Assembly (NCBI GenBank): GCA_016213695.1
Contig: JACQZV010000170.1
Location: forward strand, 1-53,730
DNA: 53,730 nucleotides
Direction: 5' to 3'
Source: Acidobacteriota bacterium
Lineage (GTDB): Bacteria > Acidobacteriota > Vicinamibacteria > Vicinamibacterales > UBA2999
Each line of letters starts with the position of its first letter. Positions within the stretch are counted from its first letter, which is position 1. The translations under genes and the position numbers were made by a program. The notes under the pieces are model-generated. The model saw only the letters and a program-made list of their open reading frames with translations, had not been told where the DNA came from and did not search any database. Shown here in pieces: positions 1-53,730 of this stretch.

Positions 1-515
1 ACCTCGCAGATCGGCCAGACCCACGGGTGGTCGAGCACCAGCGCCGCGCCCATCGCGGCAGGGTTCGGCCACGGCGGCGCATAGGCGGCAGCCCCCGCCA
101 TGATTTCAGGATGGCGAATCTGTCCGCCGATCGTCGCGGCGCGCGCCATGAGCAGGAAGGTCACGACCGACAGCACCAGGACCGCCGGCCGGTGCCACCG
201 CCGCGGCCGCCACACGGCCAGCCACCCCAGCAGTCCCACGATCTCCATCGGGATGAGCGCCAGCATCGCCGCATTCTGGTGCGCGGTCGTCACGTCCGGC
301 CGCCGCTCCGGCCCGGCCTGGAGCACGAAGTCCGCCGCGCTGCCGCTCAGGTAGGTGGGGATGGCCACGAGCGCGACGCCGAAGAACACCACGTAACCGG
401 CGCGCCTGAGATCGGCGCTGTCCCGGACGAGCGAGGCGGCCAGCAGGCCGATGCCGAACCCGAAGCCGATGGTGGGCACGTGATTCAGCAGCAGATGCAG
501 ATGCGCCAGGTTCAT
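1..515 (-). CDS. Partial polytopic membrane protein (DUF2231-like), C-terminus outside window
   Basis: The visible part is the N-terminal 171 codons; the gene runs off the left edge. The protein opens MNLAHLHLLLNHVPTIGFGF and then shows about four hydrophobic helices separated by short loops. Histidines sit near the first helix (HLHLLLNH), in an HQNAAM segment and in a QIRHPE loop, a pattern that could ligate haem or metal, though this is only inferred. The start ATG overlaps the stop of the upstream DUF6644 gene (ATGA), so the two are translationally coupled. The resemblance to DUF2231-type membrane proteins is from memory and tentative. Confidence 0.75.
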   Translation of the reverse strand, partial: MNLAHLHLLLNHVPTIGFGFGIGLLAASLVRDSADLRRAGYVVFFGVALVAIPTYLSGSAADFVLQAGPERRPDVTTAHQNAAMLALIPMEIVGLLGWLAVWRPRRWHRPAVLVLSVVTFLLMARAATIGGQIRHPEIMAGAAAYAPPWPNPAAMGAALVLDHPWVWPICE

Positions 516-979
516 GAGATGTACTCGCTGACGTACGCCATCAGACGGCCGGCGGTGATCGCGACGAGCCAGCACCCGAGCGATGCCGCGGCGAGCAGCG
601 GGCCGCGCCCGCCGCCGCGAAAGACACGGCGGCGCAGGAGCGCCACCGTTGCCACCCCGCCGGCCACGAACATCAGCTTCACGAAGAACGCCGGGTTCGA
701 CGCGTGTTTGGTGGCGTCCGCGACGAACAGGAGCGTGCCGGTCGCGGCGGTCAGGGCGAAGCCCGCCCACAGAAGACCGAACAGCTTCTCCAGCGATGCG
801 AGTGGAATGGCGGACCCGACACCGAGCAGCCGCAGGTCGATGGCGGCACTGATGCCGACGACCGTACTCAGCCCCAGGGTGTGGAGAAACAGGATCAGCG
901 GGTAGCCGTACAGGACTCCCGATTCGCTGATCCAGGTGGCCAGGCCGGATTGTTCAAGCTGGGCCAGAACCGATGTCAT
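512..979 (-). CDS. DUF6644-type small integral membrane protein
   Basis: 155 residues with four predicted transmembrane helices (about residues 23-53, 66-93, 98-121 and 128-150). The sequence YPLILFLHTLGLSTVVG followed by IDLRLLG is typical of proteins annotated DUF6644 in Acidobacteriota. A histidine in helix 1 (LFLHTLG) may face the membrane core. The gene lies 9 bases after the MBL gene and overlaps the next membrane gene by four bases, so it is in the middle of a five-gene minus-strand operon. Function is unknown; a membrane partner for the exported proteins encoded upstream is an inference from position only. Confidence 0.8.
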   Translation of the reverse strand: MTSVLAQLEQSGLATWISESGVLYGYPLILFLHTLGLSTVVGISAAIDLRLLGVGSAIPLASLEKLFGLLWAGFALTAATGTLLFVADATKHASNPAFFVKLMFVAGGVATVALLRRRVFRGGGRGPLLAAASLGCWLVAITAGRLMAYVSEYIS

Positions 980-988
980 CTCCAGGCG

Positions 989-2098
989 CTACGACCCCAT
1001 CCGCCACGCGAGCTGGGCTTCGTAGCATTCGAGCAGCACCCGGTGATACCGCTCGACCGCTTCCTTGCTGACGAACGGATGCGTCGCGTCCTTGAGCTTC
1101 AGCCACTCGCCGAGCACGCCTTCCGGGCTCCCCCCGCCGGATTCGTCGGGATTCATGTATCTCCAGGCACGCAGCCTCGGGAAGAAATTGGCGTGGCTGA
1201 GCGTCGGGGAGAGCACGACGTCGACGCCCGCCTTCGTGCCCAGGTCGATGAATCGCCTGAGCGACGCCACGTGGGCGCTCATCATCGTCCGGCCGTCCGG
1301 GTAGTACTGGACGCCCTGCCGCCCGATGCTCGGATCGGTTCCACCCCAGATGCTGGCCACATGCGCGCCCTGGTCGGACGCCACGGTCTTTCTGTTCCTC
1401 AGCGGTCCGATGATGAGTGACAGCGTCCCGGGCGTGTGCCCGGGTGTGATGTACGCGGTGACCGTCACGCCGCCAAGGGTGATCGTCTGACCGTCGGTGA
1501 CGACCATGTCTCGCCGCGGCTTGAACTGCGCGGGCGAGTTGTCTTTCGCCACGAGATCCCAGTCGGGGGCCGACATGGCGATGCGCGCGTTCGGATACGT
1601 GTCCTGCAGCCCCTTCGCGCCCCAGTACCGATCGTCGTGCGCGTGCGTGATGATGACGTACTTGATGTCGTTCGGATCGAGCCCGAAATTGAGCAGGCCG
1701 AGCACCAGTTCCCTGCTCGAGTAATGGAAATTCGCATCAATGACGATGATGCCGTCTGCCGTGTTGACGGCCCAGACGCCGGCCGTCCTCGTGCCGATGA
1801 AGTAGAGGTTGTCGAAGATGTTCGCCGGCCACGCGAACCAGTCCTGGCGCGGCACGACGGCCGACCGGTCGTTGGTGCGCATGACGTCGGGCAGCTTCGG
1901 TTCCTGGCACGCCTGGTCGAAAAGCGCCTGGAAGACATGGAACGGCGGAGTCTTCTTCGGGTCCGCGCCTTTCGGCGCGATCGCCGCCCGCGCCGCGTCC
2001 ACGTGGGCCCTGGCCGCGGCGGCCTGTGCGTGGAGATGACCGATCAACGAGCCTGACAGCAGTACGGCGCCGCAGGCGCACGCCACACGTCGTTTCAT
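989..2098 (-). CDS. Exported MBL-fold hydrolase with an altered zinc motif
   Basis: 369 residues with a signal peptide (MKRRVACACGAVLLSGSLIG then HLHAQA). The fold is shown by DGIIVIDANF, the metal motif THAHDDRYWGAKG, TPGHTPGTLS and a late SHANFF. The family motif HxHxDH is present as H152-A-H154-D-D156-R157, so the usual second-site histidine after the aspartate is arginine. Remaining candidate ligands are H221 and H302. The subclass B3-like spacing and ~370-residue length fit exported acidobacterial MBL proteins of unknown substrate. It sits between a divergent GRW gene and a DUF6644 membrane gene, 9 bases from each. The Arg substitution may give a mono-zinc enzyme or a binding protein; which is not known. 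Confidence 0.88.
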   Translation of the reverse strand: MKRRVACACGAVLLSGSLIGHLHAQAAAARAHVDAARAAIAPKGADPKKTPPFHVFQALFDQACQEPKLPDVMRTNDRSAVVPRQDWFAWPANIFDNLYFIGTRTAGVWAVNTADGIIVIDANFHYSSRELVLGLLNFGLDPNDIKYVIITHAHDDRYWGAKGLQDTYPNARIAMSAPDWDLVAKDNSPAQFKPRRDMVVTDGQTITLGGVTVTAYITPGHTPGTLSLIIGPLRNRKTVASDQGAHVASIWGGTDPSIGRQGVQYYPDGRTMMSAHVASLRRFIDLGTKAGVDVVLSPTLSHANFFPRLRAWRYMNPDESGGGSPEGVLGEWLKLKDATHPFVSKEAVERYHRVLLECYEAQLAWRMGS

Positions 2099-2107
2099 GC
2101 CGTCCCC

Positions 2108-2908
2108 CTACCTGGCGTCCTGATACTTCGTGCCCGGATACGCGAATTCCACCTCGCGCCGCGCCGACTCGGCGTCGCACGAGCGATACGCCGGAGCAGG
2201 CCCGCCCTGCGTCTTCCGCCAGAGGATCGCCCAGGTGAACGGCCGCGTCAGGAAGGTCGGGTCGTCCAGCGTGATGATGATCCGCAGGTGCTCATCGTCG
2301 ATGAGCTGATAGCGCTCGGTGACCTTCTTGTTCACCGACGAGGCCATGTGGAGGTGGTCGTCCATGCCGTCGGGATCGAAGGTGAAGCGATCGGTCTCGA
2401 TCACAAAGTCGTTCCCGTCGAAGCGCCCGGTCGAGAAGCCGTGCTGAAAGAACTGTCCCGGCAGCGGCTTCGGTCCGCCGCCGTTCAGCCAGATCGTCCG
2501 CGATACGAACCCGTTGGTCGGGTGCTGCATGTCGATGCGGCCGGGGGACGCGGAGATATAGGCGCCGTCGGTCAGCAGGGCCGGCAGCCCGAGCTGCGCG
2601 CACTCGACGGTCGTCGGCGACTGCATGATGTCCACGTATTTCAGCCAGGCTTCTCCGCGGGCATTCAGGGGGAGCTGGTCGACAGGCAGCGAGCAGTTCA
2701 GGAGCTTCTCGCCGGCGTCGCCCGTGCGGCCGCCGCAATTGCCCCGATCCTGGCCGTCGGGCACGACGACGTCGGAATCCCAGTGGCCGATGAACGGGAG
2801 GACCTTCTCGTACTCGTCGTCGGTCTGAGCGGCCGCGTTCGTCGTGCCGAAGAGCAGCCCGAGGGCCAGGACAGCGCCGGCCCCGGCCACGCGCCTTGCG
2901 CCAGTCAT
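2108..2908 (-). CDS. Secreted protein, divergent GRW family member
   Basis: 266 residues. A signal peptide ends about residue 28 (TNAAAQ). The GRW core appears as GRFDGNDFVI (161-170), followed by VTERY (196-200) and LDDPTFLTRPFTW, so the strand order matches the GRW family although the first DGxPDxxGxW motif is missing. Instead the N-terminus reads VLPFIGHWDSDVVV. Cysteines at 58, 72 and 103 could form disulfides in the periplasm. It follows the DUF6152 gene by 15 bases and precedes the MBL gene by 9, so the three are probably co-transcribed. No enzymatic residues can be assigned. Confidence 0.8.
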   Translation of the reverse strand: MTGARRVAGAGAVLALGLLFGTTNAAAQTDDEYEKVLPFIGHWDSDVVVPDGQDRGNCGGRTGDAGEKLLNCSLPVDQLPLNARGEAWLKYVDIMQSPTTVECAQLGLPALLTDGAYISASPGRIDMQHPTNGFVSRTIWLNGGGPKPLPGQFFQHGFSTGRFDGNDFVIETDRFTFDPDGMDDHLHMASSVNKKVTERYQLIDDEHLRIIITLDDPTFLTRPFTWAILWRKTQGGPAPAYRSCDAESARREVEFAYPGTKYQDAR

Positions 2909-2923
2909 GCGTCCCTCCCCGGC

Positions 2924-3325
2924 CTACTCGACCGGGGGTCCACCCGGACACCCGCCGAGACACACGACTTTGCCGTCTTCGAAGGTCACGACGCCGGCCG
3001 CCATGGCGGTCCCACCGTCCCGGCGCGTCGGATTGCCGGCCACCTTGACCTTCTTACCGATGAACTCTTCCACCTTCCAGCCCTCGCGCTTGGCGTTGAC
3101 CGCGCCGGTTCTGGCGGTGATGCGCCACTCCACCATCTTTCCGCCCGTATCCGGGACTTCGAGGATCATTTCCGAATGCGGACTGACCAGCCTGAACGAC
3201 TTGATGACGCCCTGGATTTCGACAGTGCGCGACATGTCGTAGAAGGTGTTGAATGAATGGTGAGCCCACGCCGGTACTGCGACGGCCACACACCCGACGG
3301 CCAATACGGACAATAAACGCTTCAT
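2924..3325 (-). CDS. DUF6152 family small exported protein
   Basis: 133 residues. I chose the ATG at 3325 because AGGAG lies just before it and the protein then begins with a clean signal peptide (MKRLLSVLAVGCVAVAVPAWA). Cleavage after A21 would leave His22-His23 as the new N-terminus (HHSFNTFYD). The second conserved histidine is H50 in VSPHSEMIL. The domain is a short all-beta unit ending in a Cys-Gly-Gly-Cys segment (CLGGCPGGPPVE), which the other DUF6152 proteins here lack. It is the first gene of the operon and has its own recognisable promoter. Function unknown; see the findings for the metal-site hypothesis. Confidence 0.88.
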   Translation of the reverse strand: MKRLLSVLAVGCVAVAVPAWAHHSFNTFYDMSRTVEIQGVIKSFRLVSPHSEMILEVPDTGGKMVEWRITARTGAVNAKREGWKVEEFIGKKVKVAGNPTRRDGGTAMAAGVVTFEDGKVVCLGGCPGGPPVE

Positions 3326-3368
3326 GGCGCTCCTGCTCATGGAAGCCGACGAGCGTCGGCCCGCGCGG

Positions 3369-3397
3369 ATAGTACACCGCCCGTCCCGGGTGGACAA
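3369..3397 (-). promoter_or_regulatory. Sigma70-like promoter for the DUF6152-MBL operon
   Basis: On the minus strand TTGTCC (3397-3392) and TACTAT (3374-3369) are separated by 17 bases. The predicted start lies about 37-40 bases before the ATG at 3325. Confidence 0.6.
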
Positions 3398-3417
3398 GAC
3401 GGCCGCCATCGGGGCCG

Positions 3418-3447
3418 CTGACGCGTGACGCCGGTTTCTACTACACT
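3418..3447 (+). promoter_or_regulatory. Sigma70-like promoter for the EF-hand MBL gene
   Basis: CTGACG (3418-3423) and TACACT (3442-3447) are separated by 18 bases; the ribosome site AAGGAG follows at about 3457, ahead of the ATG at 3469. Confidence 0.5.
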
Positions 3448-3468
3448 GACCCCGTCAAGGAGACCGCC

Positions 3469-4512
3469 ATGCGCAACCGTACGACAGCGAGGGTGTTGAT
3501 GGGTGTGGCCGCCGTGCTGGTGATGGCCTCGGAGGCCCCGGGCCAGGTGGCGGCGCCGCGCCGGACGATTGAGCCGGTGAGCGGCGGCGTGTACACGGCG
3601 ACGAACAACAACCACCGGACCGTGTTCCTGGTCACCCCGGAGGGCATCGTCCTGGCGGACCCGATCAACGCCGACTTCTCGAAATGGCTCAAGGCGGAGC
3701 TGGCCGCGCGCTTCAAGGTGCCGGTCAAGTACGTCGTCTACAGCCACCATCACTGGGACCATGCCTCCGGCGGGGACGTCTTCGCCGACACGGCCCGGTT
3801 CGTCGGTCACGCCAACATGCTCACGCACCTGAAGCTGCCGCCGCCCTCCACGACGCTCGCGCAGGTGGAAGGCGAGTTTGGGGAGGTGGCCAGGCTCGAT
3901 ACGAATCGCAACGGCGTGGTTGAAAGAGCCGAAGCGTCAGCGACCGTCCCGTTCGACGCCTACGACGCCAACGGGGACGGCCGGCTCACCGGCGCCGAGG
4001 TCATGCGGGGACCCGTGCGCTTCGTCCGTCCTCCTGATGTCACATACAAGGACACGTATGAGATCCGGCTGGGCGGTAAACGGGTGGAGGTGAGCTGGGT
4101 CGGCGAAATGAATCATTCGCTGGATTCGAGCTATATCGCGTTTCCAGACGCCGGCGTGCTGTTCCTGGTCGACTTCGTGTCGTTCCACCGGCTGCCCAAC
4201 CGGGAGATGGACTACGAGCTCGGGCGATTCGAGCAGTGGATGACCGCGGTTCGAAACGCGGAGAAGCTGGCCGCCGGCTTCACATTCGTGGCGACGGGAC
4301 ACGGCCCCGTGGGCACCGTGAAAGACATCACCGCGTGGCGCGTGTACTTCGAAAAGCTGCGCAGCCAGGTGGCCGCCGGCATCGCCAGGAAGCAGACGCT
4401 CGAACAGATGCAGCGGACCATCACGATGGCCGAGTACAGCCAGTGGGACGGGTTCGACTGGGCCCCGCTGAACGTGCTCGGGATGTACCACTTCCTCACC
4501 GATACGCCGTAA
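3469..4512 (+). CDS. Exported MBL-fold hydrolase with an inserted EF-hand pair
   Basis: 347 residues; signal peptide about 1-26. The zinc motif is complete, H93-H94-H95-W96-D97-H98, and later candidate ligands are H216, D235 and H278 (TGHGP). Between the N-terminal and C-terminal halves of the fold lie two canonical 12-residue calcium loops: residues 144-155 (D, N, N at 1, 3, 5; Gly at 6; Glu at 12) and 166-177 (D, N, D; Gly; Glu). Both satisfy the EF-hand loop rule. The gene is divergent from the DUF6152 operon and preceded by AAGGAG. The hydrolase is probably periplasmic, with calcium stabilising or gating it; the substrate is unknown. Confidence 0.92.
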   Translation: MRNRTTARVLMGVAAVLVMASEAPGQVAAPRRTIEPVSGGVYTATNNNHRTVFLVTPEGIVLADPINADFSKWLKAELAARFKVPVKYVVYSHHHWDHASGGDVFADTARFVGHANMLTHLKLPPPSTTLAQVEGEFGEVARLDTNRNGVVERAEASATVPFDAYDANGDGRLTGAEVMRGPVRFVRPPDVTYKDTYEIRLGGKRVEVSWVGEMNHSLDSSYIAFPDAGVLFLVDFVSFHRLPNREMDYELGRFEQWMTAVRNAEKLAAGFTFVATGHGPVGTVKDITAWRVYFEKLRSQVAAGIARKQTLEQMQRTITMAEYSQWDGFDWAPLNVLGMYHFLTDTP

Positions 4513-4611
4513 GCCGGCGCTCGTGCATGCACGGAGTAGCCGGCACAGTTCGGCGAGCCCGTGCTGCCGGCCGCCCTGTAACGCTCGAGGCTCGCGGCGA
4601 AGTCCCCTATT

Positions 4612-4656
4612 GCCAGCTTGCCAGCTTGCCAGCTTGCCAGCATGCCAGCCTGCCGG
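4612..4656 (+). repeat. Tandem 8-bp repeat (GCCAGCTT) in the toxin-antitoxin promoter
   Basis: Five 8-base units (three GCCAGCTT, then GCCAGCAT and GCCAGCCT) plus a partial unit GCCGG run directly into TACGAT (4657-4662), the likely -10 of the antitoxin promoter. The array therefore occupies the -35 region, where a change in copy number could alter expression. Confidence 0.85.
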
Positions 4657-4660
4657 TACG

Positions 4661-4683
4661 ATGTCATGAGGACAATGTGACAT
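4661..4683 (+). promoter_or_regulatory. Inverted repeat operator candidate over the antitoxin start
   Basis: ATGTCA (4661-4666) and its exact reverse complement TGACAT (4678-4683) are separated by 11 bases. An inner pair TGTC/GACA (4662-4665, 4671-4674) is also present. The repeat overlaps the -10, the ribosome site and the ATG at 4682. Ribbon-helix-helix antitoxins commonly bind such sites to repress their own operon. Confidence 0.6.
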
Positions 4684-4906
4684 GACGAGCAAAGCCACCT
4701 TCTACGTCGAGAACGATCTCCTGCGTGCCGTCAAGCTCAAGGCGGCCCAGACGGACCAGACACTCTCTTCGCTGGTCAACGACGCCTTGCGTCAGAGCTT
4801 GCGAGAGGATGAGGCGGACATTCGCGATTTCAGGACGCGGGAACGCGAGCCCAGCCGCAGCTTTGACGTCGTGCTGAAGGAACTGAAGCGTGCCGGAAAG
4901 CTATGA
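4682..4906 (+). CDS. Ribbon-helix-helix type antitoxin
   Basis: 74 residues. The N-terminal part, KATFYVENDLLRAVKLKAAQ followed by TLSSLVNDALRQSL, has the strand-helix-helix pattern of CopG/RHH DNA-binding antitoxins. The charged C-terminal tail (residues 40-74) would wrap the toxin. The gene overlaps the downstream RelE/ParE-like toxin by 17 bases, a standard type II toxin-antitoxin arrangement. An inverted repeat across its own start codon is a probable autorepression site. The family subtype is not assigned. Confidence 0.85.
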   Translation: MTSKATFYVENDLLRAVKLKAAQTDQTLSSLVNDALRQSLREDEADIRDFRTREREPSRSFDVVLKELKRAGKL

Positions 4907-5150
4907 CATTCGCTTCAAACGGAGCGCTGAACGGGAGCTCAAGGGGATCCCCCAGCCGGATCTGAAGCGCGTCATCAAGAAGATTCTGTCTCTCGCCTCC
5001 GAGCCCTATTCTCACGATTCCACGAAGTTGACAGGCATTCCGGGACGCAGGATTCGTCAGGGCGATTGGCGCGTGGTGTACGACGTGGATGATGAGGCGG
5101 CTGTCGTCACCGTGCGGAAGATCGCCCATCGGCGTGATGTGTACCGGTAG
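4890..5150 (+). CDS. RelE/ParE superfamily toxin
   Basis: 86 residues, read from a GTG at 4890 within the antitoxin gene (no in-frame ATG is available at the junction). The fold signature is clear: YDIRFKRSAERELKGIP, then a helix with DLKRVIKKILSLA, KLTGIPGRRIRQGDWRVVYD and VRKIAHRRDVYR. RelE proteins cut mRNA in the ribosome, while ParE proteins attack DNA gyrase. The RxGDWRVVY strand and the terminal HRRDVY favour the RelE branch. It is fully intact and should be active if expressed. GAAGGA precedes the start. Confidence 0.9.
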   Translation: MPESYDIRFKRSAERELKGIPQPDLKRVIKKILSLASEPYSHDSTKLTGIPGRRIRQGDWRVVYDVDDEAAVVTVRKIAHRRDVYR

Positions 5151-5357
5151 GCAGGGATGATGCGGTAAGGCCGGCCCTGTGGGCGCGACGTCCGCGAATT
5201 CCAATTGGAGATCCCCATTGACTCGCGTGCGCAGATCAGTTCTGCTTCGTGTCACGTCCGGTGGCCTTTCAAGGCCTCTTTCAATTCCAACGGGTGGGCG
5301 CGGCCTGAGTGTTTGTCACATCAGGGCTAGTGTGTCGTATTGTCCAAGGAGGAATCT

Positions 5358-6200
5358 GTGAAGACGAAGGTATTTGTCGCACTCCTGCTCGCTTCGACGC
5401 TGACCGCAGCCAACGCCGCCGCGCAACTGGCCCCATTCAACCAGGCCGGCGTGACCATGGGCCACTGGCACATCGCCTCGAAGGACGTGGAAGCCAACAA
5501 GAAACTCTTTCTTGCGATGGGCGGCACGCTGTACATGCCCGGCGGACAGCCGCTGATCGCGTTCCCTGGTCTCTATATCAGTCTGATCCTCGGGACCGAG
5601 AAGGGCGAGGGCGGCACCGTTGGATCGGTGGTGAACCACGTCGGCTTCATCGTCGACAACGTCCAGAAGCGCGTCGCCGAGTGGAAGGCCGCGGGCGTCA
5701 AGGTGCTCCCGGGCGGCGCGCTCCCGGCGGGCGGCAACCGGCTCGACCAGGCCTACGTTGAGACGCCGGACGGCGTACGCATGGAAATTCTGGAAGACAA
5801 GACGCAGGCGGTGCCAATTCGCAACGAACATATTCACCTGTCGCTGCCGGCAGCCGAGATTCCGAAAGCGCAGGCCTGGTATGCGAAGACGTTCGGCGGG
5901 GAAATCGGCACGCGCAACAACGCGCCGGTCGTGAACCTGCCGGGAGTCCAGCTCCGCTTCAACACGGCCGACACGAAGCAGGCGCCGACGCGCGGCCGCG
6001 TGCTCGATCACTTCGGCTTCGACGTGAAGGTCCACGCCGACTTCGTGAAGAAGCTCGAGGCGGAAGGTATCAAGCTCGACCAGCCGGTGGGCAAGGGCGC
6101 TACCGGCAACACGATCGTGTACATCACCGATCCCTGGGGCACCCGTATCGAAATTGTCCAGCGGCTGCCTGTGGGGCCGCAGGTTCAGGCGACGCAATGA
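5358..6200 (+). CDS. Exported tandem VOC (glyoxalase-fold) protein
   Basis: 280 residues from GTG at 5358, chosen because AAGGAGG (5346-5352) is ideally spaced and the protein then starts with a signal peptide (MKTKVFVALLLASTLTAANA). Two vicinal-oxygen-chelate domains follow, about residues 33-150 and 155-275. Each has the paired beta strands expected (GHWHIASKDVEANKKLF, VRMEILED; then HIHLSLPAAEIPKAQAWY, LDHFGFDVK, TRIEIVQ). Histidines at GHWH, NHVGF and DHFGF and the glutamates of MEILE and IEIVQ could hold a metal. Most VOC enzymes are cytoplasmic, so export is notable. Substrate unknown; lyase, dioxygenase or binding roles are all possible. Confidence 0.88.
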   Translation: MKTKVFVALLLASTLTAANAAAQLAPFNQAGVTMGHWHIASKDVEANKKLFLAMGGTLYMPGGQPLIAFPGLYISLILGTEKGEGGTVGSVVNHVGFIVDNVQKRVAEWKAAGVKVLPGGALPAGGNRLDQAYVETPDGVRMEILEDKTQAVPIRNEHIHLSLPAAEIPKAQAWYAKTFGGEIGTRNNAPVVNLPGVQLRFNTADTKQAPTRGRVLDHFGFDVKVHADFVKKLEAEGIKLDQPVGKGATGNTIVYITDPWGTRIEIVQRLPVGPQVQATQ

Positions 6201-6313
6201 ACCCTCCGCTTCATGCGCGGGCGCGGACGATAACCGTCCGCGTCCGCATCGACGAAGCCTCCCCCGTCCCAGCAGGGAGCTGGACGATACCAGGGCGTTC
6301 CAGGAGGTTGCAC

Positions 6314-7255
6314 GTGGCGAATCGACGTGTCGGCTCGGCAATGGGGTTGGCGGCGGCCGTGGCCGTGCTGTCGTTGTCAGCGTCCAGCGCCGCTCAGACG
6401 GCGTCGCAGGCCGTGGAAGGCGCCACGCACGCGGCGCCTGCGGGACGGCCCTGGAATCCGCCGCGCACGCCGGACGGTCAACCGGACATCCAGGGCGTCT
6501 GGAATCGCCGTGTGCCCGACATGGCGGGATACGCTCTGGAGGGCGGCCACAACGAGGCGCACCTGCTGCTGTCGGCCGGATGCGCTCAGGGCATTGTCGG
6601 GTGCGAGCGTTCCTCCGAGGAGATCGAGGCGGAGGTGACGCGGCGAAGGAGCCAGCGCGGCACCATCATCGTGGACCCCCCCGACGGCAAAGTGCCGTAT
6701 CAGCCCTGGGCAGCCGCGAAGCGGCAGGACATTACGGCGAACCACACCAACCCGCGCGGTCCCGGGGATATCGATCCGCAGTCGCGCTGTTTCCTCGGCG
6801 GTGTGCCGCGCGTGACCTATCAGGAAATTACCGGCATGCAGATCGATCAGGTTCCGGGGAACGTCATCCTGACCTACGAGTTCAACCATGCCTATCGCCG
6901 TATTCCGCTCGACGGACGTCCGCATGTCGGAGCGGCCATCAAGCTGTGGATGGGGGATTCGCGGGGCCGCTGGGAAGGCAACACGCTCGTCGTGGATGTG
7001 ACCAATCACACCGACAGGACGTGGTTCGACGTCATCGGGACCTTCCATAGTGATGCGCTGCACGTCGTCGAACGCTATACGTTGGTCGATTCCGCCACGA
7101 TCCACTACGAGTCCACGATCACCGATCCCAAGGTGTTCACGCGGCCGTGGACAATCGCTTTCCCCCTCATTCGGAACACGGAGCGTGGCTTCGAGCATCT
7201 CGAGATGGCGTGCCACGAGGGAGAACGCAGCTTCGGCCTCATGCTGCACCAGTGA
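6314..7255 (+). CDS. GRW family secreted protein
   Basis: 313 residues from GTG at 6314; AGGAGG lies at 6302-6307, and an upstream ATG at 6197 overlaps the preceding gene and would spoil the signal peptide. Signal peptide to about residue 28. Family motifs are complete: PDGQPDIQGVW (53-63), C159 in CFLGGVPR, YRRIPLDGR (194-202), GRWEGNTLVV (218-227), FHSDALHVVERY and DPKVFTRPW. A stretch with two cysteines (C90, C97) is extra to other members. It ends convergent with the tandem GRW array. Function unknown. Confidence 0.85.
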   Translation: MANRRVGSAMGLAAAVAVLSLSASSAAQTASQAVEGATHAAPAGRPWNPPRTPDGQPDIQGVWNRRVPDMAGYALEGGHNEAHLLLSAGCAQGIVGCERSSEEIEAEVTRRRSQRGTIIVDPPDGKVPYQPWAAAKRQDITANHTNPRGPGDIDPQSRCFLGGVPRVTYQEITGMQIDQVPGNVILTYEFNHAYRRIPLDGRPHVGAAIKLWMGDSRGRWEGNTLVVDVTNHTDRTWFDVIGTFHSDALHVVERYTLVDSATIHYESTITDPKVFTRPWTIAFPLIRNTERGFEHLEMACHEGERSFGLMLHQ

Positions 7256-7563
7256 CCAGACGCATGAACGCCGGCGCTCCCGCGGTGAGCGTTCCGCGGT
7301 CGTGAGAGGGCATCATGCCACGCAGGACATGATGTGACCTTTCACTTTTGACCCTTGACCTAAACCATGGTCTCGGTGGGCAGTTGGAGCCCGGTTCGTT
7401 CTCCCCGGCTGCCCTTGACCGCCCCGAGACCACCCGATCTTTCGCACCGCCACTGGCGCGTACGAACACATCGATCGGCTCATTCGCACGGGCCGCCGGA
7501 GCGCTCGACGTGGATCGCCTGCAGAGCATCCTGGCGATCTGCCGTTCGAGGATAAAATCCGGG
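7256..7563. other. 308-bp gap between convergent genes
   Basis: No gene is seen here. An inverted repeat CATCATG/CATGATG (7311-7317 and 7328-7334) and a CCGCGG repeat pair near 7280-7300 could act as weak terminator stems, but neither is followed by a run of T. The segment around 7335-7365 has short repeats of TTGACC. The remainder shows no recognisable signal. Confidence 0.6.
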
Positions 7564-8601
7564 TCAACGCTCCCGCGCGTATCGATACGGACCCGAAATG
7601 TGAACCTCGACGAGGGCCGTCGCGTCACCCTTGTCGTCGACGATGAATCGGTAGCCCAGTCCCAACCCTTCGAACAGCGTCTGCGATTGCGGCACCAGCG
7701 GCCGCATCTCGCCCCCGTCGACGGAGGCCGAGCCGATCACTCGAGCGATCAACTGGCCGCCGGAGAGCGACACGTCGACGGTCCGCGGGCGTACTCCGTA
7801 GAAGCCCTTGTAGGTGCCGACGTATCGTGCCAGCACGCCGGGCGGTACCGTCAGTGTCGTGCCCGCGGCATCCGAGAGGCTGCCCGCCCAGTGGTCGCTG
7901 CTGCGTTCGCAGATCGCCTCGAGCATTTCCGTATCGGGCGCCAGGGCCATCTTCGCCGTGAATCCCCACGGCTTCACGTACGCACCCGGGTCGGTGTAGG
8001 TGACCTCGATCTGCAGGTGGCCGAAATCGGTACGCCGGTAGCGCTCCGTCATCCGCAGCGCCTCGGTATGCGCCTGCCCGTAGCGGCTCAGCCACGTTTT
8101 GTCGTTGAAGCCGTTGCTCTCGACGACGAGGGTGTCGCCCTCCCAGCGGCCCACCGAGTACCCCATCCAGCTCGGTGCGGGCTCGGCTTCCAGTGCGCGT
8201 CGGTCCATGTGGATCACGCGATAGGTCTGGTCCTCGCTCAGGATCGCGATGGCGGCCGGCGTCTGGATGATGCGCCTCCACCCGCTGAACTCGTCAGCCT
8301 CAGGACCGCTCGGGCGGCACTGAAATGAGGGCCGCCCCCGGTGGTACTCCTGCTGACGCTGACGAATAAGGTCCTTGACCCACGGCAGCTCGTTGGCGGG
8401 GTCGAGCGGAGCCTCGGGATTGGGCCCGTTCCATATCCCCGACAAGTCAGGGTCGCCACCGGGTGCGCGCGGCGCCGGCGCCTGAAGGTCCGGCTTGCCG
8501 TCGGCCGTGCGCGGAATGCCGGACCAGGGGCGATCCAGCCATTGGGCCGACGCGGGCATCGTGCCGGCCGCGAATATGAGCGCCGTGAGAAACAGCCTCA
8601 T
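7564..8601 (-). CDS. GRW family secreted protein, tandem copy 1
   Basis: 345 residues; signal peptide to about residue 20 (ASAQ), then the array hallmark WLDRPW. DGxPD occurs twice: TADGKPDL (32-39) and GGDPDLSGIW (48-57). C95 lies in QCRPSGPE and C231 in AICERSS; the core GRWEGDTLVV is 151-160, followed by TERYRR (185-190) and YTDPGAYVKPW. The DGR motif reads DRR here (133-135), a deviation from its neighbours. Residues about 258-345 form a second beta domain (YVGTYKG, LSGGQLIARV, PLVPQSQTLFEGL) resembling the small C-terminal domains of serine beta-lactamase-like proteins such as DUF3471. It is the last gene of the minus-strand run. Confidence 0.85.
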   Translation of the reverse strand: MRLFLTALIFAAGTMPASAQWLDRPWSGIPRTADGKPDLQAPAPRAPGGDPDLSGIWNGPNPEAPLDPANELPWVKDLIRQRQQEYHRGRPSFQCRPSGPEADEFSGWRRIIQTPAAIAILSEDQTYRVIHMDRRALEAEPAPSWMGYSVGRWEGDTLVVESNGFNDKTWLSRYGQAHTEALRMTERYRRTDFGHLQIEVTYTDPGAYVKPWGFTAKMALAPDTEMLEAICERSSDHWAGSLSDAAGTTLTVPPGVLARYVGTYKGFYGVRPRTVDVSLSGGQLIARVIGSASVDGGEMRPLVPQSQTLFEGLGLGYRFIVDDKGDATALVEVHISGPYRYARER

Positions 8602-8626
8602 ACGCCCTCCGTCTTCTGCCTACCTG

Positions 8627-8644
8627 GTCCGGCTGAAGCCGGAC
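8627..8644. repeat. Palindromic hairpin, copy 1, between tandem GRW genes
   Basis: GTCCGGCT and AGCCGGAC face each other across GA, an 8-bp stem. The same stem and its flanks recur at 9717-9734. It lies between the stop of copy 2 and the ribosome site of copy 1, with no T-run. Confidence 0.7.
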
Positions 8645-8653
8645 GCCACGTAC

Positions 8654-9691
8654 TCAACGCTGCCGTGCGAGCCGATAGGGGCCGGTGATATGAATCTCGA
8701 CGACGTCGGTCGCGACACCCTTGTCGTCGACGAGAAATTGATAGCCGAGCCCCAGCCCTTCAAAGAGCGTCCGGGATTGCGGCACCAGCGGTCGCGACTC
8801 GTCGCCGGCGATCGTGCCGCCGACGACGATCTTCGCGATCAATTGGCTGCCTGAGAGCGTTACTTCGACGGTGCGTTTGTTCCCCAACCAGAACCCGCTG
8901 TAGACGCCGACGTACCGCGCCAGCACGTCAGGCTCAACGGTCACCGCCGAGGTGGCCGCATCCGAAAGACTGCCGGCCCAGTGCTCGCTGCTGCGTTCGC
9001 AGACGGCCTCGAGCATGTCCGTATCGGCGGCCAGCGTCATGTTCGCCGTGAAGCCCCACGGCTTCACGTAGGCGGCCGGGTCGGTATACGTGACGTCGAT
9101 CTGCAGGTGGCCGAAGTCCGAGCGCCGGTATCGCTCCGTCACGCGCAGCGCCTCCGTGTGCGCCCGTCCCTCGGCGCTCAGCCACGTCTTGTCGTTGTAG
9201 CCGTTGCTCTCCACGACGAGGGTGTCGCCATCCCAGCGGCCCACGGAGTACCCCATCCAGCTCGGTGCGGGCTCGGCTTCCAGCGCGCGGCCGTCCATGT
9301 GGATCACGCGGTACGTCAGGTCGTCCCTCAGGATCGCAAGGGCAGTCGGCGTCTGGAGGAAACGCTTAAACCCGGCCGACCTGTCGGCCTCGGGTCCGCT
9401 CGGCCGGCACTGGAAGGACGGGCGCGCCCTGAAGTAGTCCCGGTTATGCCGTTGGACGAGGTCGTTGACCCATGGTTGCGCGTTGGCGGGGTCGTAAGTG
9501 GGACGGGGCACCGGTCCGTTCCACAACCCCGTCAAGTCAGGTTTGCCGTCGGGTCCGCGCGGCGCGGGCGCCGCGAGGTGTGGCTTGCCGTCAGAAGTGC
9601 GGGGGATGCCCTGCCAGGGGCGATCCAGCCACTGGGCCGCCGCCGGCATCGTGCCGGCCGCGAACATGAGCGCCGTGAGAAACAGCCTCAT
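8654..9691 (-). CDS. GRW family secreted protein, tandem copy 2
   Basis: 345 residues, the same length as copy 1 and alignable end to end without gaps over most of its length. Signal peptide MRLFLTALMFAAGTMPAAAQ, then WLDRPW. The motifs are TSDGKPHL, PDGKPDLTGLW, QCRPSGPEAD, MDGRALEAEP (intact DGR), GRWDGDTLVV (Glu to Asp in the core), VTERYRR and YTDPAAYVKPW. The C-terminal beta domain ends GPYRLARQR. GGAGG precedes the ATG. The 52-bp spacers on either side of this gene are near-identical, showing it arose by tandem duplication together with its leader. Confidence 0.85.
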   Translation of the reverse strand: MRLFLTALMFAAGTMPAAAQWLDRPWQGIPRTSDGKPHLAAPAPRGPDGKPDLTGLWNGPVPRPTYDPANAQPWVNDLVQRHNRDYFRARPSFQCRPSGPEADRSAGFKRFLQTPTALAILRDDLTYRVIHMDGRALEAEPAPSWMGYSVGRWDGDTLVVESNGYNDKTWLSAEGRAHTEALRVTERYRRSDFGHLQIDVTYTDPAAYVKPWGFTANMTLAADTDMLEAVCERSSEHWAGSLSDAATSAVTVEPDVLARYVGVYSGFWLGNKRTVEVTLSGSQLIAKIVVGGTIAGDESRPLVPQSRTLFEGLGLGYQFLVDDKGVATDVVEIHITGPYRLARQR

Positions 9692-9716
9692 AGCCCCTCC
9701 GTCTTCTGCCTACCTG

Positions 9717-9734
9717 GTCCGGCTGAAGCCGGAC
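9717..9734. repeat. Palindromic hairpin, copy 2, between tandem GRW genes
   Basis: An exact second copy of the 8-bp stem at 8627-8644, with the same flanking sequence, between the stop of copy 3 and the ribosome site of copy 2. It was probably copied with the gene, or is a dispersed repeat carried along. Confidence 0.7.
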
Positions 9735-9743
9735 GCTACGTAC

Positions 9744-10292
9744 TCAACGCTGCCGCGCGAAACGATAGGGTCCCGTGACGTTGATCTGCACGACGTCGGT
9801 CGCGACACCTTTGTCGTCGACGATGAACTCGTAGTACAGGCCCGCATCCTCGAAGAGCCTTTCCGACTGCGGCACCAGGGGCCGGATCTCGCCGCCGTCG
9901 ACACGCGCGCCGCCGATCGCCTTCGCGATCTGCAGGTGGCCGAAGTCGGTGCGCCGATAGCGCTCCCTCACGCGCAGCGCTTCGGTGTGCGCCTGTCCGT
10001 AGCGGCTCAGCCACGTCTTGTCGTTGTAGCCGTTGCTCTCGACGACGAGCGTGTCGCCCTCCCATCGGCCCACGGCGTACCCCATCCAGCTCGGCGCGGG
10101 CTCGGCTTCGAGCGTGCGGCCGTCCGTGTGGATCACTCGATAGGTCTGATCTTCGTTCAGGATCGCGATGGCGGCCGGCGTCTGGACGACGCGCTTCCAC
10201 CCGGGGATACCGGGCCATGGACGATCCAGCCACTGGGCCGCCGCGGGCATCGTTCCCGCGACAAACACGAGCGCGGCGAGACACAACCTCAT
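9744..10292 (-). CDS. GRW family protein, tandem copy 3, two internal deletions
   Basis: 182 residues, against 345 in copies 1 and 2. Relative to copy 1 it lacks residues 31-106 (joined GIP to GWKR) and 199-285 (joined HLQI to AKAIGG); both joins keep the frame, and 345 minus 76 minus 87 is exactly 182. What remains is signal peptide, DGR, GRWEGDTLVV, RERYRR and the end of the C-terminal domain. It has lost both DGxPD motifs, the CRPSGP cysteine, the second cysteine and the DPxxYxxPW strand. I take the ATG at 10292; a GTG at 10298 is also in frame. Unlike its neighbours it has no GGAGG, so it may be poorly translated or decaying. Confidence 0.75.
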   Translation of the reverse strand: MRLCLAALVFVAGTMPAAAQWLDRPWPGIPGWKRVVQTPAAIAILNEDQTYRVIHTDGRTLEAEPAPSWMGYAVGRWEGDTLVVESNGYNDKTWLSRYGQAHTEALRVRERYRRTDFGHLQIAKAIGGARVDGGEIRPLVPQSERLFEDAGLYYEFIVDDKGVATDVVQINVTGPYRFARQR

Positions 10293-10307
10293 ACACACGT
10301 TTCGACG

Positions 10308-11348
10308 CTACTTCTTGCGTGCGTACCTGTATGGGCCCGAGATGTGAATCTCGACGAGCTCGGTGCCGACACCCTTGTCGTCGACGACGAATTCGTAGCC
10401 CAGTCCGAGCCCTTCGAAGACCCTCTGCGATCGCGGCACGAGCGGCCGGATCGGCCCGCCGTCGTCGTCGGCCGACCCCGTGACTTTGGCGATCAGTTGG
10501 CCGCCCTCGAGCGACACTTCGATCGTGCGCGGGCGGGTGGGCCCGTAGTGCCCCTCGTACACGCCGACGTACCGCGCCAGCACCTCGAGTGGAACGGTGA
10601 CGGCGCCAGCTGAGGCCGCCGACGCGCGGCTCGGCCACTGATCGCTGCTGCGCTCGCACACGGTCTCGAGCATCTCCGTGTCGGGGACCAGCGTCAGCCT
10701 CGCCGTGAATCCCCACGGCTTCAGGTAGGCGTCGGGATCGGTGTAGGTGACATCGACCTGCAGGTGGCCGAAGTCGGTGCGCCGGTAGCGCTCCATCGCG
10801 CGCAGGGCCTCCGTATGGGGCCGTCCCTCGGGGCTGAGCCACGTCTTGTCGTTGTAGCCATTGCTCTCGACGACCAGGGTATCGCCGTCCCACCGTCCCA
10901 CGGAGTACCCCATCCAGCTTGGCGCGGGGTTGGCTTCGAGCGCGCGGCCGTCCATGTGGATCACGCGGTAGGTGAGATCGTCGAACAGGATCGCCATTGC
11001 CGTGGGCGTTTGGAGGACGCGCCTCCACCCGGCGTATTCATCCGACTCCGGTCCGCTCGGGCGACACAGAAAGGAGGGACGCTCTCTGAAGTATTCCTGC
11101 TGGCGCCGACGGACGAGGGCGGTGGCCCACGGCTTCTCATTCGACGGGTCGTAACCGGCATAGGGACTCGGTCCGTTCCAGATTCCCGTCAAGTCAGGCT
11201 TGCCGTCGGGTCCGCGCGGCGCCGGGGCCGTCAGGTTGGGCTTGCCGTCAGCGGTACGCGGAATGCCGGGCCACGGACGATCCAGCCATTGCGCGGTCGC
11301 GGGCGTCGCTCCCACGACGAGCACGAGCGCGGCGAGACACAGCCTCAT
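10308..11348 (-). CDS. GRW family secreted protein, tandem copy 4
   Basis: 346 residues from ATG at 11348, which follows GGAGGG; the frame remains open upstream but that part is not signal-like. Signal peptide MRLCLAALVLVVGATPATAQ, then WLDRPW. Motifs: TADGKPNL, PDGKPDLTGIW, LCRPSGPESDEYAGW, MDGRALEANP, GRWDGDTLVV, MERYRR, YTDPDAYLKPW. The C-terminal beta domain (ARYVGVYEGHYG to GPYRYARKK) is present. The gene is 23 bases from copy 5 and 15 from copy 3. Its N-terminal sequence MRLCLAAL is shared with the deleted copy 3, suggesting these two are closest relatives. Confidence 0.85.
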   Translation of the reverse strand: MRLCLAALVLVVGATPATAQWLDRPWPGIPRTADGKPNLTAPAPRGPDGKPDLTGIWNGPSPYAGYDPSNEKPWATALVRRRQQEYFRERPSFLCRPSGPESDEYAGWRRVLQTPTAMAILFDDLTYRVIHMDGRALEANPAPSWMGYSVGRWDGDTLVVESNGYNDKTWLSPEGRPHTEALRAMERYRRTDFGHLQVDVTYTDPDAYLKPWGFTARLTLVPDTEMLETVCERSSDQWPSRASAASAGAVTVPLEVLARYVGVYEGHYGPTRPRTIEVSLEGGQLIAKVTGSADDDGGPIRPLVPRSQRVFEGLGLGYEFVVDDKGVGTELVEIHISGPYRYARKK

Positions 11349-11371
11349 GCGAGCCCTCCGGTTCTGCGACG

Positions 11372-12430
11372 TCACTTCTGGCGCGCGTATCTGTAGGGGC
11401 CGGAGATGTGGATCACGATGAGCGCCGTCGCCGGGCCCGTGGCGCCGACCTCGAACTGGTACCCGAGCCCGAGACCTTCGAACACCGTCTGGGAGACCGG
11501 GACCAGGGGGCGCGGCGTGCCCTCGTCGAGGCCGGCGGCGCCGAGGCCTCCCTCGATGGGGGGACCGACGATCGAGGCGATCAGCCCGCCGCCGGAGAGC
11601 GACACTTCGTACGTCCGCTCGCTGCCGCCGTATATCCCCTTGTACACGCCGACGTACCGGGCGAGCGCGTCAGGCGGCACGGTCACCGCCGCGCCGGCGG
11701 CGTCCGAGAGGCTGCTCCAGTGTTCGCTGCTGCGTTCGCAGACCGCTTCGAGCATTTCGGTGTCCGCCGTCAGCCTCATGGTGGCCTTGAAGCCCCAGGG
11801 CTTCACGTACGCGCCCGGGTCGGTGTAGGTCACTTCGACCTGCAGATGGCCGAGGTCGGTGCGCCGGTAGCGTTCCGTGATGCGCAGCGCATCGGAATGC
11901 GAGACTCCATAACGGCTCGTCCAGACCTTCTCGTTGTAGCCGTTGCTCTCCACGACGAGCGCGTCGCCTTCCCAGCGGCCCACCGAGTATCCCGTCCAGC
12001 TTGACGCGGGATCGGCCTCCAGTGAGCGGCCGTCCATGTGGATCACGCGATAGGTCAGGTCGTCGTTCAGGATCGCGATGGCGGCCGGCGTCTGGAGGAT
12101 GCGTTTCCAGCCGCCATACCGCTCCGCCTCGGGTCCGCTCGGCCGGCACTGGTAATAGGGACGGGAGCGGTGGTACTCCAGCTGATGCTTGCGGGCGAGG
12201 TCCAGGATCCACGGCTGCAGGTCGGCGGGCTCCGGACGGGCGACGATTTGCCCGGCGTTCCAGACCCCTGTCAGGTCCGGCTTGCCATCCGGCGCGCGCG
12301 GCGCCGGGGCCGCCAGGTTGGGCTTGCCGTCCGCGGTACGTGGAATGCCGGGCCATGGACGGTCCAGCCACTGGGCCGCCGCGGGCAGCGCGCCCGCCAT
12401 CAGCATGAGCGCCGCGAGAAACAGCCTCAT
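11372..12430 (-). CDS. GRW family secreted protein, tandem copy 5
   Basis: 352 residues from ATG at 12430 (GGAGGGG upstream). The frame is open further upstream only because it shadows the next gene. Signal peptide MRLFLAALMLMAGALPAAAQ then WLDRPW. It has TADGKPNL, PDGKPDLTGVW, QCRPSGPEAERYGGW, MDGRSLEADP, GRWEGDALVV (Thr to Ala in the core), ITERYRR and YTDPGAYVKPW. The C-terminal domain carries a short extra loop of about seven residues (IEGGLGAAGLDEG) compared with the other copies. It is the first of the five close copies in transcription order. Confidence 0.85.
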   Translation of the reverse strand: MRLFLAALMLMAGALPAAAQWLDRPWPGIPRTADGKPNLAAPAPRAPDGKPDLTGVWNAGQIVARPEPADLQPWILDLARKHQLEYHRSRPYYQCRPSGPEAERYGGWKRILQTPAAIAILNDDLTYRVIHMDGRSLEADPASSWTGYSVGRWEGDALVVESNGYNEKVWTSRYGVSHSDALRITERYRRTDLGHLQVEVTYTDPGAYVKPWGFKATMRLTADTEMLEAVCERSSEHWSSLSDAAGAAVTVPPDALARYVGVYKGIYGGSERTYEVSLSGGGLIASIVGPPIEGGLGAAGLDEGTPRPLVPVSQTVFEGLGLGYQFEVGATGPATALIVIHISGPYRYARQK

Positions 12431-12482
12431 ATATCCCCTCCGTTTGACGCGCGATGTTAACACGCCGAAAACGTCGGAATTG

Positions 12483-13301
12483 CTACTTGGGAACCGCGTC
12501 CTTGTATTTCTCGCTGTCCTGATCGAACCGGCAGTCCCACTCGGGCACTTCGAAGCCCGGGTCGATAATGCGGTAGAGCGGCATGCGGATCGTCCAGGGC
12601 CGCGTGAACACGTTCGGGTCGTCCATGGTCGCTTCGTACTGAATGTGGTCGCGGTCGATGAAGGCATACCGTTCCACCACGTGCAGGGCGTCGCTGTGGA
12701 AATTGCCCGCGTGGTCGAACCAGCTCCGCTCGTCCAGCTTCCGGACGTCCACCACGAGCGTGTCGCCCTCCCACCGGCCGCGGGAGTCGCCCATCCAGAA
12801 GTCCGGCCAGCCCTTCAGCCAGTCCCTCGACCGGCCGGCGAGATCGATGGTCCGCACCGCCCGCGCAAACGCGTACCGGATGCCGATCATCTTCGGGTCC
12901 TGGATGATCTCGAACGGGTAGGGCATGTAGGTGGCGCGCGGAACGCCGGGCAGCAGGCACTTCGCGAAGCCGGGATCCTCGGTGTCCCGTTTCGCGAAGT
13001 TCTGCTTCTTCTGTTCGAGCGCGGCCGGCGTATAGGGAATCTCGTTCCCCTCCACGATGCCGCGCCCCGGGGGCACGCCCAGACTGGACGCCAGCAATGA
13101 GGTGTGATCCTGGATGTCCCACGCGGCCGTGTTCAACGCCTGCCAGATCCCGCTGAAATCCGGCTTGCCGTCAGCGGCCCGCGGCACCTGACTTGTGCCC
13201 GCGGACGGCTTCGTCTGCGCGCCCGCCGCGGCGACCAGAAACGTGACAGCGATCGCGGCCGCCAGGACGCTCTTAGAAACCAAAGATGTTCTGCATCGCA
13301 T
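12483..13301 (-). CDS. GRW family secreted protein, single-domain
   Basis: 272 residues; signal peptide to about residue 29 (AAAGAQ). It has ADGKPDFSGIW (43-53), C115 in KCLLPGVPR, IDLAGR in place of DGR, GRWEGDTLVV (175-184), HVVERY and DDPNVFTRPW, but no C-terminal beta domain. The pattern CLLPGVPR is closest to the protein at 6314. Its start overlaps the previous gene's end by 29 bases, so it depends on translational coupling; a modest GAAGG precedes the ATG. Function unknown. Confidence 0.85.
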   Translation of the reverse strand: MRCRTSLVSKSVLAAAIAVTFLVAAAGAQTKPSAGTSQVPRAADGKPDFSGIWQALNTAAWDIQDHTSLLASSLGVPPGRGIVEGNEIPYTPAALEQKKQNFAKRDTEDPGFAKCLLPGVPRATYMPYPFEIIQDPKMIGIRYAFARAVRTIDLAGRSRDWLKGWPDFWMGDSRGRWEGDTLVVDVRKLDERSWFDHAGNFHSDALHVVERYAFIDRDHIQYEATMDDPNVFTRPWTIRMPLYRIIDPGFEVPEWDCRFDQDSEKYKDAVPK

Positions 13302-14223
13302 AGCTGCCTTCGTGGCACGAGAGTTCCGGGGCGAGTTCCTCGTCGTCGTTGACCGGGTAGAAGAAGCCGGCCGACGTGACCGGACGGGTGAACGTCTTCG
13401 GGTCGTCGTAGGTCAGCACGAATGTGATCAACTTGTCCGAGACGACGGTGAACTGCTCGGTGATGTGCAGCTCCCGGCTGAAGGGCGGGAAGGTATTGCC
13501 GACGCCGAAGTACGCCCGTCCATCCAGGTTGGCCGTGTCGACCGCGAGCACGTTTCCTGTCCAGCGGCCCGTCGAATGACCGCCGAAGAAGCGCAGGTTC
13601 GGGTTCGGATGGGGACGCCCGTCGGTGTAGAACACGCGCGTGTGGTGGTTGGCCTCGAAGAGCAGCGCCACCTCGCCGGGCCGCTGAAAGACGTGCACGC
13701 CGCCGCCCGCCCACGGCTGGGGCGGAGCGCAGCGCGTGCTCAGCTCGAGATAGGCGAGCGACTTGGCCGGGCAGCACATGTTCTTCGCGTAGTCCAGACG
13801 CCGGGCGCGCCCTTCCTGCGTGTACGGCAGCAGCCGGTCGGCCGGGTCGACGATCCCCTGCGGCGGGCGGGGCCGCGGCATGTACTTCGGCGCGCGCGCC
13901 TCCACCACCTCTCCGCCGGGACCGGCGGCGACCGGGCCCTGGCCGAAGCCCTGCGGCTCGGAGAGCACGCCGAACGCCTTGAGCTCGCTGTCCGGCGCAT
14001 TGGCTTCGTTGAGGCCGCCGCCGACCCGCGTCCAGGTGCCGCGGATATCCGGCGTCCCATCCGGCAGCCGCTTGATGGCCGGGTTCGGCGCCGCAGGCGC
14101 GGGCGCGGCCCCGGCCGAGGTCCCGGCAGGCCTCTGACCCGCGGCGTGAAGCGGCAGCGCCAGCGTCAGCGACGCACCGGTCACCGCCGCAATCGCCGCA
14201 CCGATGACAACGTGCCTTCTCAC
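13273..14223 (-). CDS. GRW family secreted protein, divergent
   Basis: 316 residues from GTG at 14223, which leaves a 17-base gap to the DUF6152 gene; the longer open frame overlaps that gene and is not real. N-terminus MRRHVVIGAAIAAVTGASL is a signal peptide, followed by a Pro/Ala-rich linker. Motifs: LPDGTPDIRGTW, MCCPAKS in the cysteine position, FYTDGRPHP, GRWTGNVLAV (the core with changed acidic residues), ITEQFTV and YDDPKTFTRPV. A terminal LSCHEGSYAMQ resembles the MACHEGERS end of the 6314 protein. It is the GRW gene directly paired with DUF6152 in this cluster. Confidence 0.82.
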   Translation of the reverse strand: MRRHVVIGAAIAAVTGASLTLALPLHAAGQRPAGTSAGAAPAPAAPNPAIKRLPDGTPDIRGTWTRVGGGLNEANAPDSELKAFGVLSEPQGFGQGPVAAGPGGEVVEARAPKYMPRPRPPQGIVDPADRLLPYTQEGRARRLDYAKNMCCPAKSLAYLELSTRCAPPQPWAGGGVHVFQRPGEVALLFEANHHTRVFYTDGRPHPNPNLRFFGGHSTGRWTGNVLAVDTANLDGRAYFGVGNTFPPFSRELHITEQFTVVSDKLITFVLTYDDPKTFTRPVTSAGFFYPVNDDEELAPELSCHEGSYAMQNIFGF

Positions 14224-14240
14224 GTGCGACCCCTTCCCTG

Positions 14241-14645
14241 CTACTTCGCAGCCGCGTCCTTGACCGAGGACGCCGCAAACAGATCCCGGCCGTCCGGCAA
14301 CCGGACCTGGAAGGCGTTGCCGATCGTCCCGCCCGCGCGCGCGAGGAAGCCGCTGACCGTCACGGTGACGCCGGGCGTGATGTCCTCCCTCGACCAGCCG
14401 GACCGCAGCAGCGCGTTGGGCGCGCCCATCTCGAGCCGCCAGGGCACCACTTTGCCGTCCGGCCCCTTGACGTCGATGAGGAGCCACGCGTGCGGATTGG
14501 TCCACTCCAGCTTGGTGATCTGGCCGGTCAGCTTGATCGGCTTGGCCTGGTCGAACTCCGCCGAGAACGCGTGGTGGGCGAGGAGCGGAGCCGTCGCGCC
14601 CAGCAGTATCGCCGCCAGAGCAATGAGAAGACCTGTCCTGCGCAT
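14241..14645 (-). CDS. DUF6152 family small exported protein
   Basis: 134 residues; signal peptide MRRTGLLIALAAILLGATAP then LLA, with probable cleavage before His24-His25 (HHAFSAEFDQAKPI). The conserved second histidine is H52 in WTNPHAWLLIDV. The domain continues with WRLEMGAPNALLRSGW and a terminal strand GNAFQVRLPDGRDLF. Length and motif order are those of the classic DUF6152 proteins of Acidobacteriota. It lies between the TonB receptor (25 bases upstream) and a GRW gene (17 bases downstream), so receptor, DUF6152 and GRW products are probably made together. Confidence 0.9.
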   Translation of the reverse strand: MRRTGLLIALAAILLGATAPLLAHHAFSAEFDQAKPIKLTGQITKLEWTNPHAWLLIDVKGPDGKVVPWRLEMGAPNALLRSGWSREDITPGVTVTVSGFLARAGGTIGNAFQVRLPDGRDLFAASSVKDAAAK

Positions 14646-14670
14646 TGCATCCCTCCTATGAGAGCCGTGC

Positions 14671-17667
14671 CTAGAAATCGATCTGCGTACCGATTTGAAC
14701 GTACCGCGCCTGCAGGATCAGCGTGGGTCGCTGCCACCGGTTGGCCGCGGCATTCGAGCTGAGCCTCGTGGTAATCGTCTGCCAGTCGTTCGAGTTCAAC
14801 ACATTGTAGATGTCGAGCGACACCCGCACGCGCGTCCTGCCCGCCGAGGAGATCAGCTTGCCGACGCGCATATCGAGCTCCTTGGTGTGCCCGCCGAGGA
14901 GCGCGAACGGCTTGAGCAGCTCGAGCGTCGCGGTCCCGTTGGCGCCGGCGGCCAGGTCGCGTCCAAGCGAGGGCCGGATCTCGGCGCTCGTCGCCACGTA
15001 GTCGGCCGTGATCGACGTGAACGCGCCGCCGGTGGCGGGCTGCGGCACGGCCTGGAACGTGCCGCTCACGCTCACGCCCCACCAGGGCAGCTGATACACG
15101 CCGTACCCCTTGTACTGCGTGAGGAACGGCGGCACGACCTTGCAGCTCGACATCGGACTCTGCGGGTTCGTGGCAGTCGGCGTCGCCGGGCTGATCACGG
15201 TCAGGTAGACGACCGGCGCATCGACGACGAAGCACTGACTGGTCGAAGTGCGCCCGGTGCTGAGGCCGGCGAACAACGTCAGCCCCCTGACGCGCCAGTT
15301 CACCGAGGCATCGACGCCGTTGTAGATCTCGGTCTGGTTGCCGTAGTGCTTCGCGAGGCGGACCAGGTTCTCCGACAGGCCGTTCTTGGCAGGTTTGATG
15401 TCGTAATAACCGCAGATCTGCTGGCCGGCGGTCGGGAGCCGCGCATCGTTGCGCGGTCCGGTGACGCAGAAGGGGTCGTAGTCCTCGGGGCCCACGAGCT
15501 GGTTGTCGACCACGGTGAAGTTGCCGTACCACCGCCGGTAATAGGAGACGTCCACCGACGCGCCGCTGGCGATCTGGCGCTGCACGCCCGCGCCGACGCT
15601 CCAGTTGTACGGCCGCACGCCCCAGCCTTCGAGCACTTCCCTGTCGAACTGCGTCGCCCGTGGATTGATCCTGCCGAAATTGAGGTTCGACAGCGGTCCG
15701 CATTCACTGTTGGCGGCGGAATTGTTCCAGTCGCAGTCGGGGAAGAAATTGCGGTTGGTGTCGGTCCACGCGCGCGTCGCCTGGTTGATCGACGTGTTCA
15801 CCGGGTTGACGTTGGTCGCGAGGCTGCCGCCGGAGATGTACCGGCCAACCGTCCCCTTGACGACGGTGCGCCCGTTGCCGAAGAGGTCGTAGGACACGCC
15901 GAGGCGCGGGTTGACGTCCTTCCAGTTCGGCACGTTCTTCACCGGCGCGAAGTTGCGCTCGGGCACGAACGGTCCGGCCGCGAGATGCTGCGCCGGAATG
16001 GCGGCGTTCAGGTAGTCGAACCGCACGCCGTAATTGATCGTCATGCGGCGCATCGCCCACGAGTCCTGCGCGAAGAGGCCCAGGTCGGCCTTGATGTCGT
16101 TGTGCTGCTCGATCGGCGTGGCGTAGAGCGTCACGCGGCGCGGCACGCCGTTGAGGAAGTTGAAGTTCATGCTGCCGTTGACGTCCGTATTGTTGTAGGT
16201 CGGCCCGTTCCCGCGGACGCGCATCATGAACCCGGACTTGAAGCTGTGGGTGCCGGTCACGTAGGCGAGCGAGGAGCGCATGGTGAGCGGGTTGTCGAAG
16301 TTGTGGCCGTAGACCGTGGACGCGCGGTAGATCTGGCCGGTCGAGTCCTCGGTCACCGAGATCACGTCGAAGCCGACCTTCGGGTCGATCTGCCGCCGCT
16401 CGTCCCAGTCCTGCTCGTAGGCCATGAAGCCGGTGTCGAACAGGAGCCGGTTGTTCACCGGCACGCGCCAGACGGCGGTCCAGATCGCGTTGGGATAGAA
16501 CGGCGTGTACGTGGTCGCCTCGGGCGACACGTTGGCAGCGGCGCGCCGGCGCGACGTGATGCGGCGGTCCTTCTCGTAGCTGAAGTTGAGCTTGTTGCGC
16601 GGCGTCGCCTGCCACGTCAGGCGCCACGCATAATTGCGGTGGATCTGCTCGTCGGACCCCTGCCGCGTCTTGTCGGGGACGTACACCCACGCGAGCGGAT
16701 CCGTATTGTAGAAGTGGTCGGCCACGTACTTGTCGATGTCGTTGTTGCGGTACGCGACGTAGAACCACAGCTTGTCTTCCATCAGCGGCCCGCCGCCGTT
16801 CGGGTTGACATCCCACGTGCGCTTCAGGCCGTTGACGGCCGTCAGCCCCTGGTTGATGTAGTCCTGCGAGAGGTTGCTGCCGGCCATGCTCTTGTTCGCG
16901 TAGAGCGCCGTGACGTTCCAGTTGAAGACGTTGGCGCCTTCCTTCGGGATCGCGTTCATCCAGACGCCGGAATACTGCGCTTCCGCGTCGCCGCCGTCGG
17001 TGCGCACGCTGACTTCCTGGACGCTCCCTTCGTTCATGTAGAAGGTGACCGCCACGCCGCCGTTCGATCCGCGCCGATCCGACATGCCGTCGATGGCGCT
17101 GTTCGTCTCGGCGCTGCGGCTGCCGTGGACGGTGAGCGTGCGCGACGCCGGGCCGTCGATGTTCAGGCCGCCGACCACGCCGGGAATCGTCTGCGCGAGA
17201 CTCTGGATCAGCCGGTTGTTCGGCAGGTTCTCGAGCGCCTCCCTGTTGAACACGGCGCTGCGCGTCGTGCTCTGCACGTCCACGAGCGGCGCCTCGCCCG
17301 TCACGCTGATCGTCTCGGCCAGCTCGCCCACCTTCAGATCGGCGTTCACCGTGGCGGTGAAATCGGCCCGCAGCTCGAAATTCTCGACGCGCACCGTGCT
17401 GAAGCCCGCCAGCGTGAAGGTGACCGTGTAGACGCCCGGCCGCAAATCGACGATGCGATAGAGGCCGGAAGAGTCGGTGGTAACCGAACGGACGCGCTCG
17501 ATGAGCGCCGGACTGGCTGCTTCGACGGTCACGCCGGGCAGCACCGCGCCCGTCGAGTCCTTGACGACGCCGGCCAGCGCGCTCTGCGAACTCTGGCCGT
17601 ACACATGGACCGGAAGGACCAGCGCCGCCGCGGCCGCCACACACAGGAACAGACGTCCAGCGCTCAT
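14671..17667 (-). CDS. Oar-like TonB-dependent outer membrane receptor
   Basis: 998 residues. After the signal peptide comes a carboxypeptidase-regulatory-like beta domain (LAGVVKDSTGAVLPGVTVEA to about residue 110). A plug domain follows (about 115-240, with ETISVTGEAPLVDVQST and RLIQSLAQTIPGV) and then a long beta barrel ending in IGTQIDF, whose terminal Phe is the usual BAM recognition residue. Such receptors import bulky ligands using TonB-ExbBD energy; the ligand is not predictable from sequence. It follows an exported FAH-like gene by 40 bases and precedes DUF6152 and seven GRW genes on the same strand. Confidence 0.92.
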   Translation of the reverse strand: MSAGRLFLCVAAAAALVLPVHVYGQSSQSALAGVVKDSTGAVLPGVTVEAASPALIERVRSVTTDSSGLYRIVDLRPGVYTVTFTLAGFSTVRVENFELRADFTATVNADLKVGELAETISVTGEAPLVDVQSTTRSAVFNREALENLPNNRLIQSLAQTIPGVVGGLNIDGPASRTLTVHGSRSAETNSAIDGMSDRRGSNGGVAVTFYMNEGSVQEVSVRTDGGDAEAQYSGVWMNAIPKEGANVFNWNVTALYANKSMAGSNLSQDYINQGLTAVNGLKRTWDVNPNGGGPLMEDKLWFYVAYRNNDIDKYVADHFYNTDPLAWVYVPDKTRQGSDEQIHRNYAWRLTWQATPRNKLNFSYEKDRRITSRRRAAANVSPEATTYTPFYPNAIWTAVWRVPVNNRLLFDTGFMAYEQDWDERRQIDPKVGFDVISVTEDSTGQIYRASTVYGHNFDNPLTMRSSLAYVTGTHSFKSGFMMRVRGNGPTYNNTDVNGSMNFNFLNGVPRRVTLYATPIEQHNDIKADLGLFAQDSWAMRRMTINYGVRFDYLNAAIPAQHLAAGPFVPERNFAPVKNVPNWKDVNPRLGVSYDLFGNGRTVVKGTVGRYISGGSLATNVNPVNTSINQATRAWTDTNRNFFPDCDWNNSAANSECGPLSNLNFGRINPRATQFDREVLEGWGVRPYNWSVGAGVQRQIASGASVDVSYYRRWYGNFTVVDNQLVGPEDYDPFCVTGPRNDARLPTAGQQICGYYDIKPAKNGLSENLVRLAKHYGNQTEIYNGVDASVNWRVRGLTLFAGLSTGRTSTSQCFVVDAPVVYLTVISPATPTATNPQSPMSSCKVVPPFLTQYKGYGVYQLPWWGVSVSGTFQAVPQPATGGAFTSITADYVATSAEIRPSLGRDLAAGANGTATLELLKPFALLGGHTKELDMRVGKLISSAGRTRVRVSLDIYNVLNSNDWQTITTRLSSNAAANRWQRPTLILQARYVQIGTQIDF

Positions 17668-17707
17668 ACATTCTCCTCGCGAGGTTGGAGTTCCGGCGCG
17701 ATGCGAC

Positions 17708-18814
17708 CTAACGCGAACTGGTGGTGACTGCCGGCTTTTCGGCGACCAGCGTGTTGGTCAGCGTGCCAAGCCCCTCGTAGGAACAGACCTGGACATCGCC
17801 GGGGATCAGGTGCCGGCCGAGCCCGCCGTGCGATCCCGGCGGCGTGCCGAGCGCGATCACGGTGCCCACCGGCAGCGTGAGCATGTTCGAGAGGTAGGCC
17901 GCGTACTCGTACATGCTGTGCCACGTCTGGTTCGTGCTCGAGTTCTGTACGAGCGTGCCGGCAACGGTCATCTTCAGCGCCGTATTCAGCGGATCGACGA
18001 ACTCGGCCGGGACGACGAACGGGCCGACGGGCTTGAAGCTGTCCCAGCCCTTCTGCACCAGCCAGTCCTGGCGGATCGGGTCGGGCGCGCGCTCCTGCCG
18101 ATCGGAGATGTCGTTCGTGTTGGTGTAGCCGAACATGTAGTTCTTCACCTGATCCACGGGCACGCGGCGCATCGGTCTGCCGACAATGCCCAGCATCTCG
18201 CACTCGTACTCGTAGTCCTTGCGCCGATCGGCGTGCCAGTTGATCACCGGGTCGCCGTCGCCGATGAAGACCTCCGGCGTGTTCGGAATCATGAAGAGGC
18301 GCGGATTCTGCGGGCGGTCGTCACTGGCGGCGCGCTCCCACAGGCCCGGCATCGACGGCGGCACCTTGCGGGCTTCGGCCGGCGGCGGCGTGCCCGGCAC
18401 GGGGCGATAGTTGGAGAACCCGTAAAACGCCAGCCGCGGCACGAACGGCCGAAGCGCGTCCACCGCCTTGTAGTCGTACACGTAGGCGGGTCGCCGGGCG
18501 GCAGTCGTCGGGGCCACCTGTGCGACGATCTGCTTGATCTTCGGACCGACCGTGCTCCACTGGTCCATGATCGACAGCAGGTCGCCGGGAATCCCGGCCA
18601 CGTTTGCCGCCTTTGCCGCCGCCGGCAGCTCGACGACGAATCCGCCAATCTGCTGCGGCTCGACCGGATAGCGCACGACCACGCCCACGAAGGTCCGGTT
18701 CTGATACGCGAACATGCCGAGGCCGAACCGCTCCGCCGTCTGTGCCTGTGCCGCCGGGGCACCGGCAATCGCCAACAGCACGACGGCCGTGACAGCCGAA
18801 AGAATCTTCTGCAT
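17708..18814 (-). CDS. Exported fumarylacetoacetate hydrolase-like protein
   Basis: 368 residues from ATG at 18814, preceded by GGAGGAGA. A signal peptide ends near residue 24 (AAQAQ). The FAH domain spans about 180-350: acidic metal ligands in DYEYECEMLGIVG (E202, E204), the conserved Asp D235 in GYTNTNDISDRQ, and KGWDSFKPVGPFVVP around 255-269. A typical C-terminal segment HGGLGRHLIPGDVQVCSYEGLG replaces the usual GVG..PP..L..GD end. FAH enzymes cleave or decarboxylate beta-diketo acids in the cytoplasm; export is unusual. It is the first gene of the ten-gene run and has a strong promoter. Confidence 0.88.
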   Translation of the reverse strand: MQKILSAVTAVVLLAIAGAPAAQAQTAERFGLGMFAYQNRTFVGVVVRYPVEPQQIGGFVVELPAAAKAANVAGIPGDLLSIMDQWSTVGPKIKQIVAQVAPTTAARRPAYVYDYKAVDALRPFVPRLAFYGFSNYRPVPGTPPPAEARKVPPSMPGLWERAASDDRPQNPRLFMIPNTPEVFIGDGDPVINWHADRRKDYEYECEMLGIVGRPMRRVPVDQVKNYMFGYTNTNDISDRQERAPDPIRQDWLVQKGWDSFKPVGPFVVPAEFVDPLNTALKMTVAGTLVQNSSTNQTWHSMYEYAAYLSNMLTLPVGTVIALGTPPGSHGGLGRHLIPGDVQVCSYEGLGTLTNTLVAEKPAVTTSSR

Positions 18815-18835
18815 CGATCTCCTCCGCGACAGAGC

Positions 18836-18861
18836 GCCGCCGCGCACGCGTGCGCGGCGGC
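18836..18861. promoter_or_regulatory. 26-bp perfect palindrome in the FAH-like gene leader
   Basis: Two 13-base arms (GCCGCCGCGCACG and its exact reverse complement) meet with no spacer. It lies between the -10 of the FAH promoter and the ribosome site. It could be a repressor operator, or a hairpin in the leader RNA that limits ribosome access. Confidence 0.65.
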
Positions 18862-18880
18862 CAGGCCACAAAAACGTTCC

Positions 18881-18909
18881 ATCTTCCCGGCCGCCCGTGC
18901 GCCTGTCAA
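18881..18909 (-). promoter_or_regulatory. Promoter of the FAH-TonB-DUF6152-GRW run
   Basis: On the minus strand a perfect TTGACA (18909-18904) is followed after 17 bases by GAAGAT (18886-18881). It is the clearest promoter seen for the ten genes that extend to 7564. Confidence 0.6.
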
Positions 18910-18952
18910 GGGAAAAGGCCCTGGAACGCATGCTACGATCCGGCGGCCTTTC

Positions 18953-19588
18953 ATGCGTCCTTTCGCCATCGCGTGCCGCGTGCTCGTCGCTCTGTGCGCC
19001 CCGATCGTCGCGTCCGATTCCGCGGCGCAGGACACGACCATTCGCCTCGAAGGCGACGGCCGGCTCGGCCCGGCCGCCGACGAACACCGGGGCGCCTCGG
19101 CCGCCTACGGCTACGAGGGCTCGCCCCTCTCCGTCGTCCCCGCGATGATCGAGCTGGCCGGCATCACCCGGGGCGACGTCGTCTTCGAGCCGGGATGCGG
19201 CGACGCGCGGGTGCTCATCGCCGCGATGCAGGCCGGCGCGAGCACGGGGCTCGGCGTCGACATCGACCCGGACCTCGCGGAGGTGGCGTACGCCGCGGTG
19301 AAGAAGGCGGGACTGGCGGACCGGATCGAGATCCGCTGGGGCAACGCGCTCGGCGTCGACATGTCGAACTCCACCGTCGTCTTTCTGTTCATGGGCGAGG
19401 CGTTCAACCTGATCCTGCGGCCGCTGCTCTGGCGGCAGCTGCCGGTCGGCGCGCGCGTCGTGTCCAACGATTTCGCGATGGGCGGCTGGAAACCCGACCG
19501 CACGGTCCGGGCCGAGACCCCCGGGCGCACCTATACTCTGTACTTGTGGACAATCACGCAGGCGGTCAAGGACGAGGTCGCGCCCTGA
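18953..19588 (+). CDS. Exported class I SAM-methyltransferase-like protein
   Basis: 211 residues from ATG at 18953. An N-terminal signal-like segment (MRPFAIACRVLVALCAPIVA) is followed by the methyltransferase domain: VVFEPGCGDARVLIAAM (motif I, 77-93), GLGVDIDP with acidic Asp for the ribose, and RIEIRWGNALGVDM. Downstream VVFLFMGEAFNLILRPLLWR and ARVVSNDF fit the remaining Rossmann strands. The arrangement resembles small DOT1/lysine-methyltransferase-like proteins. Export would place it away from cytosolic SAM, so either the segment is a membrane anchor or the protein binds something else. It overlaps nothing; DinB-like and MBL genes follow in one operon. A TACGAT box (18934-18939) lies 13 bases before the start. 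Confidence 0.82.
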   Translation: MRPFAIACRVLVALCAPIVASDSAAQDTTIRLEGDGRLGPAADEHRGASAAYGYEGSPLSVVPAMIELAGITRGDVVFEPGCGDARVLIAAMQAGASTGLGVDIDPDLAEVAYAAVKKAGLADRIEIRWGNALGVDMSNSTVVFLFMGEAFNLILRPLLWRQLPVGARVVSNDFAMGGWKPDRTVRAETPGRTYTLYLWTITQAVKDEVAP

Positions 19589-19589
19589 A

Positions 19590-20078
19590 ATGCTGCGCCA
19601 CCTGATCGCGACACTTGCATATCGAGCCGCCAAGGTGCTGCGCGACGCGCCACCCGGGTTCGGCGCGGCCGACTTCGGGCCTGCCACGCGACGGCCCGTC
19701 CAGATCGTGGCCCACATGGCGGACCTGATGGCGTGGGCGCTCACGCTGGCGCGGGGCGATTCCGTCTGGAAAGCGGGCGGGAGTGCCGACTGGCGGACCG
19801 AGGTCGCGCGCTTCTTCGCCGGCCTGGCCGCGCTGGACCGCGCCGTGGCGGACGCCGCGCCGAGCCAGGACGCGGCGGAAAAGCTGATACAGGGACCGCT
19901 CGCCGATGCGTTCACGCACGTCGGGCAGCTGGCCATGCTGCGCGGGATGGCCGGATCCCCCATCCGCCCCGAGAGCTACGCCCGGGCCGCCATCGCGGCC
20001 GGCCGCGCCGGCATGGAGCAGGCGCCGCCGGCGCGCGAATTCGACGGCGACGCCAGCTCCCGCACCGGAGACGCCTGA
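19590..20078 (+). CDS. DinB-like four-helix protein
   Basis: 162 residues. Its helical pattern and two histidine sites (VAHMADLMAWAL and FTHVGQLAMLRGMAG) match the DinB/YfiT superfamily, in which histidines bind a metal in a four-helix bundle; a third expected histidine may be the H4 in MLRHLIATLAYRAAK. Family members include thiol transferases that use mycothiol, bacillithiol or glutathione, but many are uncharacterised. Start follows the previous stop by one base, and its stop overlaps the next ATG (TGATG), showing translational coupling on both sides. Confidence 0.8.
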   Translation: MLRHLIATLAYRAAKVLRDAPPGFGAADFGPATRRPVQIVAHMADLMAWALTLARGDSVWKAGGSADWRTEVARFFAGLAALDRAVADAAPSQDAAEKLIQGPLADAFTHVGQLAMLRGMAGSPIRPESYARAAIAAGRAGMEQAPPAREFDGDASSRTGDA

Positions 20079-21250
20079 TGCGACACACCATTGCGATGCT
20101 TGCGCTCGCGGCCGGGATCGGAGCGGGCGCTCCCGCGTACGCCATCACCGGCGACCAGCCCGAATTCCGGAAGCTCGCCGAGGATGTCTACGCGTACATC
20201 GGCAAGCTGAACGACGCCAATGCGATGGTCATCGTGACCACCGAAGGCGTGGTCCTCGTGGACACGGGCAACAACGTCACCGATACACGCGAGCTGCTCG
20301 CGCATGTTCGATCGGTGACGAGCCAGCCGGTGCGCTACGTCGTCATTACGCAGAACCACAACGACCATTCCGGCGGCGCGGCGCTCGTCTCCCCTCCGGC
20401 GACCACGATCGTCCACGAGCGTGTCGCGAAGCAGTGGGCCACTCTGAAGCCCCATCAGATCACGGCGTGGCGCAGGCGCTTTCCCGAGCGGACCTCGGCG
20501 CTCGAGCGTCTCACTCCCGTTGATACCGTCCAGAGCTTCAGCGACCGGTTGACGCTCCGCCTCGGCGGCAAGGACATCGAGCTCATCTACGTCGCCGACC
20601 AGTACAATCCCGGCGACATCGCGGTCTGGCTGCCGAAGGAGCGCATCCTCCACGCGTCGATGGCCGGCTACAAGGACCGCCATCCCGACATCCGTCCCGA
20701 CTACAGCCATGGCACGACGGACGGTCTCCTGAAGCAGTTGAAGGTGTACCTCACCCTGCGGCCCGCGATGGTCGTGCCGGCGCACGGACCCGTAGGGGGC
20801 GGGTGGCTGCTCGAGACGATGATCGAGTACCTGCTGCTCGCCCGCGACAGCGTGCAGGAGATGATGAAGAAGGGCCTGGCGCTGCCGGCCATCGAGAAAG
20901 CCTTCCAGATGAAGGCCTTCGGCGAGTGGGACCGTACCGAGCATCTGCCCTGGATCGCCGCCACGATCTACCGCGAGCTGCAGGGCCTCGGTCCGCAGAT
21001 CATCACGGTCAGCGAGCGGAGGCAGAGCGGCGTTGTCTCGAGCGCTCTTCAGGACGGCCGGTTCGTCACCCTGACCGGCGCCGACGGGACGGCCGTACGG
21101 CTTCGCGTGACCGGCGACACCAACTTCCAGGGAATCGGCGATCGCACCGCGGTACGGCCCGGAATGAAGGTGTCAGCCGTGTATGAGGTGCCGGAGGGCA
21201 TCGTGCCGGCACTCGGCTACGACACGCTCGAACTCACGATAGCCCCCTGA
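20078..21250 (+). CDS. Exported MBL-fold hydrolase with Gln in the first zinc position
   Basis: 390 residues from ATG at 20078, overlapping the DinB-like stop. Signal peptide to about residue 22. The metal motif reads Q92-N-H94-N-D96-H97, so the first histidine of HxHxDH is glutamine, as in GOB-type subclass B3 enzymes. Later: YVADQYNPGDIAVWLP (Asn-Pro-Gly-Asp where TPGHTPG is common), ILHASMAGYKDRH and VPAHGPVGGGW. A C-terminal extension from about residue 300 (IITVSERRQSGVVSS to LELTIAP) looks like a small beta domain. Probably a periplasmic hydrolase; substrate unknown. Confidence 0.88.
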   Translation: MRHTIAMLALAAGIGAGAPAYAITGDQPEFRKLAEDVYAYIGKLNDANAMVIVTTEGVVLVDTGNNVTDTRELLAHVRSVTSQPVRYVVITQNHNDHSGGAALVSPPATTIVHERVAKQWATLKPHQITAWRRRFPERTSALERLTPVDTVQSFSDRLTLRLGGKDIELIYVADQYNPGDIAVWLPKERILHASMAGYKDRHPDIRPDYSHGTTDGLLKQLKVYLTLRPAMVVPAHGPVGGGWLLETMIEYLLLARDSVQEMMKKGLALPAIEKAFQMKAFGEWDRTEHLPWIAATIYRELQGLGPQIITVSERRQSGVVSSALQDGRFVTLTGADGTAVRLRVTGDTNFQGIGDRTAVRPGMKVSAVYEVPEGIVPALGYDTLELTIAP

Positions 21251-21271
21251 GGAACGCGCCAGAACAGGAAA

Positions 21272-21300
21272 TTGTCTCCATCCGGCGGCCGGTGTAGGAT
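21272..21300 (+). promoter_or_regulatory. Promoter for the DUF6152-GRW pair at 21323
   Basis: TTGTCT (21272-21277) and TAGGAT (21295-21300) with a 17-base spacer; GGAGG precedes the ATG at 21323. Confidence 0.6.
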
Positions 21301-21322
21301 GCTGCCAACCTGCGGAGGCCTT

Positions 21323-21730
21323 ATGACGCGTGTCCGAATCGGCGCTCTCGTGGCGGTCGTGCTTGGCGTGGCGTGGGTGGGACAGGTTTCGGCGCACCAT
21401 TCGATCCAGGCCCAGTTCGACATCAACAAGCACATCACCGTCAACGGGACGGTGGCGAAGGTCGAGTTCATCAATCCCCATTCCTACCTGACGGTCAACG
21501 TCAAGGACGCCAGCGGAAAGATCACGAAATGGGCGTTCGAGATGGCCGCGGCGGGCCAGCTCCGCGCGAAAGGCCTGAGCCGTGCAGACCGCGGCGGCCT
21601 GAAGGCCGGCGACGAAGTCTCCGTCCTCGCGCTGGCCGCCCGGGACGGCTCGAACAGCGGCCTGCTCCAGGAACTCAAGATTTCCGACGGCCGCGAGTTC
21701 AAGTTCACGCCCGACCCGAACGGCAACTGA
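21323..21730 (+). CDS. DUF6152 family small exported protein
   Basis: 135 residues from ATG at 21323, preceded by GGAGG; upstream in-frame starts lack a signal peptide. Signal peptide MTRVRIGALVAVVLGVAWVG then QVSA, with the mature protein expected to start at His25-His26 (HHSIQAQFDINKHI). The second conserved histidine is H53 in INPHSYLTV. WAFEMAAAGQLRAKGLSRAD and a final strand ISDGREFKF complete the family pattern. A GRW gene follows after 18 bases, and a clear promoter lies upstream, so the pair is its own transcription unit or the head of a longer one. Confidence 0.9.
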   Translation: MTRVRIGALVAVVLGVAWVGQVSAHHSIQAQFDINKHITVNGTVAKVEFINPHSYLTVNVKDASGKITKWAFEMAAAGQLRAKGLSRADRGGLKAGDEVSVLALAARDGSNSGLLQELKISDGREFKFTPDPNGN

Positions 21731-21748
21731 CGAGACAGGAAGGTCTGT

Positions 21749-22699
21749 ATGCGTGTGTCCGCATCGAGCCGACTCATCGCGGTGGCGGCCGCGATCTCGC
21801 TCCTCTCCGCCTTTGTTCTCGCGCAGGAGGCGCGGCAGCAGCCCCGGCTCCGCACCACCAACGCGCCGCCCAAGCCGGCCGGCGCGACGCCGCGCACCGC
21901 CGACGGCCATCCCGATCTGGCCGGCGTCTGGAACGCGCTCGGCGACAACCTGAACGGCATCCCGAACCAGATTGCCAACAACGGACTCGCGATTGAGAGC
22001 GAGTCGGTGACGCGCGACCTGCACAGCGGACAGCTCGTCGCCACGTTCCCGCGCAACACCAACCGGCCGCAGAACAACGAGCAGGCCGAACGCGCCGCCT
22101 CGCTGCTCCGCCGCGTGGGCTCCAACCGGCCCGTGTACAAGCCGGAATACTGGGACATGGTCAAGTACAACGACCACAACAGCAACGAAGAAGATCCGTC
22201 GAACAACTGCATGCCCGCCGGCATCCCGCGCGGCGGCATTCCGTCGTACATCGGCCAGTTCCCGAACTACCTGGTCTTCATCTATCCCGGCCAGGGCGGC
22301 CTCATCGCCACACAGACGATGTACCGGATGATCCCGACCGACGGCCGCCAGCACACGCCGCTGCTCGAGCTCGACGGCAGCTACACCGGCGAGCCCATCG
22401 GGCGCTGGGAGGGCGACACGCTCGTGGTCGACAGCTGGGGCTTCAACAGCAACACCTGGTTCGACCAGATCGGCGGCTACCTCCACAGCGAGAACATGCG
22501 CGTGATCGAGCGCTTCCGGCGCGAGGGCAACACGCTGACCTGGACCGCGACCGTGGAAGATCCGGACATGCTGCTCGAGCCCTGGACGACGACGCCGCGC
22601 GTGGCGCTCCTCAATCCGCAGCCGGGCGCGCTGCTGCCCGAATCGCTCCCGTGCAGCGAGCGCGACCTCGCGCACACCGTCACGAAAGAGCACCACTGA
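21749..22699 (+). CDS. GRW family secreted protein
   Basis: 316 residues, AGGAAGG before the ATG. Signal peptide to about residue 25 (VLAQ). All motifs are present: TADGHPDLAGVW (50-61), C154 in NCMPAGIPRGG, YRMIPTDGRQH (192-202), GRWEGDTLVV (218-227), MRVIERFRR and a final VEDPDMLLEPW. There is no second domain. An Asn-rich middle (residues 68-150) sets it apart from the tandem copies and suggests a binding surface. It directly follows DUF6152. Confidence 0.88.
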   Translation: MRVSASSRLIAVAAAISLLSAFVLAQEARQQPRLRTTNAPPKPAGATPRTADGHPDLAGVWNALGDNLNGIPNQIANNGLAIESESVTRDLHSGQLVATFPRNTNRPQNNEQAERAASLLRRVGSNRPVYKPEYWDMVKYNDHNSNEEDPSNNCMPAGIPRGGIPSYIGQFPNYLVFIYPGQGGLIATQTMYRMIPTDGRQHTPLLELDGSYTGEPIGRWEGDTLVVDSWGFNSNTWFDQIGGYLHSENMRVIERFRREGNTLTWTATVEDPDMLLEPWTTTPRVALLNPQPGALLPESLPCSERDLAHTVTKEHH

Positions 22700-22701
22700 T
22701 C

Positions 22702-23541
22702 ATGAAGGCCACCATCGCCCGCTCGCTCGCTGTTGCGGCCCTCGCGACGCTGGCGCTTCAGTCCGCCCACGCGCAGACGGCGCCCGATCGCGCCAGGGTG
22801 CTTCGCGCGGCGGCCGACGCGCTGGGCATGGTGCGGTGGTCCGACATCGGCACCAACACCACGCGCCTCCCCGGCATCGACATCGTCAACACGCAGGAGC
22901 TGCAGGCGAGCGGGACGATCGACAACGCCGGCCAGGCCGTCACCGGCCAGTATCACGTCACGCTCGGGTACAACCCCGCGGCCATGCGCGTGACGATTAC
23001 GCCGGCCGGCGCCGGCGCCCGGCGGGCGATTCACACGGTGCGCGAGACGTGGGCCTGGGACGAATCGGAGATCGGCGCCGGCCTCGTGCCGGGTAAAGGC
23101 ACCGCCACACCCGCGGCGGCAGCCACGCGCGAGCGGCTGCTCCAGCTCTGGACGCTGCCGTTCGGCGTGGTGAAAGCGGCGCTCGCGGCCGGCGACAAGA
23201 CAACGGTGGCGACCGAGGGCGGCGCCACGGTCGTGACGTTTCCGCTGAGCGGCCCGCTCGCCGGCGTGACGGTGAAGGCCACGCTCGACGCCAGCAGCCT
23301 CGTGACGAAAGTGGAGACGCAGGCCGCCACGCCGGCCCTCGTCACGCAGGCGGAGTACTCGAATTACGCCGATCGCGCCGAGGTGCTCACCGACATCAAG
23401 ACGCCAGGCCGCATCGTCCGGAAACAGGGCGGCCGCACGCTCCTCGATATCGAAGTGAAGACGTGGGAGACCAACAATCCCTATCTGGTCTTCCCCGTTC
23501 CGCCGAGCGTCAAGGCGGCCGCCGCCACCAGTTCCCGCTGA
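22702..23541 (+). CDS. Secreted protein of unknown family
   Basis: 279 residues; ATG at 22702 is two bases after the GRW stop. Signal peptide MKATIARSLAVAALATLALQ then SAHAQ. The rest is predicted to be mostly beta strand: LGMVRWSDIGTNT, an ASGTIDNAGQAVTGQYHV segment, VRITPAG-like strands, and a C-terminal half with ATLDASSLVTKVET, YSNYADRAEVLTDIKTPG and LLDIEVKTW. The layout resembles lipoprotein-carrier-like beta sheets that hold hydrophobic ligands, but no family is recognised and this is a guess. Position suggests a role with the DUF6152-GRW pair. Confidence 0.75.
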   Translation: MKATIARSLAVAALATLALQSAHAQTAPDRARVLRAAADALGMVRWSDIGTNTTRLPGIDIVNTQELQASGTIDNAGQAVTGQYHVTLGYNPAAMRVTITPAGAGARRAIHTVRETWAWDESEIGAGLVPGKGTATPAAAATRERLLQLWTLPFGVVKAALAAGDKTTVATEGGATVVTFPLSGPLAGVTVKATLDASSLVTKVETQAATPALVTQAEYSNYADRAEVLTDIKTPGRIVRKQGGRTLLDIEVKTWETNNPYLVFPVPPSVKAAAATSSR

Positions 23542-23557
23542 TTTCCCGGCGCATCCA

Positions 23558-24595
23558 TTGAAGCTGACGGCCATCGTCGTCGTTGCGTCGTGCGTGCTGT
23601 GCGCTCAGACGACGCGCGGCGATGCACGTGCGCAGGCCGCGCAGGCGGCGACCGCGGTCGGTGCCGCGGTCGAGATCCCCGGCGTGGTCAGAGGCGGCGC
23701 GCCGATCGAACGCATCCTGACGGGCTTTGACGGCCTCGACGATCCGATCGGGCTGACCGACGGAACGCTCGTGTTCTCCGAACCGAACGCGCGGCGTCTC
23801 CACCGGCTGAATCCTGCGACCAATCAGGCGTCGGTGCTCGTGGCCGAGTCCAATGAATCGCACGGCACGACCGAGGACCGCAGCGGGCGCCTGATCTCGG
23901 CGCAGGCGTGGGAGGGCTCGACCAGGATCGGCGTCATCTACCCGCCGGGCGGCCAGGCGGTGCTGGCCGACAATTACGAAGGCCGGCCCTTCAGCCGGCC
24001 GAACGATCTCATCGTCGCCAGAAACGGCGGCGTCTACTTCACCGACCCCGGGCTCACCGCGCAGCAGGCCGACGCGCTGGTCAAGCGGCTCGGCAAGCCG
24101 CTCGGGCCGCGGCTGCCGCCCGCGGTCTATTACCTTCCGCCCGGCGGCCGGCCGATCCGGATCGACAACACGCTGATCCGCCCGAACGGCCTCCAGTTGA
24201 GCCGCGACGAGAAGACGCTCTACCTGGACGACTCGAACGGCGCCGATGTCATCGCCTGGGACATTCAGCCGGACGGCCTGGTGCGCAACCGCCGCGCCTT
24301 CGGTACGCTGACAGGGCGCAGTACGCGCGACAACGGTCTAGGCGGGATCAAGACGTTTGCCGACGGCATGACCATCGACAACGACGGCCGCCTCTACGTG
24401 GCCACCGGCGGCGGTGTCGAAGTGCTGAGCGCGGAGGGACGGCACCTCGGCACCATCCCCGTGAAGTGCCCGCCGGCCGACTGCCAGAACCTCGCGTTCA
24501 GCGGTCCGGAGAAAAGAACCTTGTATGTCGGCGGCGCGGGATCGCTCTACAAGGTGGACATGGTCGCCCGCGGGTTCACCGGCCGCGCCAAGTAA
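23558..24595 (+). CDS. Exported SMP-30/gluconolactonase-like beta-propeller
   Basis: 345 residues from TTG at 23558, the only start giving a signal peptide (MKLTAIVVVASCVLCAQ). Six-bladed propeller features are GFDGLDDPIGLTDGTLVFSE, NDLIVARNGGVYFTDPG (Asn and Asp metal ligands), RPNGLQLSRDEKTLYLDDSN and FADGMTIDNDGRLYVAT. The blade order and acidic metal site fit calcium-dependent lactonases. A CPPADCQNLAF disulfide loop supports a periplasmic location. It probably opens a cyclic ester; the true substrate is not evident. SGNH hydrolase follows. Confidence 0.88.
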   Translation: MKLTAIVVVASCVLCAQTTRGDARAQAAQAATAVGAAVEIPGVVRGGAPIERILTGFDGLDDPIGLTDGTLVFSEPNARRLHRLNPATNQASVLVAESNESHGTTEDRSGRLISAQAWEGSTRIGVIYPPGGQAVLADNYEGRPFSRPNDLIVARNGGVYFTDPGLTAQQADALVKRLGKPLGPRLPPAVYYLPPGGRPIRIDNTLIRPNGLQLSRDEKTLYLDDSNGADVIAWDIQPDGLVRNRRAFGTLTGRSTRDNGLGGIKTFADGMTIDNDGRLYVATGGGVEVLSAEGRHLGTIPVKCPPADCQNLAFSGPEKRTLYVGGAGSLYKVDMVARGFTGRAK

Positions 24596-24683
24596 TCGCG
24601 TTCCGAGATCGCCTTCAGTCCACCGCGACGTTCCGGCCCCAAGGCTTGTGGCGAATAGTCTTCAATCAGTCCGGACGGTCCGC

Positions 24684-24689
24684 TAGCAT
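24684..24689 (+). promoter_or_regulatory. Possible -10 box for the SGNH hydrolase gene
   Basis: TAGCAT lies 20 bases before the GTG; a weak TTCAAT is 17 bases further upstream. Confidence 0.35.
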
Positions 24690-24708
24690 ATCCGCGAGGA
24701 GGATCCCC

Positions 24709-25401
24709 GTGCGTCATCGAGGTTCACTGACACGGCGCCGCGTCATCGCCGCGACCCTGCTGGTTGCTCCCCTGCTCGCGTCGGCCGCGCTGCTCGCGCA
24801 AGTGCCGCCGCGCGATCCCGGTCGCTGGGAATCGGACGTCGCGGGCTTCGAGGCACAGGACCGGCGGACCCCGCCACCCAAAGGCGGCATCGTCTTTGTC
24901 GGCGCCTCGAGCATCGTGCGCTGGAACCTGGCCGAGTTCTTTCCGGATCTGCCGGTGGTCAACCGCGGGTTCGGCGGATCGGAAATGGCCGACACCGCGC
25001 ACTTCGCGGCGCGCACCGTTCTGCCGTACGAGCCGCGCATCGTGGTGCTGTACCCGGGCGAGAACGACATCGCGCGAGGCGTCGCGCCCGAGACGGTCGC
25101 GGCCGGGTTCGAGCGGTTGGTCGCCACCGTGCACGGCGCGCTGCCGAAGACCCGCATCCTGGTGATCGGCCTCAAGCCGACACCCGCCCGCTGGCGGTTC
25201 AATCCGCAGATGCTCGAGACGAACCGGCGCCTGCGTGAGATTGCCGCCCGCCACGACGGCCTCACCTACATCAGCGTGGAAAAAGCGATGCTCGGACCGG
25301 ACAAGCTGCCGCGCCCCGATCTGTTCATCGAGGACGGCCAGCACATGACCCGCGCCGGCTACGAGATCTGGACCGACATCGTCCGGCCGCACCTGCGGTA
25401 G
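24709..25401 (+). CDS. Exported SGNH/GDSL-type hydrolase
   Basis: 230 residues from GTG at 24709, with GAGGAGG before it. An Arg-rich signal peptide with SLTRRRVIAATLLVA precedes the domain; the two arginines make Tat export possible. Catalytic blocks are visible: FVGASSIVRW (S67 nucleophile region), NRGFGGSE (oxyanion Gly), YPGENDI (N119) and DGQHMTRAGY (D209 and H212). This is the usual order for SGNH esterases that deacetylate sugars or hydrolyse esters. The length is close to the minimal domain. Confidence 0.9.
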   Translation: MRHRGSLTRRRVIAATLLVAPLLASAALLAQVPPRDPGRWESDVAGFEAQDRRTPPPKGGIVFVGASSIVRWNLAEFFPDLPVVNRGFGGSEMADTAHFAARTVLPYEPRIVVLYPGENDIARGVAPETVAAGFERLVATVHGALPKTRILVIGLKPTPARWRFNPQMLETNRRLREIAARHDGLTYISVEKAMLGPDKLPRPDLFIEDGQHMTRAGYEIWTDIVRPHLR

Positions 25402-25405
25402 AGCG

Positions 25406-25445
25406 GTGCTCGGGTGCTCGGGTGCTCGGGTGCTCAGGTGCTCGG
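25406..25445 (+). repeat. Tandem 8-bp repeat (GTGCTCGG), five units
   Basis: Four identical units plus one GTGCTCAG, located between the convergent stop codons of the SGNH gene and the following minus-strand gene. The second array in the window with an 8-base period. Confidence 0.85.
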
Positions 25446-25446
25446 T

Positions 25447-25911
25447 TCAAGTGCGGGAAAAGCGCGCCTCGAGCTCCCGCCGCAGCCAACGCAGCTGCGC
25501 CTGAAGCAGGTCGAGCCGCGGGTCGCGGTCCTCGGCGGCCATGCGCGCGAGCGCGTCGAGCGACCCGTCCATGCCGGCAAGCGCCGCCTTCGCCGCAGCC
25601 AGCGCAGCGTCCCGGCAGCCGGGGTCGCCGCTACCCGCGCGCGCGGTGACGAGCGCGAGGTGCACGCCGGCAGGCACCGCCCGGTGATACCGTGCGAACG
25701 ACTCCGCCGGCGTCGGACTGGACGCCTGACGCCCCATGTCGAATGGATAATCCGGGCGCGACAGGAGATACGCGTTGGCCAGACGCGCGTATCTCGCGCT
25801 CATGCGCTCGATCGGGTCGTCGATGTCAGCGAACGGAGCATCGCCCGCCCGCACCAGGGAGCTGAATCCTTCTGTGAGCCGCCACGTGAGGCTCCGGTAG
25901 ATGTTCTGCAT
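25447..25911 (-). CDS. Hypothetical protein, start uncertain
   Basis: 154 residues from ATG at 25911 (MQNIYRSLTWRLTEGFSSLV); a TTG at 25944 is an alternative, and the frame is open to 26205 but that stretch reads as low-complexity arginine and overlaps the next gene's promoter. The product is helical, with PFADIDDPIERMSARYARLA, SRPDYPFDMGRQASS and a C-terminal coiled segment LDLLQAQLRWLRRELEARF. No signal peptide and no family recognised. The stop is immediately next to the 8-bp repeat array. It may be a fragment of a longer protein. Confidence 0.55.
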   Translation of the reverse strand: MQNIYRSLTWRLTEGFSSLVRAGDAPFADIDDPIERMSARYARLANAYLLSRPDYPFDMGRQASSPTPAESFARYHRAVPAGVHLALVTARAGSGDPGCRDAALAAAKAALAGMDGSLDALARMAAEDRDPRLDLLQAQLRWLRRELEARFSRT

Positions 25912-26099
25912 GGCCGCCTCGATGGCCTGCCGCGCGAGCAACAATCGTTCCGCTCGTGAAACCGCGGAATCCCGGCGATCCGAATCGCGGTGTGCAGAAT
26001 GTGCCCGCCGCCGGCGTCTGCAGGTACGCAGAATTGAACGACCCGCGAACGGCACCGCGCCGGCCAGGACATCAGCGCGCCCGACGCGCGCCCGACGCG

Positions 26100-26128
26100 T
26101 TGACAGCGTCCGGATCCGGGTATACGCT
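26100..26128 (+). promoter_or_regulatory. Promoter of the DUF6152-amidohydrolase-GRW operon
   Basis: A perfect TTGACA (26100-26105) is followed after 17 bases by TACGCT (26123-26128), or after 15 by TATACG. The start codon is at 26177, with GAGGAAG before it. Confidence 0.6.
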
Positions 26129-26176
26129 CCCGCCCGACGCAACACCCGTTGCGCATACGCGGTCGAGGAAGCTTCC

Positions 26177-26578
26177 ATGCAGAAGGCACTGGCGGTCGTC
26201 ATCATCGTTGCGGGCCTGTCGATCGCCGGCTCTCCGCTGCTGGCGCACCACGGCCGGGGCGCGACCTACGACATGAAGAAGCAGGTCACGCTCAAAGGCA
26301 CCGTCTCCGAGGTGGCGTGGCGCAATCCGCACGTCGTGATCTATCTAGACGTGAAGGAGCCCGACGGCGCGCTCGTCAACTGGGCGTTCGAAAACAGCAG
26401 CGTCGGGACGCTCGCCCGGCAGGGCTACAACCGCAACACGCTCCGCGCGGGTCAGGAAATCACGGCCATCGTCAATCCGAGCGTCCAGGGCGCGCCGCGG
26501 GGGATCGTCGTCAAAGTTGTCCTGGGTGACGGCCGGGAAATCATGTCCAGGGAAACTGGGGCCAACCCCGTCGACTGA
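26177..26578 (+). CDS. DUF6152 family small exported protein
   Basis: 133 residues from ATG at 26177. Signal peptide MQKALAVVIIVAGLSIAGSP then LLA; predicted mature start is His24-His25 (HHGRGATYDMKKQV). The second conserved histidine is H52 in WRNPHVVIYLDV. WAFENSSVGTLARQGY and VKVVLGDGREI follow the family pattern. Its stop overlaps the start of the amidohydrolase gene (TGATG), an unusual partner for DUF6152; the GRW gene comes after that enzyme. Strong promoter upstream. Confidence 0.9.
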   Translation: MQKALAVVIIVAGLSIAGSPLLAHHGRGATYDMKKQVTLKGTVSEVAWRNPHVVIYLDVKEPDGALVNWAFENSSVGTLARQGYNRNTLRAGQEITAIVNPSVQGAPRGIVVKVVLGDGREIMSRETGANPVD

Positions 26579-27501
26579 TGGCGGACGCCCGCGTCGATTT
26601 CCATCACCATTTCGTCCCGCCGCGCCACCTCGAGGCCATCCTGGCGCAGCGCGAAAGCGGCCGCACGCCCCCCTGGTCGCCGGAGATCTCGCTCGCCGAG
26701 ATGGACAGAAACGGGATTGCCACGTCGATCTGCTCGCTCGTGCAGCCGGGGGTGTGGCTCGGCGGCGCCGACGCGTCGCGGAGGCTGGCGCGCGAGTGCA
26801 ACGAGTACGGCGCGCGCATGGCCGGGGACCACCCGGGGCGCTTCGGCCTGTTCGCGGCCATTCCGCTTCCCGATCCGGACGGCAGCCTGCGGGAGATCGA
26901 GCACGCGCTCGACACGCTCAAGGCCGACGGCATCGGCCTGATGACGAGTTACAACAAGCAGTACCTCGGCGATCCGGCGTTTGCGCCGGTGTACGAGGAG
27001 CTCAATCGCCGCAAGGCCCTCGTCTACGTGCACCCCACACAGCCCACCTGCTGCATGGGCCTCGTCCCGGGTGTCACCGTGTCGACCATCGAGTACGCCA
27101 CCGACACGAGCCGCACGATTGCAAGCCTCGTCTACAGCGGCACAGCCGCGAAGTTTCCGGATATCCGCTTCATCTTTTCGCACGGCGGCGGCACCATGCC
27201 GTTCCTGCTCGGCCGGTTCGAGCGCCTCGCGTCGGAGCGAAAGGATCCCTGGCTGAAGGACGGCGCGGCGCCCCAGTTGCGGAAGTTCTATTACGAGATC
27301 GCCCAGGCCAACCATCGGGGCGCGCTCGATGCGCTGCTGGCGCTGGCGCCGCTGTCGAACGTGCTGTTCGGAACCGATGTGCCCTTCCGCCCGGCGGCCG
27401 AAGCCGTAGAGGGGATGACGGCCTACGGGTTCGCCGAAGCCGAGCGGCGCGCGATCAATCGCGAGAACGCCGAACGCCTTGTACCGAGACTCAGGACCTG
27501 A
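26578..27501 (+). CDS. ACMSD-like amidohydrolase (metal-dependent decarboxylase type)
   Basis: 307 residues with no signal peptide, so probably cytoplasmic. The TIM-barrel metal site is readable: H9-H10-H11 at the end of strand 1, H152 (YVHPT), H202 (FSHGGG) and D267 (FGTDVPF). The pattern HxH, His, His, Asp without a carbamylated lysine and the SHGGG/GTD spacing match the ACMSD branch of amidohydrolases, which decarboxylate or hydrolyse small unsaturated or aromatic acids. It is translationally coupled to DUF6152 and followed, three bases after its stop, by a GRW gene, linking this enzyme type to that pair. Confidence 0.92.
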   Translation: MADARVDFHHHFVPPRHLEAILAQRESGRTPPWSPEISLAEMDRNGIATSICSLVQPGVWLGGADASRRLARECNEYGARMAGDHPGRFGLFAAIPLPDPDGSLREIEHALDTLKADGIGLMTSYNKQYLGDPAFAPVYEELNRRKALVYVHPTQPTCCMGLVPGVTVSTIEYATDTSRTIASLVYSGTAAKFPDIRFIFSHGGGTMPFLLGRFERLASERKDPWLKDGAAPQLRKFYYEIAQANHRGALDALLALAPLSNVLFGTDVPFRPAAEAVEGMTAYGFAEAERRAINRENAERLVPRLRT

Positions 27502-27504
27502 GCC

Positions 27505-28293
27505 ATGCTGAAGCCGCTCACGTGCCTCGCCGTTGCCTGCGCCCTGCTCGTACCCCCGCCGGCAGCGCTGGCGCAGGCCCAGACCGCACCGCGCCGGTTC
27601 AACCCGCGCGATCTCACAGGGTATTGGCTGCGGGACACGGTCAGAGTCAGAGAGCACCCGCCGCTGACGGCGGCCGGCGAAGCGGCCATGAAGGGGCGGA
27701 TCCCCGACGCCAAGGCGCGCGTGCCGTCGGAGTCGACCGACCCGATGTACAAGTGCAATCCGCAGGGCTTTCCACGCCTGGTGTGGGAGGAGAACGAGCC
27801 GATCGAGTTCATCATGCTCCCCGATCGGGTGCTGCAGCTCTTTCAGTGGGAGCGCACGCTGCGCGAGCTGTGGCTCGACGGCCGCGCGCTCCCCTCCGGG
27901 GAGCAGCTCGACAACCTCGGCCCGGCCTGGTACGGGCACTCGGTCGGCCGCTGGGAGGGCGACACGCTCGTGGTGACGACCACCGGCGTGGACGAGCGCG
28001 CGTGGCTCGATCAGTACGGCAACCCCAAGAGCTTCGACGCGCGTTACGAAGAGCGCTACCGCCGCACCGGACCCGACACGATTGAAGGCCAGCTCACGAT
28101 CCACGACCCGAAGAACTTCACCGAGACCTGGACGCACCCGAAGACCACCTTCAGGCGGATGCCGCCCAAGGACGTGACGTTCTTCGGCTGGAAAGGGCTG
28201 TTCTCGGGGGTCACGGAAGCGATCTGCGCGCCGATGAACGAAATCGACGACTACAACAAGCGCTTCCGCGACCCCGCGATCCAGGGCAAGTAG
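27505..28293 (+). CDS. GRW family secreted protein, short form
   Basis: 262 residues; signal peptide to about residue 24. DGxPDxxGxW is replaced by PRDLTGYW. Other motifs: C84 in KCNPQGFPR (84-91), LWLDGRALP, GRWEGDTLVV (148-157), EERYRR and a final HDPKNFTETW. A segment TFFGWKGLFSGVTEAICAP near the C-terminus is not seen in the others. It ends 12 bases from the stop of the convergent TonB receptor. Clearly a GRW homologue, though of a different subgroup. Confidence 0.82.
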   Translation: MLKPLTCLAVACALLVPPPAALAQAQTAPRRFNPRDLTGYWLRDTVRVREHPPLTAAGEAAMKGRIPDAKARVPSESTDPMYKCNPQGFPRLVWEENEPIEFIMLPDRVLQLFQWERTLRELWLDGRALPSGEQLDNLGPAWYGHSVGRWEGDTLVVTTTGVDERAWLDQYGNPKSFDARYEERYRRTGPDTIEGQLTIHDPKNFTETWTHPKTTFRRMPPKDVTFFGWKGLFSGVTEAICAPMNEIDDYNKRFRDPAIQGK

Positions 28294-28305
28294 CTTCGGG
28301 TTCCC

Positions 28306-31251
28306 TCAGAACGTCAGCCGGAACCCCAGCTGCAGCATGCGCGGCTGATAGGCGACGTTGCCGTTGAAGGACGGTCTTCCGAAGGCCGCGCTGCTTTCGT
28401 TCGTGGTGTAGGAACCGTAGTTCGCGTGGTTGAACAGGTTGAACACCTCGAACATCCCGTCGGCCGACACGCGGCCGGCAATCGGGACGCGCTTCTGGAG
28501 CCGCATGTCGACTCGGTGGATCGGCTTGCCCAGGATGGCATTGCGCGGGGAGATGGTGCCGTCGGCGCGCAGCCGCTGCTCCGAGCTGCCTGCCTCGTCA
28601 CGCCGGTCGACGCCGGTGTTGGTCGAGAACCGTTCGCCCGACCCGAAGAAGTAGACGCCGCTTACCTGGAACCCGTAGCCGGCGTCCCAGACGCCGTTCA
28701 CGACCGCGCGGTGGCGCTGATCGCCCCCTTGTCCGAACCCTCCCTGGACGTCCGATCCCGCATAACCGTATGTCCCGCCCATGTCCGCTGACAGCGGGAA
28801 GCCGACCGGCCGCCGCGCCACCACGCCGTTGGAGCCGAGATACCACTGGTCGCGCACCGGCCGCGCGTCGCGAAACGCGCCGATCGTGTACGTGGCCATC
28901 GCCTGCCAGCGGTTGCTGTAGCGCTTGGTGAGCGTGAAGTCGGCGGCGTGGTAGTTCGACCATCCCTCGAGCATCTCGAAGTTCACCAGCCCCCAGTCGG
29001 GGAACGGCCGGTGGCTGATGTCGGTGAACGCGTAATTGGCGCCGGTCGCCGGGTTGTACGACAGGTTCGCGTTCAGCGCGCTCTCCTCGAGCCGGCCGCC
29101 CGTGAACACGTAGTTCACCTCGAACGAACTCGTGTCGCCGAGCTGGCGCTGGATGCCCGCCGACGCCTGATGGCTGTACGACGTCCGGCGTCCCGGATAG
29201 TTGATTTCCTGGTTCAACGTCCGGCGCACGCAGCCCGGCACGAAGCTGACGTCGCAGGCGCGCTCCAGCGCCTGGGCCATCGTCGGTTTCGGCCCGCCCC
29301 ATTCGCCGTCGCCGCTCGGCCCAGGGCCGAACCAGTTCGGCACGAAGTCGGGACGGCCGGTGTTGAGGATCTGATACTCGAAGCGGCGCAGATACGCGTT
29401 GGTCTGCTGCACGCCGTCGTTGGGCGCAAACGCGAAGAACAGGCCGTACCCGCCGCGGATCACCGTGCGGTCGCTCACCCGGAGGTTCATCCCGACGCGC
29501 GGGGCCACGTCGTTCTTGTCGCGCGGCAGATTGCCGGGCAGCCACGGCAGGAACTTCACCTTCTCGGAGTGGCCGTTGCTGTCGATGTCGTACCGCACGC
29601 CGAGATTGAGCGTCAGATTGCCGCCGACCTTCCAGTCGTCCTGCATCCACGCCCCAAAGACATTGCGGAGGGCGTCGTGCCGCTGATTCGAGTCGGAAAG
29701 GCCGTGGAAGACAAAGCGTGTGATGGGCGCCAGCGGCGCGATGTTCCAGGTGGAGGCGTCATTCCAGACGGGAAACAGCGCCTCGATGTTGGCGGGCACC
29801 GGGCCGTTGCGCGCGTCGAGATCACCCATGCAGCGGAGGCACCACCGGAATTCGTTGTGGAACCGGAAGTACTCGCCGCCGAACTTCACGTCGTGCCGGC
29901 CGCCCAGGTCGTACGACGTGGTGTAATCGTCGCGAATGAACTGCGTGTCCTGCAGGATGTTGATCGCATTGGCACCGATCGTGTACCCACGCAGGACGGT
30001 GACCACCGGACTGCCCTGGAGCACCGGATGATACGGGAACGCTCCGCCCTTCCACTGCACGTTGGGCTGGTCCTGCCGCTCGTACGCCGTGGCTCCGCCC
30101 CGGATTTCGTTCACGGCGCGACTGCCGAGCACCTGCGTAAAGGTGCCCGTGTACTGCGGGGTGACCCGCTTCCGCGTGCCGCCGACCGACGGGTGGTTCA
30201 CGGCGCCGCCGCCGGCATAGAAGACGGTGTTGAACCCCGAGACGCGCACCGACAGGCGTGTCTGCGGCGTGAACTGCGCGTCCAGACGTGCCAGCAGTTT
30301 GTGCGAGCGGCTCGGAAATTCCTGATCGATGTTGAAGCTCGGGAACGGGCTGGTGTAGGTGTAGGTCTTCGGTTCCCGCTCGAATTCATACGACCCGAAG
30401 AAATGGATCCGGTCCCGCTTGATCGGCCCGCCAAAGGTCAGACTCACCTGCTGATTGGCGTACGGCAGCACGCGGTGGGTGATGAAGTCCTTGGCGTTGA
30501 ACCTGTCGTCCCGGAAGTAGCCGCCCACACTGCCCGCGAACGCGTTGGTCCCGGACTTGGTGACCGCATTGACGATCATGCCCGAGGAGCGCCCCATCGT
30601 GGCGTCGAACCGGTTCGCCACCACCTCGAACTCCGCAATCGCGTCCCGGCTGAACCCCGGCTGCTCCGAGTCGGTCTGCGAGTGGTAGTTGATGGTGACC
30701 TGCTGGCCGTCGACGTTGGTCTGCGAGTAGCCCTGGCGGAACTGCGCCATCCCGCCCCCTTCGTTCCGGCGGGCGCCCGGCGCGAGCAGCGTCAGGTCCA
30801 TCCAGTTGCGGCCGTTCACCGGCAGATCCTGCATCTGCCGCGGGTCAATGTTGGCGCCCACGGTCGAACCCGTCGTGTCAACCAGCGGCGCCTCCCCCGT
30901 GACCGTCACGGTTTCCTGCACCGTGGACGGCGCCATCTGCATGTTCACCTCCGCCGTCTGGCCGATGAGAATCTGGACGGTCCGGTTGACGGTGGCGAAC
31001 CCGCTCAGTTCGGCGGCGATCCGGTAGCTGCCGACCCGCACCGGCAGCCGGAAGGCCCCGCGCTCGGCGGTGACGGCGGTAAACGTGTTCCCGGTGGCTT
31101 CGTGCACCGCCGTGACGGTGACGCCCGGCAGCACGCCGCCGGTCGAGTCGGTAATCGTGCCGGCGAACGTTGCCTCCTGGGCAAACGCGCGCACCGGCAG
31201 CAGCAGGACCACACACACGAGAAGCGCCCGCTTCAGGACATCGGCTCTCAT
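28306..31251 (-). CDS. Oar-like TonB-dependent receptor, twin A
   Basis: 981 residues from ATG at 31251, preceded by GAGGAGGG; a longer frame upstream lacks a signal. Order: signal peptide (MRADVLKRALLVCVVLLLPV), carboxypeptidase-regulatory domain (about 26-110), plug (DPRQMQDLPVNGRNWMDLTL and following, 115-260) and a barrel ending QLGFRLTF. The protein matches the receptor at 36449 through signal, regulatory domain and plug with only scattered changes; the barrels differ mainly in loops. The two genes therefore come from a recent duplication and likely bind related ligands. A conserved promoter lies about 150 bases upstream. Confidence 0.93.
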   Translation of the reverse strand: MRADVLKRALLVCVVLLLPVRAFAQEATFAGTITDSTGGVLPGVTVTAVHEATGNTFTAVTAERGAFRLPVRVGSYRIAAELSGFATVNRTVQILIGQTAEVNMQMAPSTVQETVTVTGEAPLVDTTGSTVGANIDPRQMQDLPVNGRNWMDLTLLAPGARRNEGGGMAQFRQGYSQTNVDGQQVTINYHSQTDSEQPGFSRDAIAEFEVVANRFDATMGRSSGMIVNAVTKSGTNAFAGSVGGYFRDDRFNAKDFITHRVLPYANQQVSLTFGGPIKRDRIHFFGSYEFEREPKTYTYTSPFPSFNIDQEFPSRSHKLLARLDAQFTPQTRLSVRVSGFNTVFYAGGGAVNHPSVGGTRKRVTPQYTGTFTQVLGSRAVNEIRGGATAYERQDQPNVQWKGGAFPYHPVLQGSPVVTVLRGYTIGANAINILQDTQFIRDDYTTSYDLGGRHDVKFGGEYFRFHNEFRWCLRCMGDLDARNGPVPANIEALFPVWNDASTWNIAPLAPITRFVFHGLSDSNQRHDALRNVFGAWMQDDWKVGGNLTLNLGVRYDIDSNGHSEKVKFLPWLPGNLPRDKNDVAPRVGMNLRVSDRTVIRGGYGLFFAFAPNDGVQQTNAYLRRFEYQILNTGRPDFVPNWFGPGPSGDGEWGGPKPTMAQALERACDVSFVPGCVRRTLNQEINYPGRRTSYSHQASAGIQRQLGDTSSFEVNYVFTGGRLEESALNANLSYNPATGANYAFTDISHRPFPDWGLVNFEMLEGWSNYHAADFTLTKRYSNRWQAMATYTIGAFRDARPVRDQWYLGSNGVVARRPVGFPLSADMGGTYGYAGSDVQGGFGQGGDQRHRAVVNGVWDAGYGFQVSGVYFFGSGERFSTNTGVDRRDEAGSSEQRLRADGTISPRNAILGKPIHRVDMRLQKRVPIAGRVSADGMFEVFNLFNHANYGSYTTNESSAAFGRPSFNGNVAYQPRMLQLGFRLTF

Positions 31252-31401
31252 TACACCCTCCTCTTGGGCGACAGAACTCCACCAGCTACCAGCGCCATCT
31301 CCCTGATGGACCGGGAACAGAACACAAAGACATGGAGGACGCCGAATAAGACCGGAAGACCAGGCGGAAAAACGCAATAAACGCGATAGGAAACGGGCGT
31401 A

Positions 31402-31430
31402 AAACTAGGCCATGTGCCGAGGGACGTCAA
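31402..31430 (-). promoter_or_regulatory. Promoter of TonB receptor twin A
   Basis: On the minus strand TTGACG (31430-31425), a 17-base spacer and TAGTTT (31407-31402). The same boxes with an 18-base spacer precede twin B. The implied leader is about 145 bases. Confidence 0.65.
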
Positions 31431-31526
31431 TACTGGCCGCACGTGGCCGTCGATACCGCCGTCAGAGCGCCAGCTTTACCGTTGGTTCAGTGCCGACAGT
31501 ACGGTCAGCACGGGACGAAAGGAAGG

Positions 31527-33995
31527 TTAGTACCGGAACAGGTACTGCACTTTGGTGAAGATCGCGCGGTTGGTCCGCAGCATCGACGTCGTAGGGTACA
31601 GGGTCTCGTCGATCCTGCTGCCCTGCCGATAGTGGTCGTCGTACCCGACAAAGAAGACGGTCCCGGCGTTGACGCGATACGTGACGAGCACGTTGCCGCC
31701 GAGCGTCCTGTCGAAGCTGTTGTACTCGACGATGTTCCGGACGAGCAGCCGGTTGGTGAACTGATAGGTCGTGCGCGTGCGGAGGATCTTCACGTCGAAG
31801 ACCTTCGCGTCGGTCCGCACGTCGGTGAACCGGCTCGTGTTGAGCCCCACCTCCGACTGCAGGCGCGAGAACGGCCGGACGTTGACGAGCAGGTTCAACT
31901 GCTGATCGGCGCCGAGGAACGGGTCCTCGATGAAGCGGATCTGGTCGCCTCTCCAGAACGAGCCGTTCGTGCCGAAGCGGCGGCTCGTGTTGACGCTCCA
32001 GCCGAGGTTGTACCGCGTCTTCCAGAAGTCGATCTGGCGGTACCGCTCCATGTCGCGGTTCAGCGTGGCGTAGATGCCGACATTGTTCGCGAACTGGAAG
32101 TTGAGCCGGCCCCACATGCTTTCGTCCTGCAGGACGCCCGCGAAGTCGTAGTTGCGCTCGTACTGGAGCCGCGGCTCCCAGTTGATGAGCCAGCTCTCGG
32201 GCCACCACCGGTAGGAGACGCTCGCGGTCGACTGCTTCTGATCGGCCCGGCGCACGAAGCCGAGGTCGGTCCCGAACTCCGGGTGAATCTCGTTGTGCTC
32301 CACCTCGTAGATGAGATGCCGGCCTTCCTTCCGGAAGTTGAGGTCGACGAGCGATCCGGTCGCGCGGGCGCCCGCCGCGTTGCGGCGGTCGGCATTGACC
32401 GCCGTGAAGCGAAACCGGTGGTTCACGCCGAGCCGGAACACGCCGTCGACGCCGCCCACACGGCTGTAGCCGTCGAGAAATTCCCGATCGGTCACGATCG
32501 CGCCGATGTGCGACTCCGAATACAGGTCGTAGCGCACGCGGCCGAACACGACCTTCGCCGCCTGCCCGTACGCCAACGCCTGTGGATCGTCCACGTGTCC
32601 GGCCGCCTCGTCGTTCGCCACCATGAAGCCGACGGCCGTGTTGCCGATCTTGCCCGTCAGCTTCGCGCCGTAGCGCGGATCGACGAGCGTGCGCGTGTGC
32701 ACGAGCGACAGCGGAGGCGGCGCCGAGACCTGATAGATCTCCTGCCCTTCGAGGAAGAAGGGCCGCAGCTCGGGGTAGAACACGGGAAACCGCTGGTTGA
32801 CCTCGATCTGCGCGCGATCCGATTCGATCTGCGAGAAGTCCGGGTTGTAGGTGAAGTCGAACACCAGATTCGACGTGATGCCGTACTTGACGTTGAGCGC
32901 GCCCTCCGACTGCGTGCCCGCCGGGCCGTGGTCGTGGCCGTCGCCGTCGCTATGGAGGACCTCGGAGTGAATCGCCGTCGCGGTCGGCAGGAACTCCAGG
33001 TTGCGGCTCGTCGAGAGGCCGGTCATCCCCTCGAGCACGCCCATCTGGCGCAGCATGCCCATGACATTGCGCGAGACGGGCGCCCAGACGACGCTCTCGT
33101 CCTTGCTGTCGATGGTGCGCTCGATCTGAAAGCCCCAGCGGTGCGCTTCTCCGGGCTGTCGCGCCGGGTAGCGCAGGCTCTTGAAAGGGATCGCCACCTC
33201 CGCCGTCCAGCCGTCGTCCACCATGCGTCCGGCCGACGCGAACAGCGCGTCCCACGAACTGTCGCCGGGCGCGCCGCTCCGGCGGGCCCCGCTCGTATGG
33301 TTCTGAGGCGCCATCCGGCGCCTGAGACGATCCCAGAAGCCCTTGCCCGCGCCGAGGACCGGGACGCTCTGGCCGCCGTAGTTGCTCACCGCCGTGCCGC
33401 CCCTGAGACCACCGGGCGCCAGCTCGCCGAACGTGCCGGCGATCGTCTCACCGCTGTTCAGGACCGCGTCGTTCTGCACGCCGTAGGCGTTGACGGCAAA
33501 CACGTACGCCCGCTGCTGATCGAGGAAGGGATCGAAATACATCCGCACCATGTCGTCGCCGGCGCTCTGATCGCGGTCGACGCGGTTGGCGCGAATCAGC
33601 CGGCGGTCCGAGTAGTGCGCGTGGACGGCGATGTAGAGGGTCTGCGGGTCGTAGGCGATGAACACCTCGGTTTCCTCGGTGGCCGGGGCGCCTTCGGCCG
33701 GGCGCTGCTGCACGAACCGGTTGAGGCGCGCCGCGCCGCGCCAGATCGGGTCGTCCAGGCGGCCGTCGATGCGGGGAGGCTCGGCCGCCCGGGCAGCCGT
33801 CACGGCCGGCCGGCCCGCAAGAATGCCGATCGACACGACAGGGTCGACCTGGCCGGCCGGGTCGCCGGCCACCGTCAGCGCACCAGCGACGGCGGCGCCG
33901 CCGCCTGCGGGCGTCCCGCCGCCGGCCTGCGCGTACACCGCGGGCGGAAGGGCCAGCACCGCGGCGGCGATCACGCCGGCGGCTGATCGGGTCAC
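31527..33995 (-). CDS. DUF5916 outer membrane protein with CBM9-like domain
   Basis: 822 residues from GTG at 33995, which overlaps the amidase stop (TAGTG). After the signal peptide and a Gly/Ala-rich linker, residues about 70-230 form a CBM9-like beta sandwich (PPRIDGRLDDPIW, FIAYDPQTLYIAVHAHYSD). The remainder, from about 260, is the DUF5916 region (YPARQPGEAHRWGFQIERTI), which predicts a beta barrel ending QYLFRY, an outer-membrane type C-terminus. DUF5916 proteins are probable outer-membrane factors of unknown function, often beside TonB receptors and hydrolases. Here it is flanked by both TonB twins and follows a lipoprotein amidase. Confidence 0.9.
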   Translation of the reverse strand: MTRSAAGVIAAAVLALPPAVYAQAGGGTPAGGGAAVAGALTVAGDPAGQVDPVVSIGILAGRPAVTAARAAEPPRIDGRLDDPIWRGAARLNRFVQQRPAEGAPATEETEVFIAYDPQTLYIAVHAHYSDRRLIRANRVDRDQSAGDDMVRMYFDPFLDQQRAYVFAVNAYGVQNDAVLNSGETIAGTFGELAPGGLRGGTAVSNYGGQSVPVLGAGKGFWDRLRRRMAPQNHTSGARRSGAPGDSSWDALFASAGRMVDDGWTAEVAIPFKSLRYPARQPGEAHRWGFQIERTIDSKDESVVWAPVSRNVMGMLRQMGVLEGMTGLSTSRNLEFLPTATAIHSEVLHSDGDGHDHGPAGTQSEGALNVKYGITSNLVFDFTYNPDFSQIESDRAQIEVNQRFPVFYPELRPFFLEGQEIYQVSAPPPLSLVHTRTLVDPRYGAKLTGKIGNTAVGFMVANDEAAGHVDDPQALAYGQAAKVVFGRVRYDLYSESHIGAIVTDREFLDGYSRVGGVDGVFRLGVNHRFRFTAVNADRRNAAGARATGSLVDLNFRKEGRHLIYEVEHNEIHPEFGTDLGFVRRADQKQSTASVSYRWWPESWLINWEPRLQYERNYDFAGVLQDESMWGRLNFQFANNVGIYATLNRDMERYRQIDFWKTRYNLGWSVNTSRRFGTNGSFWRGDQIRFIEDPFLGADQQLNLLVNVRPFSRLQSEVGLNTSRFTDVRTDAKVFDVKILRTRTTYQFTNRLLVRNIVEYNSFDRTLGGNVLVTYRVNAGTVFFVGYDDHYRQGSRIDETLYPTTSMLRTNRAIFTKVQYLFRY

Positions 33996-36361
33996 TAGGG
34001 CTCGCCGGGAAGGGGCGGAAACGCGGGAGGCGGCACGCGCCGCTTCGACGCCGACTGATAGGCCGTGGCGGCCTTCAGCGCGACGTGCTCCATCCCGGGT
34101 TCCACGAGGAAGTTGATCGAGAACGGAATGCCGGGCGCCGGCGCCTCGGTGGGCGTGGTCCCGGTGCGGCTCCGGTAGGCCTTGCGGCCGGCCGGGTCGG
34201 TGGCCAGCTCGAACACCGGGTCGTACGCCACCTTCACGTAGCCGGCGGGGATCAGGATTTCGGTGATGCCCGCGTTCGGGCCCAGCGGATACGAGATGGC
34301 GCGGCCGTTGAGATTTGGCTCCGGCGCGAGCCCGATCTTGCCTGGCGGCAGCGTCGTGTGCACCTGGATGAGCAGGTCGAGCTTGTTGTCGAGGATCACC
34401 TTCATCAGGACGCGCCGCAGGAACTCGCGGCGCTGCATGTTGTCGGCGATGCCCTTCGGCGCCTCGTAGAGGTTGTCAATCTCCTCCCAGTTCCTGAACG
34501 CCGCGCGCTGGTCGTCGCCCCAGAACTTCGATCGCGCGTTCAGCGCGGGCCAGTCCGTGAGCGTCTCGGTGAAGCCGCGATCGGCCCAGTCCTTCGCGCG
34601 CCGCGTCAGGTACTGTGCGATGTGGAAGCGGAACGTCCGTGATTGATTCTCGGCCCCGCCGAGCACGCTGCGCAGCGTCAGGTTCGGAGGCGTCGGCTCG
34701 AGGCCTTCCGCCCACCGCACCATCCAGTCCGCCGCGGCCATGGTTCCCGTCCCCCGCGTGACGCCCGGGGCAAACTCGGTCGGCCGGACCCTGGCGGCAA
34801 ACTCGGGATAGAACGGTTCCTTCGCCGCCGTCAATCGCAGGAGCAGATCCGGATAGAGCACCGGCGCCAGTTCGGCGATGGCCCGCTCGATGGTCGTCGA
34901 CATGTTCTCGATGTCCGGGTCGTCCACCCAGCCCGGGGTCGTCGATTCCACGAGCGTCGCGCCGAGGTAGGTGCCGAGCTGCGCCTTCATCTCAGCGGCG
35001 GCCGCATCGACGATCGGCTCGTCCACCTTGGCGTGCTTCACCATGAACTCGCGGATGATGCCGATGCGCATCCCCTTGAGCGCGCCGGGCTGCCCTTCGG
35101 TGATCGCCGCCGCATACGGCTCGGCCGGCAGGCTCGACCGCGGCACGGTCGTGAAGATGTCGCGCGGGTCGTAGTAGCCGTTGACCGGGTCCTTCAGCGC
35201 ATCGAACACCTTCACGGCGTCGGCAACGGACCGGCAATGTATGCCGGCGCGGTCGTTGTAGATTTCGGCCCCGATGGCGCCGCCGAGAAACGACAGGTGC
35301 GCCTTGTGCGGCAGGATGAGCGCCACCGAGTTGTGGTTGGCGGGACCTCGGCACGACTGGCCCGTCTCCTCGCAGATGCTGCACATCACGAGGTTGGTGC
35401 TGACCGACACGCCCGATCCCGAGCTCGACCCGATCGACGCAGCGCGCGTCTGGTCGTACGAATTGCAGGGATTGCCGGCCCACGTGCTGCGCTGGTAGCC
35501 GAGGGTCGACGCGAGGACCTTTGTCGGATAGTTCCTGCCGCCCGGGTCGCCCGGGCCGCGGCCGTTGTACTCGGTGGTATTGGCCTTGGCGTAGATGATG
35601 GCGCCCTTCTGCCGCAGCTCGGCGACCAGCGTGTGGTCGCGCGCGGGGACGTCCATGTCGTAGTGCGCGTCGGCGCCGCCGGTCGACCGCATGTCCTTCA
35701 CGTCGTAGGAATCCTTGAACGAGAACGGAATGCAGTACATCGGCAGGTTCTGGAGGTCGGGGTTGCGGCCGTACTGCGCGTCGAGCTCCGCGGCGCGCTC
35801 CAGCGCGTCGGGCTGGCGGCGGAACTGCTCGCAGACCGCGGGGGCGCGGGCCGGCAGCGGCCCGGCGGACGGATGGCGATCGAAATCGCCCTTGCAGGTG
35901 ACGGAACGCTCGCCGCGCACGTTGAGCATCCCGATCGCGCGGACCTGGCCGGCGTTGGGAATGCCGACCGTCATCCCGTACTGCTGCTGGACCGAGGGGT
36001 CGGAGGAGGTCGGCTCCATCCGCCCGAATTCAATCGGCGGCGTCTTCCGCGGATCGCCGGGCGGCAGGCCGGCCGTGGCCTTCGCGGCCGCCGCGTATTC
36101 GGCGTAGTCGGGCAGGAACGTCGGCGCCATGTCTTCGGTGACCAGCTGATTGCACGTCCCGTTGTACGCCTTGGCGCGGTTGAGGTACGCCTGCACCAGC
36201 GCGCGGCAGGTCACCTGCCCTTCCTGAATGCCACGGTGCACGTCGCCGATGGTGGCCTCGAGGAGATGAAACTGGAAGGGTGGCGGCGTCTGCGCCCGGT
36301 CGCCGCAGGCCGCACCGAGGGAGAGGAGGACGAACGCGAACGCGATTCGAGTCGGAGCCAT
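33995..36361 (-). CDS. Large lipoprotein amidase (amidase signature family)
   Basis: 788 residues, much longer than the 450-520 usual for the family. The lipobox LGAAC makes Cys19 the lipid anchor. Catalytic residues are recognisable: K216 in PFSFKDSYD, cis-serine in SIGSSSGSG (about 313-314) and nucleophile S336 in ETGQSCRGPA. Extra length comes from an N-terminal insertion (about residues 70-205) and an insertion around 560-700. Cysteines cluster at the active site (C299, C327, C330, C337). It is coupled to the DUF5916 gene. Substrate unknown; the anchoring suggests an amide taken up at the cell surface. Confidence 0.9.
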   Translation of the reverse strand: MAPTRIAFAFVLLSLGAACGDRAQTPPPFQFHLLEATIGDVHRGIQEGQVTCRALVQAYLNRAKAYNGTCNQLVTEDMAPTFLPDYAEYAAAAKATAGLPPGDPRKTPPIEFGRMEPTSSDPSVQQQYGMTVGIPNAGQVRAIGMLNVRGERSVTCKGDFDRHPSAGPLPARAPAVCEQFRRQPDALERAAELDAQYGRNPDLQNLPMYCIPFSFKDSYDVKDMRSTGGADAHYDMDVPARDHTLVAELRQKGAIIYAKANTTEYNGRGPGDPGGRNYPTKVLASTLGYQRSTWAGNPCNSYDQTRAASIGSSSGSGVSVSTNLVMCSICEETGQSCRGPANHNSVALILPHKAHLSFLGGAIGAEIYNDRAGIHCRSVADAVKVFDALKDPVNGYYDPRDIFTTVPRSSLPAEPYAAAITEGQPGALKGMRIGIIREFMVKHAKVDEPIVDAAAAEMKAQLGTYLGATLVESTTPGWVDDPDIENMSTTIERAIAELAPVLYPDLLLRLTAAKEPFYPEFAARVRPTEFAPGVTRGTGTMAAADWMVRWAEGLEPTPPNLTLRSVLGGAENQSRTFRFHIAQYLTRRAKDWADRGFTETLTDWPALNARSKFWGDDQRAAFRNWEEIDNLYEAPKGIADNMQRREFLRRVLMKVILDNKLDLLIQVHTTLPPGKIGLAPEPNLNGRAISYPLGPNAGITEILIPAGYVKVAYDPVFELATDPAGRKAYRSRTGTTPTEAPAPGIPFSINFLVEPGMEHVALKAATAYQSASKRRVPPPAFPPLPGEP

Positions 36362-36387
36362 GCCGGGGGATTATGTCGTACAGAGGG

Positions 36388-36428
36388 CGGGTCTCGCTGC
36401 GTCTGGCTCCTTCGCGCAGCGAGACCCG
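36388..36428. repeat. Long inverted repeat between amidase and TonB twin B
   Basis: A 14-bp perfect stem (CGGGTCTCGCTGCG and its complement) with a 13-base loop. It has no T-run after either arm. Its ends resemble the hairpin at 49689-49725 (GGCGGGT-loop-ACCCGCC), hinting at a dispersed repeat family. Confidence 0.7.
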
Positions 36429-36448
36429 GCCTACATGTCAGAACCGAC

Positions 36449-39397
36449 CTAGAACCCTACCCGGAACCCCAGCTGCAGCATGCGCGGCTGGTAGGCGACG
36501 TTGCCGTTGAACACCGCCTGCCCGTAGCTCCTGTTGCTTTCGTTGGTGACGTAGGTGCCGTAGTTCGCGTGGTTGAGCAGGTTGTACACCTCGAACATCC
36601 CGTCCACCGTCGTGTGGCCGCCAAGTGGCAGCCGCTTCTGGAGCCGCATGTCGACGCGGTGAATCGGTTTGCCGAGGAGGCCGGAGCGTGGAGTGAGGGT
36701 GCCGTCGGCGCGCAGGCGCTGCTCGGAGCCCGCCCCCTCGTTGCGGCGATCGACGCCGGTGTTGGTCTGGAAGCGCTCGCCGGAACCGTAGAAGTAGATC
36801 CCGCTCACCTGTACGCCGTAGCCGATGTCCCAGACGCCGTTGATCACGGCGCGATGGCGCTGATCGCCGGACTGACCCGCGCCGCCCGCGAAGAAGCCGC
36901 CGGCGTACTCCTGGTCGCCGCCGAAGTCGGAGGCGAGCGGGAAGCCGACGGGCCGCCGCGCGACCACGCCGTCCGAGCCGAGGTACCACTGCGGCCGCAC
37001 CGGCAGTTCATCCCTGAACCGTCCCAGCGTGTAGGTGGCGGTTCCCTGCCAGCGGCTGCTGAACCGCTTGGTGAGCGTAAAGTCGGCCGCATCGTAGTCG
37101 GAGGTCCCTTCGAGGAACTCGAAGAGCACGACGCCCCAGTCGGGGAACGGCCGGCGGCTGATGTCGGTAAACGGGTAGTTGGCACCAGTCGCCGGGTTGA
37201 AGCTCAGGTTGGCGTTGTGGTTCGTCTCCTCACGCCGTCCGGCCGTGTGCACGTAGTTCACCTCGAACGACATCGTGTCGCCGAACTGGCGCTGGATGCC
37301 GGCGGAGGCCTGGTGGCTGTACGAGGTCTGGCGGCCCGGATAGTTGATCTCCTGGTTGACAGCCCGCCGCGTGCAACCGGGCTTGCTGCCGTTGAGGTCG
37401 CACGCCTGCGCCAGCGCCTCGTCCCAGCCCGGGACCTTGCCGCCGAACTGCGACTCTGGCGCCGTCCCGCCGGGGAACCAGTTCGGCAGGAAGTCGGCGC
37501 GGCTGTCGTTGAGGAGCTGGTACTCGTAGCGGTGCACGAACGAGTAGCTCTGCTGCACGCCGTCGTTCGGCGCGAACGCGAAGAAGAGCCCGTAGCCGCC
37601 CCGCAGCACCGTCCGGTCGTCGATGCGGTAGTTCACGCCGATCCGCGGCGCCAGGTTGTTGTTGTCGTGCGGCAGGTTCCCCGGCAGCCACGGCAGGAAC
37701 TTCAGCTTCTCGGAGTGCCCGTTGTTGTCCCAGTCGTAGCGCACGCCGAGATTGAGCGTCAGGCTGTTGCTGATCCGCCAGTCGTCCTGATACCACCCGC
37801 CGATGTCGTGGCGGATGATGTTGTAGCGGTGGTTCGTGTCGGACACGGCGAAGAACACCTGCCGCACGTAGGGCGAGAGCGGCGCGAGGTTCCAGGTGGA
37901 CGGGTCGTTCGCCACCGGAAACAGCGTCTGCAGCAGCGCGGCGGGCACTGCGGTCTGGATGTCAATCTGCCCCTGGCACCGGTTGCACCACCGGAAGTCG
38001 TTCTGGAAGTGCATGTACTCGACGCCGAGCTTGACGTCGTGCCGGCCGCCCCAGTCGTACGACGTCGTCAAATCGTCGCGCGCCGTCTGCGTGTACTGGA
38101 AGATGTTCAGCGAGTTGGCGCCGATGGTGTACCCCGGCAGGTTGATGACCGGCCCGTTGCCGTCGAGCACCGGGCGAAACGGGAACGCCCCGCCCTTCCA
38201 CACCTGGTCCGGTTTGTCCTGCCGTTCGTAGGCTGTCGCCCCGATCTTGATTTCGTTGACCGACCGGCTGCTGAGCACCTGCGTGAGCGTGCCCGCGTAC
38301 TGCGGCGTCACGCGTTTGCGCGTGCCCGCGACCGACGGATGGTTCGTGGCCCCGCCGCCGACGTAGAAGAGGTTGTTGAAGCCCGACACGCGGACCGACA
38401 GCCGCGTCTGCGGCGTGAACTGGGCGTCCAGCCGGCCGAGCAGCTTGTGGACGTGCGTCGGGAACTTCCGGTCGACGTTGAAAGCGGCGTACGGGCTCGT
38501 ATAGACGTACGTCTTCGGCTCGCGCTCGAACTCGTAGGCGCCGAAGAAGTGCACCCGGTCCTTCCTGATCGGCCCGCCGAACGTCGCGCTCGTCTGCTGG
38601 TTCGAGTACGGGAGCACGCGATGGCTGATGAAGTCCTCGGAGTTGAACTTGTCGTCGCGGAAGTACCCGCCGAAGCTCCCGGCGTAGCTGTTCGTGCCCG
38701 ACTTCGTCACGGCATTGACGACCATGCCGGACGAGCGTCCCTGCGTGGCGTCGAAGCGATTCGCGACCACCTCGAACTCCGCGATCGCGTCGCGGCTGAA
38801 CCCGACCTGCTCGGTGTCAGTCTGCGAGTGGTAGTTGATCGTCATCTGCTGGCCGTCGACGTTGGTCTGCGAATAGCCCTGGCGGAACTGCGCCATCCCG
38901 CCCCCTTCGTTCCGGCGCGCCCCGGGCGCCAGCAGCGTCAGGTCCATCCAGTTGCGGCCGTTCACCGGCAGATCCTGCATCTGCCGCGGGTCGATATTCG
39001 CCCCCACCGTGGACCGCGTCGTGTCGAGCAGCGGCGCCTCGCCCGTGACCGTCACGGTTTCCGGCACCGTGGACGGGGCCATCTGCATGTTCAATTCCGC
39101 TGTCTGGCCGATGAGAATCTGGACGGTCCGGTTGACGGTGGCGAACCCGCTCAGTTCGGCGGCGATCCGGTAGTTGCCGACCCGCACCGGGAGCCGGAAG
39201 GCCCCGCGCTCGTCGGTCACGGCGGTAAACGTGTTGCCGGTGGCTTCGTGCACCGCGTTGATGGTGACGCCCGGCAGCACGCCGCCGGTCGAATCGGTAA
39301 TCGTGCCGGCAAACGTCGCTTCCTGGGCGAACGCGCGCACCGGCAAGAGCAGGACCACACACACGAGAAGCACCCGCTTCAGGACATCGGCTGTCAT
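36449..39397 (-). CDS. Oar-like TonB-dependent receptor, twin B
   Basis: 982 residues; ATG at 39397 follows GGAGGG. Signal peptide MTADVLKRVLLVCVVLLLPV differs from twin A at only two positions, and the regulatory domain and plug (to about residue 260) are nearly the same. The barrel has its own loops, such as NGPVINLPGYTIGANSLNIF and WFPGGTAPESQFGGK, and ends QLGFRVGF. It probably came from the same ancestor as the gene at 28306 by duplication and has since diverged in ligand-facing loops. The amidase, then DUF5916, then twin A follow on the same strand. Confidence 0.93.
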   Translation of the reverse strand: MTADVLKRVLLVCVVLLLPVRAFAQEATFAGTITDSTGGVLPGVTINAVHEATGNTFTAVTDERGAFRLPVRVGNYRIAAELSGFATVNRTVQILIGQTAELNMQMAPSTVPETVTVTGEAPLLDTTRSTVGANIDPRQMQDLPVNGRNWMDLTLLAPGARRNEGGGMAQFRQGYSQTNVDGQQMTINYHSQTDTEQVGFSRDAIAEFEVVANRFDATQGRSSGMVVNAVTKSGTNSYAGSFGGYFRDDKFNSEDFISHRVLPYSNQQTSATFGGPIRKDRVHFFGAYEFEREPKTYVYTSPYAAFNVDRKFPTHVHKLLGRLDAQFTPQTRLSVRVSGFNNLFYVGGGATNHPSVAGTRKRVTPQYAGTLTQVLSSRSVNEIKIGATAYERQDKPDQVWKGGAFPFRPVLDGNGPVINLPGYTIGANSLNIFQYTQTARDDLTTSYDWGGRHDVKLGVEYMHFQNDFRWCNRCQGQIDIQTAVPAALLQTLFPVANDPSTWNLAPLSPYVRQVFFAVSDTNHRYNIIRHDIGGWYQDDWRISNSLTLNLGVRYDWDNNGHSEKLKFLPWLPGNLPHDNNNLAPRIGVNYRIDDRTVLRGGYGLFFAFAPNDGVQQSYSFVHRYEYQLLNDSRADFLPNWFPGGTAPESQFGGKVPGWDEALAQACDLNGSKPGCTRRAVNQEINYPGRQTSYSHQASAGIQRQFGDTMSFEVNYVHTAGRREETNHNANLSFNPATGANYPFTDISRRPFPDWGVVLFEFLEGTSDYDAADFTLTKRFSSRWQGTATYTLGRFRDELPVRPQWYLGSDGVVARRPVGFPLASDFGGDQEYAGGFFAGGAGQSGDQRHRAVINGVWDIGYGVQVSGIYFYGSGERFQTNTGVDRRNEGAGSEQRLRADGTLTPRSGLLGKPIHRVDMRLQKRLPLGGHTTVDGMFEVYNLLNHANYGTYVTNESNRSYGQAVFNGNVAYQPRMLQLGFRVGF

Positions 39398-39453
39398 TTA
39401 CACCCTCCAGAGGATTCTCGGGCACGACCACGTACGGCGAGACAAGTGCCCGG

Positions 39454-39483
39454 AAACTAAGCGATTTGGGCGGTCCGCGTCAA
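39454..39483 (-). promoter_or_regulatory. Promoter of TonB receptor twin B
   Basis: On the minus strand TTGACG (39483-39478), 18 bases, then TAGTTT (39459-39454), the same two boxes as in front of twin A. Confidence 0.65.
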
Positions 39484-39498
39484 TAGGTCTTCAAGGTC

Positions 39499-39504
39499 TA
39501 TACT
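39499..39504 (+). promoter_or_regulatory. -10 box for the ComEC-like MBL gene
   Basis: TATACT, 24 bases before the ATG at 39529; no good -35 is seen. It lies 15 bases beyond the -35 of twin B, so the divergent promoters are back to back. Confidence 0.5.
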
Positions 39505-39528
39505 TGTCGCCCCACAAGGGAGGCCGTC

Positions 39529-40602
39529 ATGCTGCGGTTCGTGCTCCTCGCGCTGCTCGCCACGCCCGCCACGCTCTTCGCGCAGTCCCGCACCCTCGAG
39601 ATCTACTGGATCGACGTCGAAGGCGGGGCCGCCACCCTGATTGTCACGCCGTCGGGCGAATCCATGCTCGTCGACACCGGCTACGAGGCCGGCGGCCGGG
39701 ACGCCGCTCGGATTGCCGCCGCCGCCAAACAGGCCGGCCTGACCAGGCTCGATCACGTGGTCGTCAGCCATTACCACGGCGACCACGTCGGCGGGCTCGC
39801 CGCCCTGTCGAAGATGATTCCGATCGGCCGGCTCTACGGCCGTGGCGACAAGATCGACCCGGTGGACCAGAAAATGTACGACAGCTTCACGACTGTGTCG
39901 GCTGGAAAGCGCACGATCGTCAAAGCCGGGGACCGGATCCCACTGAAGGGCGTGGCGGCCCTGGTCGTGTCCTCCGACCACCAGCTGCTGGCGCGGCCGG
40001 TCAACGGCGGCGGGCCGAACGCGCTCTGCGCGAATGCCGAGCAGAAGGCCCCGGCGGGCTGGGAAAACCAGGCCGGCGTCGGCCTGTTGCTCACCTACAG
40101 CCGGTTCACGTTCCTCGACCTGATCGACATGGACTGGGCGACCGAGCTCGAGCTGGCCTGTCCGGTGAACAAGGTGGGTGCGGTCACGCTGTTCCAGTCG
40201 AATCGTCACGGCTCCTGGGACGGCGCGGGCGCACCGGCGTTCCTGAACGCCATCCGCCCCAAGGTCGTGATGTTCAACAACGGCCCGCGCAAAGGCCTCG
40301 GGCAGCCCGACAACAACGCGAAGATCACCACGCCGCCTGGTGTGAAGGTCCCGCCGTACGAGCGCAATGGCTACGCGCGGGCGGCCGCGCTGCCGGGGAT
40401 CCAAGGCATCTGGCAGATCCACCGCTCACTGGGGGATCCCGACCCGCGCCACAACACGGCCGACGACATGATCGCGAACTTCGAGGAGACGGCCGACTGC
40501 AAGGGGAACTGGATCAAGGCGTCGGTCGAGTCCTCCGGCCGGTTCACGATCACCAACGGGAGGAACGGGTTCAGCCGGACGTACGCGCCCTCAGCGCGTT
40601 GA
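39529..40602 (+). CDS. Exported MBL-fold hydrolase, ComEC-like
   Basis: 357 residues; AGGGAGG before the ATG. Signal peptide MLRFVLLALLATPATLFAQ. The zinc motif is intact: SHYHGDHVGG (H81, H83, D85, H86), preceded by the WIDVEGGAATLIV strand seen in ComEC/Rec2-type MBL domains. Later features are VVSSDHQLL, TYSRFTFLDLIDMDW and VTLFQSNRHGSWDG. The C-terminal half has a conserved NGRNGFSRTY end. The gene's last 12 bases overlap the convergent amidohydrolase. Substrate unknown; exported nuclease or phosphodiesterase activity is possible. Confidence 0.88.
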   Translation: MLRFVLLALLATPATLFAQSRTLEIYWIDVEGGAATLIVTPSGESMLVDTGYEAGGRDAARIAAAAKQAGLTRLDHVVVSHYHGDHVGGLAALSKMIPIGRLYGRGDKIDPVDQKMYDSFTTVSAGKRTIVKAGDRIPLKGVAALVVSSDHQLLARPVNGGGPNALCANAEQKAPAGWENQAGVGLLLTYSRFTFLDLIDMDWATELELACPVNKVGAVTLFQSNRHGSWDGAGAPAFLNAIRPKVVMFNNGPRKGLGQPDNNAKITTPPGVKVPPYERNGYARAAALPGIQGIWQIHRSLGDPDPRHNTADDMIANFEETADCKGNWIKASVESSGRFTITNGRNGFSRTYAPSAR

Positions 40603-42060
40603 CGTCGCCGCCTTGAATTGCGCCTGCCACCTGGCCCTGAGGCCGGCGCGGTCAACTTTCTCTCCGCGCAGGTAGACGTCCGCGATCCTGCGCGTGTTCG
40701 CGATGTTCTCGAGCGGGTTGGCGTCGAGGACGATGAAGTCGGCGTTCCGGCCGGCGGCCACCAGCCCCGTGTCGAGATGCGCGATCTCCGCCGAGTCGCG
40801 GGTGGCCGCGACAATCACCTCGGCCGGCGTCATGCCGATCGCCACGAGGCTCTCGAGCTCCTGGTGGGCAAAGAAGGCGATCCGGTGCCGGAGTTGTCCG
40901 GTGTCTGTGCCGAGGACGATGCGAATGCCGGCGGCGCGGAGCCGCATCGCGTTGCGGCCGTCGCGCTCCAGCGCCTGGCGGGCCGCCTCGACCTGCGCCG
41001 GCGTCATCTGCATCAGCTCCTTCGCCAGCTGCTCCTCGTTCTGGCTGGCGGGGTAGGTGTCGGTGAGCAGCGGGTCGTCCACCCACGCCGGCCGCTTCCC
41101 TCCCTGCGCGTTCATCCAGGCGGGCCGGAGGCCCGGCGTCATCCACATCGTCGTGTCGCCGGCGGCGACGCGCGCCCGGATGATGCCGAGCATCTCCTCG
41201 TCGACCACGTCGCCGCCGCGGACCGGCACGTGGGTCCATCCTTCGACGCCCGCGCGCGCCAGCGCCTTGGCGTCGGCCAGCGTGACGTTGTGGGCGGCGA
41301 CGGGGACCTTCAGCTGCTTCGCTTCGTCCGCGATGGCGAGGTAAATGGGTGGCGTGAGCTTCTTCGTGCGGCCGTCCCGGTCGTCCACCCAGATCTTGAT
41401 GAACTCCGGCTTCATCGCCGCATAGTCTCGAACCGCGGCGCGCCCTTCCTCGACGCTCGTCACCGGATATGGCACGTCGGCTCTCGACGGGTGGCCCTGC
41501 GCGCCCGATCCCGGCCACGCGATGCCGGGTCCCGCCGTGCGGAACAGCGCCGCGCCCGGTACGATCTCGTTCCGGACGCGCAGCGGCACGTCGCCCCATC
41601 CGGTCCGCCCGCCACGCAGATCCGACCGATCGACCAGGTCTGCGATGCCGACGACCCCGCCGATGCCGTCGTACGCCAGCCGCTCGAGATGGTCGATCAG
41701 GTTCTCCCGCGTGAAGGTTTCCTTCGACATCGTCCCGGCGGCCACGTTCTGGAATCCGAGATGCCCGTGCAGATCGACGAGCGTCGGCATCACGGTCTTT
41801 CCGGTCAGGTCGACGCGCCGCGCGCCGGCGGGCGCCGGCAGCTCACCGCGACGGCCGAGCGCGGTGAAATGACCGCCTTCGATGGTGAACGCCGAGTCCT
41901 CGATCGGCGGGCCGCCGGCACCGGTGATGAGCCGCGCGCCTTCGAAAACGGTCACCGCGCCGGCCGCGGTCTGCGGGTCGCCGCCTGAGGAACAGGCAGC
42001 GGCGGCGACCAGGGACGCCGCGACCAGCAGACCGGTCCCCCTCCTCACTGTTGGGCGCAT
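40591..42060 (-). CDS. Lipoprotein amidohydrolase (imidazolonepropionase-like)
   Basis: 489 residues. A lipobox around residues 19-23 (AAAAC) anchors the protein. The amidohydrolase metal site is DLHGH (H98, H100), PEFIKIWVDD (bridging-lysine position), VAAHNVTLADA, GWTHVP and VLGTDTG. The layout matches imidazolonepropionase-related exported hydrolases that cleave dipeptides or cyclic amides. Its start is 20 bases from the divergent NHL gene, and a perfect TATAAT lies only 7 bases before the ATG. It ends by overlapping the convergent MBL gene by 12 bases. Confidence 0.9.
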   Translation of the reverse strand: MRPTVRRGTGLLVAASLVAAAACSSGGDPQTAAGAVTVFEGARLITGAGGPPIEDSAFTIEGGHFTALGRRGELPAPAGARRVDLTGKTVMPTLVDLHGHLGFQNVAAGTMSKETFTRENLIDHLERLAYDGIGGVVGIADLVDRSDLRGGRTGWGDVPLRVRNEIVPGAALFRTAGPGIAWPGSGAQGHPSRADVPYPVTSVEEGRAAVRDYAAMKPEFIKIWVDDRDGRTKKLTPPIYLAIADEAKQLKVPVAAHNVTLADAKALARAGVEGWTHVPVRGGDVVDEEMLGIIRARVAAGDTTMWMTPGLRPAWMNAQGGKRPAWVDDPLLTDTYPASQNEEQLAKELMQMTPAQVEAARQALERDGRNAMRLRAAGIRIVLGTDTGQLRHRIAFFAHQELESLVAIGMTPAEVIVAATRDSAEIAHLDTGLVAAGRNADFIVLDANPLENIANTRRIADVYLRGEKVDRAGLRARWQAQFKAATSTR

Positions 42061-42067
42061 GGGCGGG

Positions 42068-42075
42068 ATTATACT
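42068..42075. promoter_or_regulatory. Overlapping divergent -10 boxes, leaderless starts
   Basis: On the plus strand TATACT (42070-42075) lies 5 bases before the NHL ATG. On the minus strand TATAAT (42073-42068) lies 7 bases before the amidohydrolase ATG. Transcription would begin at or next to the start codons. No ribosome site is seen for either gene. Confidence 0.65.
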
Positions 42076-42080
42076 TGGCC

Positions 42081-43082
42081 ATGCTGATCAGACCCCGCCT
42101 CGGAGTGACGCTCTTTGCGATCGTCGTGGTGCTCGCGCTGGCCCACGACGTCTCGTCCCAGGCCAACCCGTACCAGACCGTCGATCACTTCTTCCAGCTT
42201 CCCGACGGCAGGAAGGTCGGGTCCACGGCGGGCATCACCGTCGACCGCGACGGCAGCGTCTGGGTCTTCGAGCGCTGCGGCGGCAACTACTGCACCGAAT
42301 CGGCCGTCGCGCCCATCCTGAAGTTCGACGCCTCGGGTCGCGTGGTGAAGAGCTTCGGGGCCGGCATGTTCGTCCGGCCCCACGGGATCCACATCGACCG
42401 CCAGGGAAATGTGTGGGTGAGCGACGGCGAGGGTCCCGACGGGAAGGATCCGCGCAAGAACGGCAAGGGCCACCAGGTGTTCAAGTTCAGCCCCGAGGGG
42501 AAAGTCCTGATGACGCTCGGCAAGGCGGGCGTCGCCGGTGACGGCCCCGACACGTTCAACATGCCCTCGGCGATCCTCGTCGCGCCGAACGGCGACATCT
42601 TCATCGGCGACGGACACGGCGGCAATTCGAACGCCCGCGTCGTGAAGTTCTCGAAGGATGGCGCCTTCATCAAGGCCTGGGGCAAGAAGGGCACGGGGCC
42701 CGGCGACTTCGAGACGCCGCACGCCCTGGCGCTCGATTCGCGCGGCCGGCTGTTTGTCGGCGACCGCGGGAACAACCGGATCCAGATCTTCGATCAGGAC
42801 GGACGGTTTCTCGAGGAATGGAAGCAGTTCGGCCGGCCGAGCGGCGTGTTCATCGACGGCAACGACATCCTCTACGTCGCCGATCATCAGTCGAACGAGA
42901 AGACGAACCCCGGCTTCACGAAAGGCATCCGGATCGGCAGCGTCCGGGACGCCAAGGTGACCGCCTTCATTCCCGATCCCGATCCCGAAGGCTCGCAGGA
43001 AGGCGTCGCCGCCGACGGCAGGGGCAGCATCTACGGGTCGCTGACCGGCGGGATGGCGCTCAGGAAATACGTCAGGAAGTAG
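42081..43082 (+). CDS. Exported NHL-repeat beta-propeller protein
   Basis: 333 residues from ATG at 42081. Signal peptide to about residue 27 (DVSSQ). NHL-type blades are visible as repeats of G-I/V-x-x-D-x-x-G-x-V/L-W/F-V: GITVDRDGSVWVFE, GIHIDRQGNVWVSD, ILVAPNGDIFIGD, ALDSRGRLFVGD and GVAADGRGSIYGS. About six blades fit the length. Similar proteins act as peptidyl-glycine alpha-amidating lyase-like enzymes or as scaffolds. A cysteine pair (CGGNYC) lies in blade 1. Its stop overlaps the convergent CoxG-like gene by 11 bases. Confidence 0.88.
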   Translation: MLIRPRLGVTLFAIVVVLALAHDVSSQANPYQTVDHFFQLPDGRKVGSTAGITVDRDGSVWVFERCGGNYCTESAVAPILKFDASGRVVKSFGAGMFVRPHGIHIDRQGNVWVSDGEGPDGKDPRKNGKGHQVFKFSPEGKVLMTLGKAGVAGDGPDTFNMPSAILVAPNGDIFIGDGHGGNSNARVVKFSKDGAFIKAWGKKGTGPGDFETPHALALDSRGRLFVGDRGNNRIQIFDQDGRFLEEWKQFGRPSGVFIDGNDILYVADHQSNEKTNPGFTKGIRIGSVRDAKVTAFIPDPDPEGSQEGVAADGRGSIYGSLTGGMALRKYVRK

Positions 43083-43521
43083 TAGGCGGATCGAACTCGC
43101 GGCCGAGGCGCTCGAAAAACCGGTCCATCATCCTGCGCCCGGCCGCGTCCACGAGCCGCGAGCCGACGGCGGCCAGCACGCCCCCCACCTGCCCGTCGGC
43201 GTCGCAGGTGATCGCCGTTCCCGGCTCCGCATCGTCGAGCCGGATGCGGGCGCTCCCGCTGACGAAGCCGGGCGCGCCTTTCCCCTCAACGTGCAGCGTG
43301 AAGGCCTCGGGCGCCTGCATGTCCGCGAGCCGCACCGTGCCGCTGAAGACCCCTTTGACGGCGCCGATCCCGATGCGCATCCGCACGTCGTACTCGTCGC
43401 CGGCCGTGCGGACCAGCTGCTCGGCGCCTTCGATGCAGCGCTGCAGCACGACCGGGTCGATGAGCGCGGCGTACACGCGCGCGCGCGGAGCGGGACACCG
43501 GTACGTCCCGGTCAGCTTCAC
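43072..43521 (-). CDS. CoxG-like SRPBCC protein
   Basis: 149 residues. Begins MKLTGTYRCPAPRARVYAAL and has a helix-grip pattern with DPVVLQRCIEGAEQL, RMRIGIGAVKGVFSGTVRL and FTLHVEGKGAPGFVSG, ending in a helix. This is the CoxG family (SRPBCC fold), usually found with molybdenum hydroxylase genes and thought to help place or mature the enzyme at the membrane. Its ATG overlaps the stop of the FAD subunit (ATGA). It is the last gene of a four-gene operon. Confidence 0.9.
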   Translation of the reverse strand: MKLTGTYRCPAPRARVYAALIDPVVLQRCIEGAEQLVRTAGDEYDVRMRIGIGAVKGVFSGTVRLADMQAPEAFTLHVEGKGAPGFVSGSARIRLDDAEPGTAITCDADGQVGGVLAAVGSRLVDAAGRRMMDRFFERLGREFDPPTTS

Positions 43522-44360
43522 CGCGCGGCGGCGCGCTGGAGCGCCAGCGTGGTGTTGACCTCGGCCAGGTGCGCGCGGTATTCGGCGGACGCATGGATGT
43601 CGCCGAGCGGCGTGATGTCGGCCGCCGCGTGCCGCGCGGCGGCGGCAATCGTCTCAGCCGTAAGCGGCTTCCCGGCGAGCGCCTCCTCCACGCCTGTGGC
43701 ACGGTAGGGGACGGCCGCCACGCCGGTGACGGCGACGCGCACGCGCCGCGCCTTCGCGTCGACCACGGCGGCGACGCCGCAAAGCGCGAAGCCGCTGGCC
43801 TTCTGCGCGGTTTTCACGTAGGCGCCAGGCCCGGCGGGCACCGGCACGCGAATCTCGCAGAGGATTTCGTCCGGCTCGACGCTCGTCTCGAAGATGTCCA
43901 TGAAGAAATCGCCCGCGGCCTCCATGCGGCGGCGCATCCGCCCCGCGATCTCCAGCTCCGCGTCGAGCGCCAGAATTGCCGCCGGCCAGTCGGCGGCCGG
44001 ATCGGCGTGCACGATGCTGCCGCCGATCGTGCCCCTGTTGCGGACCTGCAGGTCGCCAATCGACGCGGCCACCTCTGCCAGCAGGGGGCAGCGGCTCGCG
44101 ACCGTGCGGTTCGCCGCGATCTCGGCGTGCGTGGCGAGGGCGCCGATGACCAGGCGGCCGTCGCGTTCCTCGATGCGCCGCAGCGCCTCGAGGCGCGTGA
44201 TGTCGAGGAGCATCTTCGGCTGCGCCAGTCGCAGCTTCATCGCCGGAATCAGGCTGTGGCCGCCCGCCAGCAGCTTGGCGTTGCCGCCGTGCGCCGTGAG
44301 CAGCGCGAGCGCTTCGTCGAGCGTCTTCGGGCGGGTGTAGTTGAATGGTGCGGTACTCAT
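43518..44360 (-). CDS. FAD-binding medium subunit of molybdenum hydroxylase (CoxM-like)
   Basis: 280 residues. FAD-binding motifs AGGHSLIP (32-39) and TIGGSIVHADPAADWP (111-126) match the medium subunit of CO dehydrogenase and xanthine dehydrogenase families. The C-terminal domain ends with a helix typical of CoxM. It passes electrons from the 2Fe-2S subunit to an acceptor. The start overlaps the large-subunit stop by four bases, and its own stop overlaps the CoxG-like start by four. Confidence 0.92.
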   Translation of the reverse strand: MSTAPFNYTRPKTLDEALALLTAHGGNAKLLAGGHSLIPAMKLRLAQPKMLLDITRLEALRRIEERDGRLVIGALATHAEIAANRTVASRCPLLAEVAASIGDLQVRNRGTIGGSIVHADPAADWPAAILALDAELEIAGRMRRRMEAAGDFFMDIFETSVEPDEILCEIRVPVPAGPGAYVKTAQKASGFALCGVAAVVDAKARRVRVAVTGVAAVPYRATGVEEALAGKPLTAETIAAAARHAAADITPLGDIHASAEYRAHLAEVNTTLALQRAAAR

Positions 44361-46702
44361 TCCTTGTGTCCCTGTCGGATGGCCCGCCAGAGTTTTTCCG
44401 GCGCCAGCGGCAGATCGAGGTGCGTGACGCCGAGCGGCCGCAGCGCGTCCATCACGGCATTGGCAATCGCCGGCGTCGCGCCGATCGTGCCCGCCTCACC
44501 GACGCCCTTGACGCCGAGCGGGTTCACCGGCGACGGGGTGACGGTGCTGCCGAGCACGTAGTCGGGAATATCCTCCGCCCGCGGCATCGGGTAGTCCATG
44601 AACTCGCCGGTCAGCAGCTGCCCGTGCTCGTCGTACACCGTGCGCTCGAACAGCGCCTGGCCGATCGAGTGCGCGATGCCGCCCTGCACCTGGCCCTCGA
44701 CGAGCAGCGGATTGATCTGGTTGCCGCAGTCGTCCACGGCGACGTACTGGACGATCGTCACGTCGCCCGTGTCACGATTCACTTCGACGGCGCAGATGTG
44801 CGTGCCGAAGGGGAACGTGAAGTTCTCCGGCTCGAAGAAGGCCGACGCTTCGAGCCCGGGCTCGAAGCCGCGCGGCAGGTTCTTCGCGATGTACGCCTCG
44901 CCCGCCAGCTCCGTCCACCCGAGCCGCTTGCCGCCGCTCCCCTTCACCGCGAACGCGCCGTCGGCGAACTCGACCTGTTCCGGCCTGGCGTCGAGCAGGG
45001 CCGCCGCGAGCCGTCTGGCCTTTTCCAGAATCCGATCCACGCACATGACGATGGCCGAGCCGCAGACCGCCGTGCCCCGGCTGCCGTACGTATCACGGCC
45101 GTAATGCGCCACGCTGGTATCGCCGTGCAGGACGACGATGTCCTCGATCGGCACGCCGAGGCGATCGGCGACAATCTGCGCGAACGTGGTTTCCTGTCCC
45201 TGGCCGTGCGGGGTCACGCCGGTAATCACCGTGACCTTGCCCGAGATCTCGATGCGCACGCAGCCCCATTCCCAGCCGCCGGCCGCCATGGCCTTCGAAG
45301 GGCCCATGGCGCAGATTTCCACGTAGGTCGACACGCCGATGCCGAACAGGGCGCCCGCGCGCCGGCGCGACGTGCGCCGGGCGACGAGCTCGTCCCAGCG
45401 CGCCAGCTGCTGCGCCTTGCGGAGCGCCCCCTCGTAGTTCCCGCTGTCGAAGGTGAGGCCGGTTGCCGTGTTGAACGGAAACTCCTCCGGCGCCGGGAAG
45501 TTGCGCCGGCGCACCTCCACCGGATCGAGGCCGAGCTCGGCGGCCACCAGGTCGACGAGGCGCTCGATCAGGTACGTCGCCTCGGGGCGCCCGGCGCCGC
45601 GATACGCGTCGGTGCTCATCTTGTTGGTGTACACGCCGACCACGTCCATGCGCACCGCGGGAATCTTGTACGCGCCGGTGACCACCAGGCCGGTCAGCGT
45701 CGGGATGGCGGGCGTGAGCAGCTGCAGGTACGACCCGAGGTCCGCGATGGTGCGGTTGCGCAGGCCGAGAATCCGGCCGTCCTTGCTGACGGCCACTTCG
45801 TAGTCGCCAACCTGGTCCCGGCCGTGGATCGTGGCTGCGGCGTTCTCGCGCCTCCCCTCGATCCATTTGACCGGGGCGCCGAGGCGCATCGCCAGGTGCG
45901 AGCAGAGCGCTTCCTCGGCGTAGAGGTTCAGCTTGGCGCCGAAGCCGCCGCCGACCTCCGGCGCCACGACCCGCAGTTTGTTTTCGGCGATGCCGATCAT
46001 GCCGGGCAGCAGCGTCCGGATCAGATGCGGAATCTGCGTGGAGGTCCAGAGCGTCAGCGTGCCCTCGCCCGGCTGGTACGACGCCACGCAGCCGCGCGGC
46101 TCGATCGGCATCGGCGTGAGCCGCTGGTGGTACATGCGCTGGCGGATCACGCGGTCGGCTTTCGCGAACGCGGCGTCGATGTCGCCGCCGGTCAGGTTCC
46201 ACGTGAACGCGGCATTGGTGCCGAGATCGGGATGCGTCAGCGGCGAGCCGGCCTCGAGCGCCTTTTCCGGATCGGTCACCACGGGGAGCGGCTCGTAGTC
46301 GACGTCCACGAGCTCGGCGGCGTCGGCCGCGGCGTACGGCGTGGCCGCCACGACGACGGCGACCGGGTGGCCCACGAAATACGCGCGATCGCCGGCCAGC
46401 ACCGTGTGCTTCGGCGATTTCAGGTCCGGAAAGCTGGAGGCGCACGGGATCGTGCCGCACTGCGCGTTCACTTCCGCGCCGGTGAACACGCCGACGACGC
46501 CGCCGGCGGCGCGGGCGGCGTCGGTGCGAATGCGCTTGACGCGCGCGTGCGCGTGGGGGCTGCGGACGAACACCGCGTGCAGCATGCCCGGAAGGCGCAG
46601 ATCGTCGACATAGGTGGCGATCCCCTTGACGAGGCGCGGATCCTCGACGCGCTTCATCGCCCTGCCGACGTAGCCGATCTTTTCGCCGGTCGTGGTGCTC
46701 AT
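44357..46702 (-). CDS. Molybdopterin large subunit, form II CO-dehydrogenase-like
   Basis: 781 residues from ATG at 46702, which overlaps the small-subunit stop (ATGA). The substrate-loop motif is AYRGAGR (366-372), the form II type, not the AYRCSFR of true CO-oxidising form I enzymes. Other landmarks are GGGFGAK (251-257) and the catalytic glutamate E736 in GVGEAG. The enzyme should hydroxylate a small organic substrate with water as oxygen source. Substrate is not predictable; CO oxidation is unlikely. The neighbour permease may import the substrate. Confidence 0.93.
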   Translation of the reverse strand: MSTTTGEKIGYVGRAMKRVEDPRLVKGIATYVDDLRLPGMLHAVFVRSPHAHARVKRIRTDAARAAGGVVGVFTGAEVNAQCGTIPCASSFPDLKSPKHTVLAGDRAYFVGHPVAVVVAATPYAAADAAELVDVDYEPLPVVTDPEKALEAGSPLTHPDLGTNAAFTWNLTGGDIDAAFAKADRVIRQRMYHQRLTPMPIEPRGCVASYQPGEGTLTLWTSTQIPHLIRTLLPGMIGIAENKLRVVAPEVGGGFGAKLNLYAEEALCSHLAMRLGAPVKWIEGRRENAAATIHGRDQVGDYEVAVSKDGRILGLRNRTIADLGSYLQLLTPAIPTLTGLVVTGAYKIPAVRMDVVGVYTNKMSTDAYRGAGRPEATYLIERLVDLVAAELGLDPVEVRRRNFPAPEEFPFNTATGLTFDSGNYEGALRKAQQLARWDELVARRTSRRRAGALFGIGVSTYVEICAMGPSKAMAAGGWEWGCVRIEISGKVTVITGVTPHGQGQETTFAQIVADRLGVPIEDIVVLHGDTSVAHYGRDTYGSRGTAVCGSAIVMCVDRILEKARRLAAALLDARPEQVEFADGAFAVKGSGGKRLGWTELAGEAYIAKNLPRGFEPGLEASAFFEPENFTFPFGTHICAVEVNRDTGDVTIVQYVAVDDCGNQINPLLVEGQVQGGIAHSIGQALFERTVYDEHGQLLTGEFMDYPMPRAEDIPDYVLGSTVTPSPVNPLGVKGVGEAGTIGATPAIANAVMDALRPLGVTHLDLPLAPEKLWRAIRQGHKE

Positions 46703-47175
46703 GCCGCGCCCTGCCGGCTGCCCGCGGCGTGTTCGACGGCGTCGATGATGTGCGTATAGCCGGTGCAGCGGCACAGGTTGCCCTTGAGGCCGTGCGCGAT
46801 CTCGGCGCGCGTCGGCTGGGGGTGGTCCTTCAGCAGCTGCACCGCCGTCATGATCATGCCCGGCGTGCAGTAGCCGCACTGCAGCGCGTGTCGCTCCCAG
46901 AAGGCCTCCTGCACGGGATGCAGGCGACCCTCCTGCGCGAGCCCCTCGATCGTCGTGACCGCGCGGCCCTCGGCCTGGACGGCGAATATCGTGCACGACT
47001 TGACCGCCTGGCCGTCGATAAGCACCGTGCAGGCGCCGCACAGGCTCGACTCGCAGCCGACGTGCGTGCCGGTCAGCCCACAGACGTCCCGCAGGTACTC
47101 GACGAGCAGCACGCGCGGCTCGACGTCGTGCTGGTGGAGCGCGCCGTTGACGTGAATCCGAACCGGAACACCCAT
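46699..47175 (-). CDS. 2Fe-2S small subunit of molybdenum hydroxylase (CoxS-like)
   Basis: 158 residues from ATG at 47175. The plant-type cluster is C41, C46, C49, C61 and the second cluster C100, C103, C135, C137 (CGYCTPGM and CRCTGY). This is the standard pattern of the small subunit of CO dehydrogenase and aldehyde oxidase families. It is the first gene of the operon. A perfect TTGACA with AATTAT promoter lies about 60 bases upstream. The order small, large, medium subunit, then CoxG differs from the medium-small-large order of classic cox operons. Confidence 0.93.
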   Translation of the reverse strand: MGVPVRIHVNGALHQHDVEPRVLLVEYLRDVCGLTGTHVGCESSLCGACTVLIDGQAVKSCTIFAVQAEGRAVTTIEGLAQEGRLHPVQEAFWERHALQCGYCTPGMIMTAVQLLKDHPQPTRAEIAHGLKGNLCRCTGYTHIIDAVEHAAGSRQGAA

Positions 47176-47225
47176 GCTGGCCCCCGGAAGACAGGTGAGT
47201 TCAGCCGAAGAACCGAGAGGTCGAG

Positions 47226-47255
47226 ATAATTCGATCAATCGCGCACGGTTGTCAA
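47226..47255 (-). promoter_or_regulatory. Promoter of the molybdenum hydroxylase operon
   Basis: On the minus strand TTGACA (47255-47250), 18 bases, AATTAT (47231-47226). Its -35 lies 4 bases from the divergent -10 of the permease gene. Confidence 0.65.
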
Positions 47256-47258
47256 GGA

Positions 47259-47264
47259 TAGGAT
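47259..47264 (+). promoter_or_regulatory. -10 box for a leaderless permease transcript
   Basis: TAGGAT is 6 bases before the GTG at 47271, so transcription would start at or next to the start codon. No ribosome site is seen. Confidence 0.55.
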
Positions 47265-47270
47265 TGGGGC

Positions 47271-48524
47271 GTGAATACGCCGCGGCAGGTGCTGTTTGCG
47301 AGCATGATCGGGACCACGATCGAGTTTTTCGACTTCTATATCTACGCGACCGCCGCCGTGCTCGCGTTCCCGCGCCTGTTCTTTCCCCCGTCGGATCCCG
47401 CGTCCGCAACGCTCGCGTCGCTGGCGACGTTCGGCATCGCGTTCCTGGCGCGCCCGATCGGCTCGGCGGTTTTCGGCCACTTCGGCGACCGCGTCGGCCG
47501 CAAGACGACGCTGGTGGCCGCGCTCCTCACGATGGGCGTCTCGACGGTCGCGATCGGCGCGCTGCCGACCTACGCGACGATCGGTCTCGCGGCGCCCGCC
47601 CTGCTGGCCCTCTGCCGCTTCGGCCAGGGTTTCGGCCTCGGCGGCGAGTGGGGCGGCGCGGTGCTGCTGGCGGTGGAAAACGCGCCGGAGGGGAGGCGGG
47701 CCTGGTACGGCATGTTCCCGCAGCTCGGCGCGCCCATCGGCTTCTTCCTCTCCGGCAGCGTCTTCCTCCTGCTGTCGGCGTGGCTGACCGAGGCGCAGTT
47801 CTTCGCGTTCGGGTGGCGGCTCCCGTTCCTTGCCAGCGCCGCGCTGGTGGTGATCGGCCTGTACGTGCGGCTGACGATCAGCGAAACGCCGGTGTTCCGC
47901 AGCGCGATCACGCACGAGGAACGGGCCCGCGTGCCGATGCTCGTGGTCTTCCGCGAGCATTCCGGCATGCTCGTCATGGGGACCCTGACGTCGCTGGCCA
48001 CGTTCGTCCTGTTCTACCTGACCACCGTGTTCGCGCTCTCGTGGGGCACGACCTCGCTCGGCTACAGCCGCGAGTCGTTCCTCATCATTCAGCTCGTCGG
48101 CATCGTGTTCTTCGCGCTGACCGTGCCGCTGAGCGCCGTCCTCGCCGAGCGGGGGCGCCGCGCCACGCTGCTCTCGGTGACGGTCGCCATCGGCGTCTTC
48201 GGGCTGGTCATGGCGCCGCTGCTGTCGGGCGGCCTGCTCGGTGCGACCGTGATGATGGTCGTCGGCCAGGCGCTGATGGGACTGACCTACGGCCCGCTCG
48301 GGACGACGCTGTCGGAGCTGTTTCCGACGCGGGTGCGCTACACGGGCAGCTCGCTCACCTTCAACCTCGCGGGCATTTTCGGCGCGTCGCTCGCCCCGTA
48401 CATCGCCACATGGCTCGCGCAGCAGTACGGGCTGCAGTATGTGGGGTACTATCTGACGGCCGCCGCGGCGCTGACGCTCGTCGGCCTGTTTGCCATGCAT
48501 GAAACGAAGGACCACGCGCTGTAG
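47271..48524 (+). CDS. MFS transporter, metabolite:H+ symporter (MHS) family
   Basis: 417 residues, GTG start. The N-terminus VLFASMIGTTIEFFDFYIY is the first-helix signature of MHS permeases (ProP, KgtP, ShiA relatives), followed by the MFS motif A GHFGDRVGRK and CRFGQGFGLGGEWGGAVL. Twelve helices are visible. MHS permeases import carboxylates, betaines or shikimate-like molecules with protons. It is divergent from the molybdenum hydroxylase operon and their promoters lie side by side, so joint regulation and a shared substrate are plausible. The exact ligand is unknown. Confidence 0.92.
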   Translation: MNTPRQVLFASMIGTTIEFFDFYIYATAAVLAFPRLFFPPSDPASATLASLATFGIAFLARPIGSAVFGHFGDRVGRKTTLVAALLTMGVSTVAIGALPTYATIGLAAPALLALCRFGQGFGLGGEWGGAVLLAVENAPEGRRAWYGMFPQLGAPIGFFLSGSVFLLLSAWLTEAQFFAFGWRLPFLASAALVVIGLYVRLTISETPVFRSAITHEERARVPMLVVFREHSGMLVMGTLTSLATFVLFYLTTVFALSWGTTSLGYSRESFLIIQLVGIVFFALTVPLSAVLAERGRRATLLSVTVAIGVFGLVMAPLLSGGLLGATVMMVVGQALMGLTYGPLGTTLSELFPTRVRYTGSSLTFNLAGIFGASLAPYIATWLAQQYGLQYVGYYLTAAAALTLVGLFAMHETKDHAL

Positions 48525-48530
48525 GACCGC

Positions 48531-49214
48531 ATGCAGATGAAGACGATCGTCTGCGCCGCCTGGCTCGCCAGCCTGCTCTGTGCGCCCGCGCCCGCGCGCG
48601 CACAGACGACGGGCCTCCCGGAGACCATCCCGATCTTCCCGCTCGAGAGCCCGACGCTCTTTCCGAATGCGTCGTTTCCGCTCCGCATCTTCGAGCCGAG
48701 GTACCGCGCGATGATTGCCGACGCCCTCAAGGGCAACCGCATCATCGGCATGGTCATGCTCGAACCCGGCCACGAAGCGGAGTACGAGGGGCGGCCGCCC
48801 GTCTTTCCGATCGGCTGCGCCGGCCTGATCACGGAATACGAAGAGCTGCCCGACGGCCAGTACACCATCCTGCTCGGCGGACTCGTGAAGTTCCGCGTGA
48901 TGAGCGAGGACAACAGCCGCCCCTACCGTCTGGCGCGCGTGGCCGCGGTCCCCGAGCCGCTCGACGATCGTGACACGGCGGCGCTCACGCGGGCGCGGGA
49001 ACGGCTCGTCGAGCTGCTCGCCGCCCTGTCGGATCAATTCGGCGACGTGCAGATTCCGCCCGGCATTCCGGACGAACAGGTGGTGGACGAGCTGGCCGAG
49101 CACGTGCCGATGGCGGCACTCGAGCGGCAGCGGCTGCTCGAACGGACGAACCCCCTCGCGCGCGCCACGACGCTCGTCGAACTGCTGGAAGCGAGGATCA
49201 GGATCCGGCGGTGA
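48531..49214 (+). CDS. Exported Lon substrate-binding-domain protein
   Basis: 227 residues. After a signal peptide (to about residue 25, ARAQ) the sequence IPIFPLESPTLFPNASFPLRI and FEPRYRAMIADAL is the classic N-terminal domain of Lon protease, followed by GRPPVFPIGCAGLITEYEEL and LGGLVKFRV. There is no ATPase or protease part. Stand-alone Lon-N proteins exist in many bacteria, generally cytosolic; the signal peptide here suggests a periplasmic peptide or substrate binder. A helical tail (ALTRARERLVELLAALSDQF) follows. The gene is 6 bases from the permease stop. Confidence 0.85.
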   Translation: MQMKTIVCAAWLASLLCAPAPARAQTTGLPETIPIFPLESPTLFPNASFPLRIFEPRYRAMIADALKGNRIIGMVMLEPGHEAEYEGRPPVFPIGCAGLITEYEELPDGQYTILLGGLVKFRVMSEDNSRPYRLARVAAVPEPLDDRDTAALTRARERLVELLAALSDQFGDVQIPPGIPDEQVVDELAEHVPMAALERQRLLERTNPLARATTLVELLEARIRIRR

Positions 49215-49226
49215 GCGGACCGCGGG

Positions 49227-49676
49227 TCAGTTGTTCTCGACCAGGAGCGATTCGCCCGTGTCCTTCGTGCATCCGCCCGCCGGCATCGCGGCGCCGCACT
49301 TGATGAGCGCGCCGGTCATGGCGCCGAACGGCCGGCCGTCGCGCAGCGGAAAGAACGACACCGTGAACACCGTGCCTTCGGGAAACGTCTTCGGCGAGAG
49401 CCCCCGCCGCGCCATGGCCGCCGCCGATCCCGTTTCGACGCCCCACCGCGCAGGCTTCCCGTCCGTGCCGATGAGCGGCTGGCCGTCCGGACCGAGCACG
49501 GTGAAGATGAGCTGCGCGTGGTTGGAACCCGGGATATAGCGTGTGAGCTTCCCCGTGAGCGTCTTCGTCTGCGTCTGGTCGTACATCGCGAACGAATGAT
49601 GCGCGGCCGCCGGTGTCGTCACGCCGGCCAGCAGCAGGACGGCCGCGAGGCCGCAACCGAGCGCGTGTGTCTTCAA
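49227..49676 (-). CDS. DUF6152 family small exported protein, divergent
   Basis: 149 residues. Signal peptide MKTHALGCGLAAVLLLAGVT then TPAAA; the mature protein should start at His26-His27 (HHSFAMYDQTQTKTL). The second conserved histidine is H53 in PGSNHAQLIF, where Asn-Pro-His has become Ser-Asn-His and the spacing is 27, not 28. It has a longer middle with PLIGTDGKPARWGVETG and cysteines C127 and C136 (IKCGAAMPAGGCTK). A GRW relative lies directly upstream on the same strand, so this pair is in the reverse gene order from the other four. Confidence 0.85.
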   Translation of the reverse strand: MKTHALGCGLAAVLLLAGVTTPAAAHHSFAMYDQTQTKTLTGKLTRYIPGSNHAQLIFTVLGPDGQPLIGTDGKPARWGVETGSAAAMARRGLSPKTFPEGTVFTVSFFPLRDGRPFGAMTGALIKCGAAMPAGGCTKDTGESLLVENN

Positions 49677-49688
49677 CGGGTTTCTCCC

Positions 49689-49725
49689 GGCGGGTCCGCT
49701 TCGTCCGACAGGCGCGGAACCCGCC
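49689..49725. repeat. Inverted repeat between DUF6152 and GRW-like genes
   Basis: GGCGGGTCCGC (49689-49699) pairs with GCGGAACCCGCC (49714-49725) with one bulged base; loop 14 bases. Its outer half resembles the hairpin at 36388-36428. No T-run follows. Confidence 0.55.
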
Positions 49726-49761
49726 CTACGTACGTCCCATTATGGATCGACGCGATCGCGT

Positions 49762-50919
49762 TCAATCCGCGGGCTTGTCCCATCCCCGCTCGAAGTGCGT
49801 CTCCCAGTTCTGCGCCCACGGCCGCCCGAAGTAGTCGATGTACCCGTCGTCGACAAAGGTCTGCTGGGTCGGCCGGCCGTCGGGCCCGTTGACGATCGTG
49901 CTCTGGACGCGGCATTCGACATACGAGAAGCGCAGCTCCGGGTCGTCGGGACCGGCCTGCCGCTCCCACGGCGTCACGATATGCAGCGGCCGCGTGAACG
50001 CCTCCGGATCGTAGAACGTCGTCTCGACCGTGAGCGTCCTGCCATCGGCGCTCGGGCGGAAGACCTCGATCGTCTCGAGCTTGTCGCTGTATTCGAACAT
50101 CGAATGCGACACCGTCCACGCCTGGACGTTCGCGGTCCATGCCACCAGCGTGCGGCCGGTCCAGAAGCCGACGGTCTCGCCGTACCACTGCGGGACCTGC
50201 TCCACATGCGCCCGGCCGATCAGCACCTTGCGGAGGAAGTTGTCCGCGATGCCGCTCAGGAACTGGACCTGGGTGGGCGTCACCATGACTTCGATCGGGC
50301 CGCCGAGCGAGAACTGCGACCACCACCGCATGAACCCTTCGGGATAGCAGAACGCCGCCATCCACTGGGGCGCGTTACTGACCGCCTCGTGGTAGTTCAT
50401 CTGCGTCATGCGTTTCTGGTACTCGGGCGTGAGCAGCGAGATCATCGTGGACGCCTGCAGGTTGCGCCCCCAGATCCACTGTTCGTCGGGCGCGCCCCGG
50501 CGGTACCAGCCGTCCAAGTTCGGCAGCGTCTGGCGCGTGTGCGTGGTGGGGCCTCCGGCCTTTTTCGCCTCGGCGAGAAGCGCCTCGTAATGCTGCTGCG
50601 CCGTCGCATACGGGTACGGGCTCGCGATCTTCGCGACGTCGCGATCCAGGGTGCAGTCGCCCCACTGGCCGAGGCGGTTGTCGCGCCACATGTCGGTGAG
50701 CTGACGCGGCGTGTTGCACCGGGTGTAGCGCCGGTCCACCCAGTTCTGGCGATCGAGATAGAAATTCTTCGTGGTGAACAGATCGACCGGCAGCGGCTGC
50801 ACGCCGGCGGGCGGGCGCGGCGCCGGGCCGGCCTGCTGCGCGGTGACCGTCAGGGGCCGTCCCGCGGCCACCACGGCCAACGCGGCGGCCGCGAATACGC
50901 TCGTGCGCACGGAAACCAT
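49762..50919 (-). CDS. Secreted protein, distant GRW relative
   Basis: 385 residues; AGGAGG before the ATG. Signal peptide to about residue 28 (TVTAQ). The central core reads [17 protein letters not shown], where GRWEGDTLVV would be, and [15 protein letters not shown] matches the DPxxFTRPW end. The N-terminal DGxPD motif is absent, replaced by a long helical region with [19 protein letters not shown] and [15 protein letters not shown]. Two cysteines (C68, C89) in the N-terminal part may pair. I place it in the GRW superfamily by core and end motif only. It lies 30 bases downstream of nitrilase and 85 upstream of DUF6152. Confidence 0.7.
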
Positions 50920-50949
50920 CTGTGTTCCTCCTGTTGACTGCTGAGGCGT

Positions 50950-51882
50950 TCAGCGAAACTCCACGGGCGCCCTGGACGTTTCGTCGACGATCAGCCGAAA
51001 GACGTCGGGCCGGGCGTAGTGCCCGACCGGGTCGAAGTCGAGGCGGGCGCGCGCCAGGTCGTCGCGATCGAGGTCCGCGGTGAGGATCGCCTCCCCGGCG
51101 AAATCCGGCCCGGCGAGCACCTGCCCGAGCGGCCCGATGATGCAGCTGCCGCCGCGCGAGAGAACGGTGTCGGGGTCGTCGCCGAACGCTGTGTGGTAGC
51201 CGGCCGGATAATCGCGCCGCCGCGCGAACTGGTTGGCGGAGAGCACGAAGCACCGGCCCTCGATCGCGACGTGCTGCATGGTGGGCAGCCAGGTCTCGCG
51301 GTCGTCCGCCGTGGGCGCACAGTAGATCTCCACGCCCTTGGCGTACATCGCCGCGCGAAGCAGCGGCATGTAGTTCTCCCAGCAGATGACCGCGCCGATC
51401 CGGCCGATCCCGGTGTCGATGACCGGGAGCGTCGATCCGTCGCCACAGCCCCAGACGAGACGCTCGCTGCCGGTCGGCATGACTTTGCGATGTTTGCCCA
51501 GACATGCGCCGTCCGGCCCGAAGAACAGCACCGTACAGTACAGCGTGCCGCCGCCGCGCTCGACAACGCCCATCACCAGATACGTCCCGGCGCCGCGGGC
51601 GATGCCGGCCAGCGCGTCCACGTCAGGTCCGGGCACGTCGATGGCGCTCTCCCAGTAGATCCGGAACTGCTCGCGCCCTTCCGGCGTGCGCGAGCCGACG
51701 GTGGCGCCGAAGTCGAGGCCGCGGGGATACGCCGACACGAACGCCTCGGGAAAGAGCGTGAGCCGGGCGCCGAGGCGCGCGGCGTCGGACGTGAGATCGC
51801 GCGCCTTCTGCAGCGTGCGCGCGACGTCGAACGCCACGGGCGCCGCCTGGACGACCGCCACGCGGCTCGATGAACTGGGCAT
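50950..51882 (-). CDS. Nitrilase-type carbon-nitrogen hydrolase
   Basis: 310 residues from ATG at 51882, with GGAGG before it; a GTG at 51897 lies inside that ribosome site. The catalytic triad is complete: E46 (LFPEAFVS), K133 (HRKVMPT) and C167 (VICWENYMP). The motif [10 protein letters not shown] is typical of true nitrilases and cyanide hydratases that convert nitriles to acids. There is no signal peptide. It shares its minus-strand unit with a GRW-like gene, 30 bases away. Substrate not predictable; plant-type or aromatic nitriles are possible. Confidence 0.92.
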
Positions 51883-51930
51883 GCCGTCTTCCTCCACCCC
51901 GGCTGCGGCGGTTCACCGCAACGCGGGAGC

Positions 51931-51937
51931 GATAATA
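51931..51937. promoter_or_regulatory. Overlapping divergent -10 boxes upstream of nitrilase and Smr genes
   Basis: GATAAT on the plus strand (51931-51936) lies 6 bases before the Smr ATG, giving a leaderless start. TATTAT on the minus strand (51937-51932) points to the nitrilase gene, 49 bases from its ATG, which does have a ribosome site. Confidence 0.5.
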
Positions 51938-51942
51938 CCGTG

Positions 51943-52401
51943 ATGTCGCTGGCGATCGGCACGGCGGTGCGCGTGGCGTCACTCGGCGGCAAGCGCGGCG
52001 TCGTCGTCGACGCGGGCCACGGCGGGCACTACCGCGTCCGGGTGGAGAACGTCACCGTGTCGTGCCGGGAGCCCGACCTCACGCCGGCCGTCGAGAGCGG
52101 ACGGAAAGCACGGCGGCGGCCCGCCACGGCGGACACCGCGCCGGCAGGCAGCGGCGACGGTCCGGCCGCGCCGGCGGGACGTCTCGACCTGCACGGCCTG
52201 ACGGTGGAGGAGGCGCTCCAGCGCGTCCTCGAGGAGATCGACCACGCGCTGCGCCGCGGCGCCGACCGCGTGGAGGTCGTACACGGGAAAGGGTCCGGGC
52301 GGATCAGGGCGGCGCTGCACCGCCAGCTCGCGACCCTGCCGGTCGTCGCGGCGTTCAGGCTGGATCCGCGCAACCCGGGCGTGACGTGGATCTATTTCTG
52401 A
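51943..52401 (+). CDS. Stand-alone KOW-Smr protein (MutS2 C-terminal type)
   Basis: 152 residues from ATG at 51943 (GTG at 51940 is equally in frame). The N-terminal 47 residues (GTAVRVASLGGKRGVVVDAG) match the small KOW-like beta domain that precedes Smr in MutS2. The Smr domain follows after a charged linker: LDLHG (81-85) and HGKGSGRIRAAL (114-125), both motifs intact. MutS2 uses Smr as an endonuclease on collided ribosomes or branched DNA; here the ATPase part is absent. Its stop overlaps the convergent MaoC gene by 10 bases. Confidence 0.88.
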   Translation: MSLAIGTAVRVASLGGKRGVVVDAGHGGHYRVRVENVTVSCREPDLTPAVESGRKARRRPATADTAPAGSGDGPAAPAGRLDLHGLTVEEALQRVLEEIDHALRRGADRVEVVHGKGSGRIRAALHRQLATLPVVAAFRLDPRNPGVTWIYF

Positions 52402-52889
52402 GCGGGCCGCGGGGCGTGTGGCACGTGGCCGCGCCTGTAGACCATGAACGTGCGGTTGAACTCGATGACGGTCACGCCCGTCTGGTTGTACCCGGTGGTC
52501 TTCACCCGCACGATTCCGACCGACGGCTTCGATTTCGACACGCGCGCCTCGAGCACCTCGCTCCGCGAATAGACGGTGTCGCCTTCGAAGAGCGGATTCG
52601 GCAGCCGCACGTCGTCCCAGCCGAGATTCGCGACGCCGTTCACGGTGAGGTCGATCACCGACTGCCCGGTCACGAGTGCCAGCGTGAAACATGAGTTCAC
52701 GAGCCGCTGGCCGAACTGCGTGCGTTTCGAGTATTCGGCATCAAGGTGCGTCGGGTTCGTGTTCATCGTCAGGCAGGTGAACCAGATGTTGTCGGCATCG
52801 AGCACCGTCCGGCCGACGGGGTGCTCGTAGACGTCGCCCACCTCGAAGTCCTCGAATACGCGTCCGGTCCAGCCTGCTTTCACCGCCAT
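52392..52889 (-). CDS. MaoC-type enoyl-CoA hydratase
   Basis: 165 residues from ATG at 52889, overlapping the CoA-transferase stop by one base (TGATG). Hot-dog fold features are RVFEDFEVGDVYEHPVGRTV, the catalytic-type NPTHLDAEYS (Asp and His), FGQRLVNSCFTLALVTGQSV and NPLFEGDTVYSRSEVL. The long lid and HLDAEY motif resemble hydratases of C4-C5 dicarboxylic acyl-CoAs such as mesaconyl-CoA. It follows a CaiB/BaiF gene, a pair typical of CoA-ester pathways. The substrate remains an inference. Confidence 0.9.
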   Translation of the reverse strand: MAVKAGWTGRVFEDFEVGDVYEHPVGRTVLDADNIWFTCLTMNTNPTHLDAEYSKRTQFGQRLVNSCFTLALVTGQSVIDLTVNGVANLGWDDVRLPNPLFEGDTVYSRSEVLEARVSKSKPSVGIVRVKTTGYNQTGVTVIEFNRTFMVYRRGHVPHAPRPAQK

Positions 52890-53730
52890 CAGATCACCGC
52901 CTCTCTCTTCCAATTCGCGACGATGTCGCCGCTGAAGCCGAGCTCGCCGAGAATGGCCGCCGTGTGCTGGCCGAGCGCCGGCACCGCGCCCATCACGGGC
53001 TCGGTCCCGTCGATGGCGACCGGGGGCGGCAGCGCGCGCAGCGGCCCCGCCTCGGAGTCGATCGTCGTCCAACGGCCGCGCGCCGACAGCTGCGGGTGGT
53101 CGAGGAACTCGCGCAGCGAGTTCATCCGCGCGGACGCCACCCGCGCCCCCTCGAGCCTCGCGAGCACGTCGTCGAGCGGCAGCGGGGCGAACGCCTCATC
53201 ATTGAGCGCGTGGAGCGCGGGCCGGTTCTGCACGCGCGCCTCGTTCGTGCAGAACCGCGCGTCGGTTTCCACGTCCGGGCGCCGCAGCACGTCCGCGCAG
53301 AAGCGCGTCCACTCGCGCGCGTTCTGAATGGCGAGGTAGACGTGCCCGTTGGCGCAGCGAAACGGCCCGTAGGGTGCGATCGACACGTGGTTCGGCCCGC
53401 TGCGCCGCAGCTCTTCTCCCGTGTACGCCGCGTAGTACATCGGAAATCCCATCCACTCGGCGAGCGCGTCGAAGAGCGACACCTCGATCGTGGCGCCCGC
53501 GCCGGTCGCCTCGCGGCGCAGCAGCGCGGTCAGCACGCCGGAATAGGCATACATCCCGGCGGCGATATCGGCGATCGAAATGCCGACGCGGCAGGGGGTC
53601 TCCGGCGTGCCGGTAATCGAGACGACGCCCGCCTCGCTCTGCACGAGCAGGTCGTACGCCTTCCTGGACGCGAAGGGCCCGTCCGTGCCGTAGCCCGAGA
53701 TATTGCAGACGATCAACCGCGGGTTCCGCG
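52889..53730 (-). CDS. Partial CaiB/BaiF family CoA-transferase (start outside window)
   Basis: The C-terminal 280 codons are present; the N-terminus with the CoA-binding start lies beyond the right edge. The frame enters reading NPRLIVCNISGYGTDGPF, a landmark about 110 residues into the family, then RKAYDLLVQSEAGVVSITG with the catalytic Asp. The small-domain part GPNHVSIAPYGPFRCANGHV is also typical. These enzymes move CoA between carboxylic acids without a ping-pong anhydride release. It is coupled to the MaoC hydratase. A TTG at 53716 is an internal codon, not the start. Confidence 0.92.
   Translation of the reverse strand, partial: RNPRLIVCNISGYGTDGPFASRKAYDLLVQSEAGVVSITGTPETPCRVGISIADIAAGMYAYSGVLTALLRREATGAGATIEVSLFDALAEWMGFPMYYAAYTGEELRRSGPNHVSIAPYGPFRCANGHVYLAIQNAREWTRFCADVLRRPDVETDARFCTNEARVQNRPALHALNDEAFAPLPLDDVLARLEGARVASARMNSLREFLDHPQLSARGRWTTIDSEAGPLRALPPPVAIDGTEPVMGAVPALGQHTAAILGELGFSGDIVANWKREAVI

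Follow-up and report, generated by a model that had tools for sequence, protein, structure and literature searches.

Exported N-terminal-histidine proteins and the DUF6152 family

Families of exported proteins in which a histidine becomes the first residue of the mature chain have been found to bind metals (PMC12537917, PMC10952591); among those identified by signal strapping are the metalloproteins DUF4198, DUF6702, Ang-1 and Ang-2 (PMC12537917). Like these families, which were formerly of unknown role (PMC12537917), DUF6152 is exported and has a conserved histidine placed first after the predicted cleavage, together with further conserved residues that are potential ligands. It differs from them in having two consecutive histidines, in an OB-fold model, where DUF4198 is a beta-sandwich, and in a dedicated partner family, GRW, described below. 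DUF6152 is not mentioned in PMC12537917 and no mention of it was found in the open-access papers searched; DUF4198 and DUF6702 are absent among the listed Pfam matches of DUF6152 members.

The copper histidine-brace proteins (LPMO, CopC and X325/Bim1; PMC10952591) combine an N-terminal with an internal histidine, and DUF6152 has a predicted N-terminal and an internal histidine as candidate ingredients of such a brace; it differs from the brace proteins in its OB-fold model and in having no sequence match to them. Since this model matches OB-folds instead of the immunoglobulin-like beta-sandwich that is usual for LPMO and CopC, DUF6152 was not filed with either of them. CusF is a periplasmic copper-binding protein with an OB-fold; the resemblance of DUF6152, likewise small, exported and modelled as an OB-fold, is an analogy only. 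CusF is absent among the 25 listed Pfam families matched by 56 DUF6152 members (up to E 1) and the DUF6152 alignment lacks a conserved Met pair.

Every complete DUF6152 member has His-His immediately after an AxA-type site resembling that of signal peptidase, the cleavage point being placed by the -3/-1 rule. In the genome from which the present locus derives, histidine is predicted mature residue 1 in all complete members, position -1 is Ala in all 58 motif-bearing members and position -3 is A, V, L or M; in other genomes, G, S, P or V occurs at -1 in a few members. The members that seem to lack the His-His start are gene calls beginning too late or, in one case, a gene truncated by the end of its contig. 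Of the 1,975 remaining genes in these loci a single one has a comparable start, and in a SignalP training set histidine is the first mature residue of 2.6% of secreted proteins (PMC12537917). Besides His1 and His2, an internal histidine at mature residue 29 is invariant (56 of 56 aligned members), within a PH motif that is NPH in most of them. The model of the mature protein is an OB-fold (pLDDT 90), ten members give weak OB-fold Pfam matches, and Foldseek returned generic OB-folds only (SSB, PriB, LysRS), which were read as indicating fold and not function. The invariant mature His-His and the internal histidine thus make up a candidate metal site, and the guess of the preliminary description that DUF6152 is a small metal-binding partner gains support from these residues. 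For such a putative site copper would be favoured, by analogy with the general metal affinity order of an N-terminal histidine (PMC10952591); DUF4198 prefers nickel (PMC12537917), and a general neighbour survey, not specific to copper, revealed no conspicuous copper genes beside the pairs.

The DUF6152-GRW pairs of the window

The window is the whole stretch of 53,730 nt that was analysed, from the forward strand of contig JACQZV010000170.1 of an Acidobacteriota bacterium (assembly GCA_016213695.1). Genes were called with a codon-usage script and family profiles were then built for DUF6152 and GRW; the 51 called genes include 12 of GRW and five of DUF6152 (Table 1). All five of the latter exceed the Pfam cut-off for PF19649 (27 bits), four of them with 57.6 to 102.6 bits and D3 with 92.3.

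Table 1. Coordinates of the DUF6152 and GRW genes and of neighbouring features in the window.
Feature	Position	Strand	Basis
Metallo-beta-lactamase-fold protein, directly downstream of G1	989..2098	-	domain search
G1, GRW partner	2108..2908	-	phmmer family membership
D1, DUF6152 gene	2924..3409	-	PF19649, E 2.9e-18
Exported VOC (glyoxalase-fold) protein with a GRW gene after it	5358..6200	+	domain search
GRW gene 3' of the VOC gene	6314..7255	+	phmmer membership
Five tandem GRW copies (7564, 8654, 9744 shortened, 10308, 11372)	7564..12430	-	phmmer membership
Another GRW gene, sharing the last bases of G2	12483..13301	-	phmmer membership
G2, GRW partner, 316 aa from ATG at 14223	13273..14223	-	phmmer membership; no Pfam/NCBIfam match
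D2, DUF6152 gene, 134 aa	14241..14645	-	PF19649, E 1.3e-29
D2, codon of invariant internal His (NPH, mature residue 29)	14490..14492	-	alignment, 56/56 members
D2, His1-His2 codons, predicted mature N-terminus (LLA/HH)	14571..14576	-	A/HH conservation
TonB-receptor-like protein with a CarboxypepD_reg plug, D2 following after 25 bases	14671..17667	-	Pfam and similarity
Metallo-beta-lactamase-fold protein, directly upstream of D3	20078..21250	+	domain search
D3, DUF6152 gene	21323..21730	+	PF19649 match
G3, GRW partner (structure modelled)	21749..22699	+	phmmer membership
D4, DUF6152 gene, start-coupled to amidohydrolase	26177..26578	+	PF19649, E 5.9e-27
Amidohydro_2 gene between D4 and G4	26578..27501	+	E 1.9e-35
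G4, GRW partner	27505..28293	+	phmmer membership
D5, DUF6152 gene	49227..49676	-	PF19649, E 1.4e-15
G5, GRW partner, upstream of D5, same strand	49762..50919	-	phmmer membership

The preliminary description had claimed that each DUF6152 gene of the window adjoins a GRW gene or lies one gene from it, and this holds for all five. From the coordinates, the gaps are 15 bases in D1-G1, 17 in D2-G2 (with the GRW start at 14223) and 18 in D3-G3; the amidohydrolase gene that is start-coupled to D4 ends 3 bases before G4, and D5 and G5 are separated by 85 bases, with GRW first. The further claim that in four cases DUF6152 is first in the transcript stood in part: DUF6152 precedes GRW in D1 to D4, but this is not a rule, the two orders occurring 33 and 17 times in the whole genome (see below); moreover D2 may not be a first gene, since a TonB-receptor-like gene lies ahead of it on the same strand (the Pfam match covers the plug domain only, and the protein is called receptor-like by similarity to 28306-31251). 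The paired GRW proteins are, as had been noted, the diverse members of the family, and the near-identical tandem copies adjoin no DUF6152 gene; these copies extend the same-strand run opened by D2 and G2. The copy at 9744-10292 (minus strand) is, at 182 aa, much shorter than the other four; it is missing what lies between the N-terminal segment and the core, as well as some of its C-terminal part, and therefore looks decaying or internally deleted.

Other genes accompany the outer pairs of the window. On the minus strand, G1 and its metallo-beta-lactamase gene are followed at 3-979 by two genes for small membrane proteins, one DUF2231-like and one DUF6644-like. D5 and G5 are surrounded by catabolic genes (43518-53728), which, as read from the sequence, include FAD, molybdopterin-type and [2Fe-2S] dehydrogenase subunits (43518-47175) and an MFS-like transporter (47271); a nitrilase-family enzyme lies at 50950.

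GRW has no sequence relative in Pfam, NCBIfam or the PDB, a Pfam scan of 68 members gave no recurrent match, and searching by sequence for proteins of known structure related to DUF6152 or to GRW returned nothing significant. In the alignment of these 68 members G33, W35, G188 and D245 never vary, and C128 and C276 are nearly invariant; the protein is probably stabilised by a disulfide. The model of G3 has a pLDDT of 79.5, with residues 41-100 poor, and its first strand (33-37) carries the GxW motif formed by G33 and W35, as in calycins. Among its first Foldseek matches are FABP-type and avidin barrels, at weak scores (E no better than 0.015, with a TM by target near 0.5). GRW resembles the calycins (lipocalins, FABPs, avidins) in a GxW near the start of the putative barrel and in these matches, and differs from them in the lack of any Pfam or PDB sequence match, in the weak fold scores and in a large insert of low confidence. 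This weak model suggests a lipocalin-like (calycin) barrel, with which the 'beta-rich acceptor' of the preliminary description would be compatible.

Adjacency, fusions and shared presence

When genes were shuffled within the window only, four adjacent pairs out of five gave p=0.050, and five within two genes p=0.044; the pairing is so weakly significant there because GRW is dense in the window. The whole genome and other species were therefore needed, and the significance stems from them. The source genome comprises 3.75 Mb in 203 contigs and has 60 DUF6152 matches over the cut-off and, after merging of fragments, about 121 GRW genes; the stretches around all of its DUF6152 matches were fetched and their genes called. 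When DUF6152 was moved among the genes of its own locus, so that local GRW density was kept, 17.3±3.1 contacts were expected, and the 5000 trials never exceeded 30; the observed number was 47 out of 59 DUF6152 genes. Fifty of 52 DUF6152-GRW contacts are co-directional, with GRW downstream in 33 and upstream in 17, and their gaps are mostly below 75 bases, with several four-base overlaps. Of the 12 DUF6152 genes without such a contact, ten come from stretches devoid of GRW, and some of these ten lie at contig ends.

Outside this genome, 79 loci were collected from MAGs named as Acidobacteriota, from Gammaproteobacteria (Steroidobacter and Ca. Rariloculus among them), from Sphingobium and Novosphingobium, and from one MAG named as Acidimicrobiia; they were chosen by similarity to DUF6152, with a closer subset of its members as query, and not by GRW, and, as several share a genome, they are not fully independent. 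GRW touches 76 of their 94 separate DUF6152 genes (30.6±4.1 expected) and lies upstream more commonly than downstream. Ca. Rariloculus versatilis has 33 contacts for 45 DUF6152 genes (13.4±2.8 expected), fused genes not counted, and a genome of the same family as the source has 18 for 29 (10.3±2.3 expected), the weakest set, at about 3.3 standard deviations. Hence in none of the four sets of loci was adjacency brought down to what the abundance of the two families predicts, the outcome that had been proposed as fatal to a functional pair. A common arrangement is GRW-GRW-DUF6152, in which the two GRW proteins tend to differ in subfamily, a short one at -2 and a long one at -1; on the tree, this positional pattern requires 8 changes, compared with 21 in shuffles. 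About a fifth of the DUF6152 genes have no GRW neighbour, and a DUF6152 neighbour is found for 52 of 93 GRW genes examined; the link is therefore not obligate gene by gene.

The two families also occur as one chain. Six natural single-ORF proteins in the other-species loci consist of a full N-terminal DUF6152, including His-His, followed by a GRW domain, and 15 further fusions of this kind occur in Ca. Rariloculus; on a tree built from the GRW domains in the loci, fusion takes two changes of state. The genome of Ca. Rariloculus versatilis (G063, locus L110) contains, in 2.9 Mb, 76 DUF6152 matches, of which 15 or more are joined to GRW in a single ORF. Presence is likewise shared: among 60 genomes of the phylum DUF6152 was found in three, and strong GRW matches in exactly the same three, besides two further borderline part-matches of GRW; among 72,556 plasmid records GRW was found in eight, all eight also with DUF6152. 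The annotations of Croceibacterium atlanticum (DUF6152 proteins WP_053833713 and WP_046903031), Novosphingobium humi (WP_273620494) and Sphingobium sp. TomTYG65 show hypothetical genes at the positions of the GRW matches, directly adjoining DUF6152, and in Novosphingobium sp. PP1Y the two matches are listed about 7 kb apart. Finally, the distances among paralogues of one family correlate with those among their partners (Mantel r 0.44-0.68, with 0 or 1 of 2000 permutations as high), which is consistent with duplication of the unit or with co-evolution. Adjacency, co-occurrence, correlated distances and fusions together support the functional pair put forward in the preliminary description, and we consider it very likely that DUF6152 and GRW function together as a single exported two-part module.

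Neighbouring genes and possible roles of the module

GRW is also joined to enzymes. Exported proteins of about 560-600 aa combine a tandem VOC domain with a C-terminal GRW (loci L059, L064, L065, L069, L073, L074, L076, L078, L085, L093, L097, L101 and L110; Pfam confirmed VOC in each of the four proteins scanned), and most of them directly adjoin DUF6152; in the window, VOC and GRW are separate genes, at 5358 and 6314. In two genomes GRW is fused to a C-terminal metallo-beta-lactamase domain (L012:1758-3650 and L163:5157-6989), and the domain was also found after a phosphatase-like plus CarboxypepD_reg region. Beside the pairs, enrichment is modest for metallo-beta-lactamase genes (3-fold; 20/405 compared with 20/1193, p 7e-4) and for TonB-receptor-like genes (2.3-fold; 26/405 compared with 34/1193, p 0.002); over the four genes to either side of DUF6152, those for DUF6644-like membrane proteins are in excess (31/1044 compared with 4/554, p 0.003), while the VOC neighbour count was set aside, as its profile matched the GRW part of the fusions. 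None of the three enriched families is constant, so that a fixed third partner of DUF6152 and GRW was rejected. The DUF6644-like genes often occur two together, and their products have a near-invariant His and Arg.

The proposal made here is that the pairs would be exported two-part modules, with DUF6152 as the metal partner bearing the N-terminal histidine and GRW as a ligand-binding barrel; taken as a whole, we consider it evenly balanced between right and wrong. GRW, as a lipocalin-like barrel, would hold an organic ligand or substrate, and DUF6152 would either supply metal to its GRW partner or form a metal site over it; each diverse pair may serve a different substrate, among gene sets in which secreted hydrolases and TonB-type receptors abound. 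The metal-plus-barrel mechanism in itself is plausible, if a little short of probable. More doubtfully, the pairs might constitute an undescribed class of exported two-subunit metalloproteins, perhaps enzymes, in which a His-His OB-fold metal site works on the ligand held by the barrel; this class would have been amplified within individual genomes to dozens of paralogous pairs and, in some lineages, fused into one chain.

That many species join GRW to VOC and two genomes join it to metallo-beta-lactamase, and that metallo-beta-lactamase genes are enriched, would also be expected if DUF6152 were a metallochaperone loading metal into exported VOC, metallo-beta-lactamase and amidohydrolase enzymes, with GRW docking it to the client; the single-chain proteins would then be chaperone plus dock. 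Most pairs, however, are two- or three-gene units without such an enzyme in the operon, and zinc and iron enzymes seldom need one dedicated chaperone for each paralogue, and we regard this explanation as unlikely. The enriched TonB-receptor-like genes, one of them directly upstream of D2, the receptors near the pairs of cultured sphingomonads and the many paralogues per genome, which recall substrate-specific uptake sets, are what a substrate-capture accessory of TonB-dependent transport would show, in a role like that of SusD/SusE and with His-His as a structural or ligand-contact element and not a metal site. This enrichment is modest, though, most pairs have no adjoining receptor, and no relative of the window receptors was found in the loci of Ca. 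Rariloculus, which cover 60 of the 76 DUF6152 genes of that genome; such a role would also leave unexplained why an invariant His-His falls exactly at the predicted signal-peptidase site, and it appears distinctly improbable.

That the two families simply happen to be common in islands of exported genes, their pairs having spread by duplication without joint function, would agree with the barely significant pairing inside the window, and joint duplication would also yield the correlation of partner distances. Yet the shuffles within loci, which preserve density, were exceeded by 3 to 11 standard deviations, and neither the fusions nor the matching presence across genomes is explained in this way, which makes an artefact of neighbourhood extremely improbable.

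The preferred reading, an exported two-part module of DUF6152 and GRW, concerns a family, GRW, that has no Pfam or NCBIfam model in spite of its copy number in this 3.75 Mb genome, where DUF6152 is also numerous. The natural single-chain fusions and the small pairs of cultured sphingomonads make its function directly testable. If His-His does bind metal, an OB-fold family with a dedicated partner would join the growing set of N-terminal-histidine metalloproteins.
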